Source: Verrucomicrobiales bacterium
Lineage (GTDB): Bacteria > Verrucomicrobiota > Verrucomicrobiia > Verrucomicrobiales > DEV007
Direction: 5' to 3'
DNA: 64,000 bases
Assembly (NCBI GenBank): GCA_002698785.1
Contig: PAAG01000053.1
Span: forward strand, 1-64,000
Shown: positions 1 to 64,000 of the stretch, one piece after another
How positions within the stretch are numbered: position 1 is the first letter of the stretch
How the letters are laid out: each line of letters starts with the position of its first letter
The notes under the pieces: generated by a model
The model's input: the letters and a program-made list of their open reading frames with translations, nothing else
What the model was told of the DNA's origin: nothing
The model's database searches: none
Position numbers and translations under genes: made by a program

Positions 1-378
1 CTATGCTTCGTGCTGAGCGTCGAAGATCCCAACCGCTTCCCGAAAGCGCGAGACGTAGGGGCCTGGTTAGGATTGGTTCCCAAGCGCGACCAATCCGGTG
101 AAACCGATCGGGAACTTCCCGTGAGTAAAGCCGGAAACCGCTACCTTCGAAGCCTGTTAGTGCAATGTGCCCAATACCTGCTTGGCCACTACGGACCCGA
201 CTGCGACTTGCGGCGACATGGGTTGAAGCTTGCCGCCAAAGGAGGCCGGAGTGCGAAGAAAAAAGCCATCATCGCCGTGGCCCGCAAACTGGCCGTGCTC
301 ATGCTGGCGATGTGGCAGGATCGGAGCGACTACGTCGCGCTGAAGAACAGCGAAAATCCATCGCTCCAGGCAGCTTAG
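1..378 (+). CDS. IS110-family transposase, C-terminal fragment (5' end outside window)
   Basis: The frame is open from base 1, so the gene begins upstream of the window. The visible 125 residues match the C-terminal helix-hairpin-helix domain of IS110/IS116/IS902 transposases: a 'VEDPNRFPKARDVGAWLGLVP' type stretch, then a Gly-Asn-Arg-Tyr-Leu-Arg segment and a basic C-terminus. The N-terminal RuvC-like DEDD catalytic domain is not visible, so it cannot be told whether the copy is intact. IS110 elements usually lack clear terminal inverted repeats, so the element's end could not be placed; it probably lies shortly after 378. The next gene is in the opposite direction. Confidence 0.85.
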   Translation, partial: LCFVLSVEDPNRFPKARDVGAWLGLVPKRDQSGETDRELPVSKAGNRYLRSLLVQCAQYLLGHYGPDCDLRRHGLKLAAKGGRSAKKKAIIAVARKLAVLMLAMWQDRSDYVALKNSENPSLQAA

Positions 379-699
379 AACAGGCCCAAAAGAAGACTCT
401 TACCGACAACATGAAATCGATTTTCCGGGCGACTGCGACATGGGCTGGCATCGAAGAGTGCGTTCCGAAGCTGGCAGCGCCTTGGTAACTTTTGAACCGA
501 CAAAAGCGGAACCTATCTTGCACCGGGACAAAAAATCCCACCAACCAGAGTGCGTATGGAAGCCGGATTCCGTTGTTCGACACCAAACTTCAACACCCAA
601 CCAAGACCACGGATTGAACCAACCAAAAATGAATTTTTGATCTCTCGTTGACATTCCTTCTCATGGAAGCCTATCGGAGTCGAAAGTATCCGGGATTCT
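379..699. other. Gene-free stretch between transposase and helicase
   Basis: About 320 bases with no convincing reading frame on either strand. It probably includes the right end of the IS110-type element and the short 3' trailer of the minus-strand helicase gene. I see no strong hairpin with a T-run here. Confidence 0.4.
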
Positions 700-3453
700 T
701 TAAGGCATTCGACGATCCAGTGCAGAAAAGCAGCCCGCTGACCTCCATCGCTCACGGTTTCCCACCACATACAGCACGGATTTGGCTCGGGTCACCGCCA
801 CATTCAGGAGATTCGGTCGCGCCCCAGCCCATTGACGTGCGCCGCTTTGATCTTCGTTAGGAGCCCCTAACAAAAAAATAACCGCTTCCGCCTCTTTGCC
901 TTGAAAGGTATGAACCGTTCCGATCCGTTCTGAAGCCCATCCCCTGACATCGGAAGTCCATTTGCTGAAGAGTTCCCTTTCCCTGATACACAGGTTGATC
1001 ATTTCTCTTCTTACTACTCGGAACGGAGTGATGATAAAAATGTCCGGACTCTCCACCCCTCTCTCAGCCATCTTCTTCAACATGGCCAAGACACATTCTC
1101 CTTCTCCAGCACACCACTTTGACTGCCCAATTCCCTGAATGTTTATCCAGCGGGACGGTCCAAAAAGATCGCGAATCTCCGAAGTCCTCTCAGGTGTTGC
1201 TTGAACCATTTGCCCGGCGTAGGCGATTCGATTTGAAATTGCGAACATCGGTTCTTCGCATCTCCGATGAACGAGAAGGGGAGCCCCGATAGTGACCGCT
1301 CCGATTTCGTCTTCAATCTCACTCCGGACCGAGCTTGCTGCATCTGCCAATGTCTGCGTGGATGCTCCGACTGCCCAAACATCCGGCTCGACCCCAAAGT
1401 CGCGAGCAATCGCGGCAACCAATGAATCTGGAAGAGTGACGACCGGTTCGATCTGTCGAGGATCGCCGACGACTACAACTCGGCGCGATCTCATTTTTGC
1501 ACCGGCGGCAGCTTGCGGAACTGCTTGACCCGCCTCGTCGATAAGCAACCAACCCAGCGTTTCAATAGGTAAACGTCCGAGCATCCGATTTACGGAAGCG
1601 AAAGTAGTAGAAACTACCGGAGTAACTAAAAATAGCGTCGCCCAGAGATCAGGCAGCAGAGCATCCTTCTCCGGTGTGCCCAATTTCTTTCCCAAAAATG
1701 TCTGGAACAAGGCCATTAGGTTGTGGCGCACCTGCTTGGCGCACACATCGAGAAAGGCTCGTTGGAGACTGATGGCCGCTTTGAAGACTATATCGCGTTT
1801 TTCCTGGCTCGCCTTGATCAGCCAAGGCGTAGATTTCTGTCGAGGCCCGTGTTCCTGTGACCAAAAAGCATCATCTGCAAACGCGGGTCCGATTCTACTT
1901 CGGATGGCTTCCAAATAATTCTCGGTATGAACAAGCTCCTCCTTCGCTTTCGAACAGTCGCTTCGAGCAATCTCATTTTCACGCTGAAGATTGCCCAGTT
2001 CGGCACCCAGCGTCTGACTTATGTTCTGCCATTTGCTCAGCTCTGCTTTTTTATGTTTCCAAGCGTGGAAAAGGTGCGAGTCCCGCTTTTCCCACTCCTT
2101 CCACTGTCGGCTAGAAAACAACCTTGAGAAAAAACCGGGGCGATGTCCTCGGTGCTCTGACAGCACTCTGCTCGCATCGCCACGGGAGCGTTCGGCCTCT
2201 TTCAGCCCCACTTCGGCTTGAGCCAATTCTGCCCCCTTAACAGCGATCAGTTCAGCCATATGTCGAAGTTGCTTCTCAATGTCTTGAAGTTTTTTCCGCA
2301 GTGCCCCTATGGCCAAAAGCTTGGTTCTGGTTTCTTCCAACTGTTCTAATTCGCGCTTGGCTTCCGAGACTGCCTCCAAAAAAGCTTTTCTAGCAGAATG
2401 CCATCGCCGGAGTGCAGAGGGACGGCCATCTGGCGGATCTTCCAACTCCAAAATGTGAGGCAAACGCTCGATGGTTTCGCCTGTCTTCGGGTCTTCTTCT
2501 TCTATTGGCTGCACGGCACTGCCACTAGCAGCTCTAAAGTAGTTATTGAGGCTGGTGTCAGGTTCTCCCCAGACAGTCCTACGAAAGCGGCTCCGGTTCA
2601 CAGCATTTCCCAGCACAGCGGCGATGAGCCCCCAAGTTTCACCCGGCTCTGCATCGCCTGCGAGAGCATCGCTGACAGACTTGAAATAGCTCAAATCATC
2701 CGCAGCGATCTGGCTTCGTCCCGGTAGTTCCCGCGAAATGTTTTCAACGGCCTTATTGTTTGAGGACGCGACTACGATCTCGTGACCCTTAACGGTCTCA
2801 CTGACACGATAAAGATGACAAAATGCCTGTCCCGCCCGGATTTGCTGCCCTGAGTGCTCGAATGATAACTCTGGATCATCCAGCTTGGCCATCTGCTGCG
2901 CACGTTCTACGATGACCGCTGCTACAATGTCCCTTAGAAGGGTGGTCTTCCCGCTCCCCGGAGGACCGTTAATTCCCATGATTCCCCGAGAGGATAGTTT
3001 GTTGAAAGCCGCGTTGACAGCAGCCTGCTGGAGCAGCACGAGGGAATGAACAGATGGCCAGCGTCCTATTGGAGTAGCCATTGGCCGAAGCGTTTGTTCG
3101 AGAGTCTGCTGGTCACGGAGAAAGTCATCGACTTTTTGCGGACGCTCTTCGCCGAGGTATTTTCGGAGAGCTAAACCTAGATTTCCCTCTACGAAATTAG
3201 ACTGGGCCAACTCTATATCGGTAAGGAAAAAGCTATTTAGTAAAGCCGGTTCCGGAGCATCATTCAGGGCTTTCCATTGGTAAACTCGGATAGCGAACGA
3301 AGGTTCGGCAACCAAGTAGTCAGGCAATCCTAGATTTGCCAGATGGAGTCGGAAAGCGTCATTTATTACGGGCTTCGATAAAGGGAGAAGCTCTCCATCG
3401 TCGTCATACGCTTCAATCTGTCGCTTAATATCCGAGTAAGTTCTGATTCGCAT
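700..3453 (-). CDS. Superfamily 1 helicase (DNA2/NAM7-like), main part of a probably frameshifted gene
   Basis: 917 residues. A Walker A motif (GPPGSGKTT) lies near residue 163, a Walker B/DEAG motif (LLIDEAGQA) near 640, then VVGDPRQIEP (motif III region), TVHTFQGKEAE and NVAVTRAKS near the C-terminus. Together these are the AAA_11/AAA_12 signature of UPF1/DNA2-type helicases. A long charged coiled-coil insertion (about 360-520) separates the two halves of motor domain 1. The first ATG lies inside the 3' end of the next upstream frame (88 bases overlap), and the two frames together look like one protein of about 1200 residues. It lies downstream of the Shango-like genes on the same strand and is probably an accessory part of that module. 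Whether it is functional in this split state is open. Confidence 0.85.
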   Translation of the reverse strand: MRIRTYSDIKRQIEAYDDDGELLPLSKPVINDAFRLHLANLGLPDYLVAEPSFAIRVYQWKALNDAPEPALLNSFFLTDIELAQSNFVEGNLGLALRKYLGEERPQKVDDFLRDQQTLEQTLRPMATPIGRWPSVHSLVLLQQAAVNAAFNKLSSRGIMGINGPPGSGKTTLLRDIVAAVIVERAQQMAKLDDPELSFEHSGQQIRAGQAFCHLYRVSETVKGHEIVVASSNNKAVENISRELPGRSQIAADDLSYFKSVSDALAGDAEPGETWGLIAAVLGNAVNRSRFRRTVWGEPDTSLNNYFRAASGSAVQPIEEEDPKTGETIERLPHILELEDPPDGRPSALRRWHSARKAFLEAVSEAKRELEQLEETRTKLLAIGALRKKLQDIEKQLRHMAELIAVKGAELAQAEVGLKEAERSRGDASRVLSEHRGHRPGFFSRLFSSRQWKEWEKRDSHLFHAWKHKKAELSKWQNISQTLGAELGNLQRENEIARSDCSKAKEELVHTENYLEAIRSRIGPAFADDAFWSQEHGPRQKSTPWLIKASQEKRDIVFKAAISLQRAFLDVCAKQVRHNLMALFQTFLGKKLGTPEKDALLPDLWATLFLVTPVVSTTFASVNRMLGRLPIETLGWLLIDEAGQAVPQAAAGAKMRSRRVVVVGDPRQIEPVVTLPDSLVAAIARDFGVEPDVWAVGASTQTLADAASSVRSEIEDEIGAVTIGAPLLVHRRCEEPMFAISNRIAYAGQMVQATPERTSEIRDLFGPSRWINIQGIGQSKWCAGEGECVLAMLKKMAERGVESPDIFIITPFRVVRREMINLCIRERELFSKWTSDVRGWASERIGTVHTFQGKEAEAVIFLLGAPNEDQSGARQWAGARPNLLNVAVTRAKSVLYVVGNRERWRSAGCFSALDRRMP

Positions 3454-4262
3454 TTGGGCCAGTGCTTCAATGCCTCAAGGTCTCTTCTACATGCGTGGGG
3501 CAACGCCCATCCAAAACTGGAAATTGCGACAGAACCGTCCTCAACTGGCTTTCCTTCACGATCGGTCGTGATAACCGCCAGAGCCGCGAAATCTCTCGGC
3601 TCTGGCCTTTCCGGGTGATGATCGTCGAAAGCCTGGAGAAGCAACTTCGTAGCGCGATCCATCCGAATCGCTCCAAGGTATATTTGGTAGAAGAGGTTTG
3701 TTTTCGGCCTCGCATTCTCTAGCTTGCCATCCCACGGAAGCGCAGTTTTTTCAAACTCGGCAACCCGCCATCTCTCTCCATCCGCAAGGTCTTCTGAGCG
3801 ACGATACGTCTGTGGCGATAGGACCTCCCAAGCTAACCAAGCCGAAAGAATCTCATCGGGCCGGTTCGAGATAGGGGGAAGCGGTCTCGCTATGTCTGGA
3901 AGAGGAAAGTCTCGCTCAGCCATCTCTTCCCAACTTCGCCCAGCATTCTCAAACCCGAAATTGTCATGACCAGTTTCTGGCTGTGACTCGCCCGAAGGAG
4001 TAGCCGTGTTTTTCTCTGGCTCAGCGCGAGATTTTGCTTCCGCCTCGGAAGAACGAGTGTCTTTCGGATTGGGTATCGAAGTGGTGCCTTTCCCCACCTT
4101 TTTGATAGCCTCTCTTACCTGCTCGTGGAGGCGATTGGCGCGATGGGTGCTTCGATGAATTAGCTCGTCATCGAGATTCTTCAAGATCTCCGGATTCTTG
4201 TGATGAGCCGTGAAAAGATTCTCTAGCTCTACAATACCAAAGTTGAAGTATGGGCGGTCCAT
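3366..4262 (-). CDS. N-terminal portion of the SF1 helicase gene, separated by a frame change
   Basis: 298 residues, ATG start at 4262. No catalytic motif is visible. The region about 35-120 is charged and of low complexity, with a folded-looking part after about 130. The stretch near 245-275 (SSFGWALPHACRRDLEALKHWP) resembles the region that precedes the motor domain in large SF1 helicases of defence loci, as I remember them. After about residue 285 the frame runs into unlikely sequence and stops. The helicase frame starting at 3453 contains the natural continuation (IEAYDDDGELLPL). I infer one ancestral gene spanning 4262 to 700 with a frameshift near 3410-3440, which may be a mutation, an assembly error or recoding. 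If the two are really separate, this would be a small partner protein translated in coupling with the helicase. Confidence 0.6.
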   Translation of the reverse strand: MDRPYFNFGIVELENLFTAHHKNPEILKNLDDELIHRSTHRANRLHEQVREAIKKVGKGTTSIPNPKDTRSSEAEAKSRAEPEKNTATPSGESQPETGHDNFGFENAGRSWEEMAERDFPLPDIARPLPPISNRPDEILSAWLAWEVLSPQTYRRSEDLADGERWRVAEFEKTALPWDGKLENARPKTNLFYQIYLGAIRMDRATKLLLQAFDDHHPERPEPRDFAALAVITTDREGKPVEDGSVAISSFGWALPHACRRDLEALKHWPKCESELTRILSDRLKRMTTMESFSLYRSP

Positions 4263-4637
4263 TCCGGTATGCTATTTCGGTAAAAATCCGTTCGCAATTT
4301 ATCAGTTCATATTCCCTTCAGAAATTGCAGACGAATTAGCGAGAGAATCCCGCACACCAATTGTTCTCAGTTGCTGTGATTCGTATTTGTTTTCAAGAAA
4401 TCTAATGTTCAAAAGAAGCGAGGCAAAGTCGGAGGATTGGATTATCACAATGTGCGCGGAACTTGAGCACTTCGTGCATATGCAATGGTTTAACCTAACA
4501 AAAGCCCGAATAAGAGTAGTCGAGAGGTTGTCACTGTAAAGGCATCCAGCATACCTTGCTATCCCGTTCAACATCCCAATGCACCGAGAAGGCGTGCCGG
4601 TGAGTTCAATTCAGTCCTCATCTCCAAATAGCAGAGT
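4263..4637. other. Intergenic stretch downstream of the Lhr-like helicase
   Basis: 375 rather AT-rich bases between the helicase stop and the next minus-strand start. Two overlapping short frames on opposite strands show no recognisable protein features. It may hold the promoter for the SF1 helicase gene. No clear terminator seen. Confidence 0.35.
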
Positions 4638-6836
4638 TCATTTTCGCCACTTCCCAAGTGCCGAACGTGCAACACGTGCTGTCCCGCCCAAATCCAGAAT
4701 CCTTCGTGCATTCGCTCTGTCGAGTGTTTCGGTATCGAGACACTCGTCATACTTGTGGAAATGCTTCGCAGGAAGGTGGGCAGCTAACTCCAATGGGTCA
4801 GACGCTCCAACCACGAGTTCGTTGAGAAAACCACGGAATCGTTCCTCATCTTTCATTCCTGAAAAAGTCAGGTGAAGTAGCCCGCACTCGACTTTGATTT
4901 CACGTAAGCTTGCCTCGGTAACGATAGTTAGCATTGTTTTTGTTCCAGCCCAAGGGAACCATCTCACCCCGCCGGGAAATGGCACAAGCTCACTCCGGTC
5001 GAGGTGATATCGATGAAATTCGGCCCGAGCCGACTCAATTCGGTTCATTGCCTCTGCGTCCAGGTAGACCAACGGTTCTTTCGTAGAGAGTATCTCTCTC
5101 ATTTTTCCGATCACCGCATCATGAATGAATCCACTGGTTCCCATGAAGACTGGTTTAGTGTATCCGCGAGACGGCTGCACAAAGACAGATTTTAGTTCTC
5201 CATCGATGTCAATAACCTGCCATCTTCTTCCACCAAGAAGCAGATGCTGGCCAACGGGAGGGATTGAATCAACGGGTAGCTTTCCAATCTCATCTTCGCC
5301 ACAGCGAACACTATATTCCTCTACCGCTTGGAAGGCCGCATAGAAATCCTTGCTTTCCACAATTCGCTCTCCTTTTGGTGCCAGAATCAAATTCCCATCA
5401 GCCATCTGCTCAATCAATTCGACAGAACCAAGTGCTCTCAACACGTTCTGGAAAACTCCGCTTTCCACGCTACGGAATGCTCCTTTCTCGCACAGTTGAA
5501 AAAATAGCCGATCGGGCCGAAGCCCTCCTGTCTGACGGAGAATGCTGAACATTTGATGAATCAAGGTGCTGAGATGCCAGTCATCCTCGTCCAAAGGCTC
5601 CAGCCACCCTTCGATCATCAGCTCAATTAAAGCGCAAAACCGAAGTAAATTGGGATAGAACCGATCCTCGATATTTCCCTCAGGTGCTGGATTCTCATCA
5701 ATAGCGTATCCTCTCAAAATCGAACTCTCTCCTTCTCGACGACCAGATCGACCGACTCGCTGAACTAGCGAATTTACACTCCATGTGGGGCCAATTTGGC
5801 CGACCGCCTTCGCTGCACCGATATCAATTCCCATTTCCAGCGTAGCGGTGCAAAAGGCGGTTACTGGTAGTCCATGCCCTTCGCCCAGTTTTAACTCGCC
5901 TTCGACTTCCTCACGTATCTCCTTACTTATCGATCCATGGTGAATCCGAAACGGGTTTCTCGCCCACTTTTCCTGGTGGCTTATCTGTTGAAGTTGATCT
6001 GCCAATGTTTCTGCCAGGCCACGGCTATTCGTGAAGATTAGATTGCTTCCTTTGCGAAAGTCTTTGGCGAGGTCCGAGACAAGCCGAATAAATTCTGGAT
6101 CTTCCCTCTCCTCTCCTTCCTCTTCGGCCTTCAGATAGCTTCGCAATCCCACCTTTAGCTCATTCCTGTCGGACTCAGGCGATATCACTTCGACTGAGGC
6201 TGGTAACGCTTCATCGAGGAATTGCTGGGCCACGGTCCAATCTCCAAGTGTAGCAGAAAGTCCGAGCATTCTTGGATCTGCACCTGCGGCAAGACGAAGG
6301 CGGGCTAGCAAGCTCTTTAAATGTGTTCCTCGAACTCCTTCCAGAAACGAATGAAGTTCGTCGATGACCACAAACTCTAGTCTTGAGTAGATTCGTTCGA
6401 GATGGGCTCCGTAGTTGATGAAGTTTGACTCCAGCGACTCTGGAGTGATTAAGAGCACTCCCCCAGGATTCTCCCGAAACTTCTTCTTTTGAGTTGCTGA
6501 TACATCCCCATGCCACTTGTGCACAGGAATTTCTGCGTATTTACACAGGTCCTCCAACCGGCGAAATTGGTCGTTGATCAACGCCTTTAGTGGGCCTACG
6601 TAAACTGCTCCCACGCCTGATCGATCTGGCTCTTCCGCCAAGCGAGACAATATTGGAAGGAATGCAGCTTCGGTTTTTCCAGATGCCGTCGCGGCAGCGA
6701 GAACTATATCATTGTCTCTCTGAAGGACTGCGCGGATGGAGTCTTCTTGGAGTGGCCTAAGTCGTTCCCATTTCGTTTCTTGATTCCAGATCGCTTCTTG
6801 AATCTTTCGATGAAGCAGATCGAAAGCAGGGATCAT
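4638..6836 (-). CDS. sngC: DEAD/DEAH-box Lhr-like helicase, SngC-like component of a Shango-type antiphage module
   Basis: 732 residues. Superfamily 2 motifs are all visible: motif I ATASGKT at 49-55, motif II DELH at 159-162, motif III SATLGD, a TNSRG segment, and motif VI QRVGRSGRR. The ATLEMGIDIG...QRVGRSGRR arrangement is that of Lhr-type helicases, and the protein continues with a C-terminal region as in this family. Its ATG overlaps the stop of the upstream ATPase gene by four bases (ATGA), so the two are translationally coupled. A TerB-domain protein, a P-loop ATPase and a helicase in this order is the arrangement called Shango (SngA-B-C), where the helicase is thought to act on invading nucleic acid. 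A relative, the BrxHI helicase of BREX type 2, also sits beside a similar ATPase, but no PglX or PglZ gene is seen here. Confidence 0.8.
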   Translation of the reverse strand: MIPAFDLLHRKIQEAIWNQETKWERLRPLQEDSIRAVLQRDNDIVLAAATASGKTEAAFLPILSRLAEEPDRSGVGAVYVGPLKALINDQFRRLEDLCKYAEIPVHKWHGDVSATQKKKFRENPGGVLLITPESLESNFINYGAHLERIYSRLEFVVIDELHSFLEGVRGTHLKSLLARLRLAAGADPRMLGLSATLGDWTVAQQFLDEALPASVEVISPESDRNELKVGLRSYLKAEEEGEEREDPEFIRLVSDLAKDFRKGSNLIFTNSRGLAETLADQLQQISHQEKWARNPFRIHHGSISKEIREEVEGELKLGEGHGLPVTAFCTATLEMGIDIGAAKAVGQIGPTWSVNSLVQRVGRSGRREGESSILRGYAIDENPAPEGNIEDRFYPNLLRFCALIELMIEGWLEPLDEDDWHLSTLIHQMFSILRQTGGLRPDRLFFQLCEKGAFRSVESGVFQNVLRALGSVELIEQMADGNLILAPKGERIVESKDFYAAFQAVEEYSVRCGEDEIGKLPVDSIPPVGQHLLLGGRRWQVIDIDGELKSVFVQPSRGYTKPVFMGTSGFIHDAVIGKMREILSTKEPLVYLDAEAMNRIESARAEFHRYHLDRSELVPFPGGVRWFPWAGTKTMLTIVTEASLREIKVECGLLHLTFSGMKDEERFRGFLNELVVGASDPLELAAHLPAKHFHKYDECLDTETLDRANARRILDLGGTARVARSALGKWRK

Positions 6837-8167
6837 AGCCGAAAGGTGGCAAGGTCGGAATCATCGTCATCGGCAACAGCCCCTTCTTTTAACACTCTCT
6901 CCTCTACCGACAAGCTGTCGTCAGCTTCAATAAAAACACCACCGGAATCCAAAACATTCTCCCATGTCGCTCCTGGATTGCTATCGAGAATATTGAGTAG
7001 GCCTATAAATGATCGAACAACGTCTCTGGGAGTTCGGAAATACTCCGCTCCCAGTTCTTCATTTGCTTGCCGCAAGACTTTTGTAATGGCTTCCTCTGGA
7101 ACTGCCATCTTGCTAGGATCTCCGTCCGCGTGAACCAAAGCGATGTTTCGGAGGAGAACAAAAAGGTCTTCGGGGGCCAATGCCGCCAAACGGATTACCG
7201 GTCCAGAGAGATCAATGAAATCGTCACTAGCAAATCGGTTTTCTGCTAAACGGGATCTCAGTGCTTCGTAACTAAACAATCCTCGTCGGCGATCCTCCAG
7301 ACATTCATCTGTCCCAGCAAAGAGAAAACCAATACCTTTCGCGTTCCCCTGGATTGAATCGTTTAAGATCGAAAGGAGTGCTTCGTAGTTGGCAGTCCGG
7401 GACCGACTGCTGGGCAGTCGATGTGACAAAACCACCATCTCATCACAGATTACGAGGAGTCCTCCATAACCGGCGATCCTAGCAAAAGCGGACATCAAAG
7501 AAAGGCTATTATAAAAAGTCTCATCGTCGATGATTCGTCTTACCCCAAGGTCTTCTCGTGCTTCAGTTTTCGTCGGATACTCAGCGCGAAGCCAGCGTAT
7601 TGCACAACTCTTACCCCTGTCGTCATTCTCGAAATGGCTCTTCTGAAAGTGCCGTAGCACTTCTGCGAACTCGAATCCTCCCACGTATCCCTCCAGAAAT
7701 CGAAGATTTCTTCCCAACTCAGCACGGACATCGGCATCCGTTCCTCCTTCTGACTTGATTCGATGGTTCGCCTCAGAGATCCATTGGTCACACACATTTT
7801 CCAATGCTCCCCCATCTGGTTGACTCTGGGAAGCCAGGTTGCGCATCAGTTCTGTGTATAGTGCTCGCGCCTCGCCTCCACGGGCATAGAGCCGACGCTC
7901 TGTTGTGAAGTCGGCTTGGGCCACTAACAATCCCTGTTTCAGTGCAACAGTCCTAACAAGGTTTAGAAAGAAGCTCTTGCCGCTGCCAAAACGCCCAACC
8001 GCAATTCTGAATGACGCTCCGCCTTCTCCGATTCTTTCGATATCTTCGAGGATCGCTTCGATTTCTCTCTTTCGGCCCACTTGAATCAAATGAAGTCCCT
8101 GCTTCGGAACTAACCCCGCTTGTAAGGATTGAAGAATCGCTGCCTTCTCTCTTCTCTTTACTTTCAT
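6833..8167 (-). CDS. sngB: P-loop ATPase, SngB/BrxD-like component of a Shango-type module
   Basis: 444 residues from the ATG at 8167 (a TTG two codons upstream is possible). A Walker A motif GRFGSGKS lies at 58-65 and a Walker B-like LLVICDE in the middle, followed by 'GFLFAGTDE' and an Arg-rich sensor-like segment. The N-terminus (an alpha-helical stretch, then GRKREIEAIL before the P-loop) is typical of the DUF2791/BrxD family of AAA+-like ATPases found in defence loci. It starts 10 bases after the stop of the TerB gene and ends in a 4-base overlap with the helicase gene, so the three genes form one transcription unit. By family knowledge it probably controls or loads the helicase; the substrate is unknown. 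Confidence 0.8.
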   Translation of the reverse strand: MKVKRREKAAILQSLQAGLVPKQGLHLIQVGRKREIEAILEDIERIGEGGASFRIAVGRFGSGKSFFLNLVRTVALKQGLLVAQADFTTERRLYARGGEARALYTELMRNLASQSQPDGGALENVCDQWISEANHRIKSEGGTDADVRAELGRNLRFLEGYVGGFEFAEVLRHFQKSHFENDDRGKSCAIRWLRAEYPTKTEAREDLGVRRIIDDETFYNSLSLMSAFARIAGYGGLLVICDEMVVLSHRLPSSRSRTANYEALLSILNDSIQGNAKGIGFLFAGTDECLEDRRRGLFSYEALRSRLAENRFASDDFIDLSGPVIRLAALAPEDLFVLLRNIALVHADGDPSKMAVPEEAITKVLRQANEELGAEYFRTPRDVVRSFIGLLNILDSNPGATWENVLDSGGVFIEADDSLSVEERVLKEGAVADDDDSDLATFRL

Positions 8168-8177
8168 TGTCAAATTT

Positions 8178-10493
8178 TCAGTCGTCTTCTGGTATTAAGT
8201 CGCTGTAGATTACGAAATCGCTGCCAGTCTCCTCGATAAGAAAGTCTCCCAAAGCTTCGTCGGACCAGAGATTGACTTTGGAAATCAAATCTGCTGGTAG
8301 GAGGTGGGATTCCGTAGCTAGCTCTTCTAATTGCTTTTCCGAGAACTCTTCCCACTGAATCATTTTCGTGAGAGGTTTCCGATAAGGTGAATCCAATTCT
8401 TCCATCCAGGAGGGGAAGCTTTCATCCTTCCCATTTCCACCGACAACTTCAGGCTCAGCTTTCAATTCGGAGTTTGCTTCCTCTTCGTCCATGATTTCCG
8501 ACAGGACTTTCACAATTTGATCGGTTTCAGCCGTGATGCTGGCGATCTTGCTCATATCGAGCTGGAATACATTTTCTGGGGGTTTCTCGTCAGGCCGAGA
8601 GGGGATTGCCTCGCCGCGACGATTGCTTTTCTTGCCTTTGACTACCGTGACCTCAGTGAATGTCTCTGAATCTCCGGTCATTTGTTGCTCCAGAAAATCC
8701 GCAGGCAAATCGAATTTCCGAAATGCCGTCTTTAGCACTTTGTGCTCTTCCGGAGTGATTACCCCATCTGCCGCAGCCACCTGAATGATATACCGAGCTA
8801 TCAATGGTCGCCGTGCTGGTGCAACCCCTCCGGCTATTCGATTCAAAGACTTCATCGCGACCGTTGTGTCTCTGAGTAGGGCTGCACCAGTAGCTTCCAA
8901 GAAAATCCGCTCATGATCGCAGGTTACTTCTTCCCGAGCAATGCTCTCGAACACAGCGACTTCTTCGGGATCTACTGAACCATCGGCGTCGGCAATGGCA
9001 ATTGTCAGATAGAGCATGCGAATAAATCCGACCAGGTTCTTCGACGGATTTGCATGCGATTTTTCCGTAAGATAGACAGCGCATTCCTGGTTCCATGCTA
9101 ACGGGAGTCCCGTGACTCGCGGATCGGGGGCTAACTGATACCCTAAGCCATCGATGTGCTCCGCGAGCTTCCGGCTTTGTGTTAGAGTTAGCTTTTCCCG
9201 GAAGGCAATTCCAAAGAGTTCTGCCATCACGGAAACAGGGAGAAAGAACAAGTCACCTTCTTTCTCACATCCGGTTATGATCCGTGTCCAATTCTTGTGA
9301 AACGGGTGGCTATCTGGTTTGCGTAACTCATCCGGAAGTTTGAGAAATGCCTTCAATGCTTGTTCATTTGCTTCGCCCGATTCGCCTGCCATGGCACGAC
9401 TGTATCCGGAAAGATCTTCAATGCATTGATTCCAGATTGAGACTAGCGTCTTGAATTGGCTCCGGATGCCCATCACATGAGGCACTGATACCCTGAAGGA
9501 ATGGTTCCTCGAATGGTAGGTCATTTGTAGTAAGGCAGAGCTTGCAGGTCGATACTCGGACCACACATCCCGTTTGGCCGCCTTCAAAATCATGCCGTCT
9601 GGATAAGCTTCTTCAAAACGCTGCTGGAACAATTTCCAAAACTTGTCTCCTGAACGCTCGATCACGACGCTGTGCCGAGTCCCATCTAGCCGTGGTGCAA
9701 CTCGCAATGCGACCGTCCAATGTAAGGGCTCGCCTCTCTGATGCAGATTCGCCAGGATTAACTTCAACGCCTCACCATCGAGATATTTAGTGTAATTCAG
9801 ATAGTTGGGCCATAGCGATCTGTATTGCTCCACTCCCTGGTTGTAGCCGTCCAAATGGAGCAAATCTGTAAAGTAGCTGCGTATCGAACCCGACTGCCCG
9901 CCATACATCTTTAACAGTTCTTGAACCTCTGCTCGAAGCATTGGGTCACGGTCGCGATCGAGAAGAAGCCTTCTCTCCAAGCCGTAGAAGAAGCAGAAAA
10001 CATATCCCACCTGACGCACGGAAGGGTCTGAATCCCTCCTCCCCGATGCCAGCCATTCGAGATAGATTGCTCGCTGGTTAGGATACATCTTTTCGTAACT
10101 AGGGTAGTATCCTAGCTCTTCGTCAATAACGGTTCCTTTTGTCTGAAAGGGGAGCCCTAGAAAAATAGTCGACGGCTCGTAGGTCATCGCTCGATTTCCC
10201 TTGGCCGCAAATACTAGCCCTCCGTCGTAGCGAAAATTTCCGATCCGAATCGATTCATTTGGGCGAATCCATTGGATATCCCCTGAAACTCTTGAATTTG
10301 AGGGCGGTCGAGTCTTCGGAACGGGAGGAGGCTGCTTGTGCGACTTCGAGTTGTTCTCTTTCTTTTTCGGGAAAAACTTCCATCTCAGGAAAAAGCCTCC
10401 AGCGAGTCCCAGTCCTGCTCCAACAAGAAAACCAGGCAGCCCGTTCGCAAGAGACAAAACAATACCTAAAACAATTGCAAAAATCCACGGCAT
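8178..10493 (-). CDS. sngA: TerB-domain membrane protein, SngA-like component of a Shango-type module
   Basis: 771 residues from the ATG at 10493. I chose this start because a membrane segment follows at once (about 2-37: IFAIVLGIVLSLANG..., then a second hydrophobic stretch). The frame stays open to another ATG at 10565, and neither start has a good ribosome site. After a basic proline-rich linker comes a TerB_N-like domain (about 70-250, with the YYPSYEKMYPNQRAIYLEWL segment), a middle region, and an acidic helical TerB domain (about 475-610, with two DADGSVDPEE / AADGVITPEE metal-binding-like motifs). A TerB_C-like acidic C-terminus follows. TerB domains are linked to membrane-associated stress and phage defence. 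It is the first gene of the three-gene unit and is probably the membrane-anchored sensor. Confidence 0.8.
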   Translation of the reverse strand: MPWIFAIVLGIVLSLANGLPGFLVGAGLGLAGGFFLRWKFFPKKKENNSKSHKQPPPVPKTRPPSNSRVSGDIQWIRPNESIRIGNFRYDGGLVFAAKGNRAMTYEPSTIFLGLPFQTKGTVIDEELGYYPSYEKMYPNQRAIYLEWLASGRRDSDPSVRQVGYVFCFFYGLERRLLLDRDRDPMLRAEVQELLKMYGGQSGSIRSYFTDLLHLDGYNQGVEQYRSLWPNYLNYTKYLDGEALKLILANLHQRGEPLHWTVALRVAPRLDGTRHSVVIERSGDKFWKLFQQRFEEAYPDGMILKAAKRDVWSEYRPASSALLQMTYHSRNHSFRVSVPHVMGIRSQFKTLVSIWNQCIEDLSGYSRAMAGESGEANEQALKAFLKLPDELRKPDSHPFHKNWTRIITGCEKEGDLFFLPVSVMAELFGIAFREKLTLTQSRKLAEHIDGLGYQLAPDPRVTGLPLAWNQECAVYLTEKSHANPSKNLVGFIRMLYLTIAIADADGSVDPEEVAVFESIAREEVTCDHERIFLEATGAALLRDTTVAMKSLNRIAGGVAPARRPLIARYIIQVAAADGVITPEEHKVLKTAFRKFDLPADFLEQQMTGDSETFTEVTVVKGKKSNRRGEAIPSRPDEKPPENVFQLDMSKIASITAETDQIVKVLSEIMDEEEANSELKAEPEVVGGNGKDESFPSWMEELDSPYRKPLTKMIQWEEFSEKQLEELATESHLLPADLISKVNLWSDEALGDFLIEETGSDFVIYSDLIPEDD

Positions 10494-10755
10494 CGTAGTG
10501 AAGTTAAGTGGTCGATTCGGAAATGAAAAGTAGTTAGATACTAATTTGCAGGAGTTTTGCCCCATGCCTATGGACTTTGCTCAGCCACTCGACGGAAACA
10601 ATTGCATGAGCAGAAGAGGGATTCTCGAATCCACCTTGAACAAGAAAGCCAAGGGATGACAAAAAGTGCTGATTTGCTCGACGCTCCTTCAATTTGCCCG
10701 AAGTCCAAAAACGTATGCGCCTGCAAGGAAGGCGTCGGATTGAGTAAGCAGATGA

Positions 10756-11262
10756 TCATAGCTCATCGACACCCAAGCTTTCGACAAATTCTCTCCCCTT
10801 GGGAGTGACATGGAACCGCACTGGAGTAGTGTCCACTCCGTTTTCGACACTCGCTATGATCCCATTGTTTCCTTCTCGAACTTCGAGGAATCCGGCTTCG
10901 ATCAATCGCTCATACAAGAGCCGCATACAGCTGGGGTAAGGGGTGCAATTGACGACACGGTAAAACTTGAAAAGGTAATCCAGTTCGATTTTTGAAAAGC
11001 GGTCGTGAGCAAAGCGAAGGTTCGCTTTATACAGGCGAAGAGACTTGCGATCAATTTCTCCACGGTCTGCTCTTCTGTGGCAGTTGGGACACAAGGCGAT
11101 GAGGTTCTCATACTCATGCTTTTTAACTTTTTCCCACGGTTCAATGTGATGAACATCGACCTCGATGTAGCGGCAGGTAGGTATTGCACATCGGTGGCCA
11201 GATTCGACCAGGACACGTCGCCTTACTTCTGCTGGAATGGCTGGCCGGTTGTTGCTTTCCAT
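10756..11262 (-). CDS. HNH endonuclease family protein
   Basis: 168 residues, ATG start. The HNH site is easily seen: Cys25 and Cys30, His38-His39 (DVHHIEPW), Asn53 (ENLIALCPNCH), Cys58, Cys61 and His62, a zinc-bound beta-beta-alpha-metal fold. The C-terminal half (about 95-168) looks like a small winged-helix domain (YERLIEAGFLEVREGNNGIIASV...). It lies 190-260 bases upstream of the TerB gene on the same strand. It could be part of the defence module as a nuclease effector or an independent homing or restriction-type nuclease; the spacing argues against tight coupling. Confidence 0.8.
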   Translation of the reverse strand: MESNNRPAIPAEVRRRVLVESGHRCAIPTCRYIEVDVHHIEPWEKVKKHEYENLIALCPNCHRRADRGEIDRKSLRLYKANLRFAHDRFSKIELDYLFKFYRVVNCTPYPSCMRLLYERLIEAGFLEVREGNNGIIASVENGVDTTPVRFHVTPKGREFVESLGVDEL

Positions 11263-11376
11263 GGGAAAATGATTACCAAAGACCTATGGTTGCGTCCCAA
11301 TCCGACACTTGGCGTCTATTCCTCTTTCTCAATATCGGAAAGGTTTGAATTATCATGGGCGACGATTGCAGGACAA

Positions 11377-11703
11377 CTATAACTGCTGCTTCAGGCGATC
11401 GTATTCCGCATGCAGCGACGCCATCTCCTCTTGTAACTTGGACATCCGTTTCAGGACATCGAGAGTAGATGATACCTTCTGCGCAGCAGCTTTACGATTA
11501 GGGGAGGTGTTTCCTTTCCGCTTTTTCCCCGCTTTCCCTGGAGTCGATACCCCTGCGCTGGTCAGCCAGTTCTTGATGGTAACGGGATTGATTGAAAACT
11601 TCTCCACGGCTGCGGATTGCCCACCCCTACCGTTCTCCTCATTGTAGGCACGGACAAAATCCACAACCTCGTCCTTAGTCTTTTTGTCGTAGCGAACTGC
11701 CAT
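11377..11703 (-). CDS. Small helix-turn-helix protein with C-terminal coiled coil
   Basis: 108 residues from the ATG at 11703; the frame extends upstream without a protein-like composition, so the internal ATG is preferred. Residues about 1-55 (RYDKKTKDEVVDFVRAYNEE... then SINPVTIKNWLTSAG) look like a transposase OrfA-type or Sigma-70-region-4-type HTH. The rest is a basic Lys/Arg linker (GKAGKKRKGN) and a heptad-like helix (LDVLKRMSKLQEEMASLHAEYDRLKQQL). It resembles small transposase-associated or nucleoid-binding proteins. No partner transposase is seen nearby. It runs divergently from the resolvase gene. Confidence 0.55.
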   Translation of the reverse strand: MAVRYDKKTKDEVVDFVRAYNEENGRGGQSAAVEKFSINPVTIKNWLTSAGVSTPGKAGKKRKGNTSPNRKAAAQKVSSTLDVLKRMSKLQEEMASLHAEYDRLKQQL

Positions 11704-11937
11704 GGCTGATTTTAACTCAAGTGTTAGGCCGGAATCAAGGAATAGCCATAGCCTCTTTCTGCGATGGGGCTTATCACGATCAGAATCCACTCGGATTCGA
11801 TAAGAACGTAGCAACTCGACTCTGCGAAATCCATCAGAGCATCGGGCAGTGCCGGTCTTCATTCGGTGAATCCACTCGTTGCCAAAACCTCGGTTTCTGC
11901 ACGGATCTGAATACGGGGGTTATTCCTTGATCCAGCG

Positions 11938-11987
11938 ATTGCAAAAACCTATTGCAAAATTGCGAAACCTGTGCGACGTTTTTGCAT
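11938..11987. promoter_or_regulatory. Possible res site / operator of the serine resolvase
   Basis: Three related words lie just before and at the resolvase start: attgcaaaaac (11938-11948), attgcaaaat (11951-11960) and the inverted gtttttgcat (11978-11987). The outer two form an inverted repeat with 9 matching bases (tgcaaaaac / gtttttgca). Resolvases of this family commonly bind inverted sites upstream of their own gene, both to recombine and to repress. That this is such a site is inference. Confidence 0.45.
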
Positions 11988-12549
11988 GCTCTTCGGTTAT
12001 GCTCGCGTTTCTACTTCAGACCAAAACAATGAGGCCCAGATTGAAGCCCTGAGGGAGGCAGGAGCAGAAAGAATCTTCGAGGAAAAGGGTTCTGGGGGCC
12101 GGTGGGACAGACCGGAATTACAGAAGATGCTGGATCAACTCCGCAAGGGTGATGTGGTCACCGTGTGGAAGTTGGACCGGCTGAGCCGATCGCTTCTCGA
12201 TCTGCTGAGGATAATTGCTCGCTTGGATGAACTGGGTGTCGGATTCCGATCAATCACTGAGTCGGTAGATACCACGACACCAGCGGGGCGAATGCTTTTA
12301 CAGATGATCGGAGCCTTCGCGGAGTTCGAGAGATCCATGATCCGTGAACGCACACGGGAGGGATTGAAGGCGGCACGGAAGAAAGGCCGCATCGGTGGAA
12401 GGCCGAAAGCGTTGTCCGAGGATCAGATCGCCGAGGCAAAGAAAATGATAGAGTCCGGGAAGAAAACGAAAGCAGATGTAGCTCGCCTTTTCGATGTCCA
12501 TCCGTCTACGATCAGTCGTCTGGTTTCGACCAACGGTGGTCTTGGATAG
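11986..12549 (+). CDS. Serine recombinase, resolvase/invertase family
   Basis: 187 residues from the ATG at 11986. The frame also has a GTG at 11971, but the family starts right at 'MLFGYARVST'. The catalytic region shows YARVSTSDQ with the nucleophilic Ser at residue 9, WKLDRLSRS, and FAEFERSMIRERT at the start of the E helix. A C-terminal HTH (about 145-185, KKTKADVARLFDVHPSTISRLV) binds DNA as in Hin and Tn3 resolvases. Length is normal, so it appears intact. It probably resolves or inverts part of the island. No Tn3 transposase is visible, so it may be a leftover of a transposon or a plasmid-type multimer resolution gene. Confidence 0.93.
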   Translation: MLFGYARVSTSDQNNEAQIEALREAGAERIFEEKGSGGRWDRPELQKMLDQLRKGDVVTVWKLDRLSRSLLDLLRIIARLDELGVGFRSITESVDTTTPAGRMLLQMIGAFAEFERSMIRERTREGLKAARKKGRIGGRPKALSEDQIAEAKKMIESGKKTKADVARLFDVHPSTISRLVSTNGGLG

Positions 12550-12611
12550 ATCAACGAGTTTCGATCGGTTGATTTAACACCTTTTGTCGCGCCCTCCCCC
12601 TCACAGACTTT

Positions 12612-13139
12612 TCATGTGACTGTGTTGGCAGCTTTGTTCTCCTGAATGCAACGGTCGAGATACGCGTCGACTTCGCCTTCTGCCAAATCTATAAGACTCA
12701 TAGCTTGATGGTCCGTTAGCTGACTAATTCGTGGGTCAGGCTCCCCTGACGAATGAAGTGCGTAGTGGTAAGCGAACAAGGGTATTTCGCTTTTGTTTTG
12801 TCCGTATCGGTTCGCCGTGAAGACCCTCAAGTCCCAGCAGTAGCCATCCAGCCACCAATAAAAATCGATTAGACGCCTTAGTTTTTCCGTTGTCAGAGGA
12901 TGAGTATCCTCAATCTCAATCACCCATACCTCCTCTTCGTCTTCCTTGATCACGAAGGCATCAGGGATAAACCGAGGTCGATGATACTTCCACTCCCTGC
13001 TAATATCGCCTCCTTCAAGTTCTGTGAGAAGTTTGCGCATTTCCTTCGCAAATCCACGGCCTCCTCGGATCTCAGGGTTAAACGAACGGAGCATTCTTAC
13101 CGTCAAGTCGCTCCATGTAGGATTTTCAGATGAACCCAT
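12612..13139 (-). CDS. Hypothetical protein with possible PD-(D/E)xK nuclease-like core
   Basis: 175 residues from the ATG at 13139, preceded by an AAGAAAG stretch; a GTG at 13202 would add 21 residues. The centre reads RFIPDAFVIKEDEEEVWVIEIEDT: a Pro-Asp strand followed by a strand ending in Glu-x-Glu. This is the layout of PD-(D/E)xK nucleases, but with Glu where the family normally has Lys. A helix with an aromatic run (RLIDFYWWLDGYCWD) follows. The function is therefore uncertain: it may be an inactive or variant nuclease fold. It is the last gene of a minus-strand series and follows the ParB-like gene closely (81 bases, or 18 with the longer start). Confidence 0.55.
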   Translation of the reverse strand: MGSSENPTWSDLTVRMLRSFNPEIRGGRGFAKEMRKLLTELEGGDISREWKYHRPRFIPDAFVIKEDEEEVWVIEIEDTHPLTTEKLRRLIDFYWWLDGYCWDLRVFTANRYGQNKSEIPLFAYHYALHSSGEPDPRISQLTDHQAMSLIDLAEGEVDAYLDRCIQENKAANTVT

Positions 13140-13220
13140 CTTTCTTAGTAAAGATTTGAGGAATGGTAGCGTGAATTGGCAGCCTGCTCGATGAGAAGGC
13201 ACTGATTTGAATCAGGGGAG

Positions 13221-13751
13221 TCAATCAACTTGCGCGGCGGGATTGGTCTTACGATCGCCGTCTTGTTCGGCCCGTTCGTCATACTCATCCGCATGATCAG
13301 GAGTTAGAAGAATAGGGAATCTGCCAGAATGATTGATAAACCCAATCGCGAACCGGTTGTGGCCACTCCTTACAAAGAAAGACGAAGTGCGTTGATCGAA
13401 AATAAGCCACGGCGGAGTTAATGCCTTCCCATCGACAATGTCATTGATGATTCCAGCAGTCTTCCGCTTGGCGTGAGTATTCCAGAAATTTGCAGAGCGA
13501 TACTGGTGAGGGAGGCCCAAGATGTCTTTAAGTAAAATCACGCTGGCATCCTTAACGACCAGACCATTCTTGAACTCTTGGGGAGCGATGTCGTGATATC
13601 GGTCGAAAGGTGTATCGAGATCCCAAATTATCGAAAGCTGTTGAACAAAACCGATGCCCCGCTGCTCGAAGTCATTAGCCAGTCGATCAAGCGACTCATT
13701 GTCGTGATCATAGGTGACTGGGTGTTCCATTCCACGGTCAACGAGTTTCAT
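13221..13751 (-). CDS. Hypothetical protein with weak ParB/sulfiredoxin-like features
   Basis: 176 residues, ATG start. The protein is not recognised with certainty. The part about 95-150 (INDIVDGKALTPPWLIFDQ...FFVRSGHNRFAIGFINHSG) has the order of a ParB-type domain: a 'functional-value' strand, then a Gly-His-x-Arg turn with a following helix, where ParB proteins have G-H/E-R-R. Several such domains are nucleases or CTPases in mobile elements. The C-terminus is acidic and disordered. It lies between the Mrr-like gene (98 bases upstream) and the PD-(D/E)xK-like gene on the same strand, so a joint role is plausible. Confidence 0.5.
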   Translation of the reverse strand: MKLVDRGMEHPVTYDHDNESLDRLANDFEQRGIGFVQQLSIIWDLDTPFDRYHDIAPQEFKNGLVVKDASVILLKDILGLPHQYRSANFWNTHAKRKTAGIINDIVDGKALTPPWLIFDQRTSSFFVRSGHNRFAIGFINHSGRFPILLTPDHADEYDERAEQDGDRKTNPAAQVD

Positions 13752-13848
13752 TCTAGCTTCATCTTACCGAATGTTTACACGATGTAATTGCCTGTAAACA
13801 TTGAGCTTCGACTTCTGGGTATGGTTCGAAGTTTCACTGGGTTGTCGA

Positions 13849-14703
13849 CTAATCACTGGCAGGCAAATGATCATCCGCGTCTTGATTGGCCTCAGATTCG
13901 CGGATCTCGCCATCTGGCGAGATTATGAATCTCCGCTTATCGAAGAGGCTGAACATAACCATGGAAACATGATCCTCCCCCTTGATTACCGATTCCCTCT
14001 CGATTGTCTCGAAGTGAAGGAGGAACTGAATAGCAGCAATCTTTGTCGGTTCTGAACCTTCTACATGAAGTTCAGTATTTCTCTGAAACTCGTGGCGAAT
14101 CAAACAATCCTCAGCCGATTTCGCTTCGGCGGTATTGATCAATCGGTTGATCAGGTCGCTAAGTTTCACGGAAGACATACCCGGCTCTTCGATCGTCATT
14201 CGTGTGGCATCCACGTGAACTTCGGCCTGATCTTGTTGGTCTTCCGAAGTCTGAACCACGTCAATTTGAAACTGGGTAGGAACTGGAATCAGCGCGGTAA
14301 ACCGGAGATGAACATCCTTCACTCGCCCCTCCCAGTCGGCCTCAGTAGGCTCACGAAGTTCGACCAGTGAAATATTCTTATACTTCGCGAATGCAATCGC
14401 ATCTTCGGTAAATCCCAGCTTCGAGACAATTACTCCCTTTTCGATGCCTGCGTCTTCAATGATCTCCGCTAGCTTTGTCACATCGTCTTTCGGGCGACGG
14501 CGATCCCAATATTTGCATTCGATGGCGGTCTTGTATGTGTGCATGCCATCGGAATGCTTTGCGTAAACATCAATTTGATGTTCAACGCCGGACTTGCCCA
14601 GAACTTTACAGTCTCTGCCCCAGCATACGATCTGGACCCCTTGCGATGCTCCAAGTTTCTCGTAGATGTCCTTAACAAGTTCTTCGTAGGTGCTCCAGTT
14701 CAT
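13849..14703 (-). CDS. Mrr-like restriction endonuclease family protein
   Basis: 284 residues from the ATG at 14703 (a GTG three codons upstream is possible). Residues about 1-115 form an Mrr_cat-type PD-(D/E)xK core: an N-terminal helix (YEELVKDIYEKLG), a strand with HQIDVYAK supplying the Asp, then TAIECKYW, the Glu-x-Lys catalytic pair. A helix and strand (KGVIVSKLGFTEDAIAFAKYKNISLVEL) follow, typical of enzymes that cleave modified or foreign DNA. The C-terminal 165 residues are an unassigned domain with predicted beta structure. It is part of a minus-strand four-gene series in the island. Type IV-like restriction is the most likely role, but the target is not visible in the sequence. Confidence 0.8.
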   Translation of the reverse strand: MNWSTYEELVKDIYEKLGASQGVQIVCWGRDCKVLGKSGVEHQIDVYAKHSDGMHTYKTAIECKYWDRRRPKDDVTKLAEIIEDAGIEKGVIVSKLGFTEDAIAFAKYKNISLVELREPTEADWEGRVKDVHLRFTALIPVPTQFQIDVVQTSEDQQDQAEVHVDATRMTIEEPGMSSVKLSDLINRLINTAEAKSAEDCLIRHEFQRNTELHVEGSEPTKIAAIQFLLHFETIERESVIKGEDHVSMVMFSLFDKRRFIISPDGEIRESEANQDADDHLPASD

Positions 14704-14865
14704 GTTTTGCACGACGATAATGGTGACTTACAGCTCAAGTTCGTTGATATCCTCCGCCTTGGTCTCTCTTTGCAGTTTGCGGTTCCAAAATTGGTGCCTG
14801 ACTTGGATGGGCGAGAAACATGCGGAAAAATGCGAAGATCTTTTGGGTGTGTTCATATCGATCCC

Positions 14866-15393
14866 TCATTCGCAGATACAATCAGTGGGCCGAGGAGAAA
14901 TATTCCCAAACTGATGCCGAACCGACTTACCAAGGTAGTCTGGACGCTGTAGGAACTTGCACAGCATTAAATGTGTAAATTTGTGCGGGTTTATACAAAT
15001 GGTCTTTTTCCCGTTGATCTTACACATTGTGGGGACTGCGGAATAATCGTTGTCAATAGACCACCCATATCTCTTTGGCGTTTTGCGGCTTCGAGTTCGA
15101 GTCCACTCTTTGAACCATTTTTGGGGTTGGCCACGGTGCTGCATTCCGTGACGAAAAATGCCCCAGAATCTTTCGAATACGTCCAGATCAACTTTCAAGT
15201 CTTTAGCCGCGACTTTGTAAAATTTATCGGGCAAATCGTCCTTCCTGATACAGTTGGATTTAATTCTGTAATACCTTTCGCAAAGGAAAATACCCGTAGA
15301 TAGAATAATGAATGCACCATCACCATTCTTGATTCTTTTGAGGCGATTAAAGGGGCGCACATACCATTTTATGAACTTCGTGCGGTCATCCAT
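14866..15393 (-). CDS. Hypothetical protein with HEPN-like RNase motif
   Basis: 175 residues, ATG start. It is not a protein I can name. Two helices (GAFIILSTGIFLCERYYRIK and VDLDVFERFWGIFRHGMQHRG) end in R-H-G-M-Q-H. This fits the Rx4H motif with a polar residue after Arg that marks HEPN-fold RNases, which act in toxin-antitoxin and abortive-infection systems. The C-terminal half contains a conserved-looking beta part and the helix HKFTHLMLCKFL. It is the first gene of the minus-strand series that includes an Mrr-like nuclease. The HEPN assignment rests on one short motif and helix context and should be treated as a hypothesis. Confidence 0.5.
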   Translation of the reverse strand: MDDRTKFIKWYVRPFNRLKRIKNGDGAFIILSTGIFLCERYYRIKSNCIRKDDLPDKFYKVAAKDLKVDLDVFERFWGIFRHGMQHRGQPQKWFKEWTRTRSRKTPKRYGWSIDNDYSAVPTMCKINGKKTICINPHKFTHLMLCKFLQRPDYLGKSVRHQFGNISPRPTDCICE

Positions 15394-15514
15394 ATTTTTT
15401 TTAGAGAGAAAAACAGATTTATCTTAATTCTTAGTCTGCAATAGCCTCTATGGCCAGACAATCTGTGGGACTCGTTTTTTGCAAATCGTCGGTTTCGTTG
15501 GCTTTTGGCCGATG

Positions 15515-15534
15515 AACTCACAGAATTGTGAGTT
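15515..15534. promoter_or_regulatory. Palindrome upstream of the HEPN-like gene, operator candidate
   Basis: aactcaca-gaat-tgtgagtt: an 8-base perfect inverted repeat with a 4-base spacer, about 120 bases upstream of the HEPN-like start at 15393. Size and symmetry fit a dimeric repressor site. No binding protein can be assigned. Confidence 0.35.
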
Positions 15535-15755
15535 TTCGTTCGGTAACCGTATCGCGCAACATCCATCTCAGCATGGGATGCGCGGAAAAGCAGAAACTGC
15601 ATCTCCCAGAACATGGGTTATTGAGAATAATTGGCACTCCGTCAAAGGCATAACGAAACTCTAACAAAAATACTTTATCTGTCTTCACCTTCCATTGGAT
15701 TCGAGGCAATCATCTATCAATCCGCAAGAATCTGTCTTACCGGACAAATCTCATC

Positions 15756-15877
15756 TCGCGGTTATATCGCGATTTTATAACGCAGCCCGTGCCAGGTGAC
15801 TACCAGACAGATGATTTTTCGCAGTTATGTCGCAATTTTTATAACTAAATCAGTGTCCGATGTCTACCAGACAGATA
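15756..15877. repeat. Two imperfect tandem copies of a ~60-base unit
   Basis: Copy 1 begins at 15756 (tcgcggttatatcgcg...) and copy 2 at 15819 (tcgcagttatgtcgca...), a period of 63 bases. Both share the order: TCGC-rGTTATrTCGC, a short AT stretch ending in tttataac, a variable middle, and an end with taccagacagat. The region 15394-16027 has no gene, and these repeats are its main structure. They could be iteron-like or regulatory sites. With only two copies and no uniform spacers this is not a CRISPR array. Confidence 0.6.
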
Positions 15878-16027
15878 GCGTTTCAAAGTTAGAGAACAGA
15901 TTTCGCGTCACTTGTCAGAAATCAGAGAAAACACTTCTTAGATAGAACTTTTCACAGACCTGCGACTGCTTCGTTATTCTAATTTCCCCAGTCTCATTAA
16001 GCCCAACTTATTCTCATTAAACCTGGA

Positions 16028-16234
16028 TCAATCCAAGGTGACCAATACAAGGACCGTAGGAGCGTCTGGCCCATATTCATCTTCCGCTGCTAACCCTAGG
16101 GCTTCGATATTCCAATCGCCTGCGTCTCGAATATTCCAGTTCTCAACTGCGGATACTATTTGATCGAGCAACTCTGTTTTAAAGAGCACTTCCACTCGGG
16201 GTTGGTTTTGTCTGTTGTAGGGGTAACGGAGCAA
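16028..16234 (-). CDS. Short hypothetical protein or gene remnant
   Basis: 68 residues from a TTG codon at 16234; the frame is closed by a stop eight codons further upstream, and there is no ATG. The sequence looks protein-like (VEVLFKTELLDQIVSAVENWNIRD... and a final acidic then hydrophobic strand), but no family is recognised. It may be the tail of a decayed gene. It is followed by gene-free DNA on both sides. Confidence 0.3.
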   Translation of the reverse strand: MLRYPYNRQNQPRVEVLFKTELLDQIVSAVENWNIRDAGDWNIEALGLAAEDEYGPDAPTVLVLVTLD

Positions 16235-16403
16235 CTCGCTGCTTCCGATTTCGTATTATGTCCCTGTCCCACAAGTGTCGATTCTCAGGTAAAATGGGGC
16301 TTTGAGCGCGTGCTTTTTGTCCAGTAACTTCCCAACTTGTCAAATTCCGGACACACCAAATAATGGGCTTGTGTTATAAGAAATCCTACTTTTGTCCAGC
16401 CCG

Positions 16404-16661
16404 TCATTCCTCCACATCTTTCAGCAGTTTCCACAGCTTGATATCCATTGCGTGACACAGGCGGAGCGCACCTTCCAGCGACATGAATCTGTCTCCATTC
16501 TCAAACATGGAGATCATCCACAAGGACATTCCAGCCCGTTCTGCAAACTTAGTGCGCGACAGTCCCCGTCGTTTCCGAAAATCAATCAACGCCGAGCGCA
16601 ATCTTTCCTGCACGGCGGAATCGACTCTGTCTGACGGCTTATTGGGTTTCGACACACACAA
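16404..16661 (-). CDS. XRE-family helix-turn-helix transcriptional regulator
   Basis: Up to 85 residues. The first possible start is TTG at 16661, with GTG at 16655 as alternative; no ATG lies before the domain. Residues about 17-80 form a complete Cro/CI-type HTH: LRSALIDFRKRRGLSRTKFAERAGMSLWMISMFENGDRFMSLEGALRLCHAMDI, with the usual second helix, turn and recognition helix. It lacks any extra domain. It is divergent from an exported-protein gene with a perfect 14-base palindrome between them, so it probably represses that pair and itself. Confidence 0.85.
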   Translation of the reverse strand: MCVSKPNKPSDRVDSAVQERLRSALIDFRKRRGLSRTKFAERAGMSLWMISMFENGDRFMSLEGALRLCHAMDIKLWKLLKDVEE

Positions 16662-16691
16662 TCAATGACTCAGGAAGACAGAGTTACAGGG

Positions 16692-16705
16692 TCAACAATT
16701 GTTGA
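16692..16705. promoter_or_regulatory. Perfect 14-base palindrome, probable operator of the XRE regulator
   Basis: tcaacaattgttga reads the same on both strands. It lies in the 76-base gap between the XRE gene start (16661, minus) and the start of the exported-protein gene (16738, plus), where an autoregulated divergent operator is expected. Assignment to this regulator is inference. Confidence 0.55.
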
Positions 16706-16737
16706 GTTTTGGGTGTTCTCGGGGCATATTGAAGGGT

Positions 16738-17883
16738 ATGGAGAACATCATCAATGCCATTGTGATACCAACGAGAGTCATTGTAATTTACCTCACTGTT
16801 GCACTTTCCATGTCCTCCGTTCTGGGCGAGGGCAACGTATCGGCCAAAGGACTTGTCATTCGAAACCAAGGTCCCGGCAGTTCTAACGATCTTGCTTATG
16901 CGACCGAATATTCGGAGATCGAGAAGTTCGCTCACGTCACGAACCTCACTCCCGCTACAGGTGGAAATAAGATCCGACTCTCCAATGATCAGGTCGTTGA
17001 GGTCGTGGAGTATTTCGATTTCTCAACAGCATCCATTACCTCTGATCAACAGATTGCGGACCTAAAGGCGAGGCCAGCAGCTTTGGGTGTTCTTGCTCGG
17101 AAATACCCCAACGCCCATCGGTTGCTTGCAGAAGAAGCGACTCGACTGCAATCAGCCATCCAGATGCTGGAACAAGGGAAAGTTCTTATCGGTGGCCAGT
17201 GGAAGGACAAGGACGCCATGGCCACCTCTTCTGCACCGGAGAAGCTCTCGATCACCGTTCATCTGGACGGGGGGCAAGCTCGAACATATACGGGAGTTAC
17301 CGTTACAGGTCAGGAACCGGACTCCCTTCAGATCATGCACTCCGGGGGGGCAGCCACGATACCATTTGAGCAACTTACTGCTGATGATCAAAAGAAATAC
17401 GGCTTCGATCCTGTGAAAGCTGCGGAGTATCGGAAGCAGAAGGAGATGGCAATTGCCAGTCAGCCTCCGTCACCTCAACAGACTTCAGGCACGACGGGGG
17501 CTAGCGGGACTAACAAAGTCACCTCGATCAACGGCGACTCCACTCCGGAGGATGTCGTGAGTTACATGGGAGAGCCGGAGAAAGAATTTGTGAACAAACT
17601 GGGAATGCCTGCCTTCAAATTCCAGAAGGGAACAATGGAAATCACCACCTCCTTTCAGGAAGGCTTGCTGCGAATTATTCAGCTTCAGAGCACTTCCCTG
17701 AAAGATGATGGAGCAGGGTTTGAACAAGTGAAGCTCTTCCTTAGGGAACCAAAGCCAGTCTACTCTGATGGCAGCGACGATGGGACAAAGATTCTAATCG
17801 AATACCAGAGTCCCGATGGTGAAGCACAACATCTGATTGAGCCGATAAAGCAACGAGGAACTGTGACTGTTACGTTCGACTGA
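16738..17883 (+). CDS. Exported hypothetical protein with SH3-like middle and SmpA/OmlA-like C-terminus
   Basis: 381 residues from the ATG at 16738, chosen because GAAGG lies just before it and a signal peptide follows (about 1-30, IPTRVIVIYLTVALSMSSVLG). The mature part includes a helix ending in GKVLIGGQWKDKDAM, a type of segment often seen in exported Verrucomicrobia proteins. Then come a beta-rich piece (ARTYTGVTVTGQEPDSLQIMHSGGAATIPFEQL), a Gln/Ser/Thr-rich linker and a C-terminal domain about 275-380 (STPEDVVSYMGEPEKEF...), reminiscent of BamE/SmpA-type folds. No enzymatic motif is seen. It is the first gene of a two-gene unit with the zinc-ribbon protein (7-base gap) and is probably controlled by the divergent XRE regulator. 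Confidence 0.7.
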   Translation: MENIINAIVIPTRVIVIYLTVALSMSSVLGEGNVSAKGLVIRNQGPGSSNDLAYATEYSEIEKFAHVTNLTPATGGNKIRLSNDQVVEVVEYFDFSTASITSDQQIADLKARPAALGVLARKYPNAHRLLAEEATRLQSAIQMLEQGKVLIGGQWKDKDAMATSSAPEKLSITVHLDGGQARTYTGVTVTGQEPDSLQIMHSGGAATIPFEQLTADDQKKYGFDPVKAAEYRKQKEMAIASQPPSPQQTSGTTGASGTNKVTSINGDSTPEDVVSYMGEPEKEFVNKLGMPAFKFQKGTMEITTSFQEGLLRIIQLQSTSLKDDGAGFEQVKLFLREPKPVYSDGSDDGTKILIEYQSPDGEAQHLIEPIKQRGTVTVTFD

Positions 17884-17890
17884 TCCGCAG

Positions 17891-18904
17891 ATGATTGTCG
17901 AGTGCCCTACATGCCATGGGACGGTCGAGGTTGAGGACTCTAGTGCTGGTTCAGTCGCAGAGTGTCCACTATGCCGTAATGCCTTCCTGACGCCACAGGA
18001 GGCTTCTCAGACGCAGGAGACGACTGCTGGTAAAACTCCAGAGGGGAAAGTCTCTAAACGGTCTGTTGCCAAAGCCGTGGCATCTGCTGCGTGGAAGACA
18101 ACTTCAGCAGGAAAACGCCGAAAGGCGAAGGCATGGGGATGTGGCTGCATCTCCGTTCTTGTGTCGCTGGTCTTAGTCATTGTCGTCGGAATCGGATTGT
18201 TGGCGTGGGGTGTCTGGGGAGCGGTAAAGGAAGAGTTCACAATCTCCGATACGTCTGAAGAGATCCAGAGATCGGAGCAGCTTCAATCGACTACCGACTC
18301 TTCACGGGATGATCACAATCTCGTGGATACACAAGTCATCCAACAGAAACCATCAGTCGGGACCGGAACTTCCAATGAGACGGGAAGTCCTCCGATTGTG
18401 ATTGGTGAGCCTGAGAAGAGTTCGGAAGTAGTCGTTGAGGACAATGACCCTCACATTTCTCTCGATCGAATAGGAGCATTCTTTACTGATATCGGCGACC
18501 GGATCAGAAAGGTATTCGTCAGTGATGACCCGCAGTCAGCAGAGGGGAGCGACAAGGGTGATTCCAACGCAATACGCAATCTGATATTGACCGGCGTCTT
18601 CTGTTGGGTGGTCTTTCTCATACTGTATTTCACCTTCCGAGGAAAATGCCCGAACTGTAAGAGGAGGAGAGTCTTCAAACGGATCGGTAAACAGGTGGTA
18701 AGTCGGGAAAACTTCTTCAGGACAGTTCAGGAGAGAAAACAGGAACACAAGATCAACAAATACGGACAACGGGTTCCTTCTTACGAGTATCACTCGGTAG
18801 ACAGACCATTTACGAGAACCACTTACCTTGTTACCACACGCTGCCAAGCATGTGGGCACGAGACCCGAAAAACACACACAGAGGAGAAGCGGGAAAGTGC
18901 TTGA
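17891..18904 (+). CDS. Membrane protein with two zinc ribbons
   Basis: 337 residues, ATG start 7 bases after the previous stop. An N-terminal zinc ribbon (CPTC at 5-8, CPLC near 25) is followed by a basic segment and a first membrane helix (about 84-110, ISVLVSLVLVIVVGIGLLAWGVWG). A long, polar, Ser/Glu-rich region comes next, then a second membrane helix (about 232-250) and a C-terminal zinc ribbon (CPNC near 254 and CQAC near 318). Two helices with both ribbons on the same side suggest cytoplasmic metal-binding ends and an exported loop. The function is unknown. It is co-transcribed with the exported protein upstream. Confidence 0.7.
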   Translation: MIVECPTCHGTVEVEDSSAGSVAECPLCRNAFLTPQEASQTQETTAGKTPEGKVSKRSVAKAVASAAWKTTSAGKRRKAKAWGCGCISVLVSLVLVIVVGIGLLAWGVWGAVKEEFTISDTSEEIQRSEQLQSTTDSSRDDHNLVDTQVIQQKPSVGTGTSNETGSPPIVIGEPEKSSEVVVEDNDPHISLDRIGAFFTDIGDRIRKVFVSDDPQSAEGSDKGDSNAIRNLILTGVFCWVVFLILYFTFRGKCPNCKRRRVFKRIGKQVVSRENFFRTVQERKQEHKINKYGQRVPSYEYHSVDRPFTRTTYLVTTRCQACGHETRKTHTEEKRESA

Positions 18905-19152
18905 GGAGTGTGCCACACGGTGAAGGAAGTATCACGAAACAGCAAGAATCGGGTGATCACCTTGTTTCAAAAACTTGCGATCGAAAGTGCAAATGACGCG
19001 ATTCCCAGTGTTGAAGCGAAAAAATATTGCGGTCGCAGCCCGTCGCCTCCGTCGCCGAGGCTCCCCTCCTCCTAATCTTATAACTACCTCATATTCAGCC
19101 ATAAGTGATATAGAGTAGAGAAGGGTAGAGAGGTAGAAAAAAGTGGATGTGG

Positions 19153-19184
19153 CGTAAGCGTTTCAGCTTACGTCATCTTTTTTC
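19153..19184 (+). terminator. Possible terminator downstream of the zinc-ribbon gene
   Basis: A 7-base stem cgtaagc/gcttacg with a 6-base loop (19153-19172), followed by tcatcttttttc. It lies about 250 bases after the stop codon at 18904. The T-run starts several bases after the stem, so termination strength is uncertain. Confidence 0.4.
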
Positions 19185-19223
19185 ACAAAAATAACTTGCT
19201 CTTTTTTAATCTCGTCCTTATAC

Positions 19224-19444
19224 GGCCCGTATATAGGGCCTTATAGGCCCGGTATGGCCATATTGGACTTATTGATCATATAGGCCATATAGATCTTATT
19301 GGCCTATTATTTTATAAAATAAAGCTTCGCTTCATTTTGTTTTTCTCTATCTCTAGTTTAAATAAGACTTAAAGACCTAATATGGCCAATATGTCCAAAT
19401 AAGATCAATATGGTCAGATAAGGCCCTATATGGCCAATTTGGCC
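19224..19444. repeat. Periodic array of GNNC tetramers separated by 5-6 A/T-rich bases
   Basis: In 19224-19304 the tetramers GGCC, GGCC, GGCC, GGCC, GGAC, GATC, GGCC, GATC, GGCC begin at 19224, 19237, 19246, 19256, 19265, 19274, 19283, 19292 and 19301; from 19256 on the period is exactly 9 bases. In 19384-19444 a second block shows GGCC, GTCC, GATC, GGTC, GGCC, GGCC, GGCC at 19384, 19393, 19403, 19412, 19422, 19432 and 19441, a period of 9-10. Spacers are nearly all A and T. The two blocks are roughly inverted with respect to each other and share the 14-base word atatagggccttat in inverted orientation. The role is unknown. Confidence 0.75.
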
Positions 19445-19557
19445 CTATGTAGGAAAACCCGTGTTATCTGTCCAGCAAACCACGGTATATCTCAGGGTTA
19501 GTGAGAAACTGGATGTCGGAGCCTGACCGAGATGCCTTTCTTTGGCCCTCAGATCGA

Positions 19558-19622
19558 TTCTGAGGCGTCTTTTGGTTCTTAGTGTAAGGTTTGTTGTCGA
19601 AGGCGGTGAAAACGCCTCAGAA
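19558..19622. other. Perfect 11-base inverted repeat, possible structured RNA or site
   Basis: ttctgaggcgt (19558-19568) and acgcctcagaa (19612-19622) are exact inverted copies 43 bases apart in gene-free DNA. They could form a hairpin in RNA or be paired protein sites. No T-run follows, so a terminator is unlikely. Confidence 0.4.
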
Positions 19623-19657
19623 GCCATTCTATCGTAATTTGTGTTTTAGCATTTCGG

Positions 19658-19954
19658 TTGATACCATGTAGCCCACGTTTATTCGGATCTCTGTTTCGGA
19701 GTCGAGAGTGGGATTCCGGTTCTGAAGGCGAGACAATATTGCCGTAACTCGGCCCGATACTTCCGCAACGGAATGGAAAGGCAGGCCCGAATTATCGGCT
19801 GCCTCGTCTCGCTGTTGTGCTTACACGGAGATTCAAGGCGTTGAAGCCGGAACGGCAGAAGAATCACAGGCAAGCTATTTACGCACAGAGAAAGAACACC
19901 TCACTTCTACCGACCCGATCCCCAGCCGAATAAACGTGGGCTACATGGTATCAA
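19658..19954. mobile_element. 297-base MITE-like element with perfect 29-base terminal inverted repeats
   Basis: The left end 19658-19686 and the right end 19926-19954 are exact inverted copies over 29 bases, both starting with ttgataccatgtagc at the outer edge. The interior, 239 bases, contains no credible gene. I see no clear target-site duplication. Size and ends fit a non-autonomous miniature transposable element; the mobilising transposase is not in the window. A recombination cassette or a large cruciform site are alternatives. Confidence 0.65.
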
Positions 19955-20012
19955 TTGGGAAGGTCGCCGAAATTCGCAAACGCGAATTACCGAAGGTAGG
20001 CTAGGTTCCGAA

Positions 20013-20027
20013 TTGATACCATGTAGC
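20013..20027 (+). repeat. Solitary copy of the MITE-like element's outer 15 bases
   Basis: ttgataccatgtagc at 20013-20027 matches the outer 15 bases of the element ends at 19658 and 19940-19954, in the same orientation as the left end. It could mark a second, deleted copy or a preferred insertion site. The sequence after it diverges. Confidence 0.5.
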
Positions 20028-20308
20028 TGTTTGGGTCACTCGCCGCCATTCTTCCGGAAGAGGCACCATTATATTGTGAGAGTCCTGCGAACTCATCATC
20101 ATGGGTCTAAACAGGGCGGGTATGTGACCAACATGACATTGCCCCTCATTTTCCGAATGATTCCAGAGTCGCCAAGCCAATTGGTTCGTGTCTCCCGGAG
20201 GATGGCGATAAAATCGCTGGAGGTCGCGAATCTGGAGCTGATATTTCGGCGACAAGGGAAAGTGAATGAGTTGATGTAGCGATGGTTCTGGGAGTTAAAA
20301 TAATCCCA

Positions 20309-20515
20309 ATGAAGACTAAATCAGAAGAATCGCTGTTGATCAGAAAATCAGAATTGTCTCGCAGACTTAATGTTTCAATCAGAACCATCGACAACTGGAT
20401 GGCTTCCCGTAAAATCAGGTTCATCCGGATTGGTGGGACGATTCTTTTCAATCCAGTGAAGGTTTTAGAGGACTTGGAGAAATTCGAAATAGAAACTGCC
20501 TTCGATTCATATTGA
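20309..20515 (+). CDS. Excisionase-like small MerR/HTH_17-type protein
   Basis: 68 residues from the ATG at 20309; an in-frame ATG at 20282 would add nine residues, while GGGAG at 20290 fits the shorter form loosely. The core LLIRKSELSRRLNVSIRTIDNWMASRKIRFIRIGGTILFNPVKVLEDLEKF is a winged-helix excisionase/HTH_17 domain: HTH, the 'R..IRF..IGG...F' wing and a last helix. Such proteins bend attachment-site DNA and direct the integrase toward excision. It is convergent with the integrase gene, with a gap of only nine bases between the stop codons. Confidence 0.8.
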   Translation: MKTKSEESLLIRKSELSRRLNVSIRTIDNWMASRKIRFIRIGGTILFNPVKVLEDLEKFEIETAFDSY

Positions 20516-20524
20516 TTGCACTCA

Positions 20525-21943
20525 TCAACCCGTGGCTTGTAGAGCTTCGTCTTCAAAATCAGGTGCTGATGTTGCCATTGTTAAGACAGGCCCAAGGCCG
20601 GACACTACTTGTTGCTTGTTATCCACGTAGTGTTTCGATGTGATCCGGATATCACTGTGTCTCAGCAGGCTGGATGCAGCATGGATACCAGCCTGTGCGC
20701 AGATAAGTGTCCCATACTCCTTCCTCAAGGCATGAATGGGATTTCGGGATGATATTCCCTGTGACTTGAGCCACGTGATCAACGTATCGAAATGGCGGTG
20801 TGCGCGGTAGTGCCGATAGGTGACTTGAGGCTTAGCCTCGCCCCCATCAATGACGAACTTCCCCTGTGATTTTTCCCATTGTTCTCGGAAAAACTGAAGC
20901 ACTTCAAAATCCACGGGCATATCGCCGCAACTGTCCGCTTTGGGTTCGAAGCAGTCTGTCGGCTCAATTCGCAGAATCCCTTTGTTCCAGATGAACTGAG
21001 ACCACTGAAGTTTGTCGATCTCGTTCCTGCGGAGGCCCACGGTCAAAGCCAGCAACAGAATTTTGAATGCTTCCCTTTTCGAGTTTGCCTGTATCTGTGC
21101 TATTTCGCGAGCGCGAGGCAATAGGGGGTGCATTGGAATCCCTTTGTAGAGGGCTACCTCATTCTTGGGTATGGCGGCATAGAGTTCTTCGGTGGCTGCT
21201 TGGAGAAGCTCGTGAGGTTCACATTGTGATCGGTAACGATATGAGCCTTCAGATTCGTAGATAACCCCGTCGAATGGCAATGGGTCCGGTAGTTCAATGT
21301 GCTTCAAGAAGTTTAGATGCTTCCGGCTGAAGAGCGATTTCGCATTTCTGATGTTGGAATTTACGGTGCGACGTTTGGCTTGCTGATCTCGCGGGTCTGG
21401 CTTCGCCTTCTTCAGATACTCCAGTTTCCAACGGTTTACCTTCTCCGGAGTAATACGGCGCAGTTTTACAGCGTTTACGCGATCTCTCCACGCTTTCGCA
21501 CCACCGTTGACGTAGTCACGACGGTTTGTTCCGTCCGCGTCTTTAATGTTTGCGACTTCGGATACAATCCTTCGAAATTTGTAAACGTAGGTTTTGAAAG
21601 TTCGTGCTTTCAGGGAGGTAACTTTTGAGACCTCTTCGATGAACTCACCGACGGAAAGGTCTGTCAGCACTTCCATTTGGCCTTTGAACCGCTTCCGAGC
21701 TTCGGCCCAGCCAGCACCCTTAATGCAGTGGTAAATCTCCACCGACTTCTTTCCGGCTGCACGCTTTGACGATTCACCGGTAGAAAAAGTTTCTCTGTGG
21801 CCATTGACCTGAATCCGGATGGAATAGATTTTGGATTCATGAATGTCGCCGCGAAAATTCTTTGTCGGAAAAAAAACCCGCTGTTCCCAATACCGAAAAT
21901 CGGTTTTGGAAAAAGAAGTTTTCGAGTTGGAAATTCTAGCCAC
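20525..21943 (-). CDS. Tyrosine recombinase (integrase) of the island
   Basis: 472 residues starting at GTG 21943; no better ATG precedes the domain. An N-terminal arm-binding-like region (RGDIHESKIYSIRIQVNGHRETFSTGESS) and a SAM-like core-binding region (about 90-210) are followed by the catalytic domain: Arg in LTVGLRRNEIDKLQW, HALRKEYG (His-x-x-Arg), LLRHSDIRITSKHYVD with His and the nucleophilic Tyr. Length is at the high end for integrases, and all key residues are visible. It lies about 140 bases from the tRNA-Phe fragment, as expected for an integrase next to its attachment site. Confidence 0.93.
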   Translation of the reverse strand: MARISNSKTSFSKTDFRYWEQRVFFPTKNFRGDIHESKIYSIRIQVNGHRETFSTGESSKRAAGKKSVEIYHCIKGAGWAEARKRFKGQMEVLTDLSVGEFIEEVSKVTSLKARTFKTYVYKFRRIVSEVANIKDADGTNRRDYVNGGAKAWRDRVNAVKLRRITPEKVNRWKLEYLKKAKPDPRDQQAKRRTVNSNIRNAKSLFSRKHLNFLKHIELPDPLPFDGVIYESEGSYRYRSQCEPHELLQAATEELYAAIPKNEVALYKGIPMHPLLPRAREIAQIQANSKREAFKILLLALTVGLRRNEIDKLQWSQFIWNKGILRIEPTDCFEPKADSCGDMPVDFEVLQFFREQWEKSQGKFVIDGGEAKPQVTYRHYRAHRHFDTLITWLKSQGISSRNPIHALRKEYGTLICAQAGIHAASSLLRHSDIRITSKHYVDNKQQVVSGLGPVLTMATSAPDFEDEALQATG

Positions 21944-22086
21944 TTTCTAGCCACTTTTTTCAGGGGTCAAGGTGAGTTAGCGAAGTTCACCGGAGGTCAA
22001 CTATCGGCTATAATCCCTTATATATCAAGCCTTGCGGCTCGATTGAGCCATCATGAACCCTAACGAACCACCTAATTGAGGGTGCT

Positions 22087-22130
22087 CTGAAAATCCTTGT
22101 GTCCCCAGTTCAAATCTGGGTCGAGCCACC
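22087..22130 (+). tRNA. 3' fragment of a tRNA-Phe gene; attachment site (island border)
   Basis: The sequence ctgaaaatccttgtgtcccc starts with the anticodon loop CU-GAA-AA (anticodon GAA, Phe). It continues through the variable loop, a T arm with a five-base stem (cccag/ctggg) and the loop ttcaaat, then the acceptor strand tcgagcc, discriminator a and cc. The anticodon stem's 5' strand should read close to aagga, but the bases to the left (gagggtgct) do not pair, and no D arm or 5' acceptor strand exists. So this is a duplicated tRNA 3' end produced by integration, not a working tRNA gene. Confidence 0.8.
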
Positions 22131-22150
22131 TTTCTTCTCAAATGACAAGA

Positions 22151-22172
22151 GGCGCCGATCGGCGCCTTTTTT
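22151..22172 (+). terminator. Rho-independent terminator of the original tRNA-Phe gene
   Basis: ggcgccgatcggcgcc forms a perfect palindromic hairpin followed by six T. It lies 20 bases after the tRNA 3' end, where a tRNA terminator is expected, and marks the start of native chromosome to the right of the island. Confidence 0.8.
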
Positions 22173-22232
22173 CGTTTCCGATTGCTGACTTGACGGAGGA
22201 AACGTTCTCGGGCGATTTGTCTGTCGTGTGAT

Positions 22233-23072
22233 ATGCGGCTGCTGCTTAAATCCCTTTTGCGAATGATCTGGATTGTTCTCGGAATAATCGCCCTCGGTGT
22301 CGTTACTCTGTATTTTCTGCAGGACAAAATTATCTTTTATCCCCGTAAGTATGTGACCGGGGATCGGGAACTCGCGGCGAATTACGAAATTCTGGAATAC
22401 ATTACCAATCGGGATGGCAAGCAGAGGGCCTACTATCGAGGCCCAACGCAAGTCGCCCCTGAAAAGCTCTGGGTCCTTGCAGGTGGAAACGGATCTCTGG
22501 CACTCGAGTGGGAAATCATTGTAAAGAAGGCATCGGAGTTGAATCCCGAGAATGGCTTTCTGCTTATCGAATACCCTGGTTATGGAATGTGTGCGGGTAA
22601 TCCTTCTCGGGCTGGAATTCAGCAAAACGTTGAAGGGGCTATCGAGGCGCTGGGTGAACACTTAAACCGTGACGATGCTACCTTGAAATCTCGCTCGTCC
22701 TTTCTCGGTCATTCTATGGGGGCTGCCGTGGTTCTGGAGACAGCCGCAGATTGGAAGCGAGGAGAGGTGATTGCACTGGCACCCTTTACCTCCCTGCAGG
22801 ACATGGGGGCACGGATGGTGGGCCGCCCCCTGTCGAATTTGGCTCGGCACAAGTGGGATAATCGGGCCGCTGTTCGAACAATTGCCAGTTTTCCTGATCC
22901 AGAGATATTGATCCTCCATGGCGATAGAGATCAGGTTATACCCATTGAAATGGGGAGGGAGCTTTCCGAGATGAAGCCGGAAACTGTCACCTTCCATGAA
23001 ATCAGCGGCGTAGGCCACAACAACATCGTGTGGGAGGTTCGAGACATCCTTGTCACCGTTCTATCCAAGTGA
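22233..23072 (+). CDS. Membrane-anchored alpha/beta hydrolase
   Basis: 279 residues, ATG start. A hydrophobic N-terminal segment (about 8-30, LRMIWIVLGIIALGVVTLYFL) anchors or exports the protein. The fold motifs are complete: LLIEYPGYGMCAG (oxyanion/strand region), the nucleophile elbow GHSMG near 160, the acid in LHGDRDQVIP near 233 and the His in SGVGHNNI near 261. It resembles the 'alpha/beta hydrolase with lysophospholipase-like' BAAT/FrsA-type proteins with an N-terminal helix. The substrate is not predictable. It is the first native gene next to the island. Confidence 0.85.
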   Translation: MRLLLKSLLRMIWIVLGIIALGVVTLYFLQDKIIFYPRKYVTGDRELAANYEILEYITNRDGKQRAYYRGPTQVAPEKLWVLAGGNGSLALEWEIIVKKASELNPENGFLLIEYPGYGMCAGNPSRAGIQQNVEGAIEALGEHLNRDDATLKSRSSFLGHSMGAAVVLETAADWKRGEVIALAPFTSLQDMGARMVGRPLSNLARHKWDNRAAVRTIASFPDPEILILHGDRDQVIPIEMGRELSEMKPETVTFHEISGVGHNNIVWEVRDILVTVLSK

Positions 23073-23085
23073 GCAGCGTTCTGAC

Positions 23086-24066
23086 TCAGGACGGATCCGG
23101 TGACATAATCGGTCGTTGAGTGTGAGAGGGAAAGTGTCGATTCAGGGTCTGTTTGGGAAATTCACCAAAAAAATCGTTGTACTGGGCAGCAAAGTAGCCC
23201 GACCATTTTAGTCCGACTGATTCTGCAATCTCACTAACTTTGCTTTCAGATGGATTTGCATGGAGAAGAAGCTCCCTGCAATAATTCAGTCGTAGCACCT
23301 TTAAATACTGCGACGGCGAGCAGCCTTTGCAGTCTTGGAATGCTATCTCCAGCAATTTTCTGCTGCATCCCAGATCCAGGCAAATCGCAGAGAGTGGCCG
23401 TTTGAAATTACTCGATTTGGCTAGAAAAATGGCACGCTCTACCAAGTCACCTCTTTTTGAAGAAGGGAGTTTGAAATCGACGGTATTGGGAATCGCGCTC
23501 GCGATCGAATTGATGAGGGTAGTTTCGAGAAACTCTCCATTTCCGTTCTTCTCATCAGTCAGTTCTCGTAAGAGTTTGTCTAACGAATTTCCAAGAGGGG
23601 GGCGGGCCCCATTTGAAATGCGGAGGAAACGGTGAGCATTTTCGTAGTCCGGCCATTCACGGCCAGACAGTCTTTCAAACACTTCTCGGAAAACATCCTC
23701 CTTTATTGCAGCCGCGACAATAACGCTTTCTTGAGGAAGGAGTAAATCCACCTCGCCTCCACCGGGGCAAAAAACTATGGCGTCGTCTTCGTGCGCACTG
23801 TTCCAGTATCTACCCAGTTCACGAGTTTTCTTATCAGGTATGCCAAAGGCAACAAAACCCGGAGGGATGTGACCGTAGCTCTGTGAGGCTGCCGAAATCA
23901 GCACACGTAAAACAACGGCATTCATACTGTAGGCAATGTTTGTATGAGCCGAAAAGCTCCCTTCACTCAACTGCACAGAATAACCTCCCAACGAATCCGA
24001 AAGAACACTGCCATACTCCTCAACGGTAGGGCAGTTGAAGGTCTGAGTGCGAATTACATCTTCCAT
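23086..24066 (-). CDS. AraC-family transcriptional regulator
   Basis: 326 residues from the ATG at 24066 (a GTG is one codon earlier). The C-terminal about 95 residues carry two HTH units of AraC type: LSAICLDLGCSRKLLEIAFQDCKGCSPSQYLKVLRLNYCRELL and VSEIAESVGLKWSGYFAAQYNDFFGEFPKQTL. The N-terminal about 220 residues (a cupin-like or AraC-ligand region with 'IVFCPGGGEVDLL') probably senses a small molecule. It is convergent with the hydrolase gene, with only 13 bases between the stops. No target operon is evident nearby. Confidence 0.88.
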   Translation of the reverse strand: MEDVIRTQTFNCPTVEEYGSVLSDSLGGYSVQLSEGSFSAHTNIAYSMNAVVLRVLISAASQSYGHIPPGFVAFGIPDKKTRELGRYWNSAHEDDAIVFCPGGGEVDLLLPQESVIVAAAIKEDVFREVFERLSGREWPDYENAHRFLRISNGARPPLGNSLDKLLRELTDEKNGNGEFLETTLINSIASAIPNTVDFKLPSSKRGDLVERAIFLAKSSNFKRPLSAICLDLGCSRKLLEIAFQDCKGCSPSQYLKVLRLNYCRELLLHANPSESKVSEIAESVGLKWSGYFAAQYNDFFGEFPKQTLNRHFPSHTQRPIMSPDPS

Positions 24067-24694
24067 CACCTATCGAATGGTTGGGATTCGCCCTGGCTGC
24101 ACCGCGAGCGTGTTCGGGCTACGGCTTGTTGCTTGCTGAACCAGAAGATCACGATGCGACATGTCGACGGCAAATTGAGGTTTTGAAATAGCTTACAAAG
24201 CCGATCGGAAAAACCATGCGGAAGGGTTGTAAAAACAATAATAATAAGAAATATTAGCAGTAAAGGGGGTTGCTGTAAGGTGAAAAATGCGAACCCCTGA
24301 GAGAAAGTCAATTTGAGCGTGAGTCGATCACCTAGCGCAGTTGCGTTATGTGATGCGACTGGGGGCCGAGTTTCGTACCCAGTAGATGTGTGGATGCCTT
24401 CTTTTCAGGAGAAGGGATGCAACGCAAATTCGAAGTGAAATTCCGCGATTTGGGTCGACCCCACTCACTTATCAAAGTGCTCTCCGGTGCCTTTCTCAGG
24501 GAAAAGGCCGCCTGGATGTGCCGACTCTTTCTGACCGGGGCAATTCGCTGATAGCCCCTTGTTTTTTCTCAGTTGTAAGAAATTGCCGAGTCGAATTCCG
24601 TTCCTTTTACCTGTGAGGAAATGGATTAGCTAATTAAGGTTGAGTCAGCAATTAGGAGAATTGCAATAACAACGAAAGCCAACCTGAGAAAGTA
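24067..24694. other. Gene-free stretch upstream of the AraC-type regulator
   Basis: About 630 bases with only shadow frames. It includes AT-rich parts (aaaacaataataataagaaatatt near 24231) and the 15-base word aaggtgaaaaatgcg at 24277-24291, which recurs at 26920-26934. It probably holds promoters for the flanking divergent genes. Confidence 0.4.
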
Positions 24695-25021
24695 ATGAAA
24701 CAAAATCTAGAACTCCGAAAATATAGTCGAGTTAAGAATAAACGATCAACTCAACCTCTGGTGCGAGTCCAGGGAGGGAAAATCTTCCTGAATCGAATTC
24801 TCGTCGAGCGCATCGACTGTGTGTTTGTGGACCTGTTCGTCGACGAAAACAATCAGACTATATTGGTGAAGGAGGGAAATGACTTCAAGCTGTGTAAGAC
24901 CATCCATGGCCGAGGAGTAATATCGGCGTCTCTTTTCCTGAAAGAGTTCGATTTGTCCGAAGGGTTCTTCCCAGCGGAAGAACACGAGGGAGGTTATATC
25001 TTTGAATACGAATGCAACTAA
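24695..25021 (+). CDS. Hypothetical small protein
   Basis: 108 residues, ATG start. No family is recognised. The N-terminus is basic (KQNLELRKYSRVKNKRSTQPLVRVQGGKIFLN) and the rest looks like an alternating beta/alpha fold ending in an acidic segment (EEHEGGYIFEYEC). It is 11 bases upstream of the DUF6941-like gene and is likely co-transcribed with it. Confidence 0.5.
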   Translation: MKQNLELRKYSRVKNKRSTQPLVRVQGGKIFLNRILVERIDCVFVDLFVDENNQTILVKEGNDFKLCKTIHGRGVISASLFLKEFDLSEGFFPAEEHEGGYIFEYECN

Positions 25022-25032
25022 GAAAGGAGCTT

Positions 25033-25449
25033 ATGCACGTAGAAATGTTTTCACTTTGTGAGCAAGCATGGGTAACTACCTCAAAATTAAATGTTAGTGG
25101 CGTCTTTGATGAGATTGAAACCGATATGGTTCCCTTTCGACATTCGGGATTGACAGCAGTGGCGAGAGTTCGGTTCGAACCGGTAGAATACGGGGAGAAG
25201 GAGTATCGAGTGGAGTTTATTGATGAGGACGGGAATAACGTCACTCCTCCACAAGCCGGGACCATCAGTAGGAACTGTTGGGCAAACAACCGATCGGATA
25301 CGGCAAATATCGTTGTTCAGTACTCTGGGCTGCAGTTCCCTGGGTATGGTAGCTACGAACTCATCTTTCTGGTGAATGACAGGGTGGAGGCAATCACTCC
25401 GCTGGAGGTTCGTAAGACTGCCAGCGAGACGAGTTTCTTCGATTTCTAA
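25033..25449 (+). CDS. DUF6941-like hypothetical protein
   Basis: 138 residues from the ATG at 25033, chosen because AAAGGAG lies seven bases upstream. The start MHVEMFSLCEQAWVTTSKLNVSGVFDEI, followed by FRHSGLTAVARVRFEP...YRVEFIDEDGN, matches the small beta-sandwich family DUF6941, whose members begin with an 'F..ICDYA...KL...G.F..I' pattern. Function unknown; family proteins are cytoplasmic and occur in varied contexts. The preceding 108-residue gene ends 11 bases upstream. Confidence 0.65.
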   Translation: MHVEMFSLCEQAWVTTSKLNVSGVFDEIETDMVPFRHSGLTAVARVRFEPVEYGEKEYRVEFIDEDGNNVTPPQAGTISRNCWANNRSDTANIVVQYSGLQFPGYGSYELIFLVNDRVEAITPLEVRKTASETSFFDF

Positions 25450-25542
25450 TCTGAGTTGTCCGGAATTCGCCTACTCGTGTATTTAACCAATTCAGGCTAC
25501 TCAATTGACCGAGAAGTCAGGCGAAACAAGCCTTATGCGCAG

Positions 25543-25581
25543 TTCGGGATCAATCCGATTTTTGTTCGGATTGATCCCGAA
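25543..25581. terminator. Strong symmetric hairpin without T-run, possible bidirectional stop
   Basis: ttcgggatcaatccga (25543-25558) pairs perfectly with tcggattgatcccgaa (25566-25581), 16 base pairs with a T-rich seven-base loop. It lies between convergent genes ending at 25449 (plus) and 25783 (minus). There is no T-tract after the stem on either strand, so it may instead be a processing site or a protein-binding site. Confidence 0.45.
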
Positions 25582-25782
25582 TGGCAGAAGGTTCGCTCAT
25601 CGAGACACTGCCGCGCGGCAGTGATTGGACTCAGATTTGAGAAAGTGCCAGGCAATCGTGGCGCTAACTGGCACCGCATCTCCTACAGTTCCACCCTTGA
25701 GGAAATTTGATATCAGGTGTGTCGTCGGAGTCGGACCGACAACATTCTTGTAAGAAACAGAAAATCCTATCTGAGTCCTGGC

Positions 25783-26634
25783 CTATGTCGCGGAGGCTTT
25801 TGAGCTCGAGAGTGCATCGCCGCCACTGCTGACGTGAGGATTCTCAGAGCCATTTCTTACAGAATGATTTGGGAGATTCATATAATTGAAATGCCCGTTG
25901 TTCCCTCCGAATGCTTGCGGTATCGAAATGTTGTCGCTTTCAACAAAGCTGCGCACCAGTTCAGGAAAATGCTGTATGCAGAAGTAGCAAATTTCGGCAT
26001 TATTCTGGAGTTTTAACTTTTGCATCAAGCGAGTCCGATAGGTGCTAATCGTTTTGGAACTAAGGGAGAATTCATGTCCGATCTCCTTTGGTGATAAACC
26101 TACCCCAAGTCGTATGAGGACGTCTTTCTCTCTTGGGGAGATGGAAGAATCTGCCAACCAGTTTTCCTGCGCTGTGGCCATTTTTATCCGCCTGGAAACC
26201 ACAGCAGAAGAAAAAGAACTTTTTCCCAGGGCCGAGCGCAGGCTGTTCTCGAAGACCTCAGTCGAATCCTCCTTGGAGATTATATTCTGCGCGCCTAGTT
26301 CACGGCACTTCGAGATCGTGAAGAAGTCCAAGTTGTTGAGGACTAGCACCAATTCGCAATTTTGGGGAGGGGTGCGAAATGCTCGATAGATATGCTCGGG
26401 CTCTGATCGTCCGTACAACCCGAACTCAAGGTAAACGATCAAGTTGTTCTCTGCATTCTGGGTAAGAAACCCCAAGTTATCATATGCTTCTTCAATCGTG
26501 AAAGATGGGACGCTCGAGCCTATCTGTGGGTGAGATTCAGCCAGTTTCTGTAATGCAAACGTGGAAAGACTTTCTTTCCCTATGACGATCGCCCTGAACT
26601 TCTGTTCGGGGCGTGTTGGATATTGTCTGTTCAT
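25783..26634 (-). CDS. LuxR-type response regulator with atypical receiver domain
   Basis: 283 residues, ATG start. Residues about 12-135 resemble a receiver domain: FRAIVIGKESL, a strand NLIVYLEFGL and NIISKEDS with the conserved-type Lys. However, the site expected to be the phosphorylated Asp reads Glu70 (VYLEFGL), and the acidic pair after the first strand is missing. Residues about 165-225 form a LuxR HTH (ISPREKDVLIRLGVGLSPKEIGHEFSLSSKTISTYRTRLMQKLKLQNNAEI). The C-terminal 45 residues are unusual and polar. It may be a constitutively active or phosphorylation-independent regulator. Targets are unknown; the divergent secreted-protein gene at 27076 is one candidate. Confidence 0.82.
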   Translation of the reverse strand: MNRQYPTRPEQKFRAIVIGKESLSTFALQKLAESHPQIGSSVPSFTIEEAYDNLGFLTQNAENNLIVYLEFGLYGRSEPEHIYRAFRTPPQNCELVLVLNNLDFFTISKCRELGAQNIISKEDSTEVFENSLRSALGKSSFSSAVVSRRIKMATAQENWLADSSISPREKDVLIRLGVGLSPKEIGHEFSLSSKTISTYRTRLMQKLKLQNNAEICYFCIQHFPELVRSFVESDNISIPQAFGGNNGHFNYMNLPNHSVRNGSENPHVSSGGDALSSSKASAT

Positions 26635-27075
26635 TTTTGTTCGTGTTTGATCGGTGATTTCGTGGAGTCGGGGTCATTGCGGTGGGAGGAAAAAAATGAA
26701 AGAGAAGGATCCCGTAGGTCTATTCGCCAAAGCGGGGCGGGGGATGGTTCTGAGGAATTCGGGTCAAAATAGCAATTAAATTTTATGGTTTGTATTCTTG
26801 TTATGGTCGCTCTGGGATTGCTTCTTGCAAGCTAGGCTCGTCGGCTAAGTGCATATCGCACATGAAACCGTGCTGCAATTGTGAAAATGAAGCCCAAAAT
26901 TGTAATAATGTCGAATTGGAAGGTGAAAAATGCGTAAAGTAACTTGAAATATACTTTTTTAAAGGTGAGAAATGAGAATCAGAAATGAGAAGTTATCCTG
27001 CGGATTGCGTGGGGTATCTCACCTGACAGAGAACCTGAACTAAACAACCAACAGAAATCACAAAAATTACAAAAA
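26635..27075. other. AT-rich intergenic region between divergent genes
   Basis: 440 bases between the LuxR-type gene and the secreted-protein gene. It contains a second copy of aaggtgaaaaatgcg (26920-26934), first seen at 24277-24291, and A/T-rich promoter-like stretches. No gene is seen. Confidence 0.4.
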
Positions 27076-28533
27076 ATGAAGGCAAATATGAAAATTTCTT
27101 TCTATTTAGCCCTGGGAATATGTGCCACATCTTTGGGAAACGCCGAAGATGTCCCTTTTCCAGCAGGCGACTTTGAGACAAACCCAGCTTTGAACTGGAC
27201 AGTAGATGGAGATGCTGGATTCGAGACAGTCACAGAAAACACCTTTGGGAGGGTTGCTCCCCAACTCATTGGTGGAGCAGGCGCTCTAACCGCTACAGCA
27301 GCGCCGTCATTCCAGTCTGATTCACTTTATCGAGTCACTCTCGATGTAGCGAGCGCTTCTCTATTGGCGCTTTCCTCGGAATCCTTCAGAGTCCAGGTGT
27401 TGGATGGTAGCGATGCCGTTGTCGCTGAATTGACGCAAGATCAATTGGTTGGTCTCCTCGGATTGGATCTTACAATCGTAAATAGTCTAACAACAGATCT
27501 GAATCTGCTGGATGGCGGAGTGTCAGACGATTTGCTCCTCCAGGGCATTGTGAGGGATTTACTTGAGGCGCTGGCATCGAATGGTGACAGCGATGTGTTT
27601 GGCGCCGTTCAATCCCTGATTGAGTCGCTCGTAGGTGCTGACCAGAGTGTGATCACTGAGGTGGTCGCTCTACTGGGAGAAGTCCTCGGCGGAAATCTAG
27701 ACCCAGGAAGCTTGACTTCACTCGATATTGCAAACCTGCTCGAGCTGGACCCTTCAAATGATATTGTCGTAGCAGTGGAAGATCTTCTCGGTTTCGTTCT
27801 AGGTAATGAAGGGCCGGTTGAAAATCTCGTTGCAGTTCTGGAGGCGCTCCTCGGAGATTCTGGAGATCTTGGCGACCTCGACCTGATAAACGACTTACTT
27901 GCGACTCTGGCTGGAGAACAGGAACTCGTTGAGTCAGTTGCGAATATTTTGAATCTTTCTCTCGTGGAAGATTTGCTGGGAGGCTTGTCAGGAGATGACA
28001 CCTTGTCGTTACTTGGAATCCTCGATCCTTCTGGCGGCGAGTTTAAAGAGGTCAGTCTACTTTTTGTGGTGGAGGAAACGGCCCCTGCTGGAGAGTTTAA
28101 AATACGGCTCTCTGCAGAATCACTCCTATCAGCAGGATTTACCGCTGATTTCGATAATGTGGCAGCGGAGAGATTTGACCTGGTTTCTACCCCAGTTGAT
28201 GTGCCTGGGAATGTAACAAATACTCGCCCCCTTATCCGCGCAAAGCGTCAAAGGGTCATTCGAGTCACCAATCGCCCGCGGGTGAAAATCACTGGAGTGG
28301 CGAAAGCCTTTGGCGAGGGGAACTCGATTACCAGAGTTCAGGTGGCAGTTCGAGGCAGAGGGGCTCGACCGGGCGAGCGCCGGTTCAGAAACCGGGTAAA
28401 AGGAACGGAGAATTGGAGGGCGAGAGTTCGAGTTCCAGTAGGCGACCGAAATCGCGTAATTTTCCGCGCCTTCGATGCAACAGGGAAGAAGTCGGTTACA
28501 TCCCTGGTTCGAGTGCGCAGAGTTTCTCGGTAG
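27076..28533 (+). CDS. Secreted protein with acidic leucine-rich centre and basic C-terminus
   Basis: 485 residues; the ATG at 27088 is an alternative start. A signal peptide is clear (MKISFYLALGICATSLGNA, cut before EDVPF). Residues about 25-115 look like a carbohydrate-binding or jelly-roll domain (FPAGDFETNPALNWTVDGDAGFE). Residues about 120-330 are a chain of Leu/Asp/Glu/Gly-rich amphipathic repeats (LLGDSGDLGDLDLINDLLATL type). The last about 90 residues are Arg-rich and Ig-like (RVRVPVGDRNRVIFRAFDATGKKSVTSLVRVRR). No enzymatic motif is visible. It is probably an envelope or extracellular structural protein. A strong terminator follows at 28627. Confidence 0.65.
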   Translation: MKANMKISFYLALGICATSLGNAEDVPFPAGDFETNPALNWTVDGDAGFETVTENTFGRVAPQLIGGAGALTATAAPSFQSDSLYRVTLDVASASLLALSSESFRVQVLDGSDAVVAELTQDQLVGLLGLDLTIVNSLTTDLNLLDGGVSDDLLLQGIVRDLLEALASNGDSDVFGAVQSLIESLVGADQSVITEVVALLGEVLGGNLDPGSLTSLDIANLLELDPSNDIVVAVEDLLGFVLGNEGPVENLVAVLEALLGDSGDLGDLDLINDLLATLAGEQELVESVANILNLSLVEDLLGGLSGDDTLSLLGILDPSGGEFKEVSLLFVVEETAPAGEFKIRLSAESLLSAGFTADFDNVAAERFDLVSTPVDVPGNVTNTRPLIRAKRQRVIRVTNRPRVKITGVAKAFGEGNSITRVQVAVRGRGARPGERRFRNRVKGTENWRARVRVPVGDRNRVIFRAFDATGKKSVTSLVRVRRVSR

Positions 28534-28626
28534 GCAGTAGGGCTCTCCAGCATTGCGGGCCTGCGGGCCTTCTTCGCTCTATTGCTTTCGAGATCTGAGC
28601 AACTCCAGTAGTTGCTTGCCCCCCCC

Positions 28627-28664
28627 AAGGGCACCCGTCTCCGGACGGGTGCCCTTACTTATTT
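28627..28664 (+). terminator. Rho-independent terminator after the secreted-protein gene
   Basis: gggcacccgtc/gacgggtgccc, an 11-base perfect stem with a 4-base loop (28629-28654), followed by ttacttatttt. It is directly preceded by a run of eight C. Confidence 0.8.
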
Positions 28665-28802
28665 TCTTAGCTGGTCCAGTTGTCGGAGTCGGCCACGTCT
28701 TTTTGATAGGATTCCTAATTCGCTCGATTACCATTGTATGTTCGATAAGCTGGAATGATGGGAAATCTTGGTTATGCTTGAGTCGCCCGGAAGGGCAAAC
28801 TC

Positions 28803-29543
28803 ATGAGCACCGAACCCGGACAGGAATCCCTGGAGCGAGGTCAGTTTCCGATGACGCGTTGGAGCTTGGTTCTTGGCGCGCAGGAGGGAGACGATGAGTC
28901 CAGAAAGAAAGCTCTGAGTGAGCTGTGTGAAATTTACTGGTATCCTCTCTACGCATACACTCGCAGGAAAGGATTGAATCCAACGGATGCGGAAGATACC
29001 ACTCAAGGGTTCTTCTGCGAATTACTCGCAAAAGATAGAGTCCAGCTGTTTTCCGAAGAAAAAGGCAAACTGAGGGCATACCTGTTATCTGCGATAAAGA
29101 ACTACTTGAGGGATCAGGCAAAAATGACTCGAGCCGCCAAACGTGGTGGCGATCAGGTGATTTTGTCTCTGGATGTGGAACTGGCAGAACAACGCTATGC
29201 CTACGAGCCGACGGATTTTGATACTCCGGAGAAATTGTTCGAACTGCGGTGGGCCCTTACGATTCTCGAACGGGTCTTCGAACGTGTGAAGGAGGAATAC
29301 GACCGGCTCGGAAAGTCTGAGGCCTACCTTGCTCTCAAAGGTCTTCTCGCAGGGGACCGAGATGATTCCTTTCGTGAAATTGGGGAGAAACTTGGAATCT
29401 CTGAGGGCGCTGCCCGAGTGACATTGCATCGAATGCGAAAGCTCTACCGAAGATATTTGGAAGAGGAAATCGCAGATACGGTTTCCGAAGAAGAATCGAT
29501 CGAGAGTGAGATCGAGCATTTCAGTACGGTATTTTCAAACTGA
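28803..29543 (+). CDS. ECF-type RNA polymerase sigma factor (PVC type)
   Basis: 246 residues, ATG start. The sigma-2 region is visible at about 20-95 (TRWSLVLGAQEG..., LCEIYWYPLYAYTRRKGLNPTDAEDTTQGFFCELL), then KLRAYLLSAIKNYLRDQ. The sigma-4 HTH lies near 185-220 (FREIGEKLGISEGAARVTLHRMRKLYRRYL). It is longer than usual ECF factors because of an insert between the two domains, a feature of the PVC 'ECF-kinase' subfamily. The next gene is a Ser/Thr kinase 15 bases downstream, so the two form a typical Planctomycetes/Verrucomicrobia signalling pair in which kinase and sigma factor probably act in one pathway. Confidence 0.9.
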   Translation: MSTEPGQESLERGQFPMTRWSLVLGAQEGDDESRKKALSELCEIYWYPLYAYTRRKGLNPTDAEDTTQGFFCELLAKDRVQLFSEEKGKLRAYLLSAIKNYLRDQAKMTRAAKRGGDQVILSLDVELAEQRYAYEPTDFDTPEKLFELRWALTILERVFERVKEEYDRLGKSEAYLALKGLLAGDRDDSFREIGEKLGISEGAARVTLHRMRKLYRRYLEEEIADTVSEEESIESEIEHFSTVFSN

Positions 29544-29558
29544 TTCCCGTTGCCGCCC

Positions 29559-32500
29559 ATGTCGTCTATCGGTGAGCCAGATCCTGAAACTTGCGACCAA
29601 TGCGGAAAGGCGATTCCAACCTGGGCACCGGGTGGTAATTGCCCCACCTGTTTGCTGGGCACGAAGCCCGCTGGTTCCGGGAACAGGGAGACCGCAGCGA
29701 GCATGCGCGAGCGAATCGGCGATTGGGAATTGATTGATCGAATTGGGGAGGGGGCTTTTGGAGTTGTCTACTCAGCTGAGCAGCTTCGGCCGGTAAAAAG
29801 ATCGGCAGCAATCAAGATCCTGCGTCCCGGGATGGCTTCGAAAGAAGTCTTGGCAAGATTTCAGGCGGAGTCACAAGCACTCGCGTTGATGAATCATCCT
29901 GATATTGTCACGATTTACGGTGCGGATGCTACAGAAGATGGGCGCCCCTATTTGGTGATGGAGCTGGTGCCCGGTGTGCCAATCACCGAGTATGCAAAAG
30001 GCCTCCCGGTTTCTCAGAAACTGGTTTTATTCGACCGGGTATGTGCGGTGGTCGAACACGCGCATCGCCACGGAATCATCCACAGGGATTTAAAGCCGGG
30101 TAACATCCTGGTCTACAGTGACGAAGGCGACGGGAAACCCGTATTGAAACTTCTCGATTTCGGACTCGCAAAGGCGACCGAGCAAGTGCTGACCGAAGCT
30201 ACTATTCTTACCTCAAAGGATCACTTTCTAGGAACGCCTGAATACATGAGTCCCGAGCAGGCGAGGGGGGGTGATGTGGATACTCGATCGGATGTGTATT
30301 CTCTCGGTGTTATTCTTTTCGAACTGCTCGCAGGTCAGCCTCCCTTTGTGTTGCAATCAAGATCTCTTGACGATGTTTTCGATTTCCTTGCACGAGTAAG
30401 AGAGGAAGAACCACCACGAGCATCTGATCGGGCAGAGGTCGAATTTCAGGCTGATTTGGATTGGATCGCAGCGAAGGCGATCGAAAAAGACAGGGAGAGA
30501 AGGTATCGCTCGGTCGCGGCTTTGAGGGAGGATCTTCGTCGATTTGGGCGCGACGAGCCGATCAGCGCCCGTCCGCCCGATACTCTCTACCTCGCAAAAA
30601 AATTCATTCGTCGGCATTGGAAGGTAACTGGCGTCGCGACTGCGATTGCATTCTCCGTGGTCACTGCAGCCGTGGTCAGCGGGATCATGGCGGTGAAAGC
30701 GCGGAAGGCATCGAAAGAAACGAGAAGCGCCTATTCTGAGTCCGATCTGCGATCTGCTGTAGATGAGTTGGACAGAGGAAATATTGCCAGGAGCATTGCC
30801 TATCAAGTTCGGAGTTTGCGGACCGATAGTGAGAACACTGAGGCAAATCGATTATTAAGATCGACGCTGGATCAGTTCCCGATAGCGGAACAAATCACCC
30901 ACAGGGCAATTTCTGACGAGAGCATTCGAGATGCCCATTTTTTTGGGGATGAGGGAAATGTGGCAACTATTTCGCAATACGGAACCATTCGATTCATTGG
31001 GCCGAATGGAACGCAAATCGCCCCCGAGATCTTTATTGGTGGCACCAACCACTACACCCAAATCGCCCCAGCCGAAGACATTCTGGCTGTCACCAATATA
31101 CAGGGAGATATTTATTATTTCGATCTCGCCACGTACGAAACAGTTTTCCAAGGCGCTGTCGGTGGTGGGGCGGCGCAGCACAGTGAGGGACTTGAGTTCT
31201 CGGTGAACGGGAAATACTTTTGTATGCTGTCGTCTGATAGATCGGTCAGCGTTCGCGATGGAAGGAATGGAGAATTGCTCTGGCGGAAGCAATTCGACGA
31301 GGTCCCCGTCTCAGTGGCGTTCTCGCATTTGGGAGAGAAATTGGCTGTAGCTTTTCTGGATGGAAGAAGGGTCGATTTTGTATCGGCAGATGGGGAGATT
31401 GTCACGGATGTGCCACAGCAACCAGAGCGTGTTCACTGGCTCGTTCCAGAGGGATCTGGATATCGGTACTACACTGTCAGCACCGCAGGAATAGTGGCCG
31501 CATGTGATAATGGACGAGAGCCCAGAACATTTACAGAAGAGCAGGTCGATGTGCCACTGGTGTTTTCTGCTTTTGATCCGAAGCGAAGATTGACGGCTTA
31601 CTTTAGCGGGAAAGAAGTCAGTGTCTGGACGGTGATGGGGGTGACCATCATTAGAAGATTACCCCTTCCTAACCCGCCGACATCTGTCGATTTGAATCCT
31701 GACAAAGATCTGATGTATATCGGGACTGCGGAATCCGGAATCCTTCTTTGGGACTTCGAGAATAGAGAGCTTTTCGGTTCGCAGCTGTCACGAGCAAAGA
31801 ACACGACAGCCGTTCGGATTTATCCAGAAAAGAATCTTCTTCGGTGCATCACTGTTGATGGGTTCCTACAGGCATATAAAGTCCACGACCCTCGCCCTCT
31901 TCCTGAGACTTCCCAGGGCCTTACTGCTTCTTGGCAAAATATTCCCTTGTTTCGAAGAAGTGACGCATTCATTCGATCTAAAGATGTGAATGTTGAATTC
32001 TTGCAGGACTTCCCAACCGCCAAGCTGTGGAATGCAGCTATGAATGAAAATGGAGATCTTGTCTTTGGGATGTTTCGGAATGGCACGATTCACATCTGGG
32101 ACCGTTCTTCAGGTGGTTCTGTTGAGACAATCTCAGTAGAGTCCGATTCTGTTCGCTGCTTGGATGTGACGGCAGACGGACGTTTGCTCGCTTTCCGAGA
32201 TAAATTTGGTGAAGTGGCCCTGTATGATCGACAGTCGAAACAGAAGAGGGAATTTTCGCCGGAACACGGGAGGGACTATTCCGCACTCTCCATTTCCCCT
32301 GATGAGAAATTCCTAGCTACTGCTTCGGACGATGGTTCTCTGCTGATTTCGGACATTGAGACATTGAAGCCGGTGACGAAAGTGATGCAGCACGATGTAA
32401 GGGGGGAGATCGCGAGACACTACTGCCGTTTTTCTCCAACAGGAAAATGGCTTCTATCCTGGGGCGCGCCGGACAGAGCTTTTCGTATCTGGGATGGGAA

Positions 32501-32819
32501 GACAGGAGAGCCTGTCGGTGTTCCCATTCGAGCGGAAGGAGTGCCACATTATGCTCAGTTCGAAGGGAACGATGAGTTTCTAGTCACTGTTTTTGCGCGG
32601 GACAGAGAATCTATGTCCTTTAGAATATGGTCCTTGGACTCATTCGTGCCGATCAGTCCCGAGCGCACGATCCGCGAGAATGATTTCGACTTTTCAAACA
32701 TTGCGATTCCTGAAGCAGATGTGTTCTCCGAGAAAGAGCTCGCTGAAATTGAATATAGAAATGGTATTCGGCTAGGAGAAAATGGCATCATCGAAGTGCC
32801 ATTGAACGCTGCTGAGTGA
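29559..32819 (+). CDS. Serine/threonine protein kinase with zinc ribbon, membrane helix and propeller-like sensor
   Basis: 1086 residues from the ATG at 29559 (a TTG three codons earlier is also in frame). An N-terminal zinc ribbon (Cys12, Cys15, Cys28, Cys31) precedes the kinase domain: Gly-rich loop IGEGAFGVVYSAEQ near 61, catalytic HRDLKPGN near 173, DFGLA near 201 and GTPEYMSPEQ. All catalytic residues are present. A single membrane helix (about 355-378) follows, and the remaining 700 residues contain many beta-rich repeats (e.g. GTIHIWDRSSGG, GSLLISDIETLKPVTKV) of WD40-like type, expected outside the membrane as a sensor. It follows the ECF sigma gene in one operon and ends 7 bases before the stop of the convergent ThuA-protein gene. 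Confidence 0.92.
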   Translation: MSSIGEPDPETCDQCGKAIPTWAPGGNCPTCLLGTKPAGSGNRETAASMRERIGDWELIDRIGEGAFGVVYSAEQLRPVKRSAAIKILRPGMASKEVLARFQAESQALALMNHPDIVTIYGADATEDGRPYLVMELVPGVPITEYAKGLPVSQKLVLFDRVCAVVEHAHRHGIIHRDLKPGNILVYSDEGDGKPVLKLLDFGLAKATEQVLTEATILTSKDHFLGTPEYMSPEQARGGDVDTRSDVYSLGVILFELLAGQPPFVLQSRSLDDVFDFLARVREEEPPRASDRAEVEFQADLDWIAAKAIEKDRERRYRSVAALREDLRRFGRDEPISARPPDTLYLAKKFIRRHWKVTGVATAIAFSVVTAAVVSGIMAVKARKASKETRSAYSESDLRSAVDELDRGNIARSIAYQVRSLRTDSENTEANRLLRSTLDQFPIAEQITHRAISDESIRDAHFFGDEGNVATISQYGTIRFIGPNGTQIAPEIFIGGTNHYTQIAPAEDILAVTNIQGDIYYFDLATYETVFQGAVGGGAAQHSEGLEFSVNGKYFCMLSSDRSVSVRDGRNGELLWRKQFDEVPVSVAFSHLGEKLAVAFLDGRRVDFVSADGEIVTDVPQQPERVHWLVPEGSGYRYYTVSTAGIVAACDNGREPRTFTEEQVDVPLVFSAFDPKRRLTAYFSGKEVSVWTVMGVTIIRRLPLPNPPTSVDLNPDKDLMYIGTAESGILLWDFENRELFGSQLSRAKNTTAVRIYPEKNLLRCITVDGFLQAYKVHDPRPLPETSQGLTASWQNIPLFRRSDAFIRSKDVNVEFLQDFPTAKLWNAAMNENGDLVFGMFRNGTIHIWDRSSGGSVETISVESDSVRCLDVTADGRLLAFRDKFGEVALYDRQSKQKREFSPEHGRDYSALSISPDEKFLATASDDGSLLISDIETLKPVTKVMQHDVRGEIARHYCRFSPTGKWLLSWGAPDRAFRIWDGKTGEPVGVPIRAEGVPHYAQFEGNDEFLVTVFARDRESMSFRIWSLDSFVPISPERTIRENDFDFSNIAIPEADVFSEKELAEIEYRNGIRLGENGIIEVPLNAAE

Positions 32820-32826
32820 AGCGGGG

Positions 32827-35800
32827 CTATTCTCCTCGCAGGGTCATCAAATAAGCCATTACGTCGGCAAGCTCTTGAGGCTTGAGCAAGACACCCATAG
32901 GTGGCATTGGCGATACTTGAGCTTGAAACCCTTCTGCGATCTCAGCACCTGGATCAATGAGGCTACGGTAGATGTAATCTTTATCCTTCCGGGAGGCGAT
33001 GTCGTCGAGTGCAGGACCTACTGGTCCGCCTTGCCCTCCAACCATGTGGCAGCGAATGCATGCCGCGATCTGGTGCTCATTAAAGATCTGATTACCCCGC
33101 TCCGTATCTCCTTCCATCGAAAGGGCGGCATCCTCTTCTGAAGATTCTATAGAAATCTCCTGAAGGGCAACGTCGTCCCACCAAGCGGTTCCGGTGGAAT
33201 TGCCCCACCCCCCGAAAAGGAGATTTACAGAAATCTTCTCTCGCTCGCCTGCGTTGAAATCAACGGAAAGGTAGGTCCAGTCATTCTTTTTCGTCAGACC
33301 TCGCGTGCGAGCTGATTGGGGGCTCTGGATTTCATGCACGTTGAGTTGGGCTCCTCGCGCCCCGGCGACACCCTGCGTCTTTACCCATCCGCTGAGCCGG
33401 TATTCCGTCTCGGGCTTAACGGTGACCGTAGTGAAAAGGCTGGTGTCTGCCCCATCACTGGAACGTATCTTTACGCTTCGTTTTTCCTCTCGAGAAATCT
33501 CATTGTCGATTTCATGGGTGGCTTCCCCATTGTAGGTTCTCACTTCCCACTTGGCAGGAAGCGAGTCCGACGCGGATAGCTCTTCAAACGAAGAATTAGG
33601 TAACAGGTTAGGACCCAAGGTCACTGGCTGTTCGGCATCTTGGTTTATTGCGGCTGCTTTTAGCGCCAGGGAAGCCCAGTCCTCTTTCCGGTTTTGTGGA
33701 TCTTTCAGCAGGTGCTCGACGGCTCGTTTCACAGCGTCGTTCTCTGGAAAGAGAGCAAGCTTCGTGTAGGCCGCGTGGCGAACCGCCGGTTCAGAATCCG
33801 TAATCACAGCCGTATCGAAGAAAAGCTGGATTGACTCTTCGCTGTTATCGAGCGCGCGAATGGCATTCTTTTTGACATCGTTGTCCGCGCTGAGAAGCGC
33901 CGACTGATGGGTATCTTTGTCTAAAGCTGAAAGACCTTCGAGTGTCCAGAGCGCATGAATAGCAGGCACCCCGCCATCTTCTAACAAAGCTCGAAGTGAA
34001 CCAGTGACGCTTGTCCTCTTTTCAGCCACGATGATCCTCTGAGCGGTCAATCTCCAGAACTGATTGTCGCTTGCTAGTGCCGCGAGGAGTTCGTCATCCG
34101 AAGCGCCGTCTAACGAAGTAATAGAAGATGGCTGCGCTTTCTCCCAGATCGTCCGGTAGATTCGACCGTGCTGGCGATCGCGATTAGGGTTTACATGGGC
34201 GTTTCCTACACCAGTTTCGGCGTCGTAGCCGCCTCGTTCAACGCGAGGAGCTGGATTGTGCTGGATGATGAAATTATACCAGTCCGCGACCCAGAGGTTT
34301 CCGTCTGGACCCACTTCTGCAGCGACTGGCGAAAACCACTCATCCGTGCTTGCCAGGAAAGGAAAGGCATTCCGTGCTGCATACCCATCTCCCTCTTTGG
34401 ATAGGGAAAATGTTCCTAACAGGTTCCCTGTCGGACCCGCTACGAATGCCATGCGGTCGCGATAGTGCTCGGGGAAATTATTGGATGTTGCGAGTGCATG
34501 TCCTGCCCCGGCGGTATAGGCACCGAAAGCATCCACCTGCCGAATGAACGGGGTAATCGGGTGAAACTTTGGCGAGTCGGCGATCATTTTTGCGCTTACG
34601 CCGACCGAGCCTTCCTGATACGCCGTGGCAGGCAGCCCGCCATAAAAGCTGGGGTTGTTATTTGCTGTGGAACCAAACACATCGCCAGCAGCATTGAAGC
34701 CCAGTCCCCAAGTATTGTTGTTGAACTGATAGAGGAATTCCAGCTCAGAGCCGTCCGGGCGGAAGCGATACAGTCCCGAGCCAAAGCGAAGATCTTTTCC
34801 TCCTATATTCCCGTCAAACGCAGAATACCCGACCGCACCATAGATCCAGTTGTCGATTCCATAGCGAAGATTGGACGGGCCCGCATGAGTGTCCCGGGTT
34901 CCCCAGCCAGTAAACAGAACTTCCCGGGAATCCGCGACATCATCCCCGTCAGTGTCACGGAGAAAAAGAAAATCCGGAGCCTGCGCAACTATGACTCCTC
35001 CATTCCAGAATGTGAGCGAGGTCGGTATATTCATCCCCTTCGCAAAAACAGTCACTTTGTCACAACGACCATCTCCGTCTGTATCCTCGAGAATCTTGAT
35101 CGAATCATTCCCGGTGCCTTGGCTTACCTCATTGGGATAATCAACGGTTTCCGCCACCCAGAGTCGTCCCTTTTCATCCCAGGCAAGGCAAATAGGGTTC
35201 ACAATTTCCGGTTCTGCCGCGAACAATTCGATCTGAAACTCGACCGGTGCCTGTGTGTATGTCAGGGAGTCCTCCGGGCTCAGCGGTAGCTGGTAGGGGA
35301 GAGGTTCTGGCCGATTCTCATAATTCGGAATGTTGTCTCGCTTCTCGTATTCCTGCGGAGTGCGTTCACCATAGAAGCGCATATATTTTGCGAGTCGCGT
35401 ATCACCCACCGTCCAGAGGATCGCCTGTTTCAAGAGGCCGTGAAATTCGGACCTGCCCCATACCCGTTCGTCATGTCCTGATGCTGTGTAGAAAACGCGA
35501 CCTTTTCCCTGCTCCCGAACCCAGGTCCACGGTTCTGGTTCGGTAATGTTATCGGCCTCACCGACTTCGCGAACCTGCAACACTGTCCGCCCCTCAGGGT
35601 TGTGGCGGTTGTGAATATATGTTTCGTCCCACGCTTCGAATTCCACCACATCCCGGATCGCTTCGTGATCGGGGGCGATTGTCTTCGCTTGGAAAACGCC
35701 GGTTTTGTGGCTCTCAAATCGACCACCTACGATCTGATCGTATTCCGGGATATTCTGAAAGCACCAGCTCGCACAGTGAATTGGGATAAATCCCCCACCG

Positions 35801-36189
35801 CTCTCGATGAAAGATTTCAGATTTTCCCAGTGAGACGGTTCGATCTCCTTGTGGTTCGCATAGAGTAGAACTGTGTCAAAGTGTGCCAGGTACTCCGCAT
35901 CAGAAAATGCGGCCTCGGGCGTTGTCACATAGTCGAAATAGATGCCGTCTCGCCCGAGGGCTTGCGCAAGCATCGGATAGTATTCGTTGCTGTTGTGGTG
36001 CTCCGCGTCGTGACCGACAAAAAGCACCCGAATCGGCCCTTCCCGGACGGCGGCTTCCTGCCGCGATTTTACTTCCAACACCGCGTAAATGGAAATCAAG
36101 GCTATGCCGACCAGTGTGAGCAACAACCGGTTGTGAGGAGTTGAAGACATTTCAGTAGGGGATTTTGGTCCATAATCTGCGTCCGCCAT
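32827..36189 (-). CDS. ThuA-like / PVC-type propeller / HEAT / cytochrome c fusion protein
   Basis: 1120 residues; the ATG at 36150 is an alternative and puts the hydrophobic anchor (HNRLLLTLVGIALISIYAVL) closer to the N-terminus. In order: a membrane anchor; a ThuA/glutamine-amidotransferase-like domain (about 50-265, IRVLFVGHDAEHH, GFIPIHCASWCF, VFYTASGHDERVW); a PVC-type glucose/sorbosone-like beta-propeller (about 310-640, GLGFNAAGDVFGSTANNNP, with two DTDGD metal-type loops); a HEAT-like helical region (about 680-850); a beta-sandwich with W/Y residues suggesting a carbohydrate-binding module (about 860-1010); and a cytochrome c domain with heme motif CIRCH near 1043. Such fusions are a hallmark of PVC bacteria and act in the periplasm, probably in oxidation of sugars. 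Confidence 0.9.
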   Translation of the reverse strand: MADADYGPKSPTEMSSTPHNRLLLTLVGIALISIYAVLEVKSRQEAAVREGPIRVLFVGHDAEHHNSNEYYPMLAQALGRDGIYFDYVTTPEAAFSDAEYLAHFDTVLLYANHKEIEPSHWENLKSFIESGGGFIPIHCASWCFQNIPEYDQIVGGRFESHKTGVFQAKTIAPDHEAIRDVVEFEAWDETYIHNRHNPEGRTVLQVREVGEADNITEPEPWTWVREQGKGRVFYTASGHDERVWGRSEFHGLLKQAILWTVGDTRLAKYMRFYGERTPQEYEKRDNIPNYENRPEPLPYQLPLSPEDSLTYTQAPVEFQIELFAAEPEIVNPICLAWDEKGRLWVAETVDYPNEVSQGTGNDSIKILEDTDGDGRCDKVTVFAKGMNIPTSLTFWNGGVIVAQAPDFLFLRDTDGDDVADSREVLFTGWGTRDTHAGPSNLRYGIDNWIYGAVGYSAFDGNIGGKDLRFGSGLYRFRPDGSELEFLYQFNNNTWGLGFNAAGDVFGSTANNNPSFYGGLPATAYQEGSVGVSAKMIADSPKFHPITPFIRQVDAFGAYTAGAGHALATSNNFPEHYRDRMAFVAGPTGNLLGTFSLSKEGDGYAARNAFPFLASTDEWFSPVAAEVGPDGNLWVADWYNFIIQHNPAPRVERGGYDAETGVGNAHVNPNRDRQHGRIYRTIWEKAQPSSITSLDGASDDELLAALASDNQFWRLTAQRIIVAEKRTSVTGSLRALLEDGGVPAIHALWTLEGLSALDKDTHQSALLSADNDVKKNAIRALDNSEESIQLFFDTAVITDSEPAVRHAAYTKLALFPENDAVKRAVEHLLKDPQNRKEDWASLALKAAAINQDAEQPVTLGPNLLPNSSFEELSASDSLPAKWEVRTYNGEATHEIDNEISREEKRSVKIRSSDGADTSLFTTVTVKPETEYRLSGWVKTQGVAGARGAQLNVHEIQSPQSARTRGLTKKNDWTYLSVDFNAGEREKISVNLLFGGWGNSTGTAWWDDVALQEISIESSEEDAALSMEGDTERGNQIFNEHQIAACIRCHMVGGQGGPVGPALDDIASRKDKDYIYRSLIDPGAEIAEGFQAQVSPMPPMGVLLKPQELADVMAYLMTLRGE

Positions 36190-36312
36190 GCTGTTTCCGC
36201 TTGATGTGATCGGTCGAATTTTATGCCGTATCAGCCTCGAAGTGACACATTATTTTCATGGGAATGAGTCATATTTCAGTGGCTAACACGCTCCACCGTT
36301 CTACCCTCTTTC

Positions 36313-37488
36313 ATGGATTACGGCGAGCGATCTCTTATCGTCCACGAGCAACTGCGGGGAAAAATTGGAGTCACCTCCAAGTTGCCTATCGAAACACAGG
36401 ACGACCTATCAGTGGCATACACACCCGGCGTTGCGGCGCCTTGTGAAGAGATTGCCAAAAATCCTCATAGAGCGAGGGATCTTACCTTAAAGCGAAACGC
36501 GGTTGCCGTGGTCAGTGATGGATCGGCCGTTCTCGGGCTCGGAAATATTGGGCCTCTCGCTGCGATTCCCGTCATGGAGGGAAAAGCCGTCCTCTTTAAA
36601 GAATATGCGAATATCGATGCTTGGCCCATCTGCGTGGATACTCAAGACACCGAGGAAATTATCACGACAGTTCGTGCAATCGCCCCGGTTTTCGGAGGCG
36701 TGAATCTTGAGGACATCGCCGCACCGCGCTGTTTTGAAGTGGAAGATCGATTACAGGATCTCGGGATTCCCGTATTTCACGATGATCAACACGGCACGGC
36801 CATCGTTTTGCTCGCGGCGATGTTGAATGCAGCAAAGGTGGTAGGAAAAGATCCAGCCGACCTGAAAATCGTCATCAACGGAGCAGGAGCCGCAGGCACC
36901 GCTATAGCAAAACTCCTCCAGTGCATCGATCAAGATCCCACCGTCTGCACACCGGTGAAAGATGTCATTGTCTGCGATAGTAAAGGTGCCATTCACCGTG
37001 GTCGAGATGACCTGAACCCGCAGAAGCAGGAACTGTTGAAGTTTTCAAATCGCACCGACCGTGCGGGGACATTGCAAGAAGTGCTCGAGGGAATGGATGT
37101 CTTCGTCGGTGTCAGCAAAGGCAATCTCTTGGATCGTACCGATATCGAACGAATGGCTAACGATGCTATAATCCTTGCCATGGCTAATCCGATTCCCGAG
37201 ATCATGCCTGACGAGGCCAAGGCCGGTGGTGCTGCAGTCGTAGGCACGGGGCGCAGTGACTTCCCTAACCAGGTAAATAACGTACTCGCTTTTCCTGGAA
37301 TTTTTCGTGGTGCACTGGATGCTCAGGCGGCAAGGATCACCCCGAAAATGAAAATTGCCGCAGCTCATGCGCTTGCTGAAGCCGTAGAGAATATTAGCGC
37401 CGACAGAATTCTGCCTACGCCATTGAATAGCAGCATCGCTCCTAGAGTGGCACGAGCTGTGGCAGCAGCGGCGGAGAAAGAAGCATAA
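36313..37488 (+). CDS. NAD(P)-dependent malic enzyme
   Basis: 391 residues, ATG start. It decarboxylates malate to pyruvate with reduction of NAD(P). The N-terminal malic domain shows LSVAYTPGVAAPCEEIA, NAVAVVSDGSAVLGLGNIGPLAAIPVMEGKA (catalytic Tyr/Lys region) and FHDDQHGTA, whose Asp residues bind the metal. The Rossmann domain follows with INGAGAAGTAIAKLL near 195. The length fits the short bacterial malic enzymes without a phosphotransacetylase domain. The two YeeE-like membrane genes follow 18 bases downstream and are probably co-transcribed. Cofactor preference (NAD or NADP) cannot be read with confidence. Confidence 0.93.
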   Translation: MDYGERSLIVHEQLRGKIGVTSKLPIETQDDLSVAYTPGVAAPCEEIAKNPHRARDLTLKRNAVAVVSDGSAVLGLGNIGPLAAIPVMEGKAVLFKEYANIDAWPICVDTQDTEEIITTVRAIAPVFGGVNLEDIAAPRCFEVEDRLQDLGIPVFHDDQHGTAIVLLAAMLNAAKVVGKDPADLKIVINGAGAAGTAIAKLLQCIDQDPTVCTPVKDVIVCDSKGAIHRGRDDLNPQKQELLKFSNRTDRAGTLQEVLEGMDVFVGVSKGNLLDRTDIERMANDAIILAMANPIPEIMPDEAKAGGAAVVGTGRSDFPNQVNNVLAFPGIFRGALDAQAARITPKMKIAAAHALAEAVENISADRILPTPLNSSIAPRVARAVAAAAEKEA

Positions 37489-37506
37489 GGAAATTTCGAA
37501 GATTGT

Positions 37507-37938
37507 ATGGAAGAAACCTATTGGTATGGCCTTATCGGAGGCGTTCTTATCGGGGCCGCGAGCGTCCTTGCTCTCTGGGCGACCAGTAAGATCCCGGGGA
37601 TATCTGGCATCTTCGCCAAAGCACTTAATCCCAGGGATGGCGACTTCAAATGGCGCATCGCTTTTCTGGCGGGCATGATCCTGTCTGCTGCCATTCTATT
37701 TCTGATCAGCGACCGTGCCGATACTTACCGTATTCCAGAGGGTAGGGGATGGATTGCCTATGCCATAGCAGGATTGCTTGTCGGGTTCGGAACGCGATGC
37801 GGTGGCGGGTGCACGAGCGGTCATGGTGTCTGCGGCGTAGGCCTGGGAGCGCGCGATTCCATCATTGCCACTATCGTTTTCATGGTTGCCGGTATGGTTA
37901 CCGTCTACCTTTTCAAAATGATCGGAGGAGCCGCATGA
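37507..37938 (+). CDS. YeeE/YedE-like membrane protein, first half
   Basis: 143 residues, ATG start 18 bases after the malic enzyme. About four membrane helices with the motif GFGTRCGGGCTSGHGVCG, the Cys/Gly-rich signature of the YeeE/YedE (TsuA-like) family, members of which carry thiosulfate or similar sulfur compounds. Here the transporter is split into two adjacent genes: its stop codon overlaps the next start (ATGA). The substrate of this pair is not proven by the sequence. Confidence 0.85.
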   Translation: MEETYWYGLIGGVLIGAASVLALWATSKIPGISGIFAKALNPRDGDFKWRIAFLAGMILSAAILFLISDRADTYRIPEGRGWIAYAIAGLLVGFGTRCGGGCTSGHGVCGVGLGARDSIIATIVFMVAGMVTVYLFKMIGGAA

Positions 37939-38336
37939 GGGTCATCCTTCTTTCGTTGTTGGCAGGATGTCTCTTTGGAGCGGGACTTACCCTGTCTGGA
38001 ATGACAGACCCTCAGCGAGTGGTCGACTTTTTGGACATTACTGGAGATTGGGACCCCACGCTCATGTTTGTTATGGGGGGAGCACTGGCTGTCTTTTTTG
38101 GCAGCCGACTAATCCTACGCAAAAACAACCCGGCTTTCTGCAACGCCACCGAGCCCGTCTCAAAATCTCTGATCATCGGAGCCGCCATTTTCGGGATTGG
38201 TTGGGGGCTGGGCGGAATCTGCCCAGGGCCGGGAATTTCTAACCTCGGCGCACTGCGAACTGAGGCACTCATTTTCGTGCCGACTATGGCGATCGGAATG
38301 GTGTTGGCCCGAGTGTTTCTCGGCCGCGATACCTGA
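37935..38336 (+). CDS. YeeE/YedE-like membrane protein, second half (DUF6691-like)
   Basis: 133 residues from the ATG at 37935, which overlaps the previous stop by 4 bases and so decides the start. About four helices with GCLFGAGLTLSGMTDPQRVVDFLDI and GIGWGLGGICPGPGISNLG, the second Cys/Gly motif of the YeeE/YedE family. Together with the preceding gene it probably forms one transporter for a sulfur compound. It ends one base before the stop codon of the convergent ion-channel gene at 38338. Confidence 0.85.
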   Translation: MRVILLSLLAGCLFGAGLTLSGMTDPQRVVDFLDITGDWDPTLMFVMGGALAVFFGSRLILRKNNPAFCNATEPVSKSLIIGAAIFGIGWGLGGICPGPGISNLGALRTEALIFVPTMAIGMVLARVFLGRDT

Positions 38337-38337
38337 T

Positions 38338-39168
38338 CTAATCCATTTGCCGCATCCGGTCTTTTAATTGCGCGAGATCGGCTTCGATTCGTGTCAGGAT
38401 TTCAATCGTCTCCGGTGCCGCGGAATCCGGATCGGGAAGCACCGCCAATTCCTGCATCGTCGAGACGACGATTCCGATGAAAAGATTCAGGATCGTGAAC
38501 GTTGCGATGATAATAAATGGCACGAAGAAAGCCCAGGCATAGGGGTGGCTCTCCATCACGGGGCGTACGATACCCATCGACCAGCTTTCCAAGGTCATGA
38601 TCTGGAATAGGGTATAGAGACTCCTTCCGATGTCGCCGAACCAATCGGGAAAGGATTCGCCAAAGAAACCCACGGCCATCACCGCGGCGGAGTAGAAAAA
38701 GATTCCCATTACTGCCACCACGCTGCTGAGTCCCGGAATCGCATGGATAAAGGCAGCCACAACCTTTCGCAGGCTGGGTACTACTGTCAGCACGCGAAGA
38801 ACTCGGAGGACGCGAAGCGTTCGTAAGACAGAGAGGGTGCCGTTGCCGGGGATCAACGCAATCGCCACCACGATAAAGTCGAAAATGTTCCAGCCACTAC
38901 GGAAGAAGTGAAGGCGGTAAGCCAGAAGCTTTAGAAGTATCTCCAAGCCAAAAAGGATCAGGCAGAGATGGTCGATCCACACAAGAAACGGATCGATGCT
39001 CACTGCCAGGGTGGGATCAATGTGAAGTCCCAGGACGACCGCGTTCACTAGAATCGCGACAAGAATGACGTTCTGGACTGCCTTCGATTCGACGAACTTG
39101 GCGAGCTTCAAGCGCCATGGGGCAAAGTTCTGCTGATCGGTCAGTAAATGGAGATCGGTATTGCTCAT
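38338..39168 (-). CDS. Voltage-gated sodium channel, NaChBac type
   Basis: 276 residues, ATG start: the length of single-domain bacterial channels. Six membrane helices are visible. The S4 voltage sensor has Arg at every third position (SVLRTLRVLRVLRVLTVVP), and the pore loop reads TLESWSMG near 191, the selectivity filter of NaChBac-type sodium channels. S6 (about 215-240) is followed by a helical C-terminus with a coiled-coil pattern (EILTRIEADLAQLKDRMRQMD), as needed for tetramer assembly. It works in the inner membrane as a homotetramer. It is convergent with the YeeE pair, and its own promoter should lie after 39168. Confidence 0.93.
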   Translation of the reverse strand: MSNTDLHLLTDQQNFAPWRLKLAKFVESKAVQNVILVAILVNAVVLGLHIDPTLAVSIDPFLVWIDHLCLILFGLEILLKLLAYRLHFFRSGWNIFDFIVVAIALIPGNGTLSVLRTLRVLRVLRVLTVVPSLRKVVAAFIHAIPGLSSVVAVMGIFFYSAAVMAVGFFGESFPDWFGDIGRSLYTLFQIMTLESWSMGIVRPVMESHPYAWAFFVPFIIIATFTILNLFIGIVVSTMQELAVLPDPDSAAPETIEILTRIEADLAQLKDRMRQMD

Positions 39169-39258
39169 TGCTGTTACGCGAAATGAAGCGCACGATTTTC
39201 CCGCTGATTGAGTTTCTCAATCGACTTTTTTGATTTCTTTCGTCGCAGAGAGGCTACC

Positions 39259-40332
39259 TCAAGCGCCGCGAAACATCTGCATCGAAAGGATTGATCCTCG
39301 CGGCAGCATGCCGACAAGTCTTGACCCCAGCGTTACGGGCAGCGTTTCCCGCCCGGATTTCTGCATAGCCTGGAGCGCTTTCATGAGACCGTCACCGGGC
39401 GAAAGGGGAGAAATATTCGTATCGAGAATCTCGGCGACTGGGTGATGTCCGAAGCCTCTCTGGCGGGCTTCCACGAGTTTGGGGAGATCGACCATCCCAA
39501 CCAGTGTTTCGCCTCTCATTACGGGGAAGCTTTCCTGCCCTGACCGCAGAGCGAGGTCGAGCGCTTCGTATACCGATGCATGATCATTCACGGTGAGAAA
39601 AGAATTCCGCATCGCATCGTGAACTGTCATACCGGTAAGAGACTCTTCCATCATCACCGAACGGCGTTCGACTCCGGCAGCGAAGAAAACGAAGATCGAG
39701 ATAAAGGCGAGGACCGGAGAGAAAAACAGGCCGAATACACCAAGCAGTACTGCGAAAGCCTGCCCGGTTCTGGCGGCAATATTCGTCGCTCGAGCCCGAT
39801 CCATCTGCGTCCAGAGCAGCGAGCGGAAGATGCGACCGCCGTCCATGGGGAACGCGGGAATGAGGTTGAAAAAGACCAGCATCAAGTTCGCGACGAGGAT
39901 CATCAGCACGAAGCTGCCCACAGTCGTGAACGGCTCGGCGAGCACGGGCGAAAGTGGTGCGACCACGATTACCACTGGAATCATCAGCAGTGCGATCACT
40001 GCGTTCACTGCAGGTCCTGCGACCGTGATCCAAAATTCCTCTTTCCAGGTTTTGGGATTGCCCTCCAGAGCAGCGATACCACCGAGCGGGGAGAGAGTGA
40101 TGCTCCTCGTTCCTATTCCGAAGTGTCTTGCTGTCAGACTATGGCCAAGTTCGTGGAGAACCACGCAGCCGAAAATGACCGCCAGGAACACCATGCTGAT
40201 AATGGCCACAACAAGGCTTCCCGAGAGCGAAAAATTCGAAAAGGCAGCCCAGAGAAGGAGGAGACTGAACGTCCAGTGAATGCGGACGGGTATTCCGAAG
40301 AACTTACCAAGCGATAATGAAGGTCCGAACAT
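39259..40332 (-). CDS. Site-2 protease family (M50) metalloprotease with CBS domains
   Basis: 357 residues, ATG start. The active site HELGH lies at 60-64 within a membrane helix, and NLIPAFPMDGGR near 155 provides the second metal-ligand motif. Four to six membrane helices occupy the first about 215 residues. The C-terminal 130 residues contain two CBS-like repeats (MTVHDAMRNSFLTVNDHASVYEALDLALRSG and VAEILDTNISPLSPGDGLMKALQAMQ), which bind adenosyl ligands in this family. The substrate is unknown; membrane-bound signalling proteins are typical. Confidence 0.92.
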   Translation of the reverse strand: MFGPSLSLGKFFGIPVRIHWTFSLLLLWAAFSNFSLSGSLVVAIISMVFLAVIFGCVVLHELGHSLTARHFGIGTRSITLSPLGGIAALEGNPKTWKEEFWITVAGPAVNAVIALLMIPVVIVVAPLSPVLAEPFTTVGSFVLMILVANLMLVFFNLIPAFPMDGGRIFRSLLWTQMDRARATNIAARTGQAFAVLLGVFGLFFSPVLAFISIFVFFAAGVERRSVMMEESLTGMTVHDAMRNSFLTVNDHASVYEALDLALRSGQESFPVMRGETLVGMVDLPKLVEARQRGFGHHPVAEILDTNISPLSPGDGLMKALQAMQKSGRETLPVTLGSRLVGMLPRGSILSMQMFRGA

Positions 40333-40480
40333 AATTGATAACTCCTGATGAGGTTACGTGCATGGGTAACGGATGGGCCACCCAAGCAGCACAGCCACAT
40401 CAGGCGGCCATCAATATGTTAGTGTCCTGAGCGCTAATTTCGTTCAACGAAACGAGCCGCAATCGTAGTGCGCAGGCTCT

Positions 40481-40840
40481 CTATTTCTTGAGCCCGGTCT
40501 CAAGGACGAACCAGTCCACGGGAAGCTCTTTCAAGGGCTCACGCATTTTGTCCAGTTCAGTAGCGGAGCCATGGATTTCGAGGCGAAGAAGTTCAGAAAT
40601 GGAAAGCGCCTCCTGGAGTAAATCTCCGACATTATCAAGATGCGCAAGAGCTCCTTCGCCACCCACATAGGCTTCGCGACAGAAGACAATGTCATCACAG
40701 ACTGTGAAATCATAAAAGAGGCAGGTCTCCTCTGTGCTCGTTCTCTCGACAAAGGCCGGCATTCCGGAAATGAACTCTTCGAGCTTCCCTTCGTGAGGTT
40801 TGAAATACGGATGAATGCTGACAGTGGTTTCGGGATTCAT
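40481..40840 (-). CDS. Small antibiotic-biosynthesis-monooxygenase-like (ABM) protein
   Basis: 119 residues from the ATG at 40840; the upstream in-frame TTG gives a less likely N-terminus. The fold pattern is that of a ferredoxin-like ABM/YgiN dimer: strand VSIHPYFKPHEG, helix KLEEFISGMPAFVERTSTEE, strand CLFYDFTVCDDIVFCREAYVGGEGALAHL, and a second half with DNVGDLLQEALSISELLRLEIHG. The reaction is unknown; such proteins are small oxygenases or dimeric binding proteins. It follows the sulfatase gene by 48 bases. Confidence 0.6.
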   Translation of the reverse strand: MNPETTVSIHPYFKPHEGKLEEFISGMPAFVERTSTEETCLFYDFTVCDDIVFCREAYVGGEGALAHLDNVGDLLQEALSISELLRLEIHGSATELDKMREPLKELPVDWFVLETGLKK

Positions 40841-40888
40841 GATCGAAAGTCTGGTTTCTTGAAAGACGGGCTGCAAGGGGATTCTCGG

Positions 40889-42295
40889 CTATTCAAAAGC
40901 CCCGTGCAGATGCTTCCCTTCCCTCGATGCCTTCAGGGCCTTGATCGTATCGACAGGTGCCCCTGGATCTTGTTCGGATTTCATCCAATCCGCCAGAGCC
41001 GTTCGCAGCCCATCTTTAATCTCAGCATATCCTGCGTCGCCGGCGAGGTTTTCAAGTTCGTAGGGATCTTCCACAGTGTGATAGAGCTGCTCTTTCGGGC
41101 GGCTCATGTAGCGCTTGATATTCTCGTAGCTGTTCGGACCCTTCATCGGATTGTCTCCCAGCCATTCCGCCCAATACGGGTTGTTCAGCCTGCCTCCGCC
41201 CATCAGGTGCTTCTCGATGTAGAGCTCATCGGGGAGTAGATTGTGAATGTAGCGGAATCTCCCGTCAGTCACCGAACGAATGGGATACTTGGGACCTTCC
41301 GGAAGATTGTTGTGCATCCCGTAGGCAAATTTCCGATGCGAATCGCTCTCTCCTCGAAGGACTGAGGCAAAACTCGTCCCATCAAACTGGGACTCCATTT
41401 CTCCACCCGCAATGTCGACAAGAGTCGGTGCCACATCGGCAAATTGGACCAGTGCGTCCGTGCGCTCACCTTCCATAGTTTGCCCGGGCCAGGAAGCGAT
41501 GAGTGCGGTGTGGAGTCCTGTGTTCCAGTTCGTCCATTTGCATCCGGGAAATTGAGACCCTTGCTCTGAAGAAAACATCACGAGCGTATTGTCCTCTTTT
41601 CCGGACGCGTTCAGGGTATTCAATATCTCGCCCACTTGGGAATCCATGTAGGTGATCTCAGCCAGGTAATCCGAGTAATGCTTCCGGGTTACGGGCGTGT
41701 CGGCCAGGTTTGGTGGGAGCTTGATCTTCTTTGGTGGGTATTGCGAGGCGTCTCCCATTACCCATGGGATGTGAGATTCCACGAGACAGATCACCAGGCA
41801 GAAAGGCTCGTCTCCTTTCATATATTCGGTGATCCCGGAGAGATCGTGCGGGAGAGTGGGGCTACGCACGCAACTCGGATCGAATCCTTCAACTGTATCG
41901 AAAGGGTAGGCGGTGTCGGGCTTCACATGGACCTTCCCGGCAATCCCGACTTTGTAACCGAGTGGGCGAAGAAAGTGCGGCAGGCTTTTCGTCTCTGGGC
42001 GGCTTGCCGAATGATTCCACGAACACCCATTACTCAGCGGGTATTGCCCGGTGTAAAGTTCGGCGCGACAGGGTTGGCACATTGCCGAAGCAACATAGGC
42101 CTGGTTGAATGTCAGTCCTTTCTTGGCGAGGGCGTCAAGGTTCGGCGTTTTTGCATTTACCCCGCCATAGAGAGGGAGATCGTTGTAGGTACAATCGTCA
42201 CCCATGATGAACAGGAAATTCGGCTTCTCACCAGCATGGGACGAAAGACAGACAAACAGCGCAGCGAGAACGCTGCAAAACAGGGGGGCTTTCAT
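40889..42295 (-). CDS. Secreted sulfatase (type I, formylglycine)
   Basis: 468 residues from the ATG at 42295, which starts the signal peptide (LFCSVLAALFVCLSSHA). The metal site is FLFIMGDDCTYND, and the formylglycine motif is C-Q-P-C-R (CQPCRAELYTG). The C-terminal half contains the second conserved region (GYKVGIAGKVH) and the HTALIASWPG-type segment. It probably removes sulfate from glycans in the periplasm or outside. Its start lies 8 bases after the murI stop. The two have unrelated roles, so co-transcription may be incidental. Requires a formylglycine-generating enzyme, none of which is in the window. Confidence 0.92.
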   Translation of the reverse strand: MKAPLFCSVLAALFVCLSSHAGEKPNFLFIMGDDCTYNDLPLYGGVNAKTPNLDALAKKGLTFNQAYVASAMCQPCRAELYTGQYPLSNGCSWNHSASRPETKSLPHFLRPLGYKVGIAGKVHVKPDTAYPFDTVEGFDPSCVRSPTLPHDLSGITEYMKGDEPFCLVICLVESHIPWVMGDASQYPPKKIKLPPNLADTPVTRKHYSDYLAEITYMDSQVGEILNTLNASGKEDNTLVMFSSEQGSQFPGCKWTNWNTGLHTALIASWPGQTMEGERTDALVQFADVAPTLVDIAGGEMESQFDGTSFASVLRGESDSHRKFAYGMHNNLPEGPKYPIRSVTDGRFRYIHNLLPDELYIEKHLMGGGRLNNPYWAEWLGDNPMKGPNSYENIKRYMSRPKEQLYHTVEDPYELENLAGDAGYAEIKDGLRTALADWMKSEQDPGAPVDTIKALKASREGKHLHGAFE

Positions 42296-42303
42296 AGTGG
42301 GGG

Positions 42304-43089
42304 TCAAATCGCACAATGCGACGTTTCACATTCTACATGGGGAAGCAGAGTGGGAAGGAGCTTTTTCAGGTGATCTAGGTCTCCAGTCGTCTCAATTTGT
42401 ATAGATGCGACATTTTCACCGTTGCCTCGCGCCGGGAGTTGCGACTCCACCCGCCGGGCGACGGCAACTCCTGTATCGATCACAAAAACGCTATCCGGAA
42501 GTCTGGCTTCGATAATCGAGCGCAGGAACGGGTAGTGTGTACAGCCGAGAACAATCGCATCGGCTCCTGTTTCGAGAATTGGCGTGAGGATCTCATCGAT
42601 AGCTGCCTCTGCTTCTGATCCGGAAAGTACTCCCGACTCCACCAACTCGACAAAACGCGGACATGGGCGCGTGATGACGCGCACACCCTGGGCATGTCTT
42701 GACACCAACTGGTGAAACTTTTCTCCTGCAATGGAGGCTTCCGTGGCGAGTACCCCGACAATGCCGGCGCGGCTCTTTTCTGCCGCAGGTTTCACACCGG
42801 GTTCCATCCCCACGATAGGGACAGGATATGTCGCGCGTAGATGCCCAACGGCATGAATCGTGGCGGAATTGCAGGCGATCACGATGATTCCTGCTCCGTG
42901 CGAGAGCAGGTAATCCGTAATCTCCACTACTCGTTCGCGAATTGTCTGCGGATCTTTGTTTCCATACGGGCACCATGCCGAATCTCCGACATAATGAAGG
43001 GGAGAAGATGGCAGAAGATTTCTAATCTCCCGCAACACCGATAGGCCACCTACCCCGGAATCGAGAATGCCGATGCGGGTTGGAGTCAT
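42304..43089 (-). CDS. murI: Glutamate racemase
   Basis: 261 residues from the ATG at 43089; a TTG six codons upstream is also in frame. It makes D-glutamate for peptidoglycan. Both catalytic Cys regions are visible: VIACNSATIHAVGHL near 70 and LGCTHYPFLRSI near 185, together with IGILDSGVGGLSVLREI and YVGDSAWCPYGNKDPQTI. Length and motifs fit MurI. It is the first gene of a minus-strand group with a sulfatase and an ABM protein. Confidence 0.95.
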   Translation of the reverse strand: MTPTRIGILDSGVGGLSVLREIRNLLPSSPLHYVGDSAWCPYGNKDPQTIRERVVEITDYLLSHGAGIIVIACNSATIHAVGHLRATYPVPIVGMEPGVKPAAEKSRAGIVGVLATEASIAGEKFHQLVSRHAQGVRVITRPCPRFVELVESGVLSGSEAEAAIDEILTPILETGADAIVLGCTHYPFLRSIIEARLPDSVFVIDTGVAVARRVESQLPARGNGENVASIQIETTGDLDHLKKLLPTLLPHVECETSHCAI

Positions 43090-43216
43090 GGATTCGGTTT
43101 CGCTCAAATGGAGAAAGTCGGATTGAATTCAATAATTTGCCCGACCAGAACATTCTTGCAACTGAGTAGAGGCTGGGAAGACACGCCGGATATAACCCAT
43201 TGCGGCGTTGGGAGGA

Positions 43217-44977
43217 ATGAGTTATGGAGACAATTTTTGCGTGGACCTTCCCTCGCTAAATTCCTCGTTGTATCTGATAGACGCGATCGGCCCGTTTTTT
43301 CCCGGGTACGAGCGTTTTCGGATCAACTGGTCCAAGCTTCCCTGGATTCGATTCGAGTCCATGAATAAGGAAGAGCTTGCTGAAGTCTTTACCCAGATCC
43401 GCAAAGACATGGCTCGCTTCTGCAAAAGCGTGGCTGAAATTGGCTACAACGGGGTCACCCTCGACGATGTCCCTCACCTCGCAGACCACGAGTTTTACGA
43501 AGAGTCTGTCCGAGCTCGAATTCGCCTTTACAGGGAAGAGTTCCGCAAGCTGTTCGAAGTTATCAGGGAGTCTGGTCTGAATATCTACCTCACCATGGAT
43601 ATTCTCACCTTCACCCCGGCTCTGGAGCGGAGGTTGGGAAATAATGAGAGGAAGCAGAAGAAGTTTCTCACTGAGCTTCTGGATGGTTTCTTCGTCGACT
43701 TTCCCGAGGTGGCAGGTGTCGTATTCCGTATTGGTGAGAGTGATGGCCTCGATGTAAAAGAAGAATTTCGCAGCAAGCTCGTGCTCAAGAAACCCGCTAT
43801 GGTGAATCGCTTCCTCAAAGCGATTCTACCCGTCTTCGAAAAGCATGGACGACGCTGCATCTTTCGGACCTGGACCGTCGGAGCGCATGAAGTAGGGGAC
43901 CTGATCTGGCACCATGCCACACTGGAAAAGACGGTCGACGGAATCGATAGCCCGAACTTGGTATTGTCCATGAAGTACGGCGAGTCGGACTTCTTTCGAT
44001 ATCTCTCCCTGAACCGCAACTTCTTCGTTACCGAGATTCCCAAGATCGTCGAATTGCAGACCCGCAGAGAATACGAAGGCTGCGGGGAGTACCCCTGTTT
44101 TGTAGGAAACGACTACGAGCAACTCGCCATCGAGCTACGCGAGGCACCCAACGTCATCGGCATCTCCGTCTGGTGCCAGACCGGGGGTTGGACCCCGTTT
44201 CGTCGGCTCGCATTTCTCGAAGACGCAGGCATCTGGACAGAGATAAACACCTTCGTCACCCTCCGGCTCTTCAAGCATGGCGAACTGGTTGAGGAAGCCA
44301 TCTCGCACCTTCCCAATGTCGAAAAGCCCGCCTCCCTGATCGAACTGCTCCGCCTGTCGGAAGAGGTCGTCATTGAACTGCTTTACCTGCCCGACTTTGC
44401 GCGTCGCCGGCTCTACTTTCGGCGAGTCCGCATTCCTTCTCTTATCGGTGTCTATTGGCACAACATCTTCGTTTCTCATTCACTCAAGAAGATGCTGAGC
44501 CATTTCGTCGAGGACGGAGAGGCCAGCATTCGTTCTGGTTATGCTGCGATGGCGAAGATCAGGCGGATGCGTACCCTCGCACTCGAGTGCCACCTGCCCG
44601 AGGAAGATGTCGAATACATGGAATACACCTTCGGCATCATTGCTCTGGCCCGGGAGTATTTCTTCAGGCCGTTTGATAAAGACATCCGGAAGCGCCTGGA
44701 AAAGGCCAAGAAAAAATACAAAAAGCGATATCCGAAAGGCTCCCGTTTCCGCTACACCGTGAAGCTCGACTTCAAGCCCTTCAAACTCTCACGGCGCTAC
44801 TTCCGGTGGTTTTTCAACTACCTTGTCCGTCATACGCCAGGCTATCGTTACATAGACAGGATCATCGGGATGAGGCTTCTCTCGATCGCGTATTTTGTTC
44901 TCAAGCGTTCCCGACCGAAAATGGTTCCCAAGATCGCCCGCAAAAGTGCCATGGGCATCGATGCTGTTTTTAAATAG
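43217..44977 (+). CDS. Hypothetical protein, probable TIM-barrel glycoside-hydrolase-like
   Basis: 586 residues if started at the ATG 43217; a GGAGGA lies only one base before it, which is too close to be a good ribosome site, so the start is uncertain. Residues about 30-350 alternate strands and helices as in an (alpha/beta)8 barrel: IRFESMNKEELAEVFTQ, YNGVTLDDVPHLADHEFY, LNIYLTMDILTFTPALERRL, FPEVAGVVFRIGESDG, RCIFRTWTVGAHEVGDL and VIGISVWCQTGGWTPFRRLAF. The repeated acidic ends of strands look like a glycoside hydrolase active site, but no family could be assigned. The C-terminal 230 residues are helical and basic. No signal peptide is seen. Confidence 0.55.
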   Translation: MSYGDNFCVDLPSLNSSLYLIDAIGPFFPGYERFRINWSKLPWIRFESMNKEELAEVFTQIRKDMARFCKSVAEIGYNGVTLDDVPHLADHEFYEESVRARIRLYREEFRKLFEVIRESGLNIYLTMDILTFTPALERRLGNNERKQKKFLTELLDGFFVDFPEVAGVVFRIGESDGLDVKEEFRSKLVLKKPAMVNRFLKAILPVFEKHGRRCIFRTWTVGAHEVGDLIWHHATLEKTVDGIDSPNLVLSMKYGESDFFRYLSLNRNFFVTEIPKIVELQTRREYEGCGEYPCFVGNDYEQLAIELREAPNVIGISVWCQTGGWTPFRRLAFLEDAGIWTEINTFVTLRLFKHGELVEEAISHLPNVEKPASLIELLRLSEEVVIELLYLPDFARRRLYFRRVRIPSLIGVYWHNIFVSHSLKKMLSHFVEDGEASIRSGYAAMAKIRRMRTLALECHLPEEDVEYMEYTFGIIALAREYFFRPFDKDIRKRLEKAKKKYKKRYPKGSRFRYTVKLDFKPFKLSRRYFRWFFNYLVRHTPGYRYIDRIIGMRLLSIAYFVLKRSRPKMVPKIARKSAMGIDAVFK

Positions 44978-45132
44978 ACCGTTTCTCAAAAGTATTTTCG
45001 TGAATCGACCGAGTCAGAGTTTTTAGGAGCAAGGCGCATCGAAGGAGTGGGGTAAGCCCCATGACTGAGATGAAACGCAGCTACTGGAAAATCTGGCCGG
45101 TTTAAGAATCACCACGAGCGAAGCGAGCAAAT

Positions 45133-45150
45133 CCCCCCCCAAAAAAAAAA
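45133..45150 (+). repeat. Homopolymer tract C8A10 abutting a possible start codon
   Basis: Eight C (45133-45140) are followed by ten A (45141-45150), the last being the A of the in-frame ATG at 45150 of the sulfatase gene. The preceding 130 bases (about 45000-45130) are gene-free, with small stems such as ggggtaagcccc near 45050. Such tracts are prone to slippage and could change expression. Confidence 0.6.
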
Positions 45151-45197
45151 TGAATTCGATTGGCGAAAAGACTTTTGAGAAGCGGTCTCTATCCCCT

Positions 45198-46625
45198 ATG
45201 AGAAATGTCCTGCTTCTCTTGCTCGCCCTGACCGGAATCACATTCGGACAGGACAAGCCTAACATCCTCTTCATTGCCGTAGACGATCTTCGTCCCGAAC
45301 TTGGAACCTACGGCGCCACTCCCAAGACGCCAAACCTCGACGAGTTTGCTGCCAGCGGTATCCGCTTTGACCGAGCCTACTGTAATCAGGCCGTCTGTGG
45401 TGCATCACGCCTCTCCATCATGGGCGGGCTCTATCCGACCAAGACCGGCGAGCAGACATTCCACGTCACCGGATGGAGGAAACGCCATCCGGACTTGCTG
45501 ACGCTCCAGCAGTATTTCGGGCAGAGCGGCTACCACACCGTCGGGTCAGGAAAAATCTACCACGGCAGCTCTGGTCCCGGCGTGGATCCCGAAAACTGGG
45601 ATGAGTGGATCATGGTCCCCGGAAAAGGATATGCCCTCGAAGAGAGCATGGCCGAGGCAAAGCGTCTTCGTAAGGCGCATCCGAAACGCGATCCCAAAGA
45701 CTTCCGTGGCACCACCACCGAGATGGCCGATGTCAGTGACGATGTCTACGTCGACGGAGCAAGATCTATCGATGCCGCTAAGCGCATCAAAAAGCTGGCA
45801 AAACAGGACCAGCCCTTCTTCTTCGCGGTCGGCTTTGTAAAACCGCACCTTCCTTTCGTCGCGCCAAAGAAATATTGGGATCTCTACGACAGGGGAGACT
45901 TCTCGATGCCCGCCAATCTCTCCGTCCCACCCGGCTATCCAGACTACGCACGCAACGCCAAGGCCGGAGAGATGAGCAAATACTCCGACTACGAAGGAAA
46001 GTCTCCCAAAGACTTCTCCGATGGTCTCAACAAACGTCTCCTCCACGGCTACGCCGCCTGCGTCAGCTACACCGATGCGAATGTAGGCCGCGTCCTCGAC
46101 GCCTTGGAAGAATCCGGCGAAGCCGAAAATACCATTGTCGTCTTCTGGGGCGATCACGGATGGAAACTCGGAGATCACCACAGCTGGTGCAAACACACCA
46201 ACTTCGAAGTCGACACCCGCGTCCCCCTCATCATGCGGGTTCCTGGGAATGCGACCGGAGCCACCACCGATTCGCTCGTCGAACTGATCGACCTTTATCC
46301 CACCCTCTGCGACCTCGCCGGACTGGAAATACCCAGCCACGTCCAGGGCAAGAGCTTCCTTTCCCTCTTGGACGATCCCTCCCGACCCAATCGCACCAGT
46401 GCCTACAGTTCCTATCCCCACGGCAAGAAAATCGGCCACAGCATCCGCATGGGAGACTTCCGCTACACCGAGTGGTACGACAAAGAAGGTGGCAATCCAG
46501 AAGCAGCCGTGCTGACTGATCTCGAGAGTGACCCGGGGGAAGTGACAAACATTATCAAGAATTCCGATAGCCTCGCAGAAGTTCGGGAAGAACTACGCAA
46601 GCGCATAGCATCGGCATTGAAGTAG
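45198..46625 (+). CDS. Secreted sulfatase, iduronate-2-sulfatase-like
   Basis: 475 residues from the ATG at 45198, which directly starts a signal peptide (MRNVLLLLLALTGITFG). The in-frame ATG at 45150 would add 16 residues and is less likely. The metal site is LFIAVDDLRPELGTYG, and the formylglycine motif reads C-G-A-S-R (VCGASRLSIMGG), with Ala where Pro is more common. Further conserved parts: GSGKIYHGSS, AVGFVKPHLPFVAPKKYWDLYD, FWGDHGWKLGDHHSWCKHTNFE. Close to iduronate-2-sulfatases of PVC bacteria. Convergent with a ParA-like gene, with a bidirectional terminator between. Confidence 0.92.
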   Translation: MRNVLLLLLALTGITFGQDKPNILFIAVDDLRPELGTYGATPKTPNLDEFAASGIRFDRAYCNQAVCGASRLSIMGGLYPTKTGEQTFHVTGWRKRHPDLLTLQQYFGQSGYHTVGSGKIYHGSSGPGVDPENWDEWIMVPGKGYALEESMAEAKRLRKAHPKRDPKDFRGTTTEMADVSDDVYVDGARSIDAAKRIKKLAKQDQPFFFAVGFVKPHLPFVAPKKYWDLYDRGDFSMPANLSVPPGYPDYARNAKAGEMSKYSDYEGKSPKDFSDGLNKRLLHGYAACVSYTDANVGRVLDALEESGEAENTIVVFWGDHGWKLGDHHSWCKHTNFEVDTRVPLIMRVPGNATGATTDSLVELIDLYPTLCDLAGLEIPSHVQGKSFLSLLDDPSRPNRTSAYSSYPHGKKIGHSIRMGDFRYTEWYDKEGGNPEAAVLTDLESDPGEVTNIIKNSDSLAEVREELRKRIASALK

Positions 46626-46646
46626 GTCGCTATTTCTAGACGCACA

Positions 46647-46674
46647 AAAGGCTCCCCGTTTCCGGAGAGCCTTT
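46647..46674. terminator. Bidirectional terminator between convergent genes
   Basis: aaaggctc...gagccttt: an 8-base outer stem, with a small inner stem (ccg/cgg) and flanking A- and T-runs on the two sides. It is placed between the sulfatase stop (46625) and the convergent ATPase stop (46704). Confidence 0.75.
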
Positions 46675-46703
46675 CGTTGGTGTATGAGGGTAAATTTGAC
46701 CGA

Positions 46704-47411
46704 TTAGAAATCGAGGGCAACGGAGCCGATCTCGTCTGGAATGAGATAATCCTGGGCCGCACCGAGCGATTCAGAAGTGCGCTCGAGCCACTGAGTGATC
46801 TGGACTTCGGCAAATCGGGGAAGCTCGGCTGGATTGTTGAGAGCTTCGGCGAAGGTGACGTCTGTGCTTTCCAGTGCTGTCTCCAGTTCTTCGGAAATTC
46901 CGGGGATATCGACCTGAGAAGCGCCAAGGTAGCGGATCGCTTTGTCAGCGAGGCTGCCTTTCCACTTCACTTCGAACCGTTCGTCACCGGGGAGGTGAGC
47001 GATCACGTAGTTGGCCTGATCGGCAAAAATTTCGGTGAGGTCACAAATCTCTTCGTTGCAGCGTTCGTTACGAGTGTCCGGAATGACGAGCGTCATTTCA
47101 GCGTCCAGTTCAGCAAGAAGGTTCTCGAGATCGCGCTCTTCGCAGAATTCGCCCCAGTTGCGTGCTGCACCTGAGTGAACGTCTAGAACGACGGCCTCAT
47201 AGCTGTCGATCGCGCCGATCAGTTGTGATGTTTCAAATTGATCCTCGAGGTCCCAGAATTCTCCTGGAAACGTGTCGGTCATGTCCATTTCGTCAGAGGT
47301 GACGAGCAGATGTTTGACTTCAAGATTGGTGAGGTGGTGAGAGATGGCCCGGGCCGTGGAGGACTTTCCGGAGCGCTCCAAATCATTAACTACGACGATG
47401 AGCTTTTTCAT
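46704..47411 (-). CDS. ParA/MinD-like P-loop protein with deviant Walker A
   Basis: 235 residues, ATG start. The N-terminus IVVVNDLERSGKSSTARAISHHL has the ParA layout (strand, P-loop, GKSS-T) but starts the loop with N-D-L-E instead of K-G-G-x. The second strand HLLVTSDEM and the VVLDVHSGAA segment (Walker A' / switch II-like Asp) fit the fold, as does the VIPDTRNER part. It lacks a helix for membrane attachment. Partner genes (ParB or MinE-like) are absent nearby. It may position a cell component or act as a regulatory ATPase. Confidence 0.65.
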   Translation of the reverse strand: MKKLIVVVNDLERSGKSSTARAISHHLTNLEVKHLLVTSDEMDMTDTFPGEFWDLEDQFETSQLIGAIDSYEAVVLDVHSGAARNWGEFCEERDLENLLAELDAEMTLVIPDTRNERCNEEICDLTEIFADQANYVIAHLPGDERFEVKWKGSLADKAIRYLGASQVDIPGISEELETALESTDVTFAEALNNPAELPRFAEVQITQWLERTSESLGAAQDYLIPDEIGSVALDF

Positions 47412-47626
47412 GGCAGGTCAAATTTTGCAATACGACTATAAATTTTATAATTATACGCGCAAGACAAAAGTTAAGATATTTTAAAATTTTTGTAAGCCGT
47501 TATAAATTGGCTGAGGAGGGTTTCTGTTTGTTTGTTTCTGAGGAGCAAGAGTTCATGACTCCGCGTTATTGACGGATATGGACCGTTCTCATTTGAAAAA
47601 CGTTCATTTTTTTACGAGCCTCGGAC

Positions 47627-49081
47627 ATGGCCCCTCGTTTTTTTTACCTTGTATTTTCTTGTCATTTTCTGCTGCTGGCGTGTTTTCCAGCCAGGGCGGA
47701 AGATGCGAAGCCAAATATTCTGTTCCTTTTCACCGACGACCAGGCCCCATGGGCATTCGGAGCGGCAGGAAATAAGGAAGCCAGCACGCCGAATCTGGAT
47801 CAGTTGGCGAAAGAGGGGATGTATCTCCCGAACAGCTTCACGGTGACCCCAGTCTGTTCTCCGAGCCGGGTAGAACTCTGGACCAGTCGCTACGGCAGCG
47901 AAGTGGGCATTACCGATTGGATCAAACCACAGGCCCGCTTCTTTACGGACAATCCTCAGGATCAACCCGGCATCGACCCCTCCCTGCCCAACGTGGCCAA
48001 GCAACTGAAGTCGGCCGGTTACTCGACCGCTTTGATCGGGAAATACCACCTCGGAGAGCGCCCGGAATGCCACCCTACAAACGTGGGATTCGACTATTTC
48101 ATGGGTTTCCTGGAAGGAGGCACCACACCTGAAAACCCAACTCTGGAGAAAGATGGCGAAAACAAATCATTCAAGGGCCTCACCGTGGATATCCTCACAG
48201 AGGATGCTCTCGAATACCTGAAGAACGCAAAGGACAAAGAAAACCCTTTCTTTCTCTCGGTGCACTACCGCGCGCCCCATACAAAGTGGCTGCCCGTGGC
48301 ACCATCCGACTGGGAGCCTTTTGAAAACCTCGACCCGACTCTCGCCCATCCCGATTACCCCGGACTCGATGTGGAGCGGGCCAAGCGCATGATGCGGGAA
48401 TATCTCGCCAGCGTAAAGGGCGTCGACCGAAACGTCGGCCGGATCCTGAAACTCCTCAATGAGCTGGGTTTCTCCGAGAATACAGTCGTCGTCTACACCT
48501 CAGACCACGGCTACAACATGGCTCACAACGGAATCTGGCATAAAGGGAACGGCCACTGGCTCCTCAAAAAGGAGATGATGCCACCAGCCACCGAAAATAT
48601 TCCTGCCGGACAGCGGCCTAATCTCTACGACAATTCTATCCGAATACCCACCATCGTCAGGTGGCCTGAGAAGATTCAACCCGGCACTGTCTGTGAAAAT
48701 AGTGTGACAAACCTGGATTGGTTTCCCACCTTCGCCGAAATCGCTGGCGCTCCGCTGGAAAAGGATTCGGTGGTAAGGGGGCGGAGCATTGTGAGCCTCC
48801 TTGATGGATCATCGGCCGACTGGGAAGACGAGGTCTTTCTTCAGTATTCAACCAAACATCAGTCCAGGACTCATATGAGGGGCTGGAGATCCCGCAGTTA
48901 CAAGCTCGTCAGAGATTTTCTGAACCCTGAAAGAGACGAATTCTACGATCTCAAAGCCGATCCAGGGGAAACGGAAAACCTGATCCACCGCCTGCCAGAG
49001 GGTCTTGAGTCGGTGATCCAGGAATTCGACCGCAAAATACGCACGGAAATGGAGAAGATTGGAGACAATGTTGACGGCTGA
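47627..49081 (+). CDS. Secreted sulfatase
   Basis: 484 residues, ATG start. Signal peptide: FFYLVFSCHFLLLACFPARAED. Metal site NILFLFTDDQAPWAFG, formylglycine motif C-S-P-S-R (VCSPSRVELWTSR), GYSTALIGKYHLGE, YTSDHGYNMAHNGIWHKGNG. The length fits type I sulfatases. The divergent ParA-like gene lies 216 bases upstream. It ends 168 bases before the gap gene. Probably acts on sulfated polysaccharides outside the cytoplasm. Confidence 0.92.
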   Translation: MAPRFFYLVFSCHFLLLACFPARAEDAKPNILFLFTDDQAPWAFGAAGNKEASTPNLDQLAKEGMYLPNSFTVTPVCSPSRVELWTSRYGSEVGITDWIKPQARFFTDNPQDQPGIDPSLPNVAKQLKSAGYSTALIGKYHLGERPECHPTNVGFDYFMGFLEGGTTPENPTLEKDGENKSFKGLTVDILTEDALEYLKNAKDKENPFFLSVHYRAPHTKWLPVAPSDWEPFENLDPTLAHPDYPGLDVERAKRMMREYLASVKGVDRNVGRILKLLNELGFSENTVVVYTSDHGYNMAHNGIWHKGNGHWLLKKEMMPPATENIPAGQRPNLYDNSIRIPTIVRWPEKIQPGTVCENSVTNLDWFPTFAEIAGAPLEKDSVVRGRSIVSLLDGSSADWEDEVFLQYSTKHQSRTHMRGWRSRSYKLVRDFLNPERDEFYDLKADPGETENLIHRLPEGLESVIQEFDRKIRTEMEKIGDNVDG

Positions 49082-49159
49082 TTGGGCCGAATCCTGCTCT
49101 ATGTGTCGAGACCGGCATCGGCTTTTCCTTTGACGGGCACACATTCCTCATTAGGGTAG

Positions 49160-50248
<1,089 letters not shown>

Positions 50249-50276
50249 TTTTGATTTCGAAAGAAATTCTTTAATC

Positions 50277-50317
50277 GAAAGCGCCCCCAGCTGCTCCAGT
50301 TGGCGGGCGCTTTTTTT
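50277..50317 (+). terminator. Rho-independent terminator between gap and pgk
   Basis: aaagcgcccccagc...ggcgggcgctttttttt: a GC-rich stem with seven T after it, 30 bases after the gap stop and 30 bases before the pgk start. It should reduce read-through into pgk. Confidence 0.8.
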
Positions 50318-50346
50318 CTGACACCAAGCAAAACCATTTTCTCACT

Positions 50347-51546
50347 ATGAAACTTTCTATTCGTGATATCGATCCTGCCGGGAAGCGCGTCCTCATGCGC
50401 GTCGACTTCAATGTGCCTCTCAACGACGAGGGCAACATCACTGACGACACCCGTATTACGGCGGCGATTCCTTCCATTGAGCACCTCACCAACGCAGGTG
50501 GTAAGGTCATCCTCATGTCTCACCTCGGTCGTCCCAAGGGAGAAAAGAATCCCAAATACTCTCTCAAGCCAGCCGCAGATCGTCTCGGCGAGCTGATTTC
50601 TGCACCCGTGAAATTTGCGGAAGACTGCGTCGGCGAAGTGGCAGAAGCCGCTGTAGCGGACCTGAAAGACGGAGAGGTTCTTCTTCTCGAGAACGTTCGC
50701 TTTTACGCGGAAGAGGAAAAGAACGAAGCTGAATTTTCCAAGAAGCTCGCCTCTCTCGGCGATATCTACGTGAACGATGCATTTGGAACAGCGCACCGTG
50801 CCCACGCTTCCACTGCTGGCGTTACGGAATACATCGACACCTGTGCGATGGGCTTTCTCATCGAAAAGGAACTCGAATTCCTCGTCACGAAACTGGAAGA
50901 GCCGAAGCGTCCTTTCGTCGTGATCATGGGTGGTGCGAAGGTTTCCGATAAAATCGAAGTGCTGAATCGCCTCATGGACAAAGCCGACGCATTCATCATC
51001 GGTGGAGCCATGGCAAACACCTTCCGCCTTGCTCAAGGATATGAGATCGGAAACAGCCTTGCTGAGAAAGATAAGACCGAGCTTGCACTCAAGATCCTGA
51101 AAACCGCCGAAGAGAACAATACCGAGTTTCTTCTTCCTGCTGACACACGCTATGCTGCGGAATTCGCCGACGACGCACCTACGGCTGTAACGGCACCATG
51201 GGAAGACGGTGGAGCCATTCCTGCTGACCAGGAAGGTATCGACATCGGTGACAAAGCGATCGAAGAGTTTGCCGCTAAAATTGCGGAAGCAGGCACTGTA
51301 GTCTGGAACGGACCAATGGGTGTGTTCGAGAAGCGTGGTTTCGACATCGGCACCAAAGCTGTCGGTGAAGCCATTGCCAACAATACTGAGGCGGTAACCA
51401 TCGTTGGTGGTGGAGACTCCGTCACAGCTGCGAACCAATTTGGATTCGGCGAAAAGATGGACCACATGTCTACTGGTGGAGGTGCTTCCCTGGAGCTTCT
51501 CGAAGGGAAAGAGCTTCCCGGAATCGCCGCGTTGGACGACAAATAA
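50347..51546 (+). CDS. pgk: Phosphoglycerate kinase
   Basis: 399 residues, ATG start. It transfers phosphate between 1,3-bisphosphoglycerate and ADP. RVDFNVPLNDEGNITDDTRI (substrate site) lies at the N-terminus, with SHLGRPKG, VYVNDAFGTAHRAHAST-type (here IYVNDAFGTAHRAH), GGAKVSDKIEVL and GGGDSVTAANQFG near the C-terminus. Length is normal. tpiA follows 32 bases downstream, so the two are likely co-transcribed. Confidence 0.98.
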   Translation: MKLSIRDIDPAGKRVLMRVDFNVPLNDEGNITDDTRITAAIPSIEHLTNAGGKVILMSHLGRPKGEKNPKYSLKPAADRLGELISAPVKFAEDCVGEVAEAAVADLKDGEVLLLENVRFYAEEEKNEAEFSKKLASLGDIYVNDAFGTAHRAHASTAGVTEYIDTCAMGFLIEKELEFLVTKLEEPKRPFVVIMGGAKVSDKIEVLNRLMDKADAFIIGGAMANTFRLAQGYEIGNSLAEKDKTELALKILKTAEENNTEFLLPADTRYAAEFADDAPTAVTAPWEDGGAIPADQEGIDIGDKAIEEFAAKIAEAGTVVWNGPMGVFEKRGFDIGTKAVGEAIANNTEAVTIVGGGDSVTAANQFGFGEKMDHMSTGGGASLELLEGKELPGIAALDDK

Positions 51547-51578
51547 TTTCAAGAAACTGACCTGAAACACTTACTATT

Positions 51579-52346
51579 ATGAGCCGCAAACCTATCATCG
51601 CCGCGAACTGGAAAATGAACATGACGCCTTCGGAAACCTCAGCGTTTCTGGAGCCGTTCCTGAGCACATTTTCTGAGCCTACCTCGGTAGACATCGTGAT
51701 TGCCCCTCCTTTCATTTCCCTGCCAAAGGCTGCGGAAACGGTAACTGACAATCCAGCTGTTGCGCTTTCAGCGCAGAACATGTCTCACGAAGCATCCGGT
51801 GCCTTCACTGGAGAAGTGAGTGCTGCCATGCTGAAGGAAGTTCCCGTTGAATACGTGATTCTCGGTCACAGCGAGCGTCGTTCTCTGTATGGAGAAGACG
51901 ATGCTGTAATCAACAAGAAGGTGAAAGCCACTCTGGAAGCGGGCTTCAAGCCGATCCTTTGTATTGGCGAGTCACTCGAAGAGCGCGACGGCGGCCAGCT
52001 GGAAGCTGTTCTCACCACTCAGTTGGAAGGCAGTCTGGCTGACATTACTGCTGAGCAGATGGCCGATGTAGTTATCGCTTACGAACCAGTCTGGGCAATC
52101 GGTACAGGCCGCACAGCGACACCCGAGCAGGCCCAGGAGACGCAGGCATTCGTGCGCAGCGTCCTCACGAAGTTGTTCGGTGACGATGTTGCTGGCGCAA
52201 CTCGCATTCAATATGGCGGTAGCGTAAAGCCAGGGAACGCGGGCGAGCTCATCGGGCAGCCTGACATTGATGGTTTCCTCGTCGGTGGTGCCAGCCTCGA
52301 TCCAAGCAGCTTTGCAGACATTGTGAAAGCCGGAGCTGCTGGCTGA
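51579..52346 (+). CDS. tpiA: Triosephosphate isomerase
   Basis: 255 residues, ATG start. It interconverts dihydroxyacetone phosphate and glyceraldehyde-3-phosphate. IIAANWKMN supplies the active-site Lys, ILGHSERR the His, and AYEPVWAIGTG the Glu; GGSVKPGNAGELI and DGFLVGGASLDPSSF close the phosphate site. Length is typical. It ends the glycolytic group; a terminator lies at 52401. Confidence 0.98.
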   Translation: MSRKPIIAANWKMNMTPSETSAFLEPFLSTFSEPTSVDIVIAPPFISLPKAAETVTDNPAVALSAQNMSHEASGAFTGEVSAAMLKEVPVEYVILGHSERRSLYGEDDAVINKKVKATLEAGFKPILCIGESLEERDGGQLEAVLTTQLEGSLADITAEQMADVVIAYEPVWAIGTGRTATPEQAQETQAFVRSVLTKLFGDDVAGATRIQYGGSVKPGNAGELIGQPDIDGFLVGGASLDPSSFADIVKAGAAG

Positions 52347-52400
52347 TTAAAACCAAAGGCAGAGGCCCTCCGCCCCGGAGAGTCACGATACCTTTACAGA

Positions 52401-52430
52401 GCCCGCCACCGGAAGGTGGCGGGCTTTTTT
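52401..52430 (+). terminator. Rho-independent terminator after tpiA
   Basis: gcccgccacc-ggaa-ggtggcgggc, a 10-base perfect stem with a 4-base loop, followed by six T. Confidence 0.88.
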
Positions 52431-52551
52431 GTCGACTGCAGGAAAAAAGAAGCGGTTGAAACCCACTGAAAACGAACGCTTTTTCAAATATTGGCGAGCG
52501 AGTTCACTCGTTTCTTTTTCATAGGCTCTCCCGATTGTCCGTCGAACGGGT

Positions 52552-53181
52552 ATGAAGAAAACAATCCTCTTTGTCGCCGTATCATTCTTTTCCATAGGAG
52601 CATTTATGCTCCTTAACGCACAGGACGCCGATTCGAATGTTCCCGAAAACGATCCCGCTCCTGCTGAAGAAAACGCCTCCGAAGAAACTACTGAGCCGGA
52701 GAAAGAGAAGGAGTTCGTCGGAATCCGAACCGATGAGATTGTCGCAAAGAAATTCGAAAAAGACGGCGAGGAAGTAACGGTCGCTCCTGTCGCAAGCATT
52801 TTCGCTGAATCCGACAAATACTTCGTTCTTGCCAAAGGCGCCGAGTCCGACATCGACTTTCAGCAACGTGAAGTGAAACTCGGTAAAACAAACGGCTACC
52901 TCGTTGAAATCACCGAAGGGCTTTTTCCGGGAGACGAGGTGATCACTGTCTCTACCAGCCAACTTAAATATCCAACATTCGACGACGGGTTCGCTGCTGA
53001 TGCTTGTGGACCAGATGGATGCCCGATTGATGCGAAAGGCAAGAAGGGGAACTGCAGTATTGACGGAGAGTGCGAATTTACCTTTGAGGCAGAAGAACTG
53101 TTCTCGACAGAAGAAGAAGTCATTTATGGACCCGGTCCGTATTTTGGAGGCGGTCCCGGAAACTTTTGCCCGCCGTATTAA
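52552..53181 (+). CDS. Secreted protein with membrane-fusion-protein C-terminal-like domain and Cys-rich tail
   Basis: 209 residues, ATG start. A signal peptide (KKTILFVAVSFFSIGAFMLLNAQ) and an acidic Glu/Pro-rich linker (about 25-55) are followed by a domain (about 70-140) that reads like the membrane-proximal part of RND adaptor proteins: VTVAPVASIFAESDKYFVLAKG, FQQREVKLGKTNGYLVEITEGLFPGDEVIT. The barrel-sandwich and hairpin parts of an adaptor are missing, and no RND pump gene lies nearby. The tail has the Cys set CGPDGC, NCSIDGEC and NFCPPY, plausible metal or disulfide sites. It stands alone between terminators, so it is a single-gene unit. Confidence 0.6.
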   Translation: MKKTILFVAVSFFSIGAFMLLNAQDADSNVPENDPAPAEENASEETTEPEKEKEFVGIRTDEIVAKKFEKDGEEVTVAPVASIFAESDKYFVLAKGAESDIDFQQREVKLGKTNGYLVEITEGLFPGDEVITVSTSQLKYPTFDDGFAADACGPDGCPIDAKGKKGNCSIDGECEFTFEAEELFSTEEEVIYGPGPYFGGGPGNFCPPY

Positions 53182-53232
53182 TTTTCTGATTCGACTCCAT
53201 ATGGCCACCCCGTAACCCGAAAGGGAAAGCAG

Positions 53233-53261
53233 AGCACCGGTCGAGAGACCGGTGCTTTTTT
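53233..53261 (+). terminator. Rho-independent terminator after the adaptor-like gene
   Basis: agcaccggtc-gaga-gaccggtgct, a 10-base perfect stem, followed by a run of T (53256-53261). It is 50 bases after the stop. Confidence 0.88.
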
Positions 53262-53323
53262 GCATCCCTATTTCCGTGAATAGGGAGGTGGCAAGGACTG
53301 AGCACTAAGTTCAGAATCGAGTC

Positions 53324-54838
53324 ATGTTTCTCTGGCCTCAAAAGTCTCTGTTTGCCGCTCTCTTCTTGTCTTTCTCAATCATCTCTTCAGCGGAGGAGAT
53401 GCCGAATGTATTGATGATCGCTGTGGACGATCTTCGTCCCATGCTGGGTTGCTATGGTGATGCCCGGGCCATTACCCCAAATATCGACAAGCTTGCTGAG
53501 AGCGGAATGCTTTTCGAAAGAGCCTACTGCAACTATGCAAAGTGCGGCCCTTCGCGAGCATCTTTGCTCAGCGGAATTCATCCTGCCAATGTAGGAATCA
53601 ACAACCACAGTGATAAGGCGATTAAGGAATTTCGCGAGCGGCGTCCAGATGCTGTTGCGCTTCCTGAGTGGTTTATGCAAAACGGGTATGAATCCCGTAG
53701 CTTCGGTAAAATCGATCACGATGGTTGGGCTGATCCAGAGCAATGGAGTGAGCCGCCATTTGCGGGCCGAGAAAAGGAGATGCTCGAGATCATTGATCCG
53801 GACCGACCTGATGGGCCTTCGGTTATTGCGGAACGCCTTGCCTGTCCGGTGATGCAGAGTCCGGATGTGGAAGACAATAAACTCTTTGGAGGCAGAATGA
53901 CTGATGAGGTGGTGCGTCTTCTTTCTTCAAGGGATGAAGGGACTCCATTTTTTTATGCGGTTGGATTTCGCAGACCCCACCTTCCGTTTGTCGCCCCGCA
54001 GAAATATTACGATCTACACCAGCCCGATGAAAGCTGGCTATGTTCGAATCCGGAGCCACCCGCCGGGGTTCCTCCGCTGGCCTGGTTCAATTCGGACGGA
54101 TATGGTGGTTCCGCGAAGAATGTGGGCCTGACGATGCCGCCGAAGCCAAATAGGAGTGAGGCGATTGCGTGGAACGGTTATGAGATGAGGAGTTATCTGG
54201 ATGTGCCTTACCACGGGGAAATCTCAAAAGCCCGACAGATGGAGTTGATCCATGCCTACTCGGCCTGCGTGACTTTTGTCGATGCGCAGATTGGCCGTTT
54301 GCTGTCTGTGCTTGAAGACAAGGGCTTGAGGGAAAACACAATCGTGATGCTGTGGTCGGATCACGGATGGCACCTTGGTGAACTGAGTGCGTGGGGAAAA
54401 ATGACCAACTACGAAGTGGGGACGAGAGTTCCCTTCATTGTTTCAGCACCGGGCAGGAACCCTGGGCGAACCCCTTCTCTCGCTGCGTTGCTCGATGTCT
54501 ACCCAACCTTGTGTGATCTGGCGGGTTTGGATAAGCCAGCCCATCTGGAAGGAAAGAGTTTGGCTCCGATTGTCGAAGACCCGAATGCCTCCGTACAAGA
54601 ATCAATCCTGCATGAATACATTCGTTATCGGGGTAAGTTTACAGGCAAGGCAATCAGGACAGACCGCTTCCGTTTTGTGCAATGGCGGTCAAAAGAAGAC
54701 GAGCTTCAGTTTGAAGAATTGTATGATCTAGAGAAGGATCCACTTGAGACGAACAATTTGGCGAAAACGTCGAATGAACAGGCCGCTAGACTTCGTGCTC
54801 TGCTGGAGGACTCTTCATCGAGAACGGAAGAAGATTGA
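53324..54838 (+). CDS. Secreted sulfatase, iduronate-2-sulfatase-like
   Basis: 504 residues, ATG start. Signal peptide SLFAALFLSFSIISSAEE; metal site VLMIAVDDLRPMLGCYG; formylglycine motif C-G-P-S-R (KCGPSRASLLSG); FYAVGFRRPHLPFVAPQKYYDLH; LWSDHGWHLGELSAWGKMTNYE. It is of the same broad subtype as the sulfatase at 45198 but with Pro in the motif, so the two are probably paralogues with different glycan targets. A small membrane-protein gene follows 37 bases downstream. Confidence 0.92.
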   Translation: MFLWPQKSLFAALFLSFSIISSAEEMPNVLMIAVDDLRPMLGCYGDARAITPNIDKLAESGMLFERAYCNYAKCGPSRASLLSGIHPANVGINNHSDKAIKEFRERRPDAVALPEWFMQNGYESRSFGKIDHDGWADPEQWSEPPFAGREKEMLEIIDPDRPDGPSVIAERLACPVMQSPDVEDNKLFGGRMTDEVVRLLSSRDEGTPFFYAVGFRRPHLPFVAPQKYYDLHQPDESWLCSNPEPPAGVPPLAWFNSDGYGGSAKNVGLTMPPKPNRSEAIAWNGYEMRSYLDVPYHGEISKARQMELIHAYSACVTFVDAQIGRLLSVLEDKGLRENTIVMLWSDHGWHLGELSAWGKMTNYEVGTRVPFIVSAPGRNPGRTPSLAALLDVYPTLCDLAGLDKPAHLEGKSLAPIVEDPNASVQESILHEYIRYRGKFTGKAIRTDRFRFVQWRSKEDELQFEELYDLEKDPLETNNLAKTSNEQAARLRALLEDSSSRTEED

Positions 54839-54875
54839 TGTCCTTTCATCAAAGGGGTATACAGGAGAGGAGTGA

Positions 54876-55367
54876 ATGAGGTTTTTAAAGGTAATCACGG
54901 TTGTGCTTCTTCTGGCTTTGATAGGAGCTGTAGGCTTGTTTTTCTATCTGCAATTCAATAATAGAACCTACCCACTTCAGAGGACGATTACTCGAGCTGA
55001 CGGGAAATCACTGGAAGTGAATATTCTGGGCCGGTCAGGAGACGTCATCACTTTTACGCCGACGACTGTTCAACATCGGTATACGATCGGCATTTCCGAG
55101 CTGGCATGGAAAGACCAGTGGCTGAAGTGGGTTCTACCCGAAATTGCGCCATCGGTTGTTGAGAAGACAGATCAGTATATTGCCAACCGGATGGCCGAGA
55201 TCGAAAGGCTGGAGAAAAAGTTGGAGAAATTGAAAAACGATTCGCGCTCCCTGAAGGTGAATTGGATTTTGCGGCAGAAGGCCACCAGGGATATTCCGAA
55301 GGTGGTTGCGGAGATAAAAGAGCTGGAACTCGCGATTAAGGAATACAAACTGCGGCAGAAGCGATAG
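54876..55367 (+). CDS. Small membrane-anchored coiled-coil protein
   Basis: 163 residues, ATG start with AGGAGAGG 6-13 bases upstream. A signal anchor (about 3-27, FLKVITVVLLLALIGAVGLFFYLQF) is followed by a small beta domain (YPLQRTITRADGKSLEVNILGRSGDVITFTP) and a long basic coiled coil (about 100-163, EIERLEKKLEKLKN... EIKELELAIKEYKLRQKR). No known family recognised. Convergent with the membrane protein gene of the Bat-like operon, 6 bases apart. Confidence 0.65.
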   Translation: MRFLKVITVVLLLALIGAVGLFFYLQFNNRTYPLQRTITRADGKSLEVNILGRSGDVITFTPTTVQHRYTIGISELAWKDQWLKWVLPEIAPSVVEKTDQYIANRMAEIERLEKKLEKLKNDSRSLKVNWILRQKATRDIPKVVAEIKELELAIKEYKLRQKR

Positions 55368-55373
55368 GCGCGG

Positions 55374-56672
55374 CTAGGCTATCGAAAGGCGCTGCTTCAC
55401 AGACTCGCGCCATTCGGTAACATTCTGGATTTCGGAATCAGAATTGGCGCTGATGTTCTTTTCGTAGAACTCGATCAGTTTCTCATAAATGCTCTGACGA
55501 ACTTCCATTTGAAGCAATTCCGGTTGCGCAAAATGCTTTGGTTTTGGACTCACGTTCTGAGCAATGCATCGATAGAGGAAGATCCTGTCATACGTACTCC
55601 GAAGCGGAAGCTTACCCAACTCTCGGAATGTCTCCCGAAGCACATCCTGATTTGCGTCGAAACGACTCAACAGGTGAGCGATCTCCACGCCGTAGATCCA
55701 GTCAGGGCTGCGGTATCGGTGGGTAGCGTCGTAGATTCCTGCTGTTTCCCAGGCGATGATTCCCAAGGTCTGGCGAAGAAGGCTCAGGACATAGGTATCG
55801 ACCGCTTTTCTCCCCAGATGCTTGCCGCCTTTCCAGATCAATTCAGAACCAGCTATCCAACCAACGGCGAAGAGCGGATTTGCTGCGAACAACAGTTTAC
55901 TACCCTGCCAGAGGTACCGAACCGGCTTCAGGTAAGGCTGCAATTCTTCGTATTTGCGATACACCTTGCTAGCTTTCCGAATGTTGTCGGAAACCTTGCG
56001 AAGATTCATTTCTTTCACTTCGAGGACAGGGAGTTCCTCAAGGAGGAGAATGATCTGAAGCGAGGCCCGGTTGACCGCTTTGAAGAGACTTTCCAAATTG
56101 AGTTCCAACAGCGGATATTTCGACTCTGGGCAGTAGACACGCGCAATCGATTCGGTGAAAGAGACAAGGTCGAGGAGCAACTGACGGCCTTCGAAGTTGC
56201 CGTCCTTCCAGTAGTTCCCCGCGGAAAACCGCTGTAGCATCAGGTCTGCCTCATTGTCAAGGAGGGCGGCGACCCTCTCGTCCATTTGTACATGAGCTTC
56301 GTCCTGCCAGTCAATCGTCTGCAGCTTCTGGAAGTCGGGAAACTCCATCCACTCTCCGTAAGCCATCAGAATCTTTTCGAGATTATTTCTCTTCGCTTCT
56401 AACCGGGTGGCCTCGGTCCGGATGGCGGAACGAGCGATCTCCATTATTTCTGATTCGTCTTTTTCTTCGGGCTCGTCCTTTTTCCGGACTCTACCCAGGC
56501 TCACGACGAACAGGCATACGACGCTGCTCAGGCAGACGAACCATTTCAACCAGGCTGGGTCGATTTCGACGAAAATCGTTGTGCCGGCGAGCGCTGCCAG
56601 CAACACGATCAGAAAAATCCTGGCTCCCAGAGGCAAGATTGAAGGCCGGGTAATCCACGACGGTCCTTTCAT
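55374..56672 (-). CDS. Hypothetical membrane protein, last gene of the Bat-like operon
   Basis: 432 residues from the ATG at 56672; three codons further upstream is only a TTG. Two membrane helices lie near the N-terminus (about 15-32, ARIFLIVLLAALAGTTIFV, and 42-60, LKWFVCLSSVVCLFVVSLG). The rest is helical and charged, with a possible third hydrophobic patch (LLFAANPLFAVGWIAG, near 265). No motif is recognised. It begins 5 bases after the caspase-fold gene stop, so it belongs to the same transcript. Confidence 0.65.
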   Translation of the reverse strand: MKGPSWITRPSILPLGARIFLIVLLAALAGTTIFVEIDPAWLKWFVCLSSVVCLFVVSLGRVRKKDEPEEKDESEIMEIARSAIRTEATRLEAKRNNLEKILMAYGEWMEFPDFQKLQTIDWQDEAHVQMDERVAALLDNEADLMLQRFSAGNYWKDGNFEGRQLLLDLVSFTESIARVYCPESKYPLLELNLESLFKAVNRASLQIILLLEELPVLEVKEMNLRKVSDNIRKASKVYRKYEELQPYLKPVRYLWQGSKLLFAANPLFAVGWIAGSELIWKGGKHLGRKAVDTYVLSLLRQTLGIIAWETAGIYDATHRYRSPDWIYGVEIAHLLSRFDANQDVLRETFRELGKLPLRSTYDRIFLYRCIAQNVSPKPKHFAQPELLQMEVRQSIYEKLIEFYEKNISANSDSEIQNVTEWRESVKQRLSIA

Positions 56673-56677
56673 GCTTA

Positions 56678-57637
56678 TCAACTTGTCTCTGCGGAACGGT
56701 ACAGTTGCGCTAATTCTAGAAGGAGGGCTTCGAGGTCTTTGTAGTATTTCTCCTCGGACAACTCAGATTTCATTCGGCGCAGGGATTTTACCTTCCTTTC
56801 CAAATCGTTTCTTTTCTCACGCTGTGCCGGAGTCAGCTGTCGTTCGAAATCGCTGAGAACCAAGACGCGCTGTGCAGCGATTTCGCCATCCGGCTCCACA
56901 TCTTCTTTCGCTGTGCGTACGGGCGTGGTGCCCTCATACCATTCTGCTCGGGCGCCTATTCCATCACCATTGTCATCGAGTAATGCGTGCTCTGTAGCAA
57001 GTCGTCCACTACTCTCGTAAAAATCAGTCACCTTTCGAGAGGCATGGATAAAGGCTTCCAGAAGAGACACCTGTTCATCGTTATCGAGGTCTGACTCAGT
57101 GAGCCCTGCTATCGCCTCAGTGAAATAGGAACCGAATTGAGTGAAGTAGACTTCCGATGCGTTCTTTGTCGCCGTGATTACCACTCGATCCGGACCAGAT
57201 AGCTTTTGAATAAACGAGCCACTTGCTGAAGCAGTGTTGATGAAACTCAATTTTCCCTGGTAGCCTTCCAGCCAGGAGACCAGCTCATCGTCGGTGACGT
57301 CAGGTCCCTCAAGGTTGAACTTTGCACTTCGACCGTCAAAGGTGCCGTGTCCGATGAGAACCAGCCAAAGGCGTGGGTTCTCAATCTGGGCCAGGGTTTT
57401 CTGTAGCAGCTCAGCGTCATCCGTATCTGATTTCTCAAGGCCGATGACTTCAAACTCGGCGTGGGCTTTCGTGGCCGCTTTCTTCCACGCTTCTGCATTC
57501 TCGCGAAATAACTCCCGGTATTCGTCGGTCCCGCCTGCACCCACCACCGTCACGATTTTCAGATCGGACTGTGCACGGGCAAACGCAGCGCTCAGTATGA
57601 GCGCTAGCAGGCAAAAAGCTGGAGTGAAAAACTTCAT
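56678..57637 (-). CDS. Exported caspase/C13-fold protein, probably lacking the catalytic Cys
   Basis: 319 residues from the ATG at 57637, immediately after the previous stop (TGA, two bases, ATG). An upstream ATG at 57673 would spoil the signal peptide (KFFTPAFCLLALILSAAFARA). The core has LWLVLIGHGTFDG with the His near 97, as in clan CD peptidases, and KLSFINTASASGSF near 138, where clan CD enzymes have a Cys before Ser-Gly. Here that position is Ser or Ala. It could be a non-proteolytic scaffold or a Ser variant. After 230 comes a polar region and a helical end. Fourth position of an operon whose products act at the membrane. Confidence 0.7.
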   Translation of the reverse strand: MKFFTPAFCLLALILSAAFARAQSDLKIVTVVGAGGTDEYRELFRENAEAWKKAATKAHAEFEVIGLEKSDTDDAELLQKTLAQIENPRLWLVLIGHGTFDGRSAKFNLEGPDVTDDELVSWLEGYQGKLSFINTASASGSFIQKLSGPDRVVITATKNASEVYFTQFGSYFTEAIAGLTESDLDNDEQVSLLEAFIHASRKVTDFYESSGRLATEHALLDDNGDGIGARAEWYEGTTPVRTAKEDVEPDGEIAAQRVLVLSDFERQLTPAQREKRNDLERKVKSLRRMKSELSEEKYYKDLEALLLELAQLYRSAETS

Positions 57638-57639
57638 TG

Positions 57640-60042
57640 TCACAATACTCCCTGGCGACGTCGAAGTCCCCATTCGCCGAGGAAACAGAGCAGGGCGAGA
57701 AGGAAAAGCCAGGGCGCGTGCCAGAGTGGATGTTGTCGCACTTCCATTATTGGAAGGTTTAACTCAGTGAGAAGATCGGGGAGTTGATCGACTTCGTCCA
57801 CCGTCAATAATTTCCCTCCCGTGGCATCGGCTATTTTCTGGAGGAATTCCGGGTTCGGGCCAAGGCGAAAAAACTCGTCTGCGGCGGGATTCATGGAACG
57901 TGCAATCGACCCGGAGCCGATCTCGATACCGCTGCCGTCAATTGCCGTGGCCGTGATTTCGTAACCACCTTCTTCTTCGGAAACATATTCTGCGGTAAAA
58001 AGACCGGGGTCTTCGAGAGAAGGTTCGGCAGACAAGGCTTTCGTGTTTCCTTTGTGATCCTTCACCTCGAGTAACACTGTTGCATCGTCCTGAGGCTCGA
58101 ACGCTTCGTTTCGAACTCTCACAGAAACGCGAGTGACAGGAAGTGCTCCTTCGGTCACCTCCTGTTTCTCGACTTCAACTCGTCCAGGGACCTCCGATAC
58201 CGACCACCGCAACATCTGCCGCCACGACTTGGCCAGTTTTTCCTGTTCGTCGGAGTCTTTCATTCCCCAGCGCCAGAAGTCGCCCACCGGAATGGCAGCC
58301 GTCTTCCCTGAGCCATATCGCTGGGTAACGACTGCGGGGATAGTTCGTCCCTCGCTGTCCGTAACGGTGGCGAGAATACTGGCTCCCGGTTTGATTGCCG
58401 AAATCTTGTTGATCGAGAAGAAGGGAGGCATGTAAGCGAGTCGCGTGGTCTCCTGTTCCTGACCGGCTTCCAGCCGCATCCAGGGTTCGAGCCATCCTTC
58501 GCGGCTGAGATTGTAGGTCGCATCCAGAGCAGGGCCTCCTCCGCCGAGTTGATCGAGGTAAACGGGAAGAATTCTCCCTACGGCGGTGTTGTCCCAGCCT
58601 CCCTGTTGGAATGATTCCTGCCCGCCCAGCATCACCAATGTGCCTCCACGTGCGGCGACGAAGCGGTCGATCAGTTCCTGCTGCTCCTGGGTGAAAAAGG
58701 ATTCTTCCAAGTCATCGAGAATGATGGAACGGTATTCAGGAAAGAGTTCCTCGGCACTGGATGGAAATCCGCCACGGAGCTCTTCTGCGCTTGCGGTATT
58801 GAGGCGAACAAGCACGGGCTCATCGTATTGCTGGGTTTCTTCCGGGATGTCCTTGTTGAAGCCTCTGAAGAGCGGATTGCTGCTTTCGCCCACGCGGCCG
58901 CGCCATTCGAATTTCGGTTCCCTCTTCGCTATACGGATAAGACCGACGAGATCCAGTTCTGCATCCTGCGAAAGGGAGCGGCGAATGAATTTGTATTCCC
59001 AGTTGGGTCTTCCACTGACATAGAGAATTCGGTAGGGGCCGTTTCCGCGGTTTACAGATATCTCCCTGACATTGTTCAAGTCGGTAAGTTCGTCTTGTGG
59101 GTTTTCTCCGGTTTGCCTGACGCCAACATTGAGAAAAGAGATTCCAGGCGGAACTGCCCCGAGGCGAATGCGTGTTGTTTGTTTCTTTGAGTCACTGTCT
59201 TCCGGAAAAACTATCTGTTTGGTTTCCAGCTCTTCGCCTTTTTCGTTGGTTACATAGACCTCGACGGGGTTGGTGAGGTCGCCACGAATTTCGATGTCTG
59301 CCTGGATCGTGACCTGAGCGTCTTCGAACTGAGTTGTTGTTGCATCTACACGGGTGAGCGCAATGTCGGTTGCTCTGGAAGCTTCTCCCCCCACGAGGAC
59401 TGGATAAACAGGTGTCGTTTCCTCTTCTGTGCCGTCGACGCTTTCCAGATAGGATTCGAGAAGATGTTGGTCCGTCGCGTTGCCGTCGGTGAAGAGAACT
59501 GTGGCCGCGATAGGGCGCTTCTCAAACCGCGTGGCGATACTGGAAAGTGCGGAAACAACGGCAGAACTGTTTTTGTCGAACGTGAGTTGGGCGAACTCTT
59601 CATCCTGGCTCAGGCCGCGATCGAAGCGGTAATTCTGGAGCCGGAATGTGTCGTTGATTTTCTCAATCCAAGCAGGGCGGAGATCTGGCGAATCTCCCAG
59701 GAGGGCATTCTTCAATAGATCGGATGGGGGCGTTTCATCTTCTGCGAGAGGGACTGAAAGGCCCGCCGAATTATCCGCCAGAATCACAACATCGTTGGAG
59801 TGTTTCTTCGGGAGTTCCTCCAAGTGGACTGGTTCCAACAGGGCCAAGGCAAGTAAGGCGAGACCAAGCGCCTTGAGCAGTATGGCAAAGAACTTTCCCG
59901 ATCCTCTCAGTGGCGAATTGCGATAGGTGAGAAAAAGGACGATCGCCGAACCAACGGCAAAGAGACCAGCCGTCCATGCCCAGGGCTCATTTGCAAAGGC
60001 AAACGAAGCGGCAACAGGAAGCTGGGAAAACGAGGAAACCAT
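57640..60042 (-). CDS. Large membrane protein with VWA-like and amidotransferase-like domains (Bat operon)
   Basis: 800 residues, ATG start. Two N-terminal membrane helices (about 18-38 and 48-66) precede an Asp-rich region (VVILADNSAGLS, and AATVLFTDGNATD), a von Willebrand A-like fold, then a beta-rich domain and a glutamine-amidotransferase-like region (GTLVMLGGQESFQQGGWDNTAVG near 490). A last membrane helix (about 775-792) and a basic end complete it. This order is that of 'VWA/GATase' proteins next to BatA in PVC and Bacteroidetes genomes. It lies 20 bases after the stop of the 1301-residue gene and is translated as part of the same operon. Confidence 0.85.
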   Translation of the reverse strand: MVSSFSQLPVAASFAFANEPWAWTAGLFAVGSAIVLFLTYRNSPLRGSGKFFAILLKALGLALLALALLEPVHLEELPKKHSNDVVILADNSAGLSVPLAEDETPPSDLLKNALLGDSPDLRPAWIEKINDTFRLQNYRFDRGLSQDEEFAQLTFDKNSSAVVSALSSIATRFEKRPIAATVLFTDGNATDQHLLESYLESVDGTEEETTPVYPVLVGGEASRATDIALTRVDATTTQFEDAQVTIQADIEIRGDLTNPVEVYVTNEKGEELETKQIVFPEDSDSKKQTTRIRLGAVPPGISFLNVGVRQTGENPQDELTDLNNVREISVNRGNGPYRILYVSGRPNWEYKFIRRSLSQDAELDLVGLIRIAKREPKFEWRGRVGESSNPLFRGFNKDIPEETQQYDEPVLVRLNTASAEELRGGFPSSAEELFPEYRSIILDDLEESFFTQEQQELIDRFVAARGGTLVMLGGQESFQQGGWDNTAVGRILPVYLDQLGGGGPALDATYNLSREGWLEPWMRLEAGQEQETTRLAYMPPFFSINKISAIKPGASILATVTDSEGRTIPAVVTQRYGSGKTAAIPVGDFWRWGMKDSDEQEKLAKSWRQMLRWSVSEVPGRVEVEKQEVTEGALPVTRVSVRVRNEAFEPQDDATVLLEVKDHKGNTKALSAEPSLEDPGLFTAEYVSEEEGGYEITATAIDGSGIEIGSGSIARSMNPAADEFFRLGPNPEFLQKIADATGGKLLTVDEVDQLPDLLTELNLPIMEVRQHPLWHAPWLFLLALLCFLGEWGLRRRQGVL

Positions 60043-60062
60043 ACAGACAGAAAGGGGGATTT

Positions 60063-63000
60063 TTAGTTTCCGGTGCCCAGTTCTTCGTAGTACCGGCGAA
60101 CCAGGTCGCGAAACTCGCTTGGAACCGGATCGCGATCAATGGGGGCGATCGGGTTCTCCTTGTTCATTTTCGCGAGTTCTTCACTGATTCTCTCCCGCAG
60201 TTCAAGTAGGGGACTTGTGATTTTTTCCTGAATTGTTGCTGCAGCAGGGGGCTCGTTGTTGCGGCGATAATCGATTCGCATGGCACGGGCGTCGTCGAGA
60301 ACGCGCGCGATGTCGTTGCGAATGTCTTCCTGGGGAATCATTTCTTCAATGCTCCCCAGGCTCTCGGCCCATTCTTTGTAATCTTCCCCTGTGACTGGTC
60401 CGTTCTGCCGACGTTCGGACTGTTGATTGAAGAAGAGTGGAGTAGTCGAGTCGGCTCCGCCGGTTGGTAAACCGCCTCCACGGTCGTCTCCACCCATGGC
60501 AAGTCCTGATCTTCTCTGGCCATCCCGTGACCCATTCCCTTGCTGACCCTGATTGCCCTGCTGGCTGTCAGAGGGGCCACCTTGTTGTCCCTGTCCTTCT
60601 CCCTGAGCCATTTGGGAATCTCCCTTTCCTTTGCCCTTTTGAGAGCCACCAGGTTGCTCTCCTTCACCTTCTCCCTGCCCGGGAGTGGAGCCTTTTTCTT
60701 TCCCCTTACCCTGTCCTTGGCCGGGTGTGTCTCCTTGAGCCATTTCGCCCTTACCTTGGCCCTCTTTTCCCTTTCCTTTACCTTTGCCAGATTCCTCGGT
60801 TTCCCCTTCGCCGGGGGATTGCCCTTTCGCTTTTCCTGATTCTGCGACTTCGGTGCCTTCACCTTGTTCTCCTTTGGCCTTCCCTTTTCCTTTCTGCCCT
60901 TCTTGATTCTTACCTTCCTCGGGAGATTGGCCTCCTTTGCCTTCTTGCTGGGCTAAATTCTCGCCGTTAGAGCTCTCACCTTCTTCTTCGCTACTTTGGC
61001 TGCCTCCTTGTGGTTCACCTTCCTCTCCTGCGATTCTCTCGGTTTCTTCCCTGGCCTGTTCGATCAATCGATCCAGCTCTGATCTTGCCATGCGGAGAGC
61101 GTCGGCTTCGTTGCCGAGGACCTTTTCGGCGGCTTTTTCAATTCCTTCGTTGATCTCCTCCATGCCCCGCGCGGCTGCCTGTTCAGCGCTCCTTGCCTGG
61201 TCGGGGCGGTTGTAAAAGGTCATGTTTCGAGCTTCTTCGAGGGACTGTTCGACGCCGTTGGTCATCGCGTCGCGGATAGTGTCGTAAAGTGCGTCCGAGA
61301 GCAGCGGCTCTGAGATTTCGGATTCCTCGCTCAACGTTTTCATGGATTCCATGAGGTCGCTCAGAGCACGTGACTGCTCGTTGATCGTTTGGGCAAGTTC
61401 GCGCTGCTCCTGGCGGTTTTCCGGAGAAAATGGATCCGGATCCGATTGGTTGTCGGCGGCCTCCTCAAGACGTTCGCTAACGGCTTTCTGGTTCTCCACC
61501 ATTCTACGAGATGCTTCCCGCAAATCCCGCATTTCATCCGCGAATTGATTGGAAGTCTTCTGGCGGAAATCTTCTTCCATCTCGCCGAGTTTTTCTGTGG
61601 CTCGTGTGGCGGAGTTTGCAGCATCGGCGAGGTCGTTCTTCTCCATCTGCTCGCTTGCTTCCTGGATATTCTTTCGAGTCTCTTCGAGTTGCTTTCGCTC
61701 TTCCGCCATCCTCGAACGGTTCTCTTTGGAATCCATTCGTTCGGATAAGTCGTCTACTTCTCGTAGCAATTCTCTCTGTTCTTCCTGGAGCCGTTTCAAC
61801 TGTCTCTCAATTTCGGAGCGTTCTTCTTCGGATGCGGAAGCCAGTTGGTTCTGTAGTTCTTTGATTTTCTCTGCAATAGCCTCCTGTCGGCGAGCCAGTT
61901 CTTTCAGCTTCTGAAGGACGGCGAGATCTTCCTTTTGTTCGGCGGACTGGGTGGCTTGTTCTGCCTGCGATTTCTCTTCATACTTCAGATCCTTCTGCTT
62001 CAACTCGAGGTTGAGGTTCTCTTGCCTCTCCTGCTGCGATGACCCTTGCGAAGGGTTCTTCGCCATCGCGATTTGTCTCTCTTTCGATTGGGCTTCGAGG
62101 AGTTTCTCGTAGACGTCGAGTGCGGCTTGGTGTCCGGACTTCAAACCTTCGCCATCTGCTGCTTCCAGAACTCCAGTGAAGCGATCCGCAGAAACCTGCA
62201 TCAAATCCCGTGCGTCTTGGTAGATTTGTCGTAGCTCGGCATCCTCGATTTGTTGCATTGCTTCTTCGGCCATCGAATGGACGATGATCTGTGACTCAAG
62301 AATCACTTCGACATTGTTTGCCAGTGATTTGAAAGGGCGATTCAATTGATGCTCGCGCAAGGTTTTCCACGAGGCGTTTACAATGTCCTTCTGTAGTCGG
62401 ACGAGCTCGTCTGCGGGTTGTTGCCCGGCACCCGCTCCTGATGGAGGTTGGCCCTCCCTGACAATGTCTTCAAAATATCGGACGTTTGCGTAAAAGAGGT
62501 CACTGGACGTGCGTCTTACTTTCCCTTCTTTGTCCACGTCTTCAGCCCAGAAGTGATAGGAGATCAGGTCGGTTGGTTTTGTCTCGAGGGTCTCGACATC
62601 CACCAGTGTTTCCAGATTATGGTTTTCGTTTCCAGCCAGGGGAGAGGTGGTGAGCTCGACTGTCTCTTCTTTGTCGTTGTAGTAATAAGAAAGACCGGTG
62701 CGAAGCACTTCGACATCATCCCAGACCTCGGCTTCGAGCGGTAACTCCTGCAGGGCCGAAACCTTGTAATCACGGCCCGGGAATTTCAGCTTCAGTTCAG
62801 GGGGGACATTTTCTTTCACTGTGATGGATATCCAAGGCGGGCGCTTGTTGGCGCGGTCTGCATCATCAACCAGGTGGACTCGATACTTTTGAGTTTTGTC
62901 AGGGACGTGGGAGGCGACCAGAACCTTCGCGTCTTCAGCAGAAGGTTTCAGGGGAATGCTCTCGCCGTCTTCCCCATACAACTCTGCTTCCTTGATGGGC

Positions 63001-63968
63001 TTATTGATCGACAACCTCCAATCAACTTTCGAGCCCTCCATTATGCTGATCTTTCGAGTGTCGGTGACTTCTTTCAACTCTTCATCCAGATAGGCAGGTG
63101 GGGTGACGGTGGCATCTGCCTGCTGAAGTTCGGGATATTCAAATATCGTGATTGAGAAGTCGTCCGACTTTGCTGATTCGTAGGCGACTCGGTAGTTTCC
63201 GCTCTCGTTCACAGACGGAATAAGTGCGGAAAAGACGGTATCGTCGAGGCCAGGAGTCATTGGAATTCGCCGTTCTCCTGATGCACCATCGAGAACAAGC
63301 AGGGAAGCCGTCGGTGCTCTGCCTGAAAACGTTGCTTCCACAATGAGGCGGCTTCCTTTCTCGATTTCAACGTCGCCTGGACTTACTGCGATGGAGACCT
63401 CGGGCTTTGTCTCGGGAGTCTTTTCGGATACTCGTTCCTGGGAAGTGGATAGTGGCGTTCTGTTACTTGGCACTTCACCCAGAAGAATCCACGCACACGC
63501 ACCAAACAGAACCAACGCTGAAAATTGTAACCAAGCCGCCCCGACAAGTTTCCGAGAGGACACTTGCTTTACCCAGCGGTTTTTCACTGCGTGCTCGGAT
63601 ACTTCTTCAAGGAGTTTGCGCTGGAGATACGAAAGCGACCCATCTTCAGCCGGTTTCTGATCCATCGCTGCAAGGAGTGCTGCACGAAGGTCGGGATGTG
63701 ATTCTTCCACTTTTCGGGCGATCTCCCTGGCGTTGACCTGACGGCTCTCAATCCAACCGAGGCCGAGCAATATGGCAGCGACAACTCCGAAGAGAACGCC
63801 GAGAACTGCAACCCATGACCACCAACCAGAGGTGACCACTAGAAAAATCAAAATGCCGAATGCGATGGCCCCGACCGTCAATATGATCGAGATCAAATTG
63901 CGGCGTTGCAATTGCTTCTCCGCTGCGATCACTGGTTGCAGGCAGCTCTCTAAAAATTTCTCAATCAT
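60063..63968 (-). CDS. Giant membrane protein with coiled coil and Gly/Gln/Lys-rich region (DUF4175-like)
   Basis: 1301 residues, ATG start. Three membrane helices (about 25-46, 49-72, 143-164) frame a small domain; residues 180-520 hold Ig-like beta repeats outside the membrane (VSIAVSPGDVEIEKGS..., SITVKENVPPELKLKFPG). Residues about 620-970 are a long coiled coil (EEERSEIERQLKRLQEEQRELLREVDDLSE). Residues about 1000-1155 form a low-complexity Gly/Gln/Lys/Glu tract. The C-terminal 100 residues are a folded helical part (SLGSIEEMIPQEDIRNDIARVLDDARAMRIDYRRNN). It resembles DUF4175 proteins of Bat/MoxR-type operons and is the first visible gene of the operon; the upstream genes lie beyond the right edge. 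Confidence 0.85.
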   Translation of the reverse strand: MIEKFLESCLQPVIAAEKQLQRRNLISIILTVGAIAFGILIFLVVTSGWWSWVAVLGVLFGVVAAILLGLGWIESRQVNAREIARKVEESHPDLRAALLAAMDQKPAEDGSLSYLQRKLLEEVSEHAVKNRWVKQVSSRKLVGAAWLQFSALVLFGACAWILLGEVPSNRTPLSTSQERVSEKTPETKPEVSIAVSPGDVEIEKGSRLIVEATFSGRAPTASLLVLDGASGERRIPMTPGLDDTVFSALIPSVNESGNYRVAYESAKSDDFSITIFEYPELQQADATVTPPAYLDEELKEVTDTRKISIMEGSKVDWRLSINKPIKEAELYGEDGESIPLKPSAEDAKVLVASHVPDKTQKYRVHLVDDADRANKRPPWISITVKENVPPELKLKFPGRDYKVSALQELPLEAEVWDDVEVLRTGLSYYYNDKEETVELTTSPLAGNENHNLETLVDVETLETKPTDLISYHFWAEDVDKEGKVRRTSSDLFYANVRYFEDIVREGQPPSGAGAGQQPADELVRLQKDIVNASWKTLREHQLNRPFKSLANNVEVILESQIIVHSMAEEAMQQIEDAELRQIYQDARDLMQVSADRFTGVLEAADGEGLKSGHQAALDVYEKLLEAQSKERQIAMAKNPSQGSSQQERQENLNLELKQKDLKYEEKSQAEQATQSAEQKEDLAVLQKLKELARRQEAIAEKIKELQNQLASASEEERSEIERQLKRLQEEQRELLREVDDLSERMDSKENRSRMAEERKQLEETRKNIQEASEQMEKNDLADAANSATRATEKLGEMEEDFRQKTSNQFADEMRDLREASRRMVENQKAVSERLEEAADNQSDPDPFSPENRQEQRELAQTINEQSRALSDLMESMKTLSEESEISEPLLSDALYDTIRDAMTNGVEQSLEEARNMTFYNRPDQARSAEQAAARGMEEINEGIEKAAEKVLGNEADALRMARSELDRLIEQAREETERIAGEEGEPQGGSQSSEEEGESSNGENLAQQEGKGGQSPEEGKNQEGQKGKGKAKGEQGEGTEVAESGKAKGQSPGEGETEESGKGKGKGKEGQGKGEMAQGDTPGQGQGKGKEKGSTPGQGEGEGEQPGGSQKGKGKGDSQMAQGEGQGQQGGPSDSQQGNQGQQGNGSRDGQRRSGLAMGGDDRGGGLPTGGADSTTPLFFNQQSERRQNGPVTGEDYKEWAESLGSIEEMIPQEDIRNDIARVLDDARAMRIDYRRNNEPPAAATIQEKITSPLLELRERISEELAKMNKENPIAPIDRDPVPSEFRDLVRRYYEELGTGN

Positions 63969-64000
63969 GGATCAGGAAGGAGTTGCTGTTGGAATGCTGG

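What the first reader, a model, noticed from the sequence alone, without database searches (positions are those of the whole stretch)
700..10493. Shango-like module extended by an SF1 helicase
Seen: on the minus strand, a TerB-domain membrane protein, a BrxD/DUF2791-like ATPase and an Lhr-like helicase are tightly coupled (10-base gap, then an ATGA overlap), followed by a large DNA2/NAM7-type helicase. Known: the first three match the Shango layout (SngA-B-C). Inference: the second helicase may be a fourth component that makes a distinct subtype, with two motor proteins of different families.
Basis: partly seen in the sequence, partly recalled or inferred. Interest (0 to 1): 0.75.

Follow-up and report, generated by a model that had tools for sequence, protein, structure and literature searches.

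The report
Shango defence genes beside unrelated helicase
The window holds a genuine three-gene Shango anti-phage system, and the fourth "extra helicase" next to it is a wandering stand-alone helicase gene, here broken in two, that usually lives without Shango.

Summary
The trio is real: SngA, SngB and SngC match their PADLOC profiles (7e-49, 7e-154, 7e-228) in the reported order and coupling. The SF1 gene is there too, but not as one gene: two overlapping ORFs (3366-4262, 700-3453) correspond to one long helicase. Both pieces line up head to tail on a single protein in 79 of 83 relatives. It starts 375 bp after sngC, at a contig end beside a transposase remnant.

Of the 80 nearest helicase relatives, 4 have Shango within the held flank (up to 10 kb). 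Of 28 Shango loci not chosen for the helicase, 1 carries a relative. Shango-adjacent helicases are scattered on the helicase tree (5 label changes) and the SngB tree (5). The helicase is Upf1-like, nearest to Mokosh II MkoC but without its PLD end. In published work three Shango genes sufficed for (modest) defence.

Open: SF1 motors repeatedly land beside Shango. A different pair, an AddB-like nuclease plus UvrD helicase, sits 2 bp behind sngC in some alphaproteobacterial loci, and beside BREX and ubiquitin-like genes elsewhere.

The parts
8178..10565 (-). sngA: TerB_N / TerB / TerB_C protein, 795 aa (771 if started at 10493), hydrophobic N-terminal stretch
   Evidence: PADLOC SngA 7e-49; Pfam TerB_N 9.5e-26, TerB_C 3.8e-17, TerB 4.4e-10
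6833..8173 (-). sngB: BrxC/BrxD-type AAA+ ATPase, 446 aa (TTG start; ATG at 8167)
   Evidence: PADLOC SngB 6.7e-154; Pfam BrxC_BrxD 1.3e-134; Walker A GRFGSGKS
4638..6836 (-). sngC: SF2 helicase, 732 aa, ATGA overlap with sngB
   Evidence: PADLOC SngC 7.1e-228; Pfam DEAD and Helicase_C
4263..4637 (-). 375-bp gap between sngC and the helicase reading frame; no promoter- or terminator-like pattern, unremarkable fold
   Evidence: fold z-score -0.76
3366..4262 (-). N-terminal piece (298 aa) of the SF1 helicase, in a different frame from the motor
   Evidence: no family hit alone; matches the N-terminus of intact relatives, the match ends at residue 285 (median)
700..3453 (-). motor piece (917 aa) of the SF1 (Upf1/MkoC-like) helicase
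   Evidence: PADLOC MkoC 9.1e-63, profile positions 231-946 of 1136; AAA_11/AAA_12
3366..3453 (-). overlap of the two helicase frames, where the frame break lies
   Evidence: relatives run through uninterrupted
1..378 (+). remnant of an IS110-family transposase at the contig end, beside the helicase (context, not part of the system)
   Evidence: Pfam Transposase_20 1e-16; contig starts here
20525..21943 (-). tyrosine integrase, possible edge of the mobile or defence island (context)
   Evidence: Pfam Phage_integrase 5.6e-10

Best explanation
The locus is an ordinary three-gene Shango system in a defence island of a (most likely) Verrucomicrobiota genome. Beside it lies an independent, horizontally moving, single-gene SF1 helicase of the Upf1/Mokosh-II-helicase type, here split by a reading-frame break. 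Shown: identity, order and coupling of sngABC; the split; the motor motifs; that the nearest relatives of the helicase are nearly all in one frame and mostly without Shango nearby; that linked copies are scattered on both trees. Inferred: SngA (TerB domains, membrane-bound) senses or anchors, SngB (AAA+, BrxD-like) loads the SF2 helicase SngC on invading DNA. The SF1 helicase, when intact, would be a nucleic-acid translocase with a coiled-coil stalk acting on its own. In this genome it is probably inactive or works only as two polypeptides. The two sit together because defence genes pile up in the same islands.
For: Trio: PADLOC/Pfam. Split: (79 of 83 relatives); 78 of the 80 nearest loci have the helicase as one ORF of 991-1,320 aa, one more is cut by its contig end (L079) and one is broken (L063). 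No fixed partner: no other neighbour cluster occurs in more than 7 of 80 loci. Linkage: 4 of 80; 1 of 28 (23 of the 28 show at least 3 kb beyond sngC). Four Shango loci from the same phylum, incl. the nearest SngB (63%, L117), lack it within about 7-8 kb either side. Relatives in the window's order that carry the helicase (L032-L034) show no Sng match in 20 kb. Alphaproteobacteria draw without its centre: SngB in 5 of 386 genomes, helicase in 6 of 386 (both at 1e-60), both in 1 (G623), on different contigs. Trees: 5 changes for 5 adjacent helicases among 84 rows, 5 changes for 6 adjacent SngB among 36 rows. PMC10250203 (passages read): the three-gene system of PA14, cloned with its promoter, gave PAO1 modest (10-100-fold) plaque reduction and strong protection in liquid culture; the neighbouring large helicase gene was not counted in it.
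Against: The adjacency recurs: same strand, downstream of sngC in the window, L063 (helicase match begins 44 bp after the SngC match), L078 (51 bp) and, after one WYL gene, L108; upstream of sngA in L146 (same strand) and L147 (opposite strand). In 70 of the 153 nearest neighbour proteins, SngC was the most frequent specific defence profile (2) after the broad mad3 model (4) (25 of 75 families shown). PA14 also has a 'large multi-domain helicase' next to Shango (PMC10250203), whose kinship to this one I could not test. Chance co-occurrence inside defence islands was not modelled with a matched control. Several held flanks are short, so linkage counts are lower bounds.
Confidence: 0.8

Rival explanations
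1. Four-gene Shango subtype: the SF1 helicase is a fixed fourth component working with SngA-B-C.
For: Same-strand position behind sngC in the window, L063, L078 and L108; tight tandem in L063 and L078.
Against: 4 of 80 and 1 of 28; no clade on either tree; nearest Shango relatives lack it; the window copy is split; the L063 copy is also frame-broken; the trio alone protects (PMC10250203, passages).
Confidence: 0.06
2. Optional, repeatedly recruited accessory: SF1 motors (this helicase, or an AddAB-like nuclease/helicase pair) dock beside Shango again and again because they extend its activity, without being required.
For: About five separate joinings on the trees; another SF1 pair sits 2 bp behind sngC in L130, L150 and L166 and 272 bp behind it in L158, and by coordinates in six roseobacter/Paracoccus plasmid records, which are near-copies of each other (89.5-89.8% to the query).
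Against: The AddAB-like pair also sits beside BREX type 1 (L159), ThiF/multiubiquitin (L160) and ThiF/Mov34 (L164) genes, which fits general island traffic. Presence of SngB in helicase genomes was 2 of 41 (1e-40) against a background of 15 of 1,042 (binomial p 0.12), not significant.
Confidence: 0.2
3. The helicase is functional here as a two-subunit (split) enzyme, translated from two overlapping frames or by a programmed frameshift.
For: The motor piece keeps the motifs checked and has its own ATG; the two pieces meet on relatives with no missing residues.
Against: No slippery site seen in the overlap by eye; none of the 80 nearest relatives shares the split (the one other broken copy, L063, breaks elsewhere); an assembly error or decay explains it more simply.
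Confidence: 0.1

Closest known systems
Shango (SngA-SngB-SngC)
   Same: All three proteins match PADLOC profiles (SngB over residues 3-446 of 446, SngC 4-724 of 732, SngA 75-793 of 795), with the same order and coupling.
   Different: SngA is diverged (22-40% to other SngA in tblastn matches); a split SF1 helicase lies 375 bp behind.
Mokosh type II (MkoC)
   Same: Best PADLOC match of the SF1 helicase (9.1e-63, profile 231-946 of 1136).
   Different: No C-terminal PLD-like part (match stops at 946; in two relatives at 960 and 965; no PLD domain in Pfam), so not filed as Mokosh II.
Upf1/Senataxin/Ighmbp2/Dna2-type SF1 helicases
   Same: Predicted fold of an intact relative (L045, mean pLDDT 87.0) matches Senataxin, Aquarius, Upf1, Ighmbp2 and Dna2 (best E 3.2e-15).
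   Different: TM-score by query length is only 0.16-0.34 in the 50 rows shown, so the match is to the helicase core; about 400 residues stand before the Walker A motif, and there is a long coiled-coil insert (helices 605-684 and 709-753); no nuclease domain found.
BREX type 2 BrxD-BrxHI dyad
   Same: SngB and SngC score against BrxD (4e-40) and BrxHI (3e-114) profiles; PMC12839542 (passages) describes BrxD and BrxHI as a tight pair, BrxD perhaps loading BrxHI.
   Different: No PglX or PglZ found in the 25 window ORFs scanned with Pfam; SngA present instead.

Membership tests
Shango | TerB-domain protein SngA | tested here: met
   PADLOC SngA 7e-49; TerB_N, TerB, TerB_C
Shango | BrxD-like AAA+ ATPase SngB | tested here: met
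   PADLOC SngB 6.7e-154, far above BrxD 4.2e-40
Shango | SF2 helicase SngC | tested here: met
   PADLOC SngC 7.1e-228, above BrxHI 2.8e-114
Shango | Operon order A-B-C on one strand | tested here: met
Shango | Anti-phage activity | not testable with these tools
   only sequence available; reported for other Shango systems in PMC10250203 (passages)
Four-gene Shango subtype | Helicase conserved next to the trio across taxa | tested here: not met
   4 of 80 helicase loci, 1 of 28 Shango loci
Four-gene Shango subtype | Linked helicases or linked trios form a clade | tested here: not met
   5 label changes on each tree; the helicase tree is a quick tree with open branches
Four-gene Shango subtype | Helicase gene intact and co-transcribed | tested here: not met
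   split frame, 375-bp gap; transcription itself not testable
Mokosh type II | MkoC-type helicase core | tested here: met
   PADLOC MkoC 9.1e-63
Mokosh type II | PLD-like domain (listed for Mokosh II in a table passage of PMC10952713) | tested here: not met
   profile match ends at 946 of 1136; no PLD in Pfam scan
BREX type 2 | PglX, PglZ, BrxC core beside BrxD/BrxHI | tested here: not met
   no PglX or PglZ family among the 25 window ORFs scanned with Pfam, up to 37.5 kb; the contig ends at position 1, so the far side is unseen

The most novel reading that the evidence does not exclude
Shango carries an open docking slot behind sngC that is filled convergently by unrelated SF1 motors: a Upf1-like helicase here and in a few proteobacteria, an AddB-like nuclease plus UvrD helicase in roseobacter and other alphaproteobacterial loci. 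If these motors extend the SF2 helicase's action (for example by degrading or clearing what SngC opens), Shango would be a core with exchangeable effector motors, and the same motors would be shared with BREX and ubiquitin-like systems.
Probability: 0.17. Interest if true: 0.6.

Novelty: new member of a known kind. Interest (0 to 1): 0.3.

Why it matters
It settles that the window holds a plain Shango trio, in a phylum where the SngB search found few (4 trios in 287 other genomes), and that the extra helicase should not be counted as a Shango part. It also singles out a Upf1-like single-gene helicase family that none of the profile libraries used here names as such (481 stretches encoding a relative at E 1e-3 in one genome scan; the 80 best were studied), and an AddAB-like nuclease/helicase pair that sits beside several defence systems. 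Both are candidates for direct phage-challenge tests.

Tried and rejected
Considered and rejected: programmed frameshift (no slippery site seen by eye in the overlap; relatives uninterrupted); Mokosh II membership (no PLD part); a conserved partner gene for the helicase (the largest other neighbour cluster occurs in 7 of 80 loci; padloc and pfam tallies of 70 of the 153 nearest neighbours, 25 families of 75 and 76 shown, gave no common family); a terminator or promoter in the 375-bp gap (nothing). A 2012 paper on Ter systems was recalled as a lead and not found in the library. The identity of the PA14 neighbour helicase PA14_RS11730 could not be tested.

Rows dropped or kept with doubt: 7 of 11 Verrucomicrobiota SngB-like loci (L121-L127) were dropped because no SngA was found beside them. 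L132 (no SngC match), L133 and L154 (no SngA match by tblastn; L154 is annotated with a TerB protein) were kept in the 28. Two of the 28 (L130, L131) lie in one genome. The 12 plasmid loci were hand-picked for variety. Flanks were short in several loci (for example L049, L053, L063, L079, L131, L134, L138, L139), so linkage counts are lower bounds. The 41-genome figure uses loci L037-L078 without L062 (not held); the other 7 genomes were hand-picked and 4 of them had SngB. One search used a limit of 1e-40, the class draws 1e-60. On the helicase tree the L063 row is only the first piece of its broken gene.

Full report
OBSERVATION. The minus-strand trio is present as described. PADLOC gives SngA 7e-49, SngB 6.7e-154 and SngC 7.1e-228; the SngB and SngC scores are far above the BREX profiles BrxD (4e-40) and BrxHI (3e-114). 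Pfam finds TerB_N, TerB and TerB_C in SngA, and a hydrophobic stretch at its start is visible in the sequence. The 10-base gap and the ATGA overlap are there.

THE HELICASE IS SPLIT. The ORF 700-3453 carries the SF1 motor (Walker A at residue 163, DEAG at 639), but it is only part of the family's length. The preceding ORF 3366-4262, in another frame and overlapping by 88 bases, has no family hit by itself. Yet it matches the N-terminal ~285 residues of intact relatives: both pieces hit one protein in 79 of 83 relatives, and on those proteins the second match begins where the first ends (median distance -4). The piece 3366-4262 begins like the family (consensus), so the true gap to sngC is 375 bp. 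No promoter- or terminator-like pattern lies there and its fold is unremarkable. The window starts at the end of contig C56, beside a 378-bp IS110-family transposase remnant.

WHOSE GENOME. The genome is held without a name. One genome listed as 'same order' (G099) has a contig of 224,977 bases, the length of the Akkermansia muciniphila contig behind L075, so the window most likely belongs to Verrucomicrobiota, order of Akkermansia. This is inference.

FROM HELICASE TO SHANGO. A scan of one genome per species with an alignment of four relatives found 481 stretches that encode a relative; the best 80 were kept (41-49% identity in the best segment). Sng proteins were sought in all 80: L063, L078, L097 and L108 have them, so 4 of 80. 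In L063 the helicase match begins 44 bp after the SngC match; in L078 the ORFs are 51 bp apart; in L108 one WYL/DUF533 gene lies between; in L097 the two are about 5 kb apart on opposite strands. L095 has Shango about 11 kb away on the same contig (not counted among the 4) and the genome of L096 has it on another contig. Helicase relatives in the window's own order (L032-L034) have no Sng match in 20 kb. Among 41 helicase genomes searched whole without selection (L037-L078 without L062, which was not held) 2 have SngB, against 15 of 1,042 in the background draws (centres and own genome left out; for the phylum only the 4 trios counted); binomial p 0.12. So Shango is not clearly commoner in helicase genomes, but when present it is often close by.

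FROM SHANGO TO HELICASE. I took 28 Shango loci not chosen for the helicase: 4 of the phylum (7 SngB-like loci without SngA dropped), 12 from draws of two proteobacterial classes (11 genomes) and 12 hand-picked plasmid loci. A helicase relative was found in 1 of 28, L147 (Azospirillum argentinense), on the opposite strand upstream of sngA; 23 of 28 show at least 3 kb beyond sngC and 25 of 28 have all three Sng matches. L146 (Azospirillum B510), which I opened because both matches lay in it, also has the helicase upstream of sngA. Both are distant members (233 and 244 bits). In the alphaproteobacterial draw, SngB occurs in 5 of 386 genomes, the helicase in 6 of 386, both in one, on different contigs (centre left out).

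TREES. On a helicase tree of 84 rows the five adjacent cases need five changes of the label (seven cases with L095 and L097 added: seven) (a quick tree with open branches, two long rows, and only the first piece of the L063 gene, so the number is approximate). On a SngB tree of 36 rows the six adjacent cases need five changes; the window's nearest SngB, L117 (63%), has no helicase in its locus. So there is no helicase-bearing Shango clade.

WHAT THE HELICASE IS. Nearest named profile is MkoC of Mokosh II, but the match ends at position 946 of 1136 (960 and 965 in two relatives) and Pfam finds no PLD domain; PMC10952713 lists a PLD-like domain for Mokosh II (table passage). A predicted structure of the intact relative L045 (mean pLDDT 87.0, pTM 0.81) matches Senataxin, Aquarius, Upf1, Ighmbp2, Sen1 and Dna2 with low whole-length TM-scores (0.16-0.34), that is over the helicase core, with a long two-helix insert and an N-terminal region of its own; sequence search of solved structures gives Ighmbp2 and Upf1 first. 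In the 80 loci no other neighbour cluster occurs in more than 7; tallies of 70 of the 153 nearest neighbours show scattered defence genes, SngC (2) being the most frequent specific one after the broad mad3 model (4). I read it as a nomadic single-gene, probably defensive, SF1 helicase; 5'-3' movement is recalled for this helicase group and was not tested.

MECHANISM. For Shango: SngA anchors or senses, SngB loads, SngC moves on DNA. Loading is inferred from the BrxD/BrxHI comparison in PMC12839542 (passages); PMC12278908 (passages) places SngC with BrxHI, DruE and DpdJ. PMC10250203 (passages) reports that the three genes from PA14, cloned with their promoter, give PAO1 modest plaque reduction against many, not all, phages and strong protection in liquid, and that a 'large multi-domain helicase' gene lies beside them in PA14 and is not counted in the system. 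So a helicase next to Shango was already seen and was not needed; whether that gene is related to the window's helicase I could not test.

A SIDE FINDING. Behind sngC in L150, L130 and L166 (2 bp) and in L158 (272 bp) lies a PD-(D/E)XK nuclease (~885 aa) and a UvrD helicase (~1,120-1,130 aa) (Pfam of the L130 pair), resembling AddB/AddA by domains. By coordinates, six plasmid records (L150 and L166 among them) have the nuclease 2.19 kb after the end of the SngB match, room for sngC; they are near-copies of each other. The nuclease occurs in 60 plasmid records; of seven opened that were not in the SngB rows shown, none lists a TerB-domain neighbour (the gene tables are incomplete), and three lie beside BREX type 1, ThiF/multiubiquitin and ThiF/Mov34 genes. 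So two unrelated SF1 motors move between defence systems, and Shango is one of the places where they land.

LITERATURE. Searches with Shango/SngA-C, TerB, Mokosh, subtype and accessory terms gave no listing whose title or abstract start describes a four-gene Shango with an SF1 helicase. Two papers on BREX and YprA helicases (PMC12839542, PMC12458937; term search of the main text) do not contain the word Shango. A search for at least four of AddB, AddAB-like, UvrD, BREX, defense islands listed none. The library lacks most subscription journals, so this is weak evidence of absence.

VERDICT. A new member of a known kind: Shango, next to a split stand-alone helicase. The four-component subtype is not supported; an optional, repeatedly arising partnership is possible but unproven.

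Noticed in passing
L150:15488-21525, L166:10001-16047, L130:6117-12154, L158:17952-23965: PD-(D/E)XK nuclease plus UvrD helicase (AddB/AddA-like by domains) directly behind sngC; in other plasmids the same pair lies beside BREX type 1 (L159), multiubiquitin/ThiF (L160) and ThiF/Mov34 (L164) genes.
   Followed up: partly
L063:3270-6863: The Shango-adjacent helicase of this Deltaproteobacteria/Myxococcota MAG is also frame-broken, in the coiled-coil part, while 78 of the 80 loci have one long ORF.
   Followed up: partly
L108:8333-9109: A 258-aa WYL protein with weak DUF533 similarity sits between sngC and the helicase; WYL genes also lie upstream of the nuclease/UvrD pair in L159, L161 and L164.
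   Followed up: no
L032:5873-10510 and L152:16415-21364: A 1,545-aa gene upstream of the Akkermansia-type helicase (L032) weakly matches the phage-defence candidate PDC-M54A (2e-7), and a strong PDC-M54A match (1,649 aa, 2e-174) sits behind sngC in Nonomuraea (L152).
   Followed up: no
window 10756-14712: Upstream of sngA: an HNH endonuclease (10756-11262), a resolvase (11971-12549) and an Mrr-type restriction endonuclease (13849-14712), consistent with a defence island; the resolvase has relatives beside Shango in L148 and L157.
   Followed up: partly
window 29550-32819: Protein kinase with WD40-type repeats behind an ECF sigma factor; the many PADLOC PD-T4-6 matches cover only the kinase part.
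   Followed up: no
L121-L127: Loci of the window's phylum with SngB-like (about 40-43% in tblastn) and, in 6 of 7, SngC-like genes but no SngA match; probably BREX-type BrxD/BrxHI pairs (not checked).
   Followed up: no
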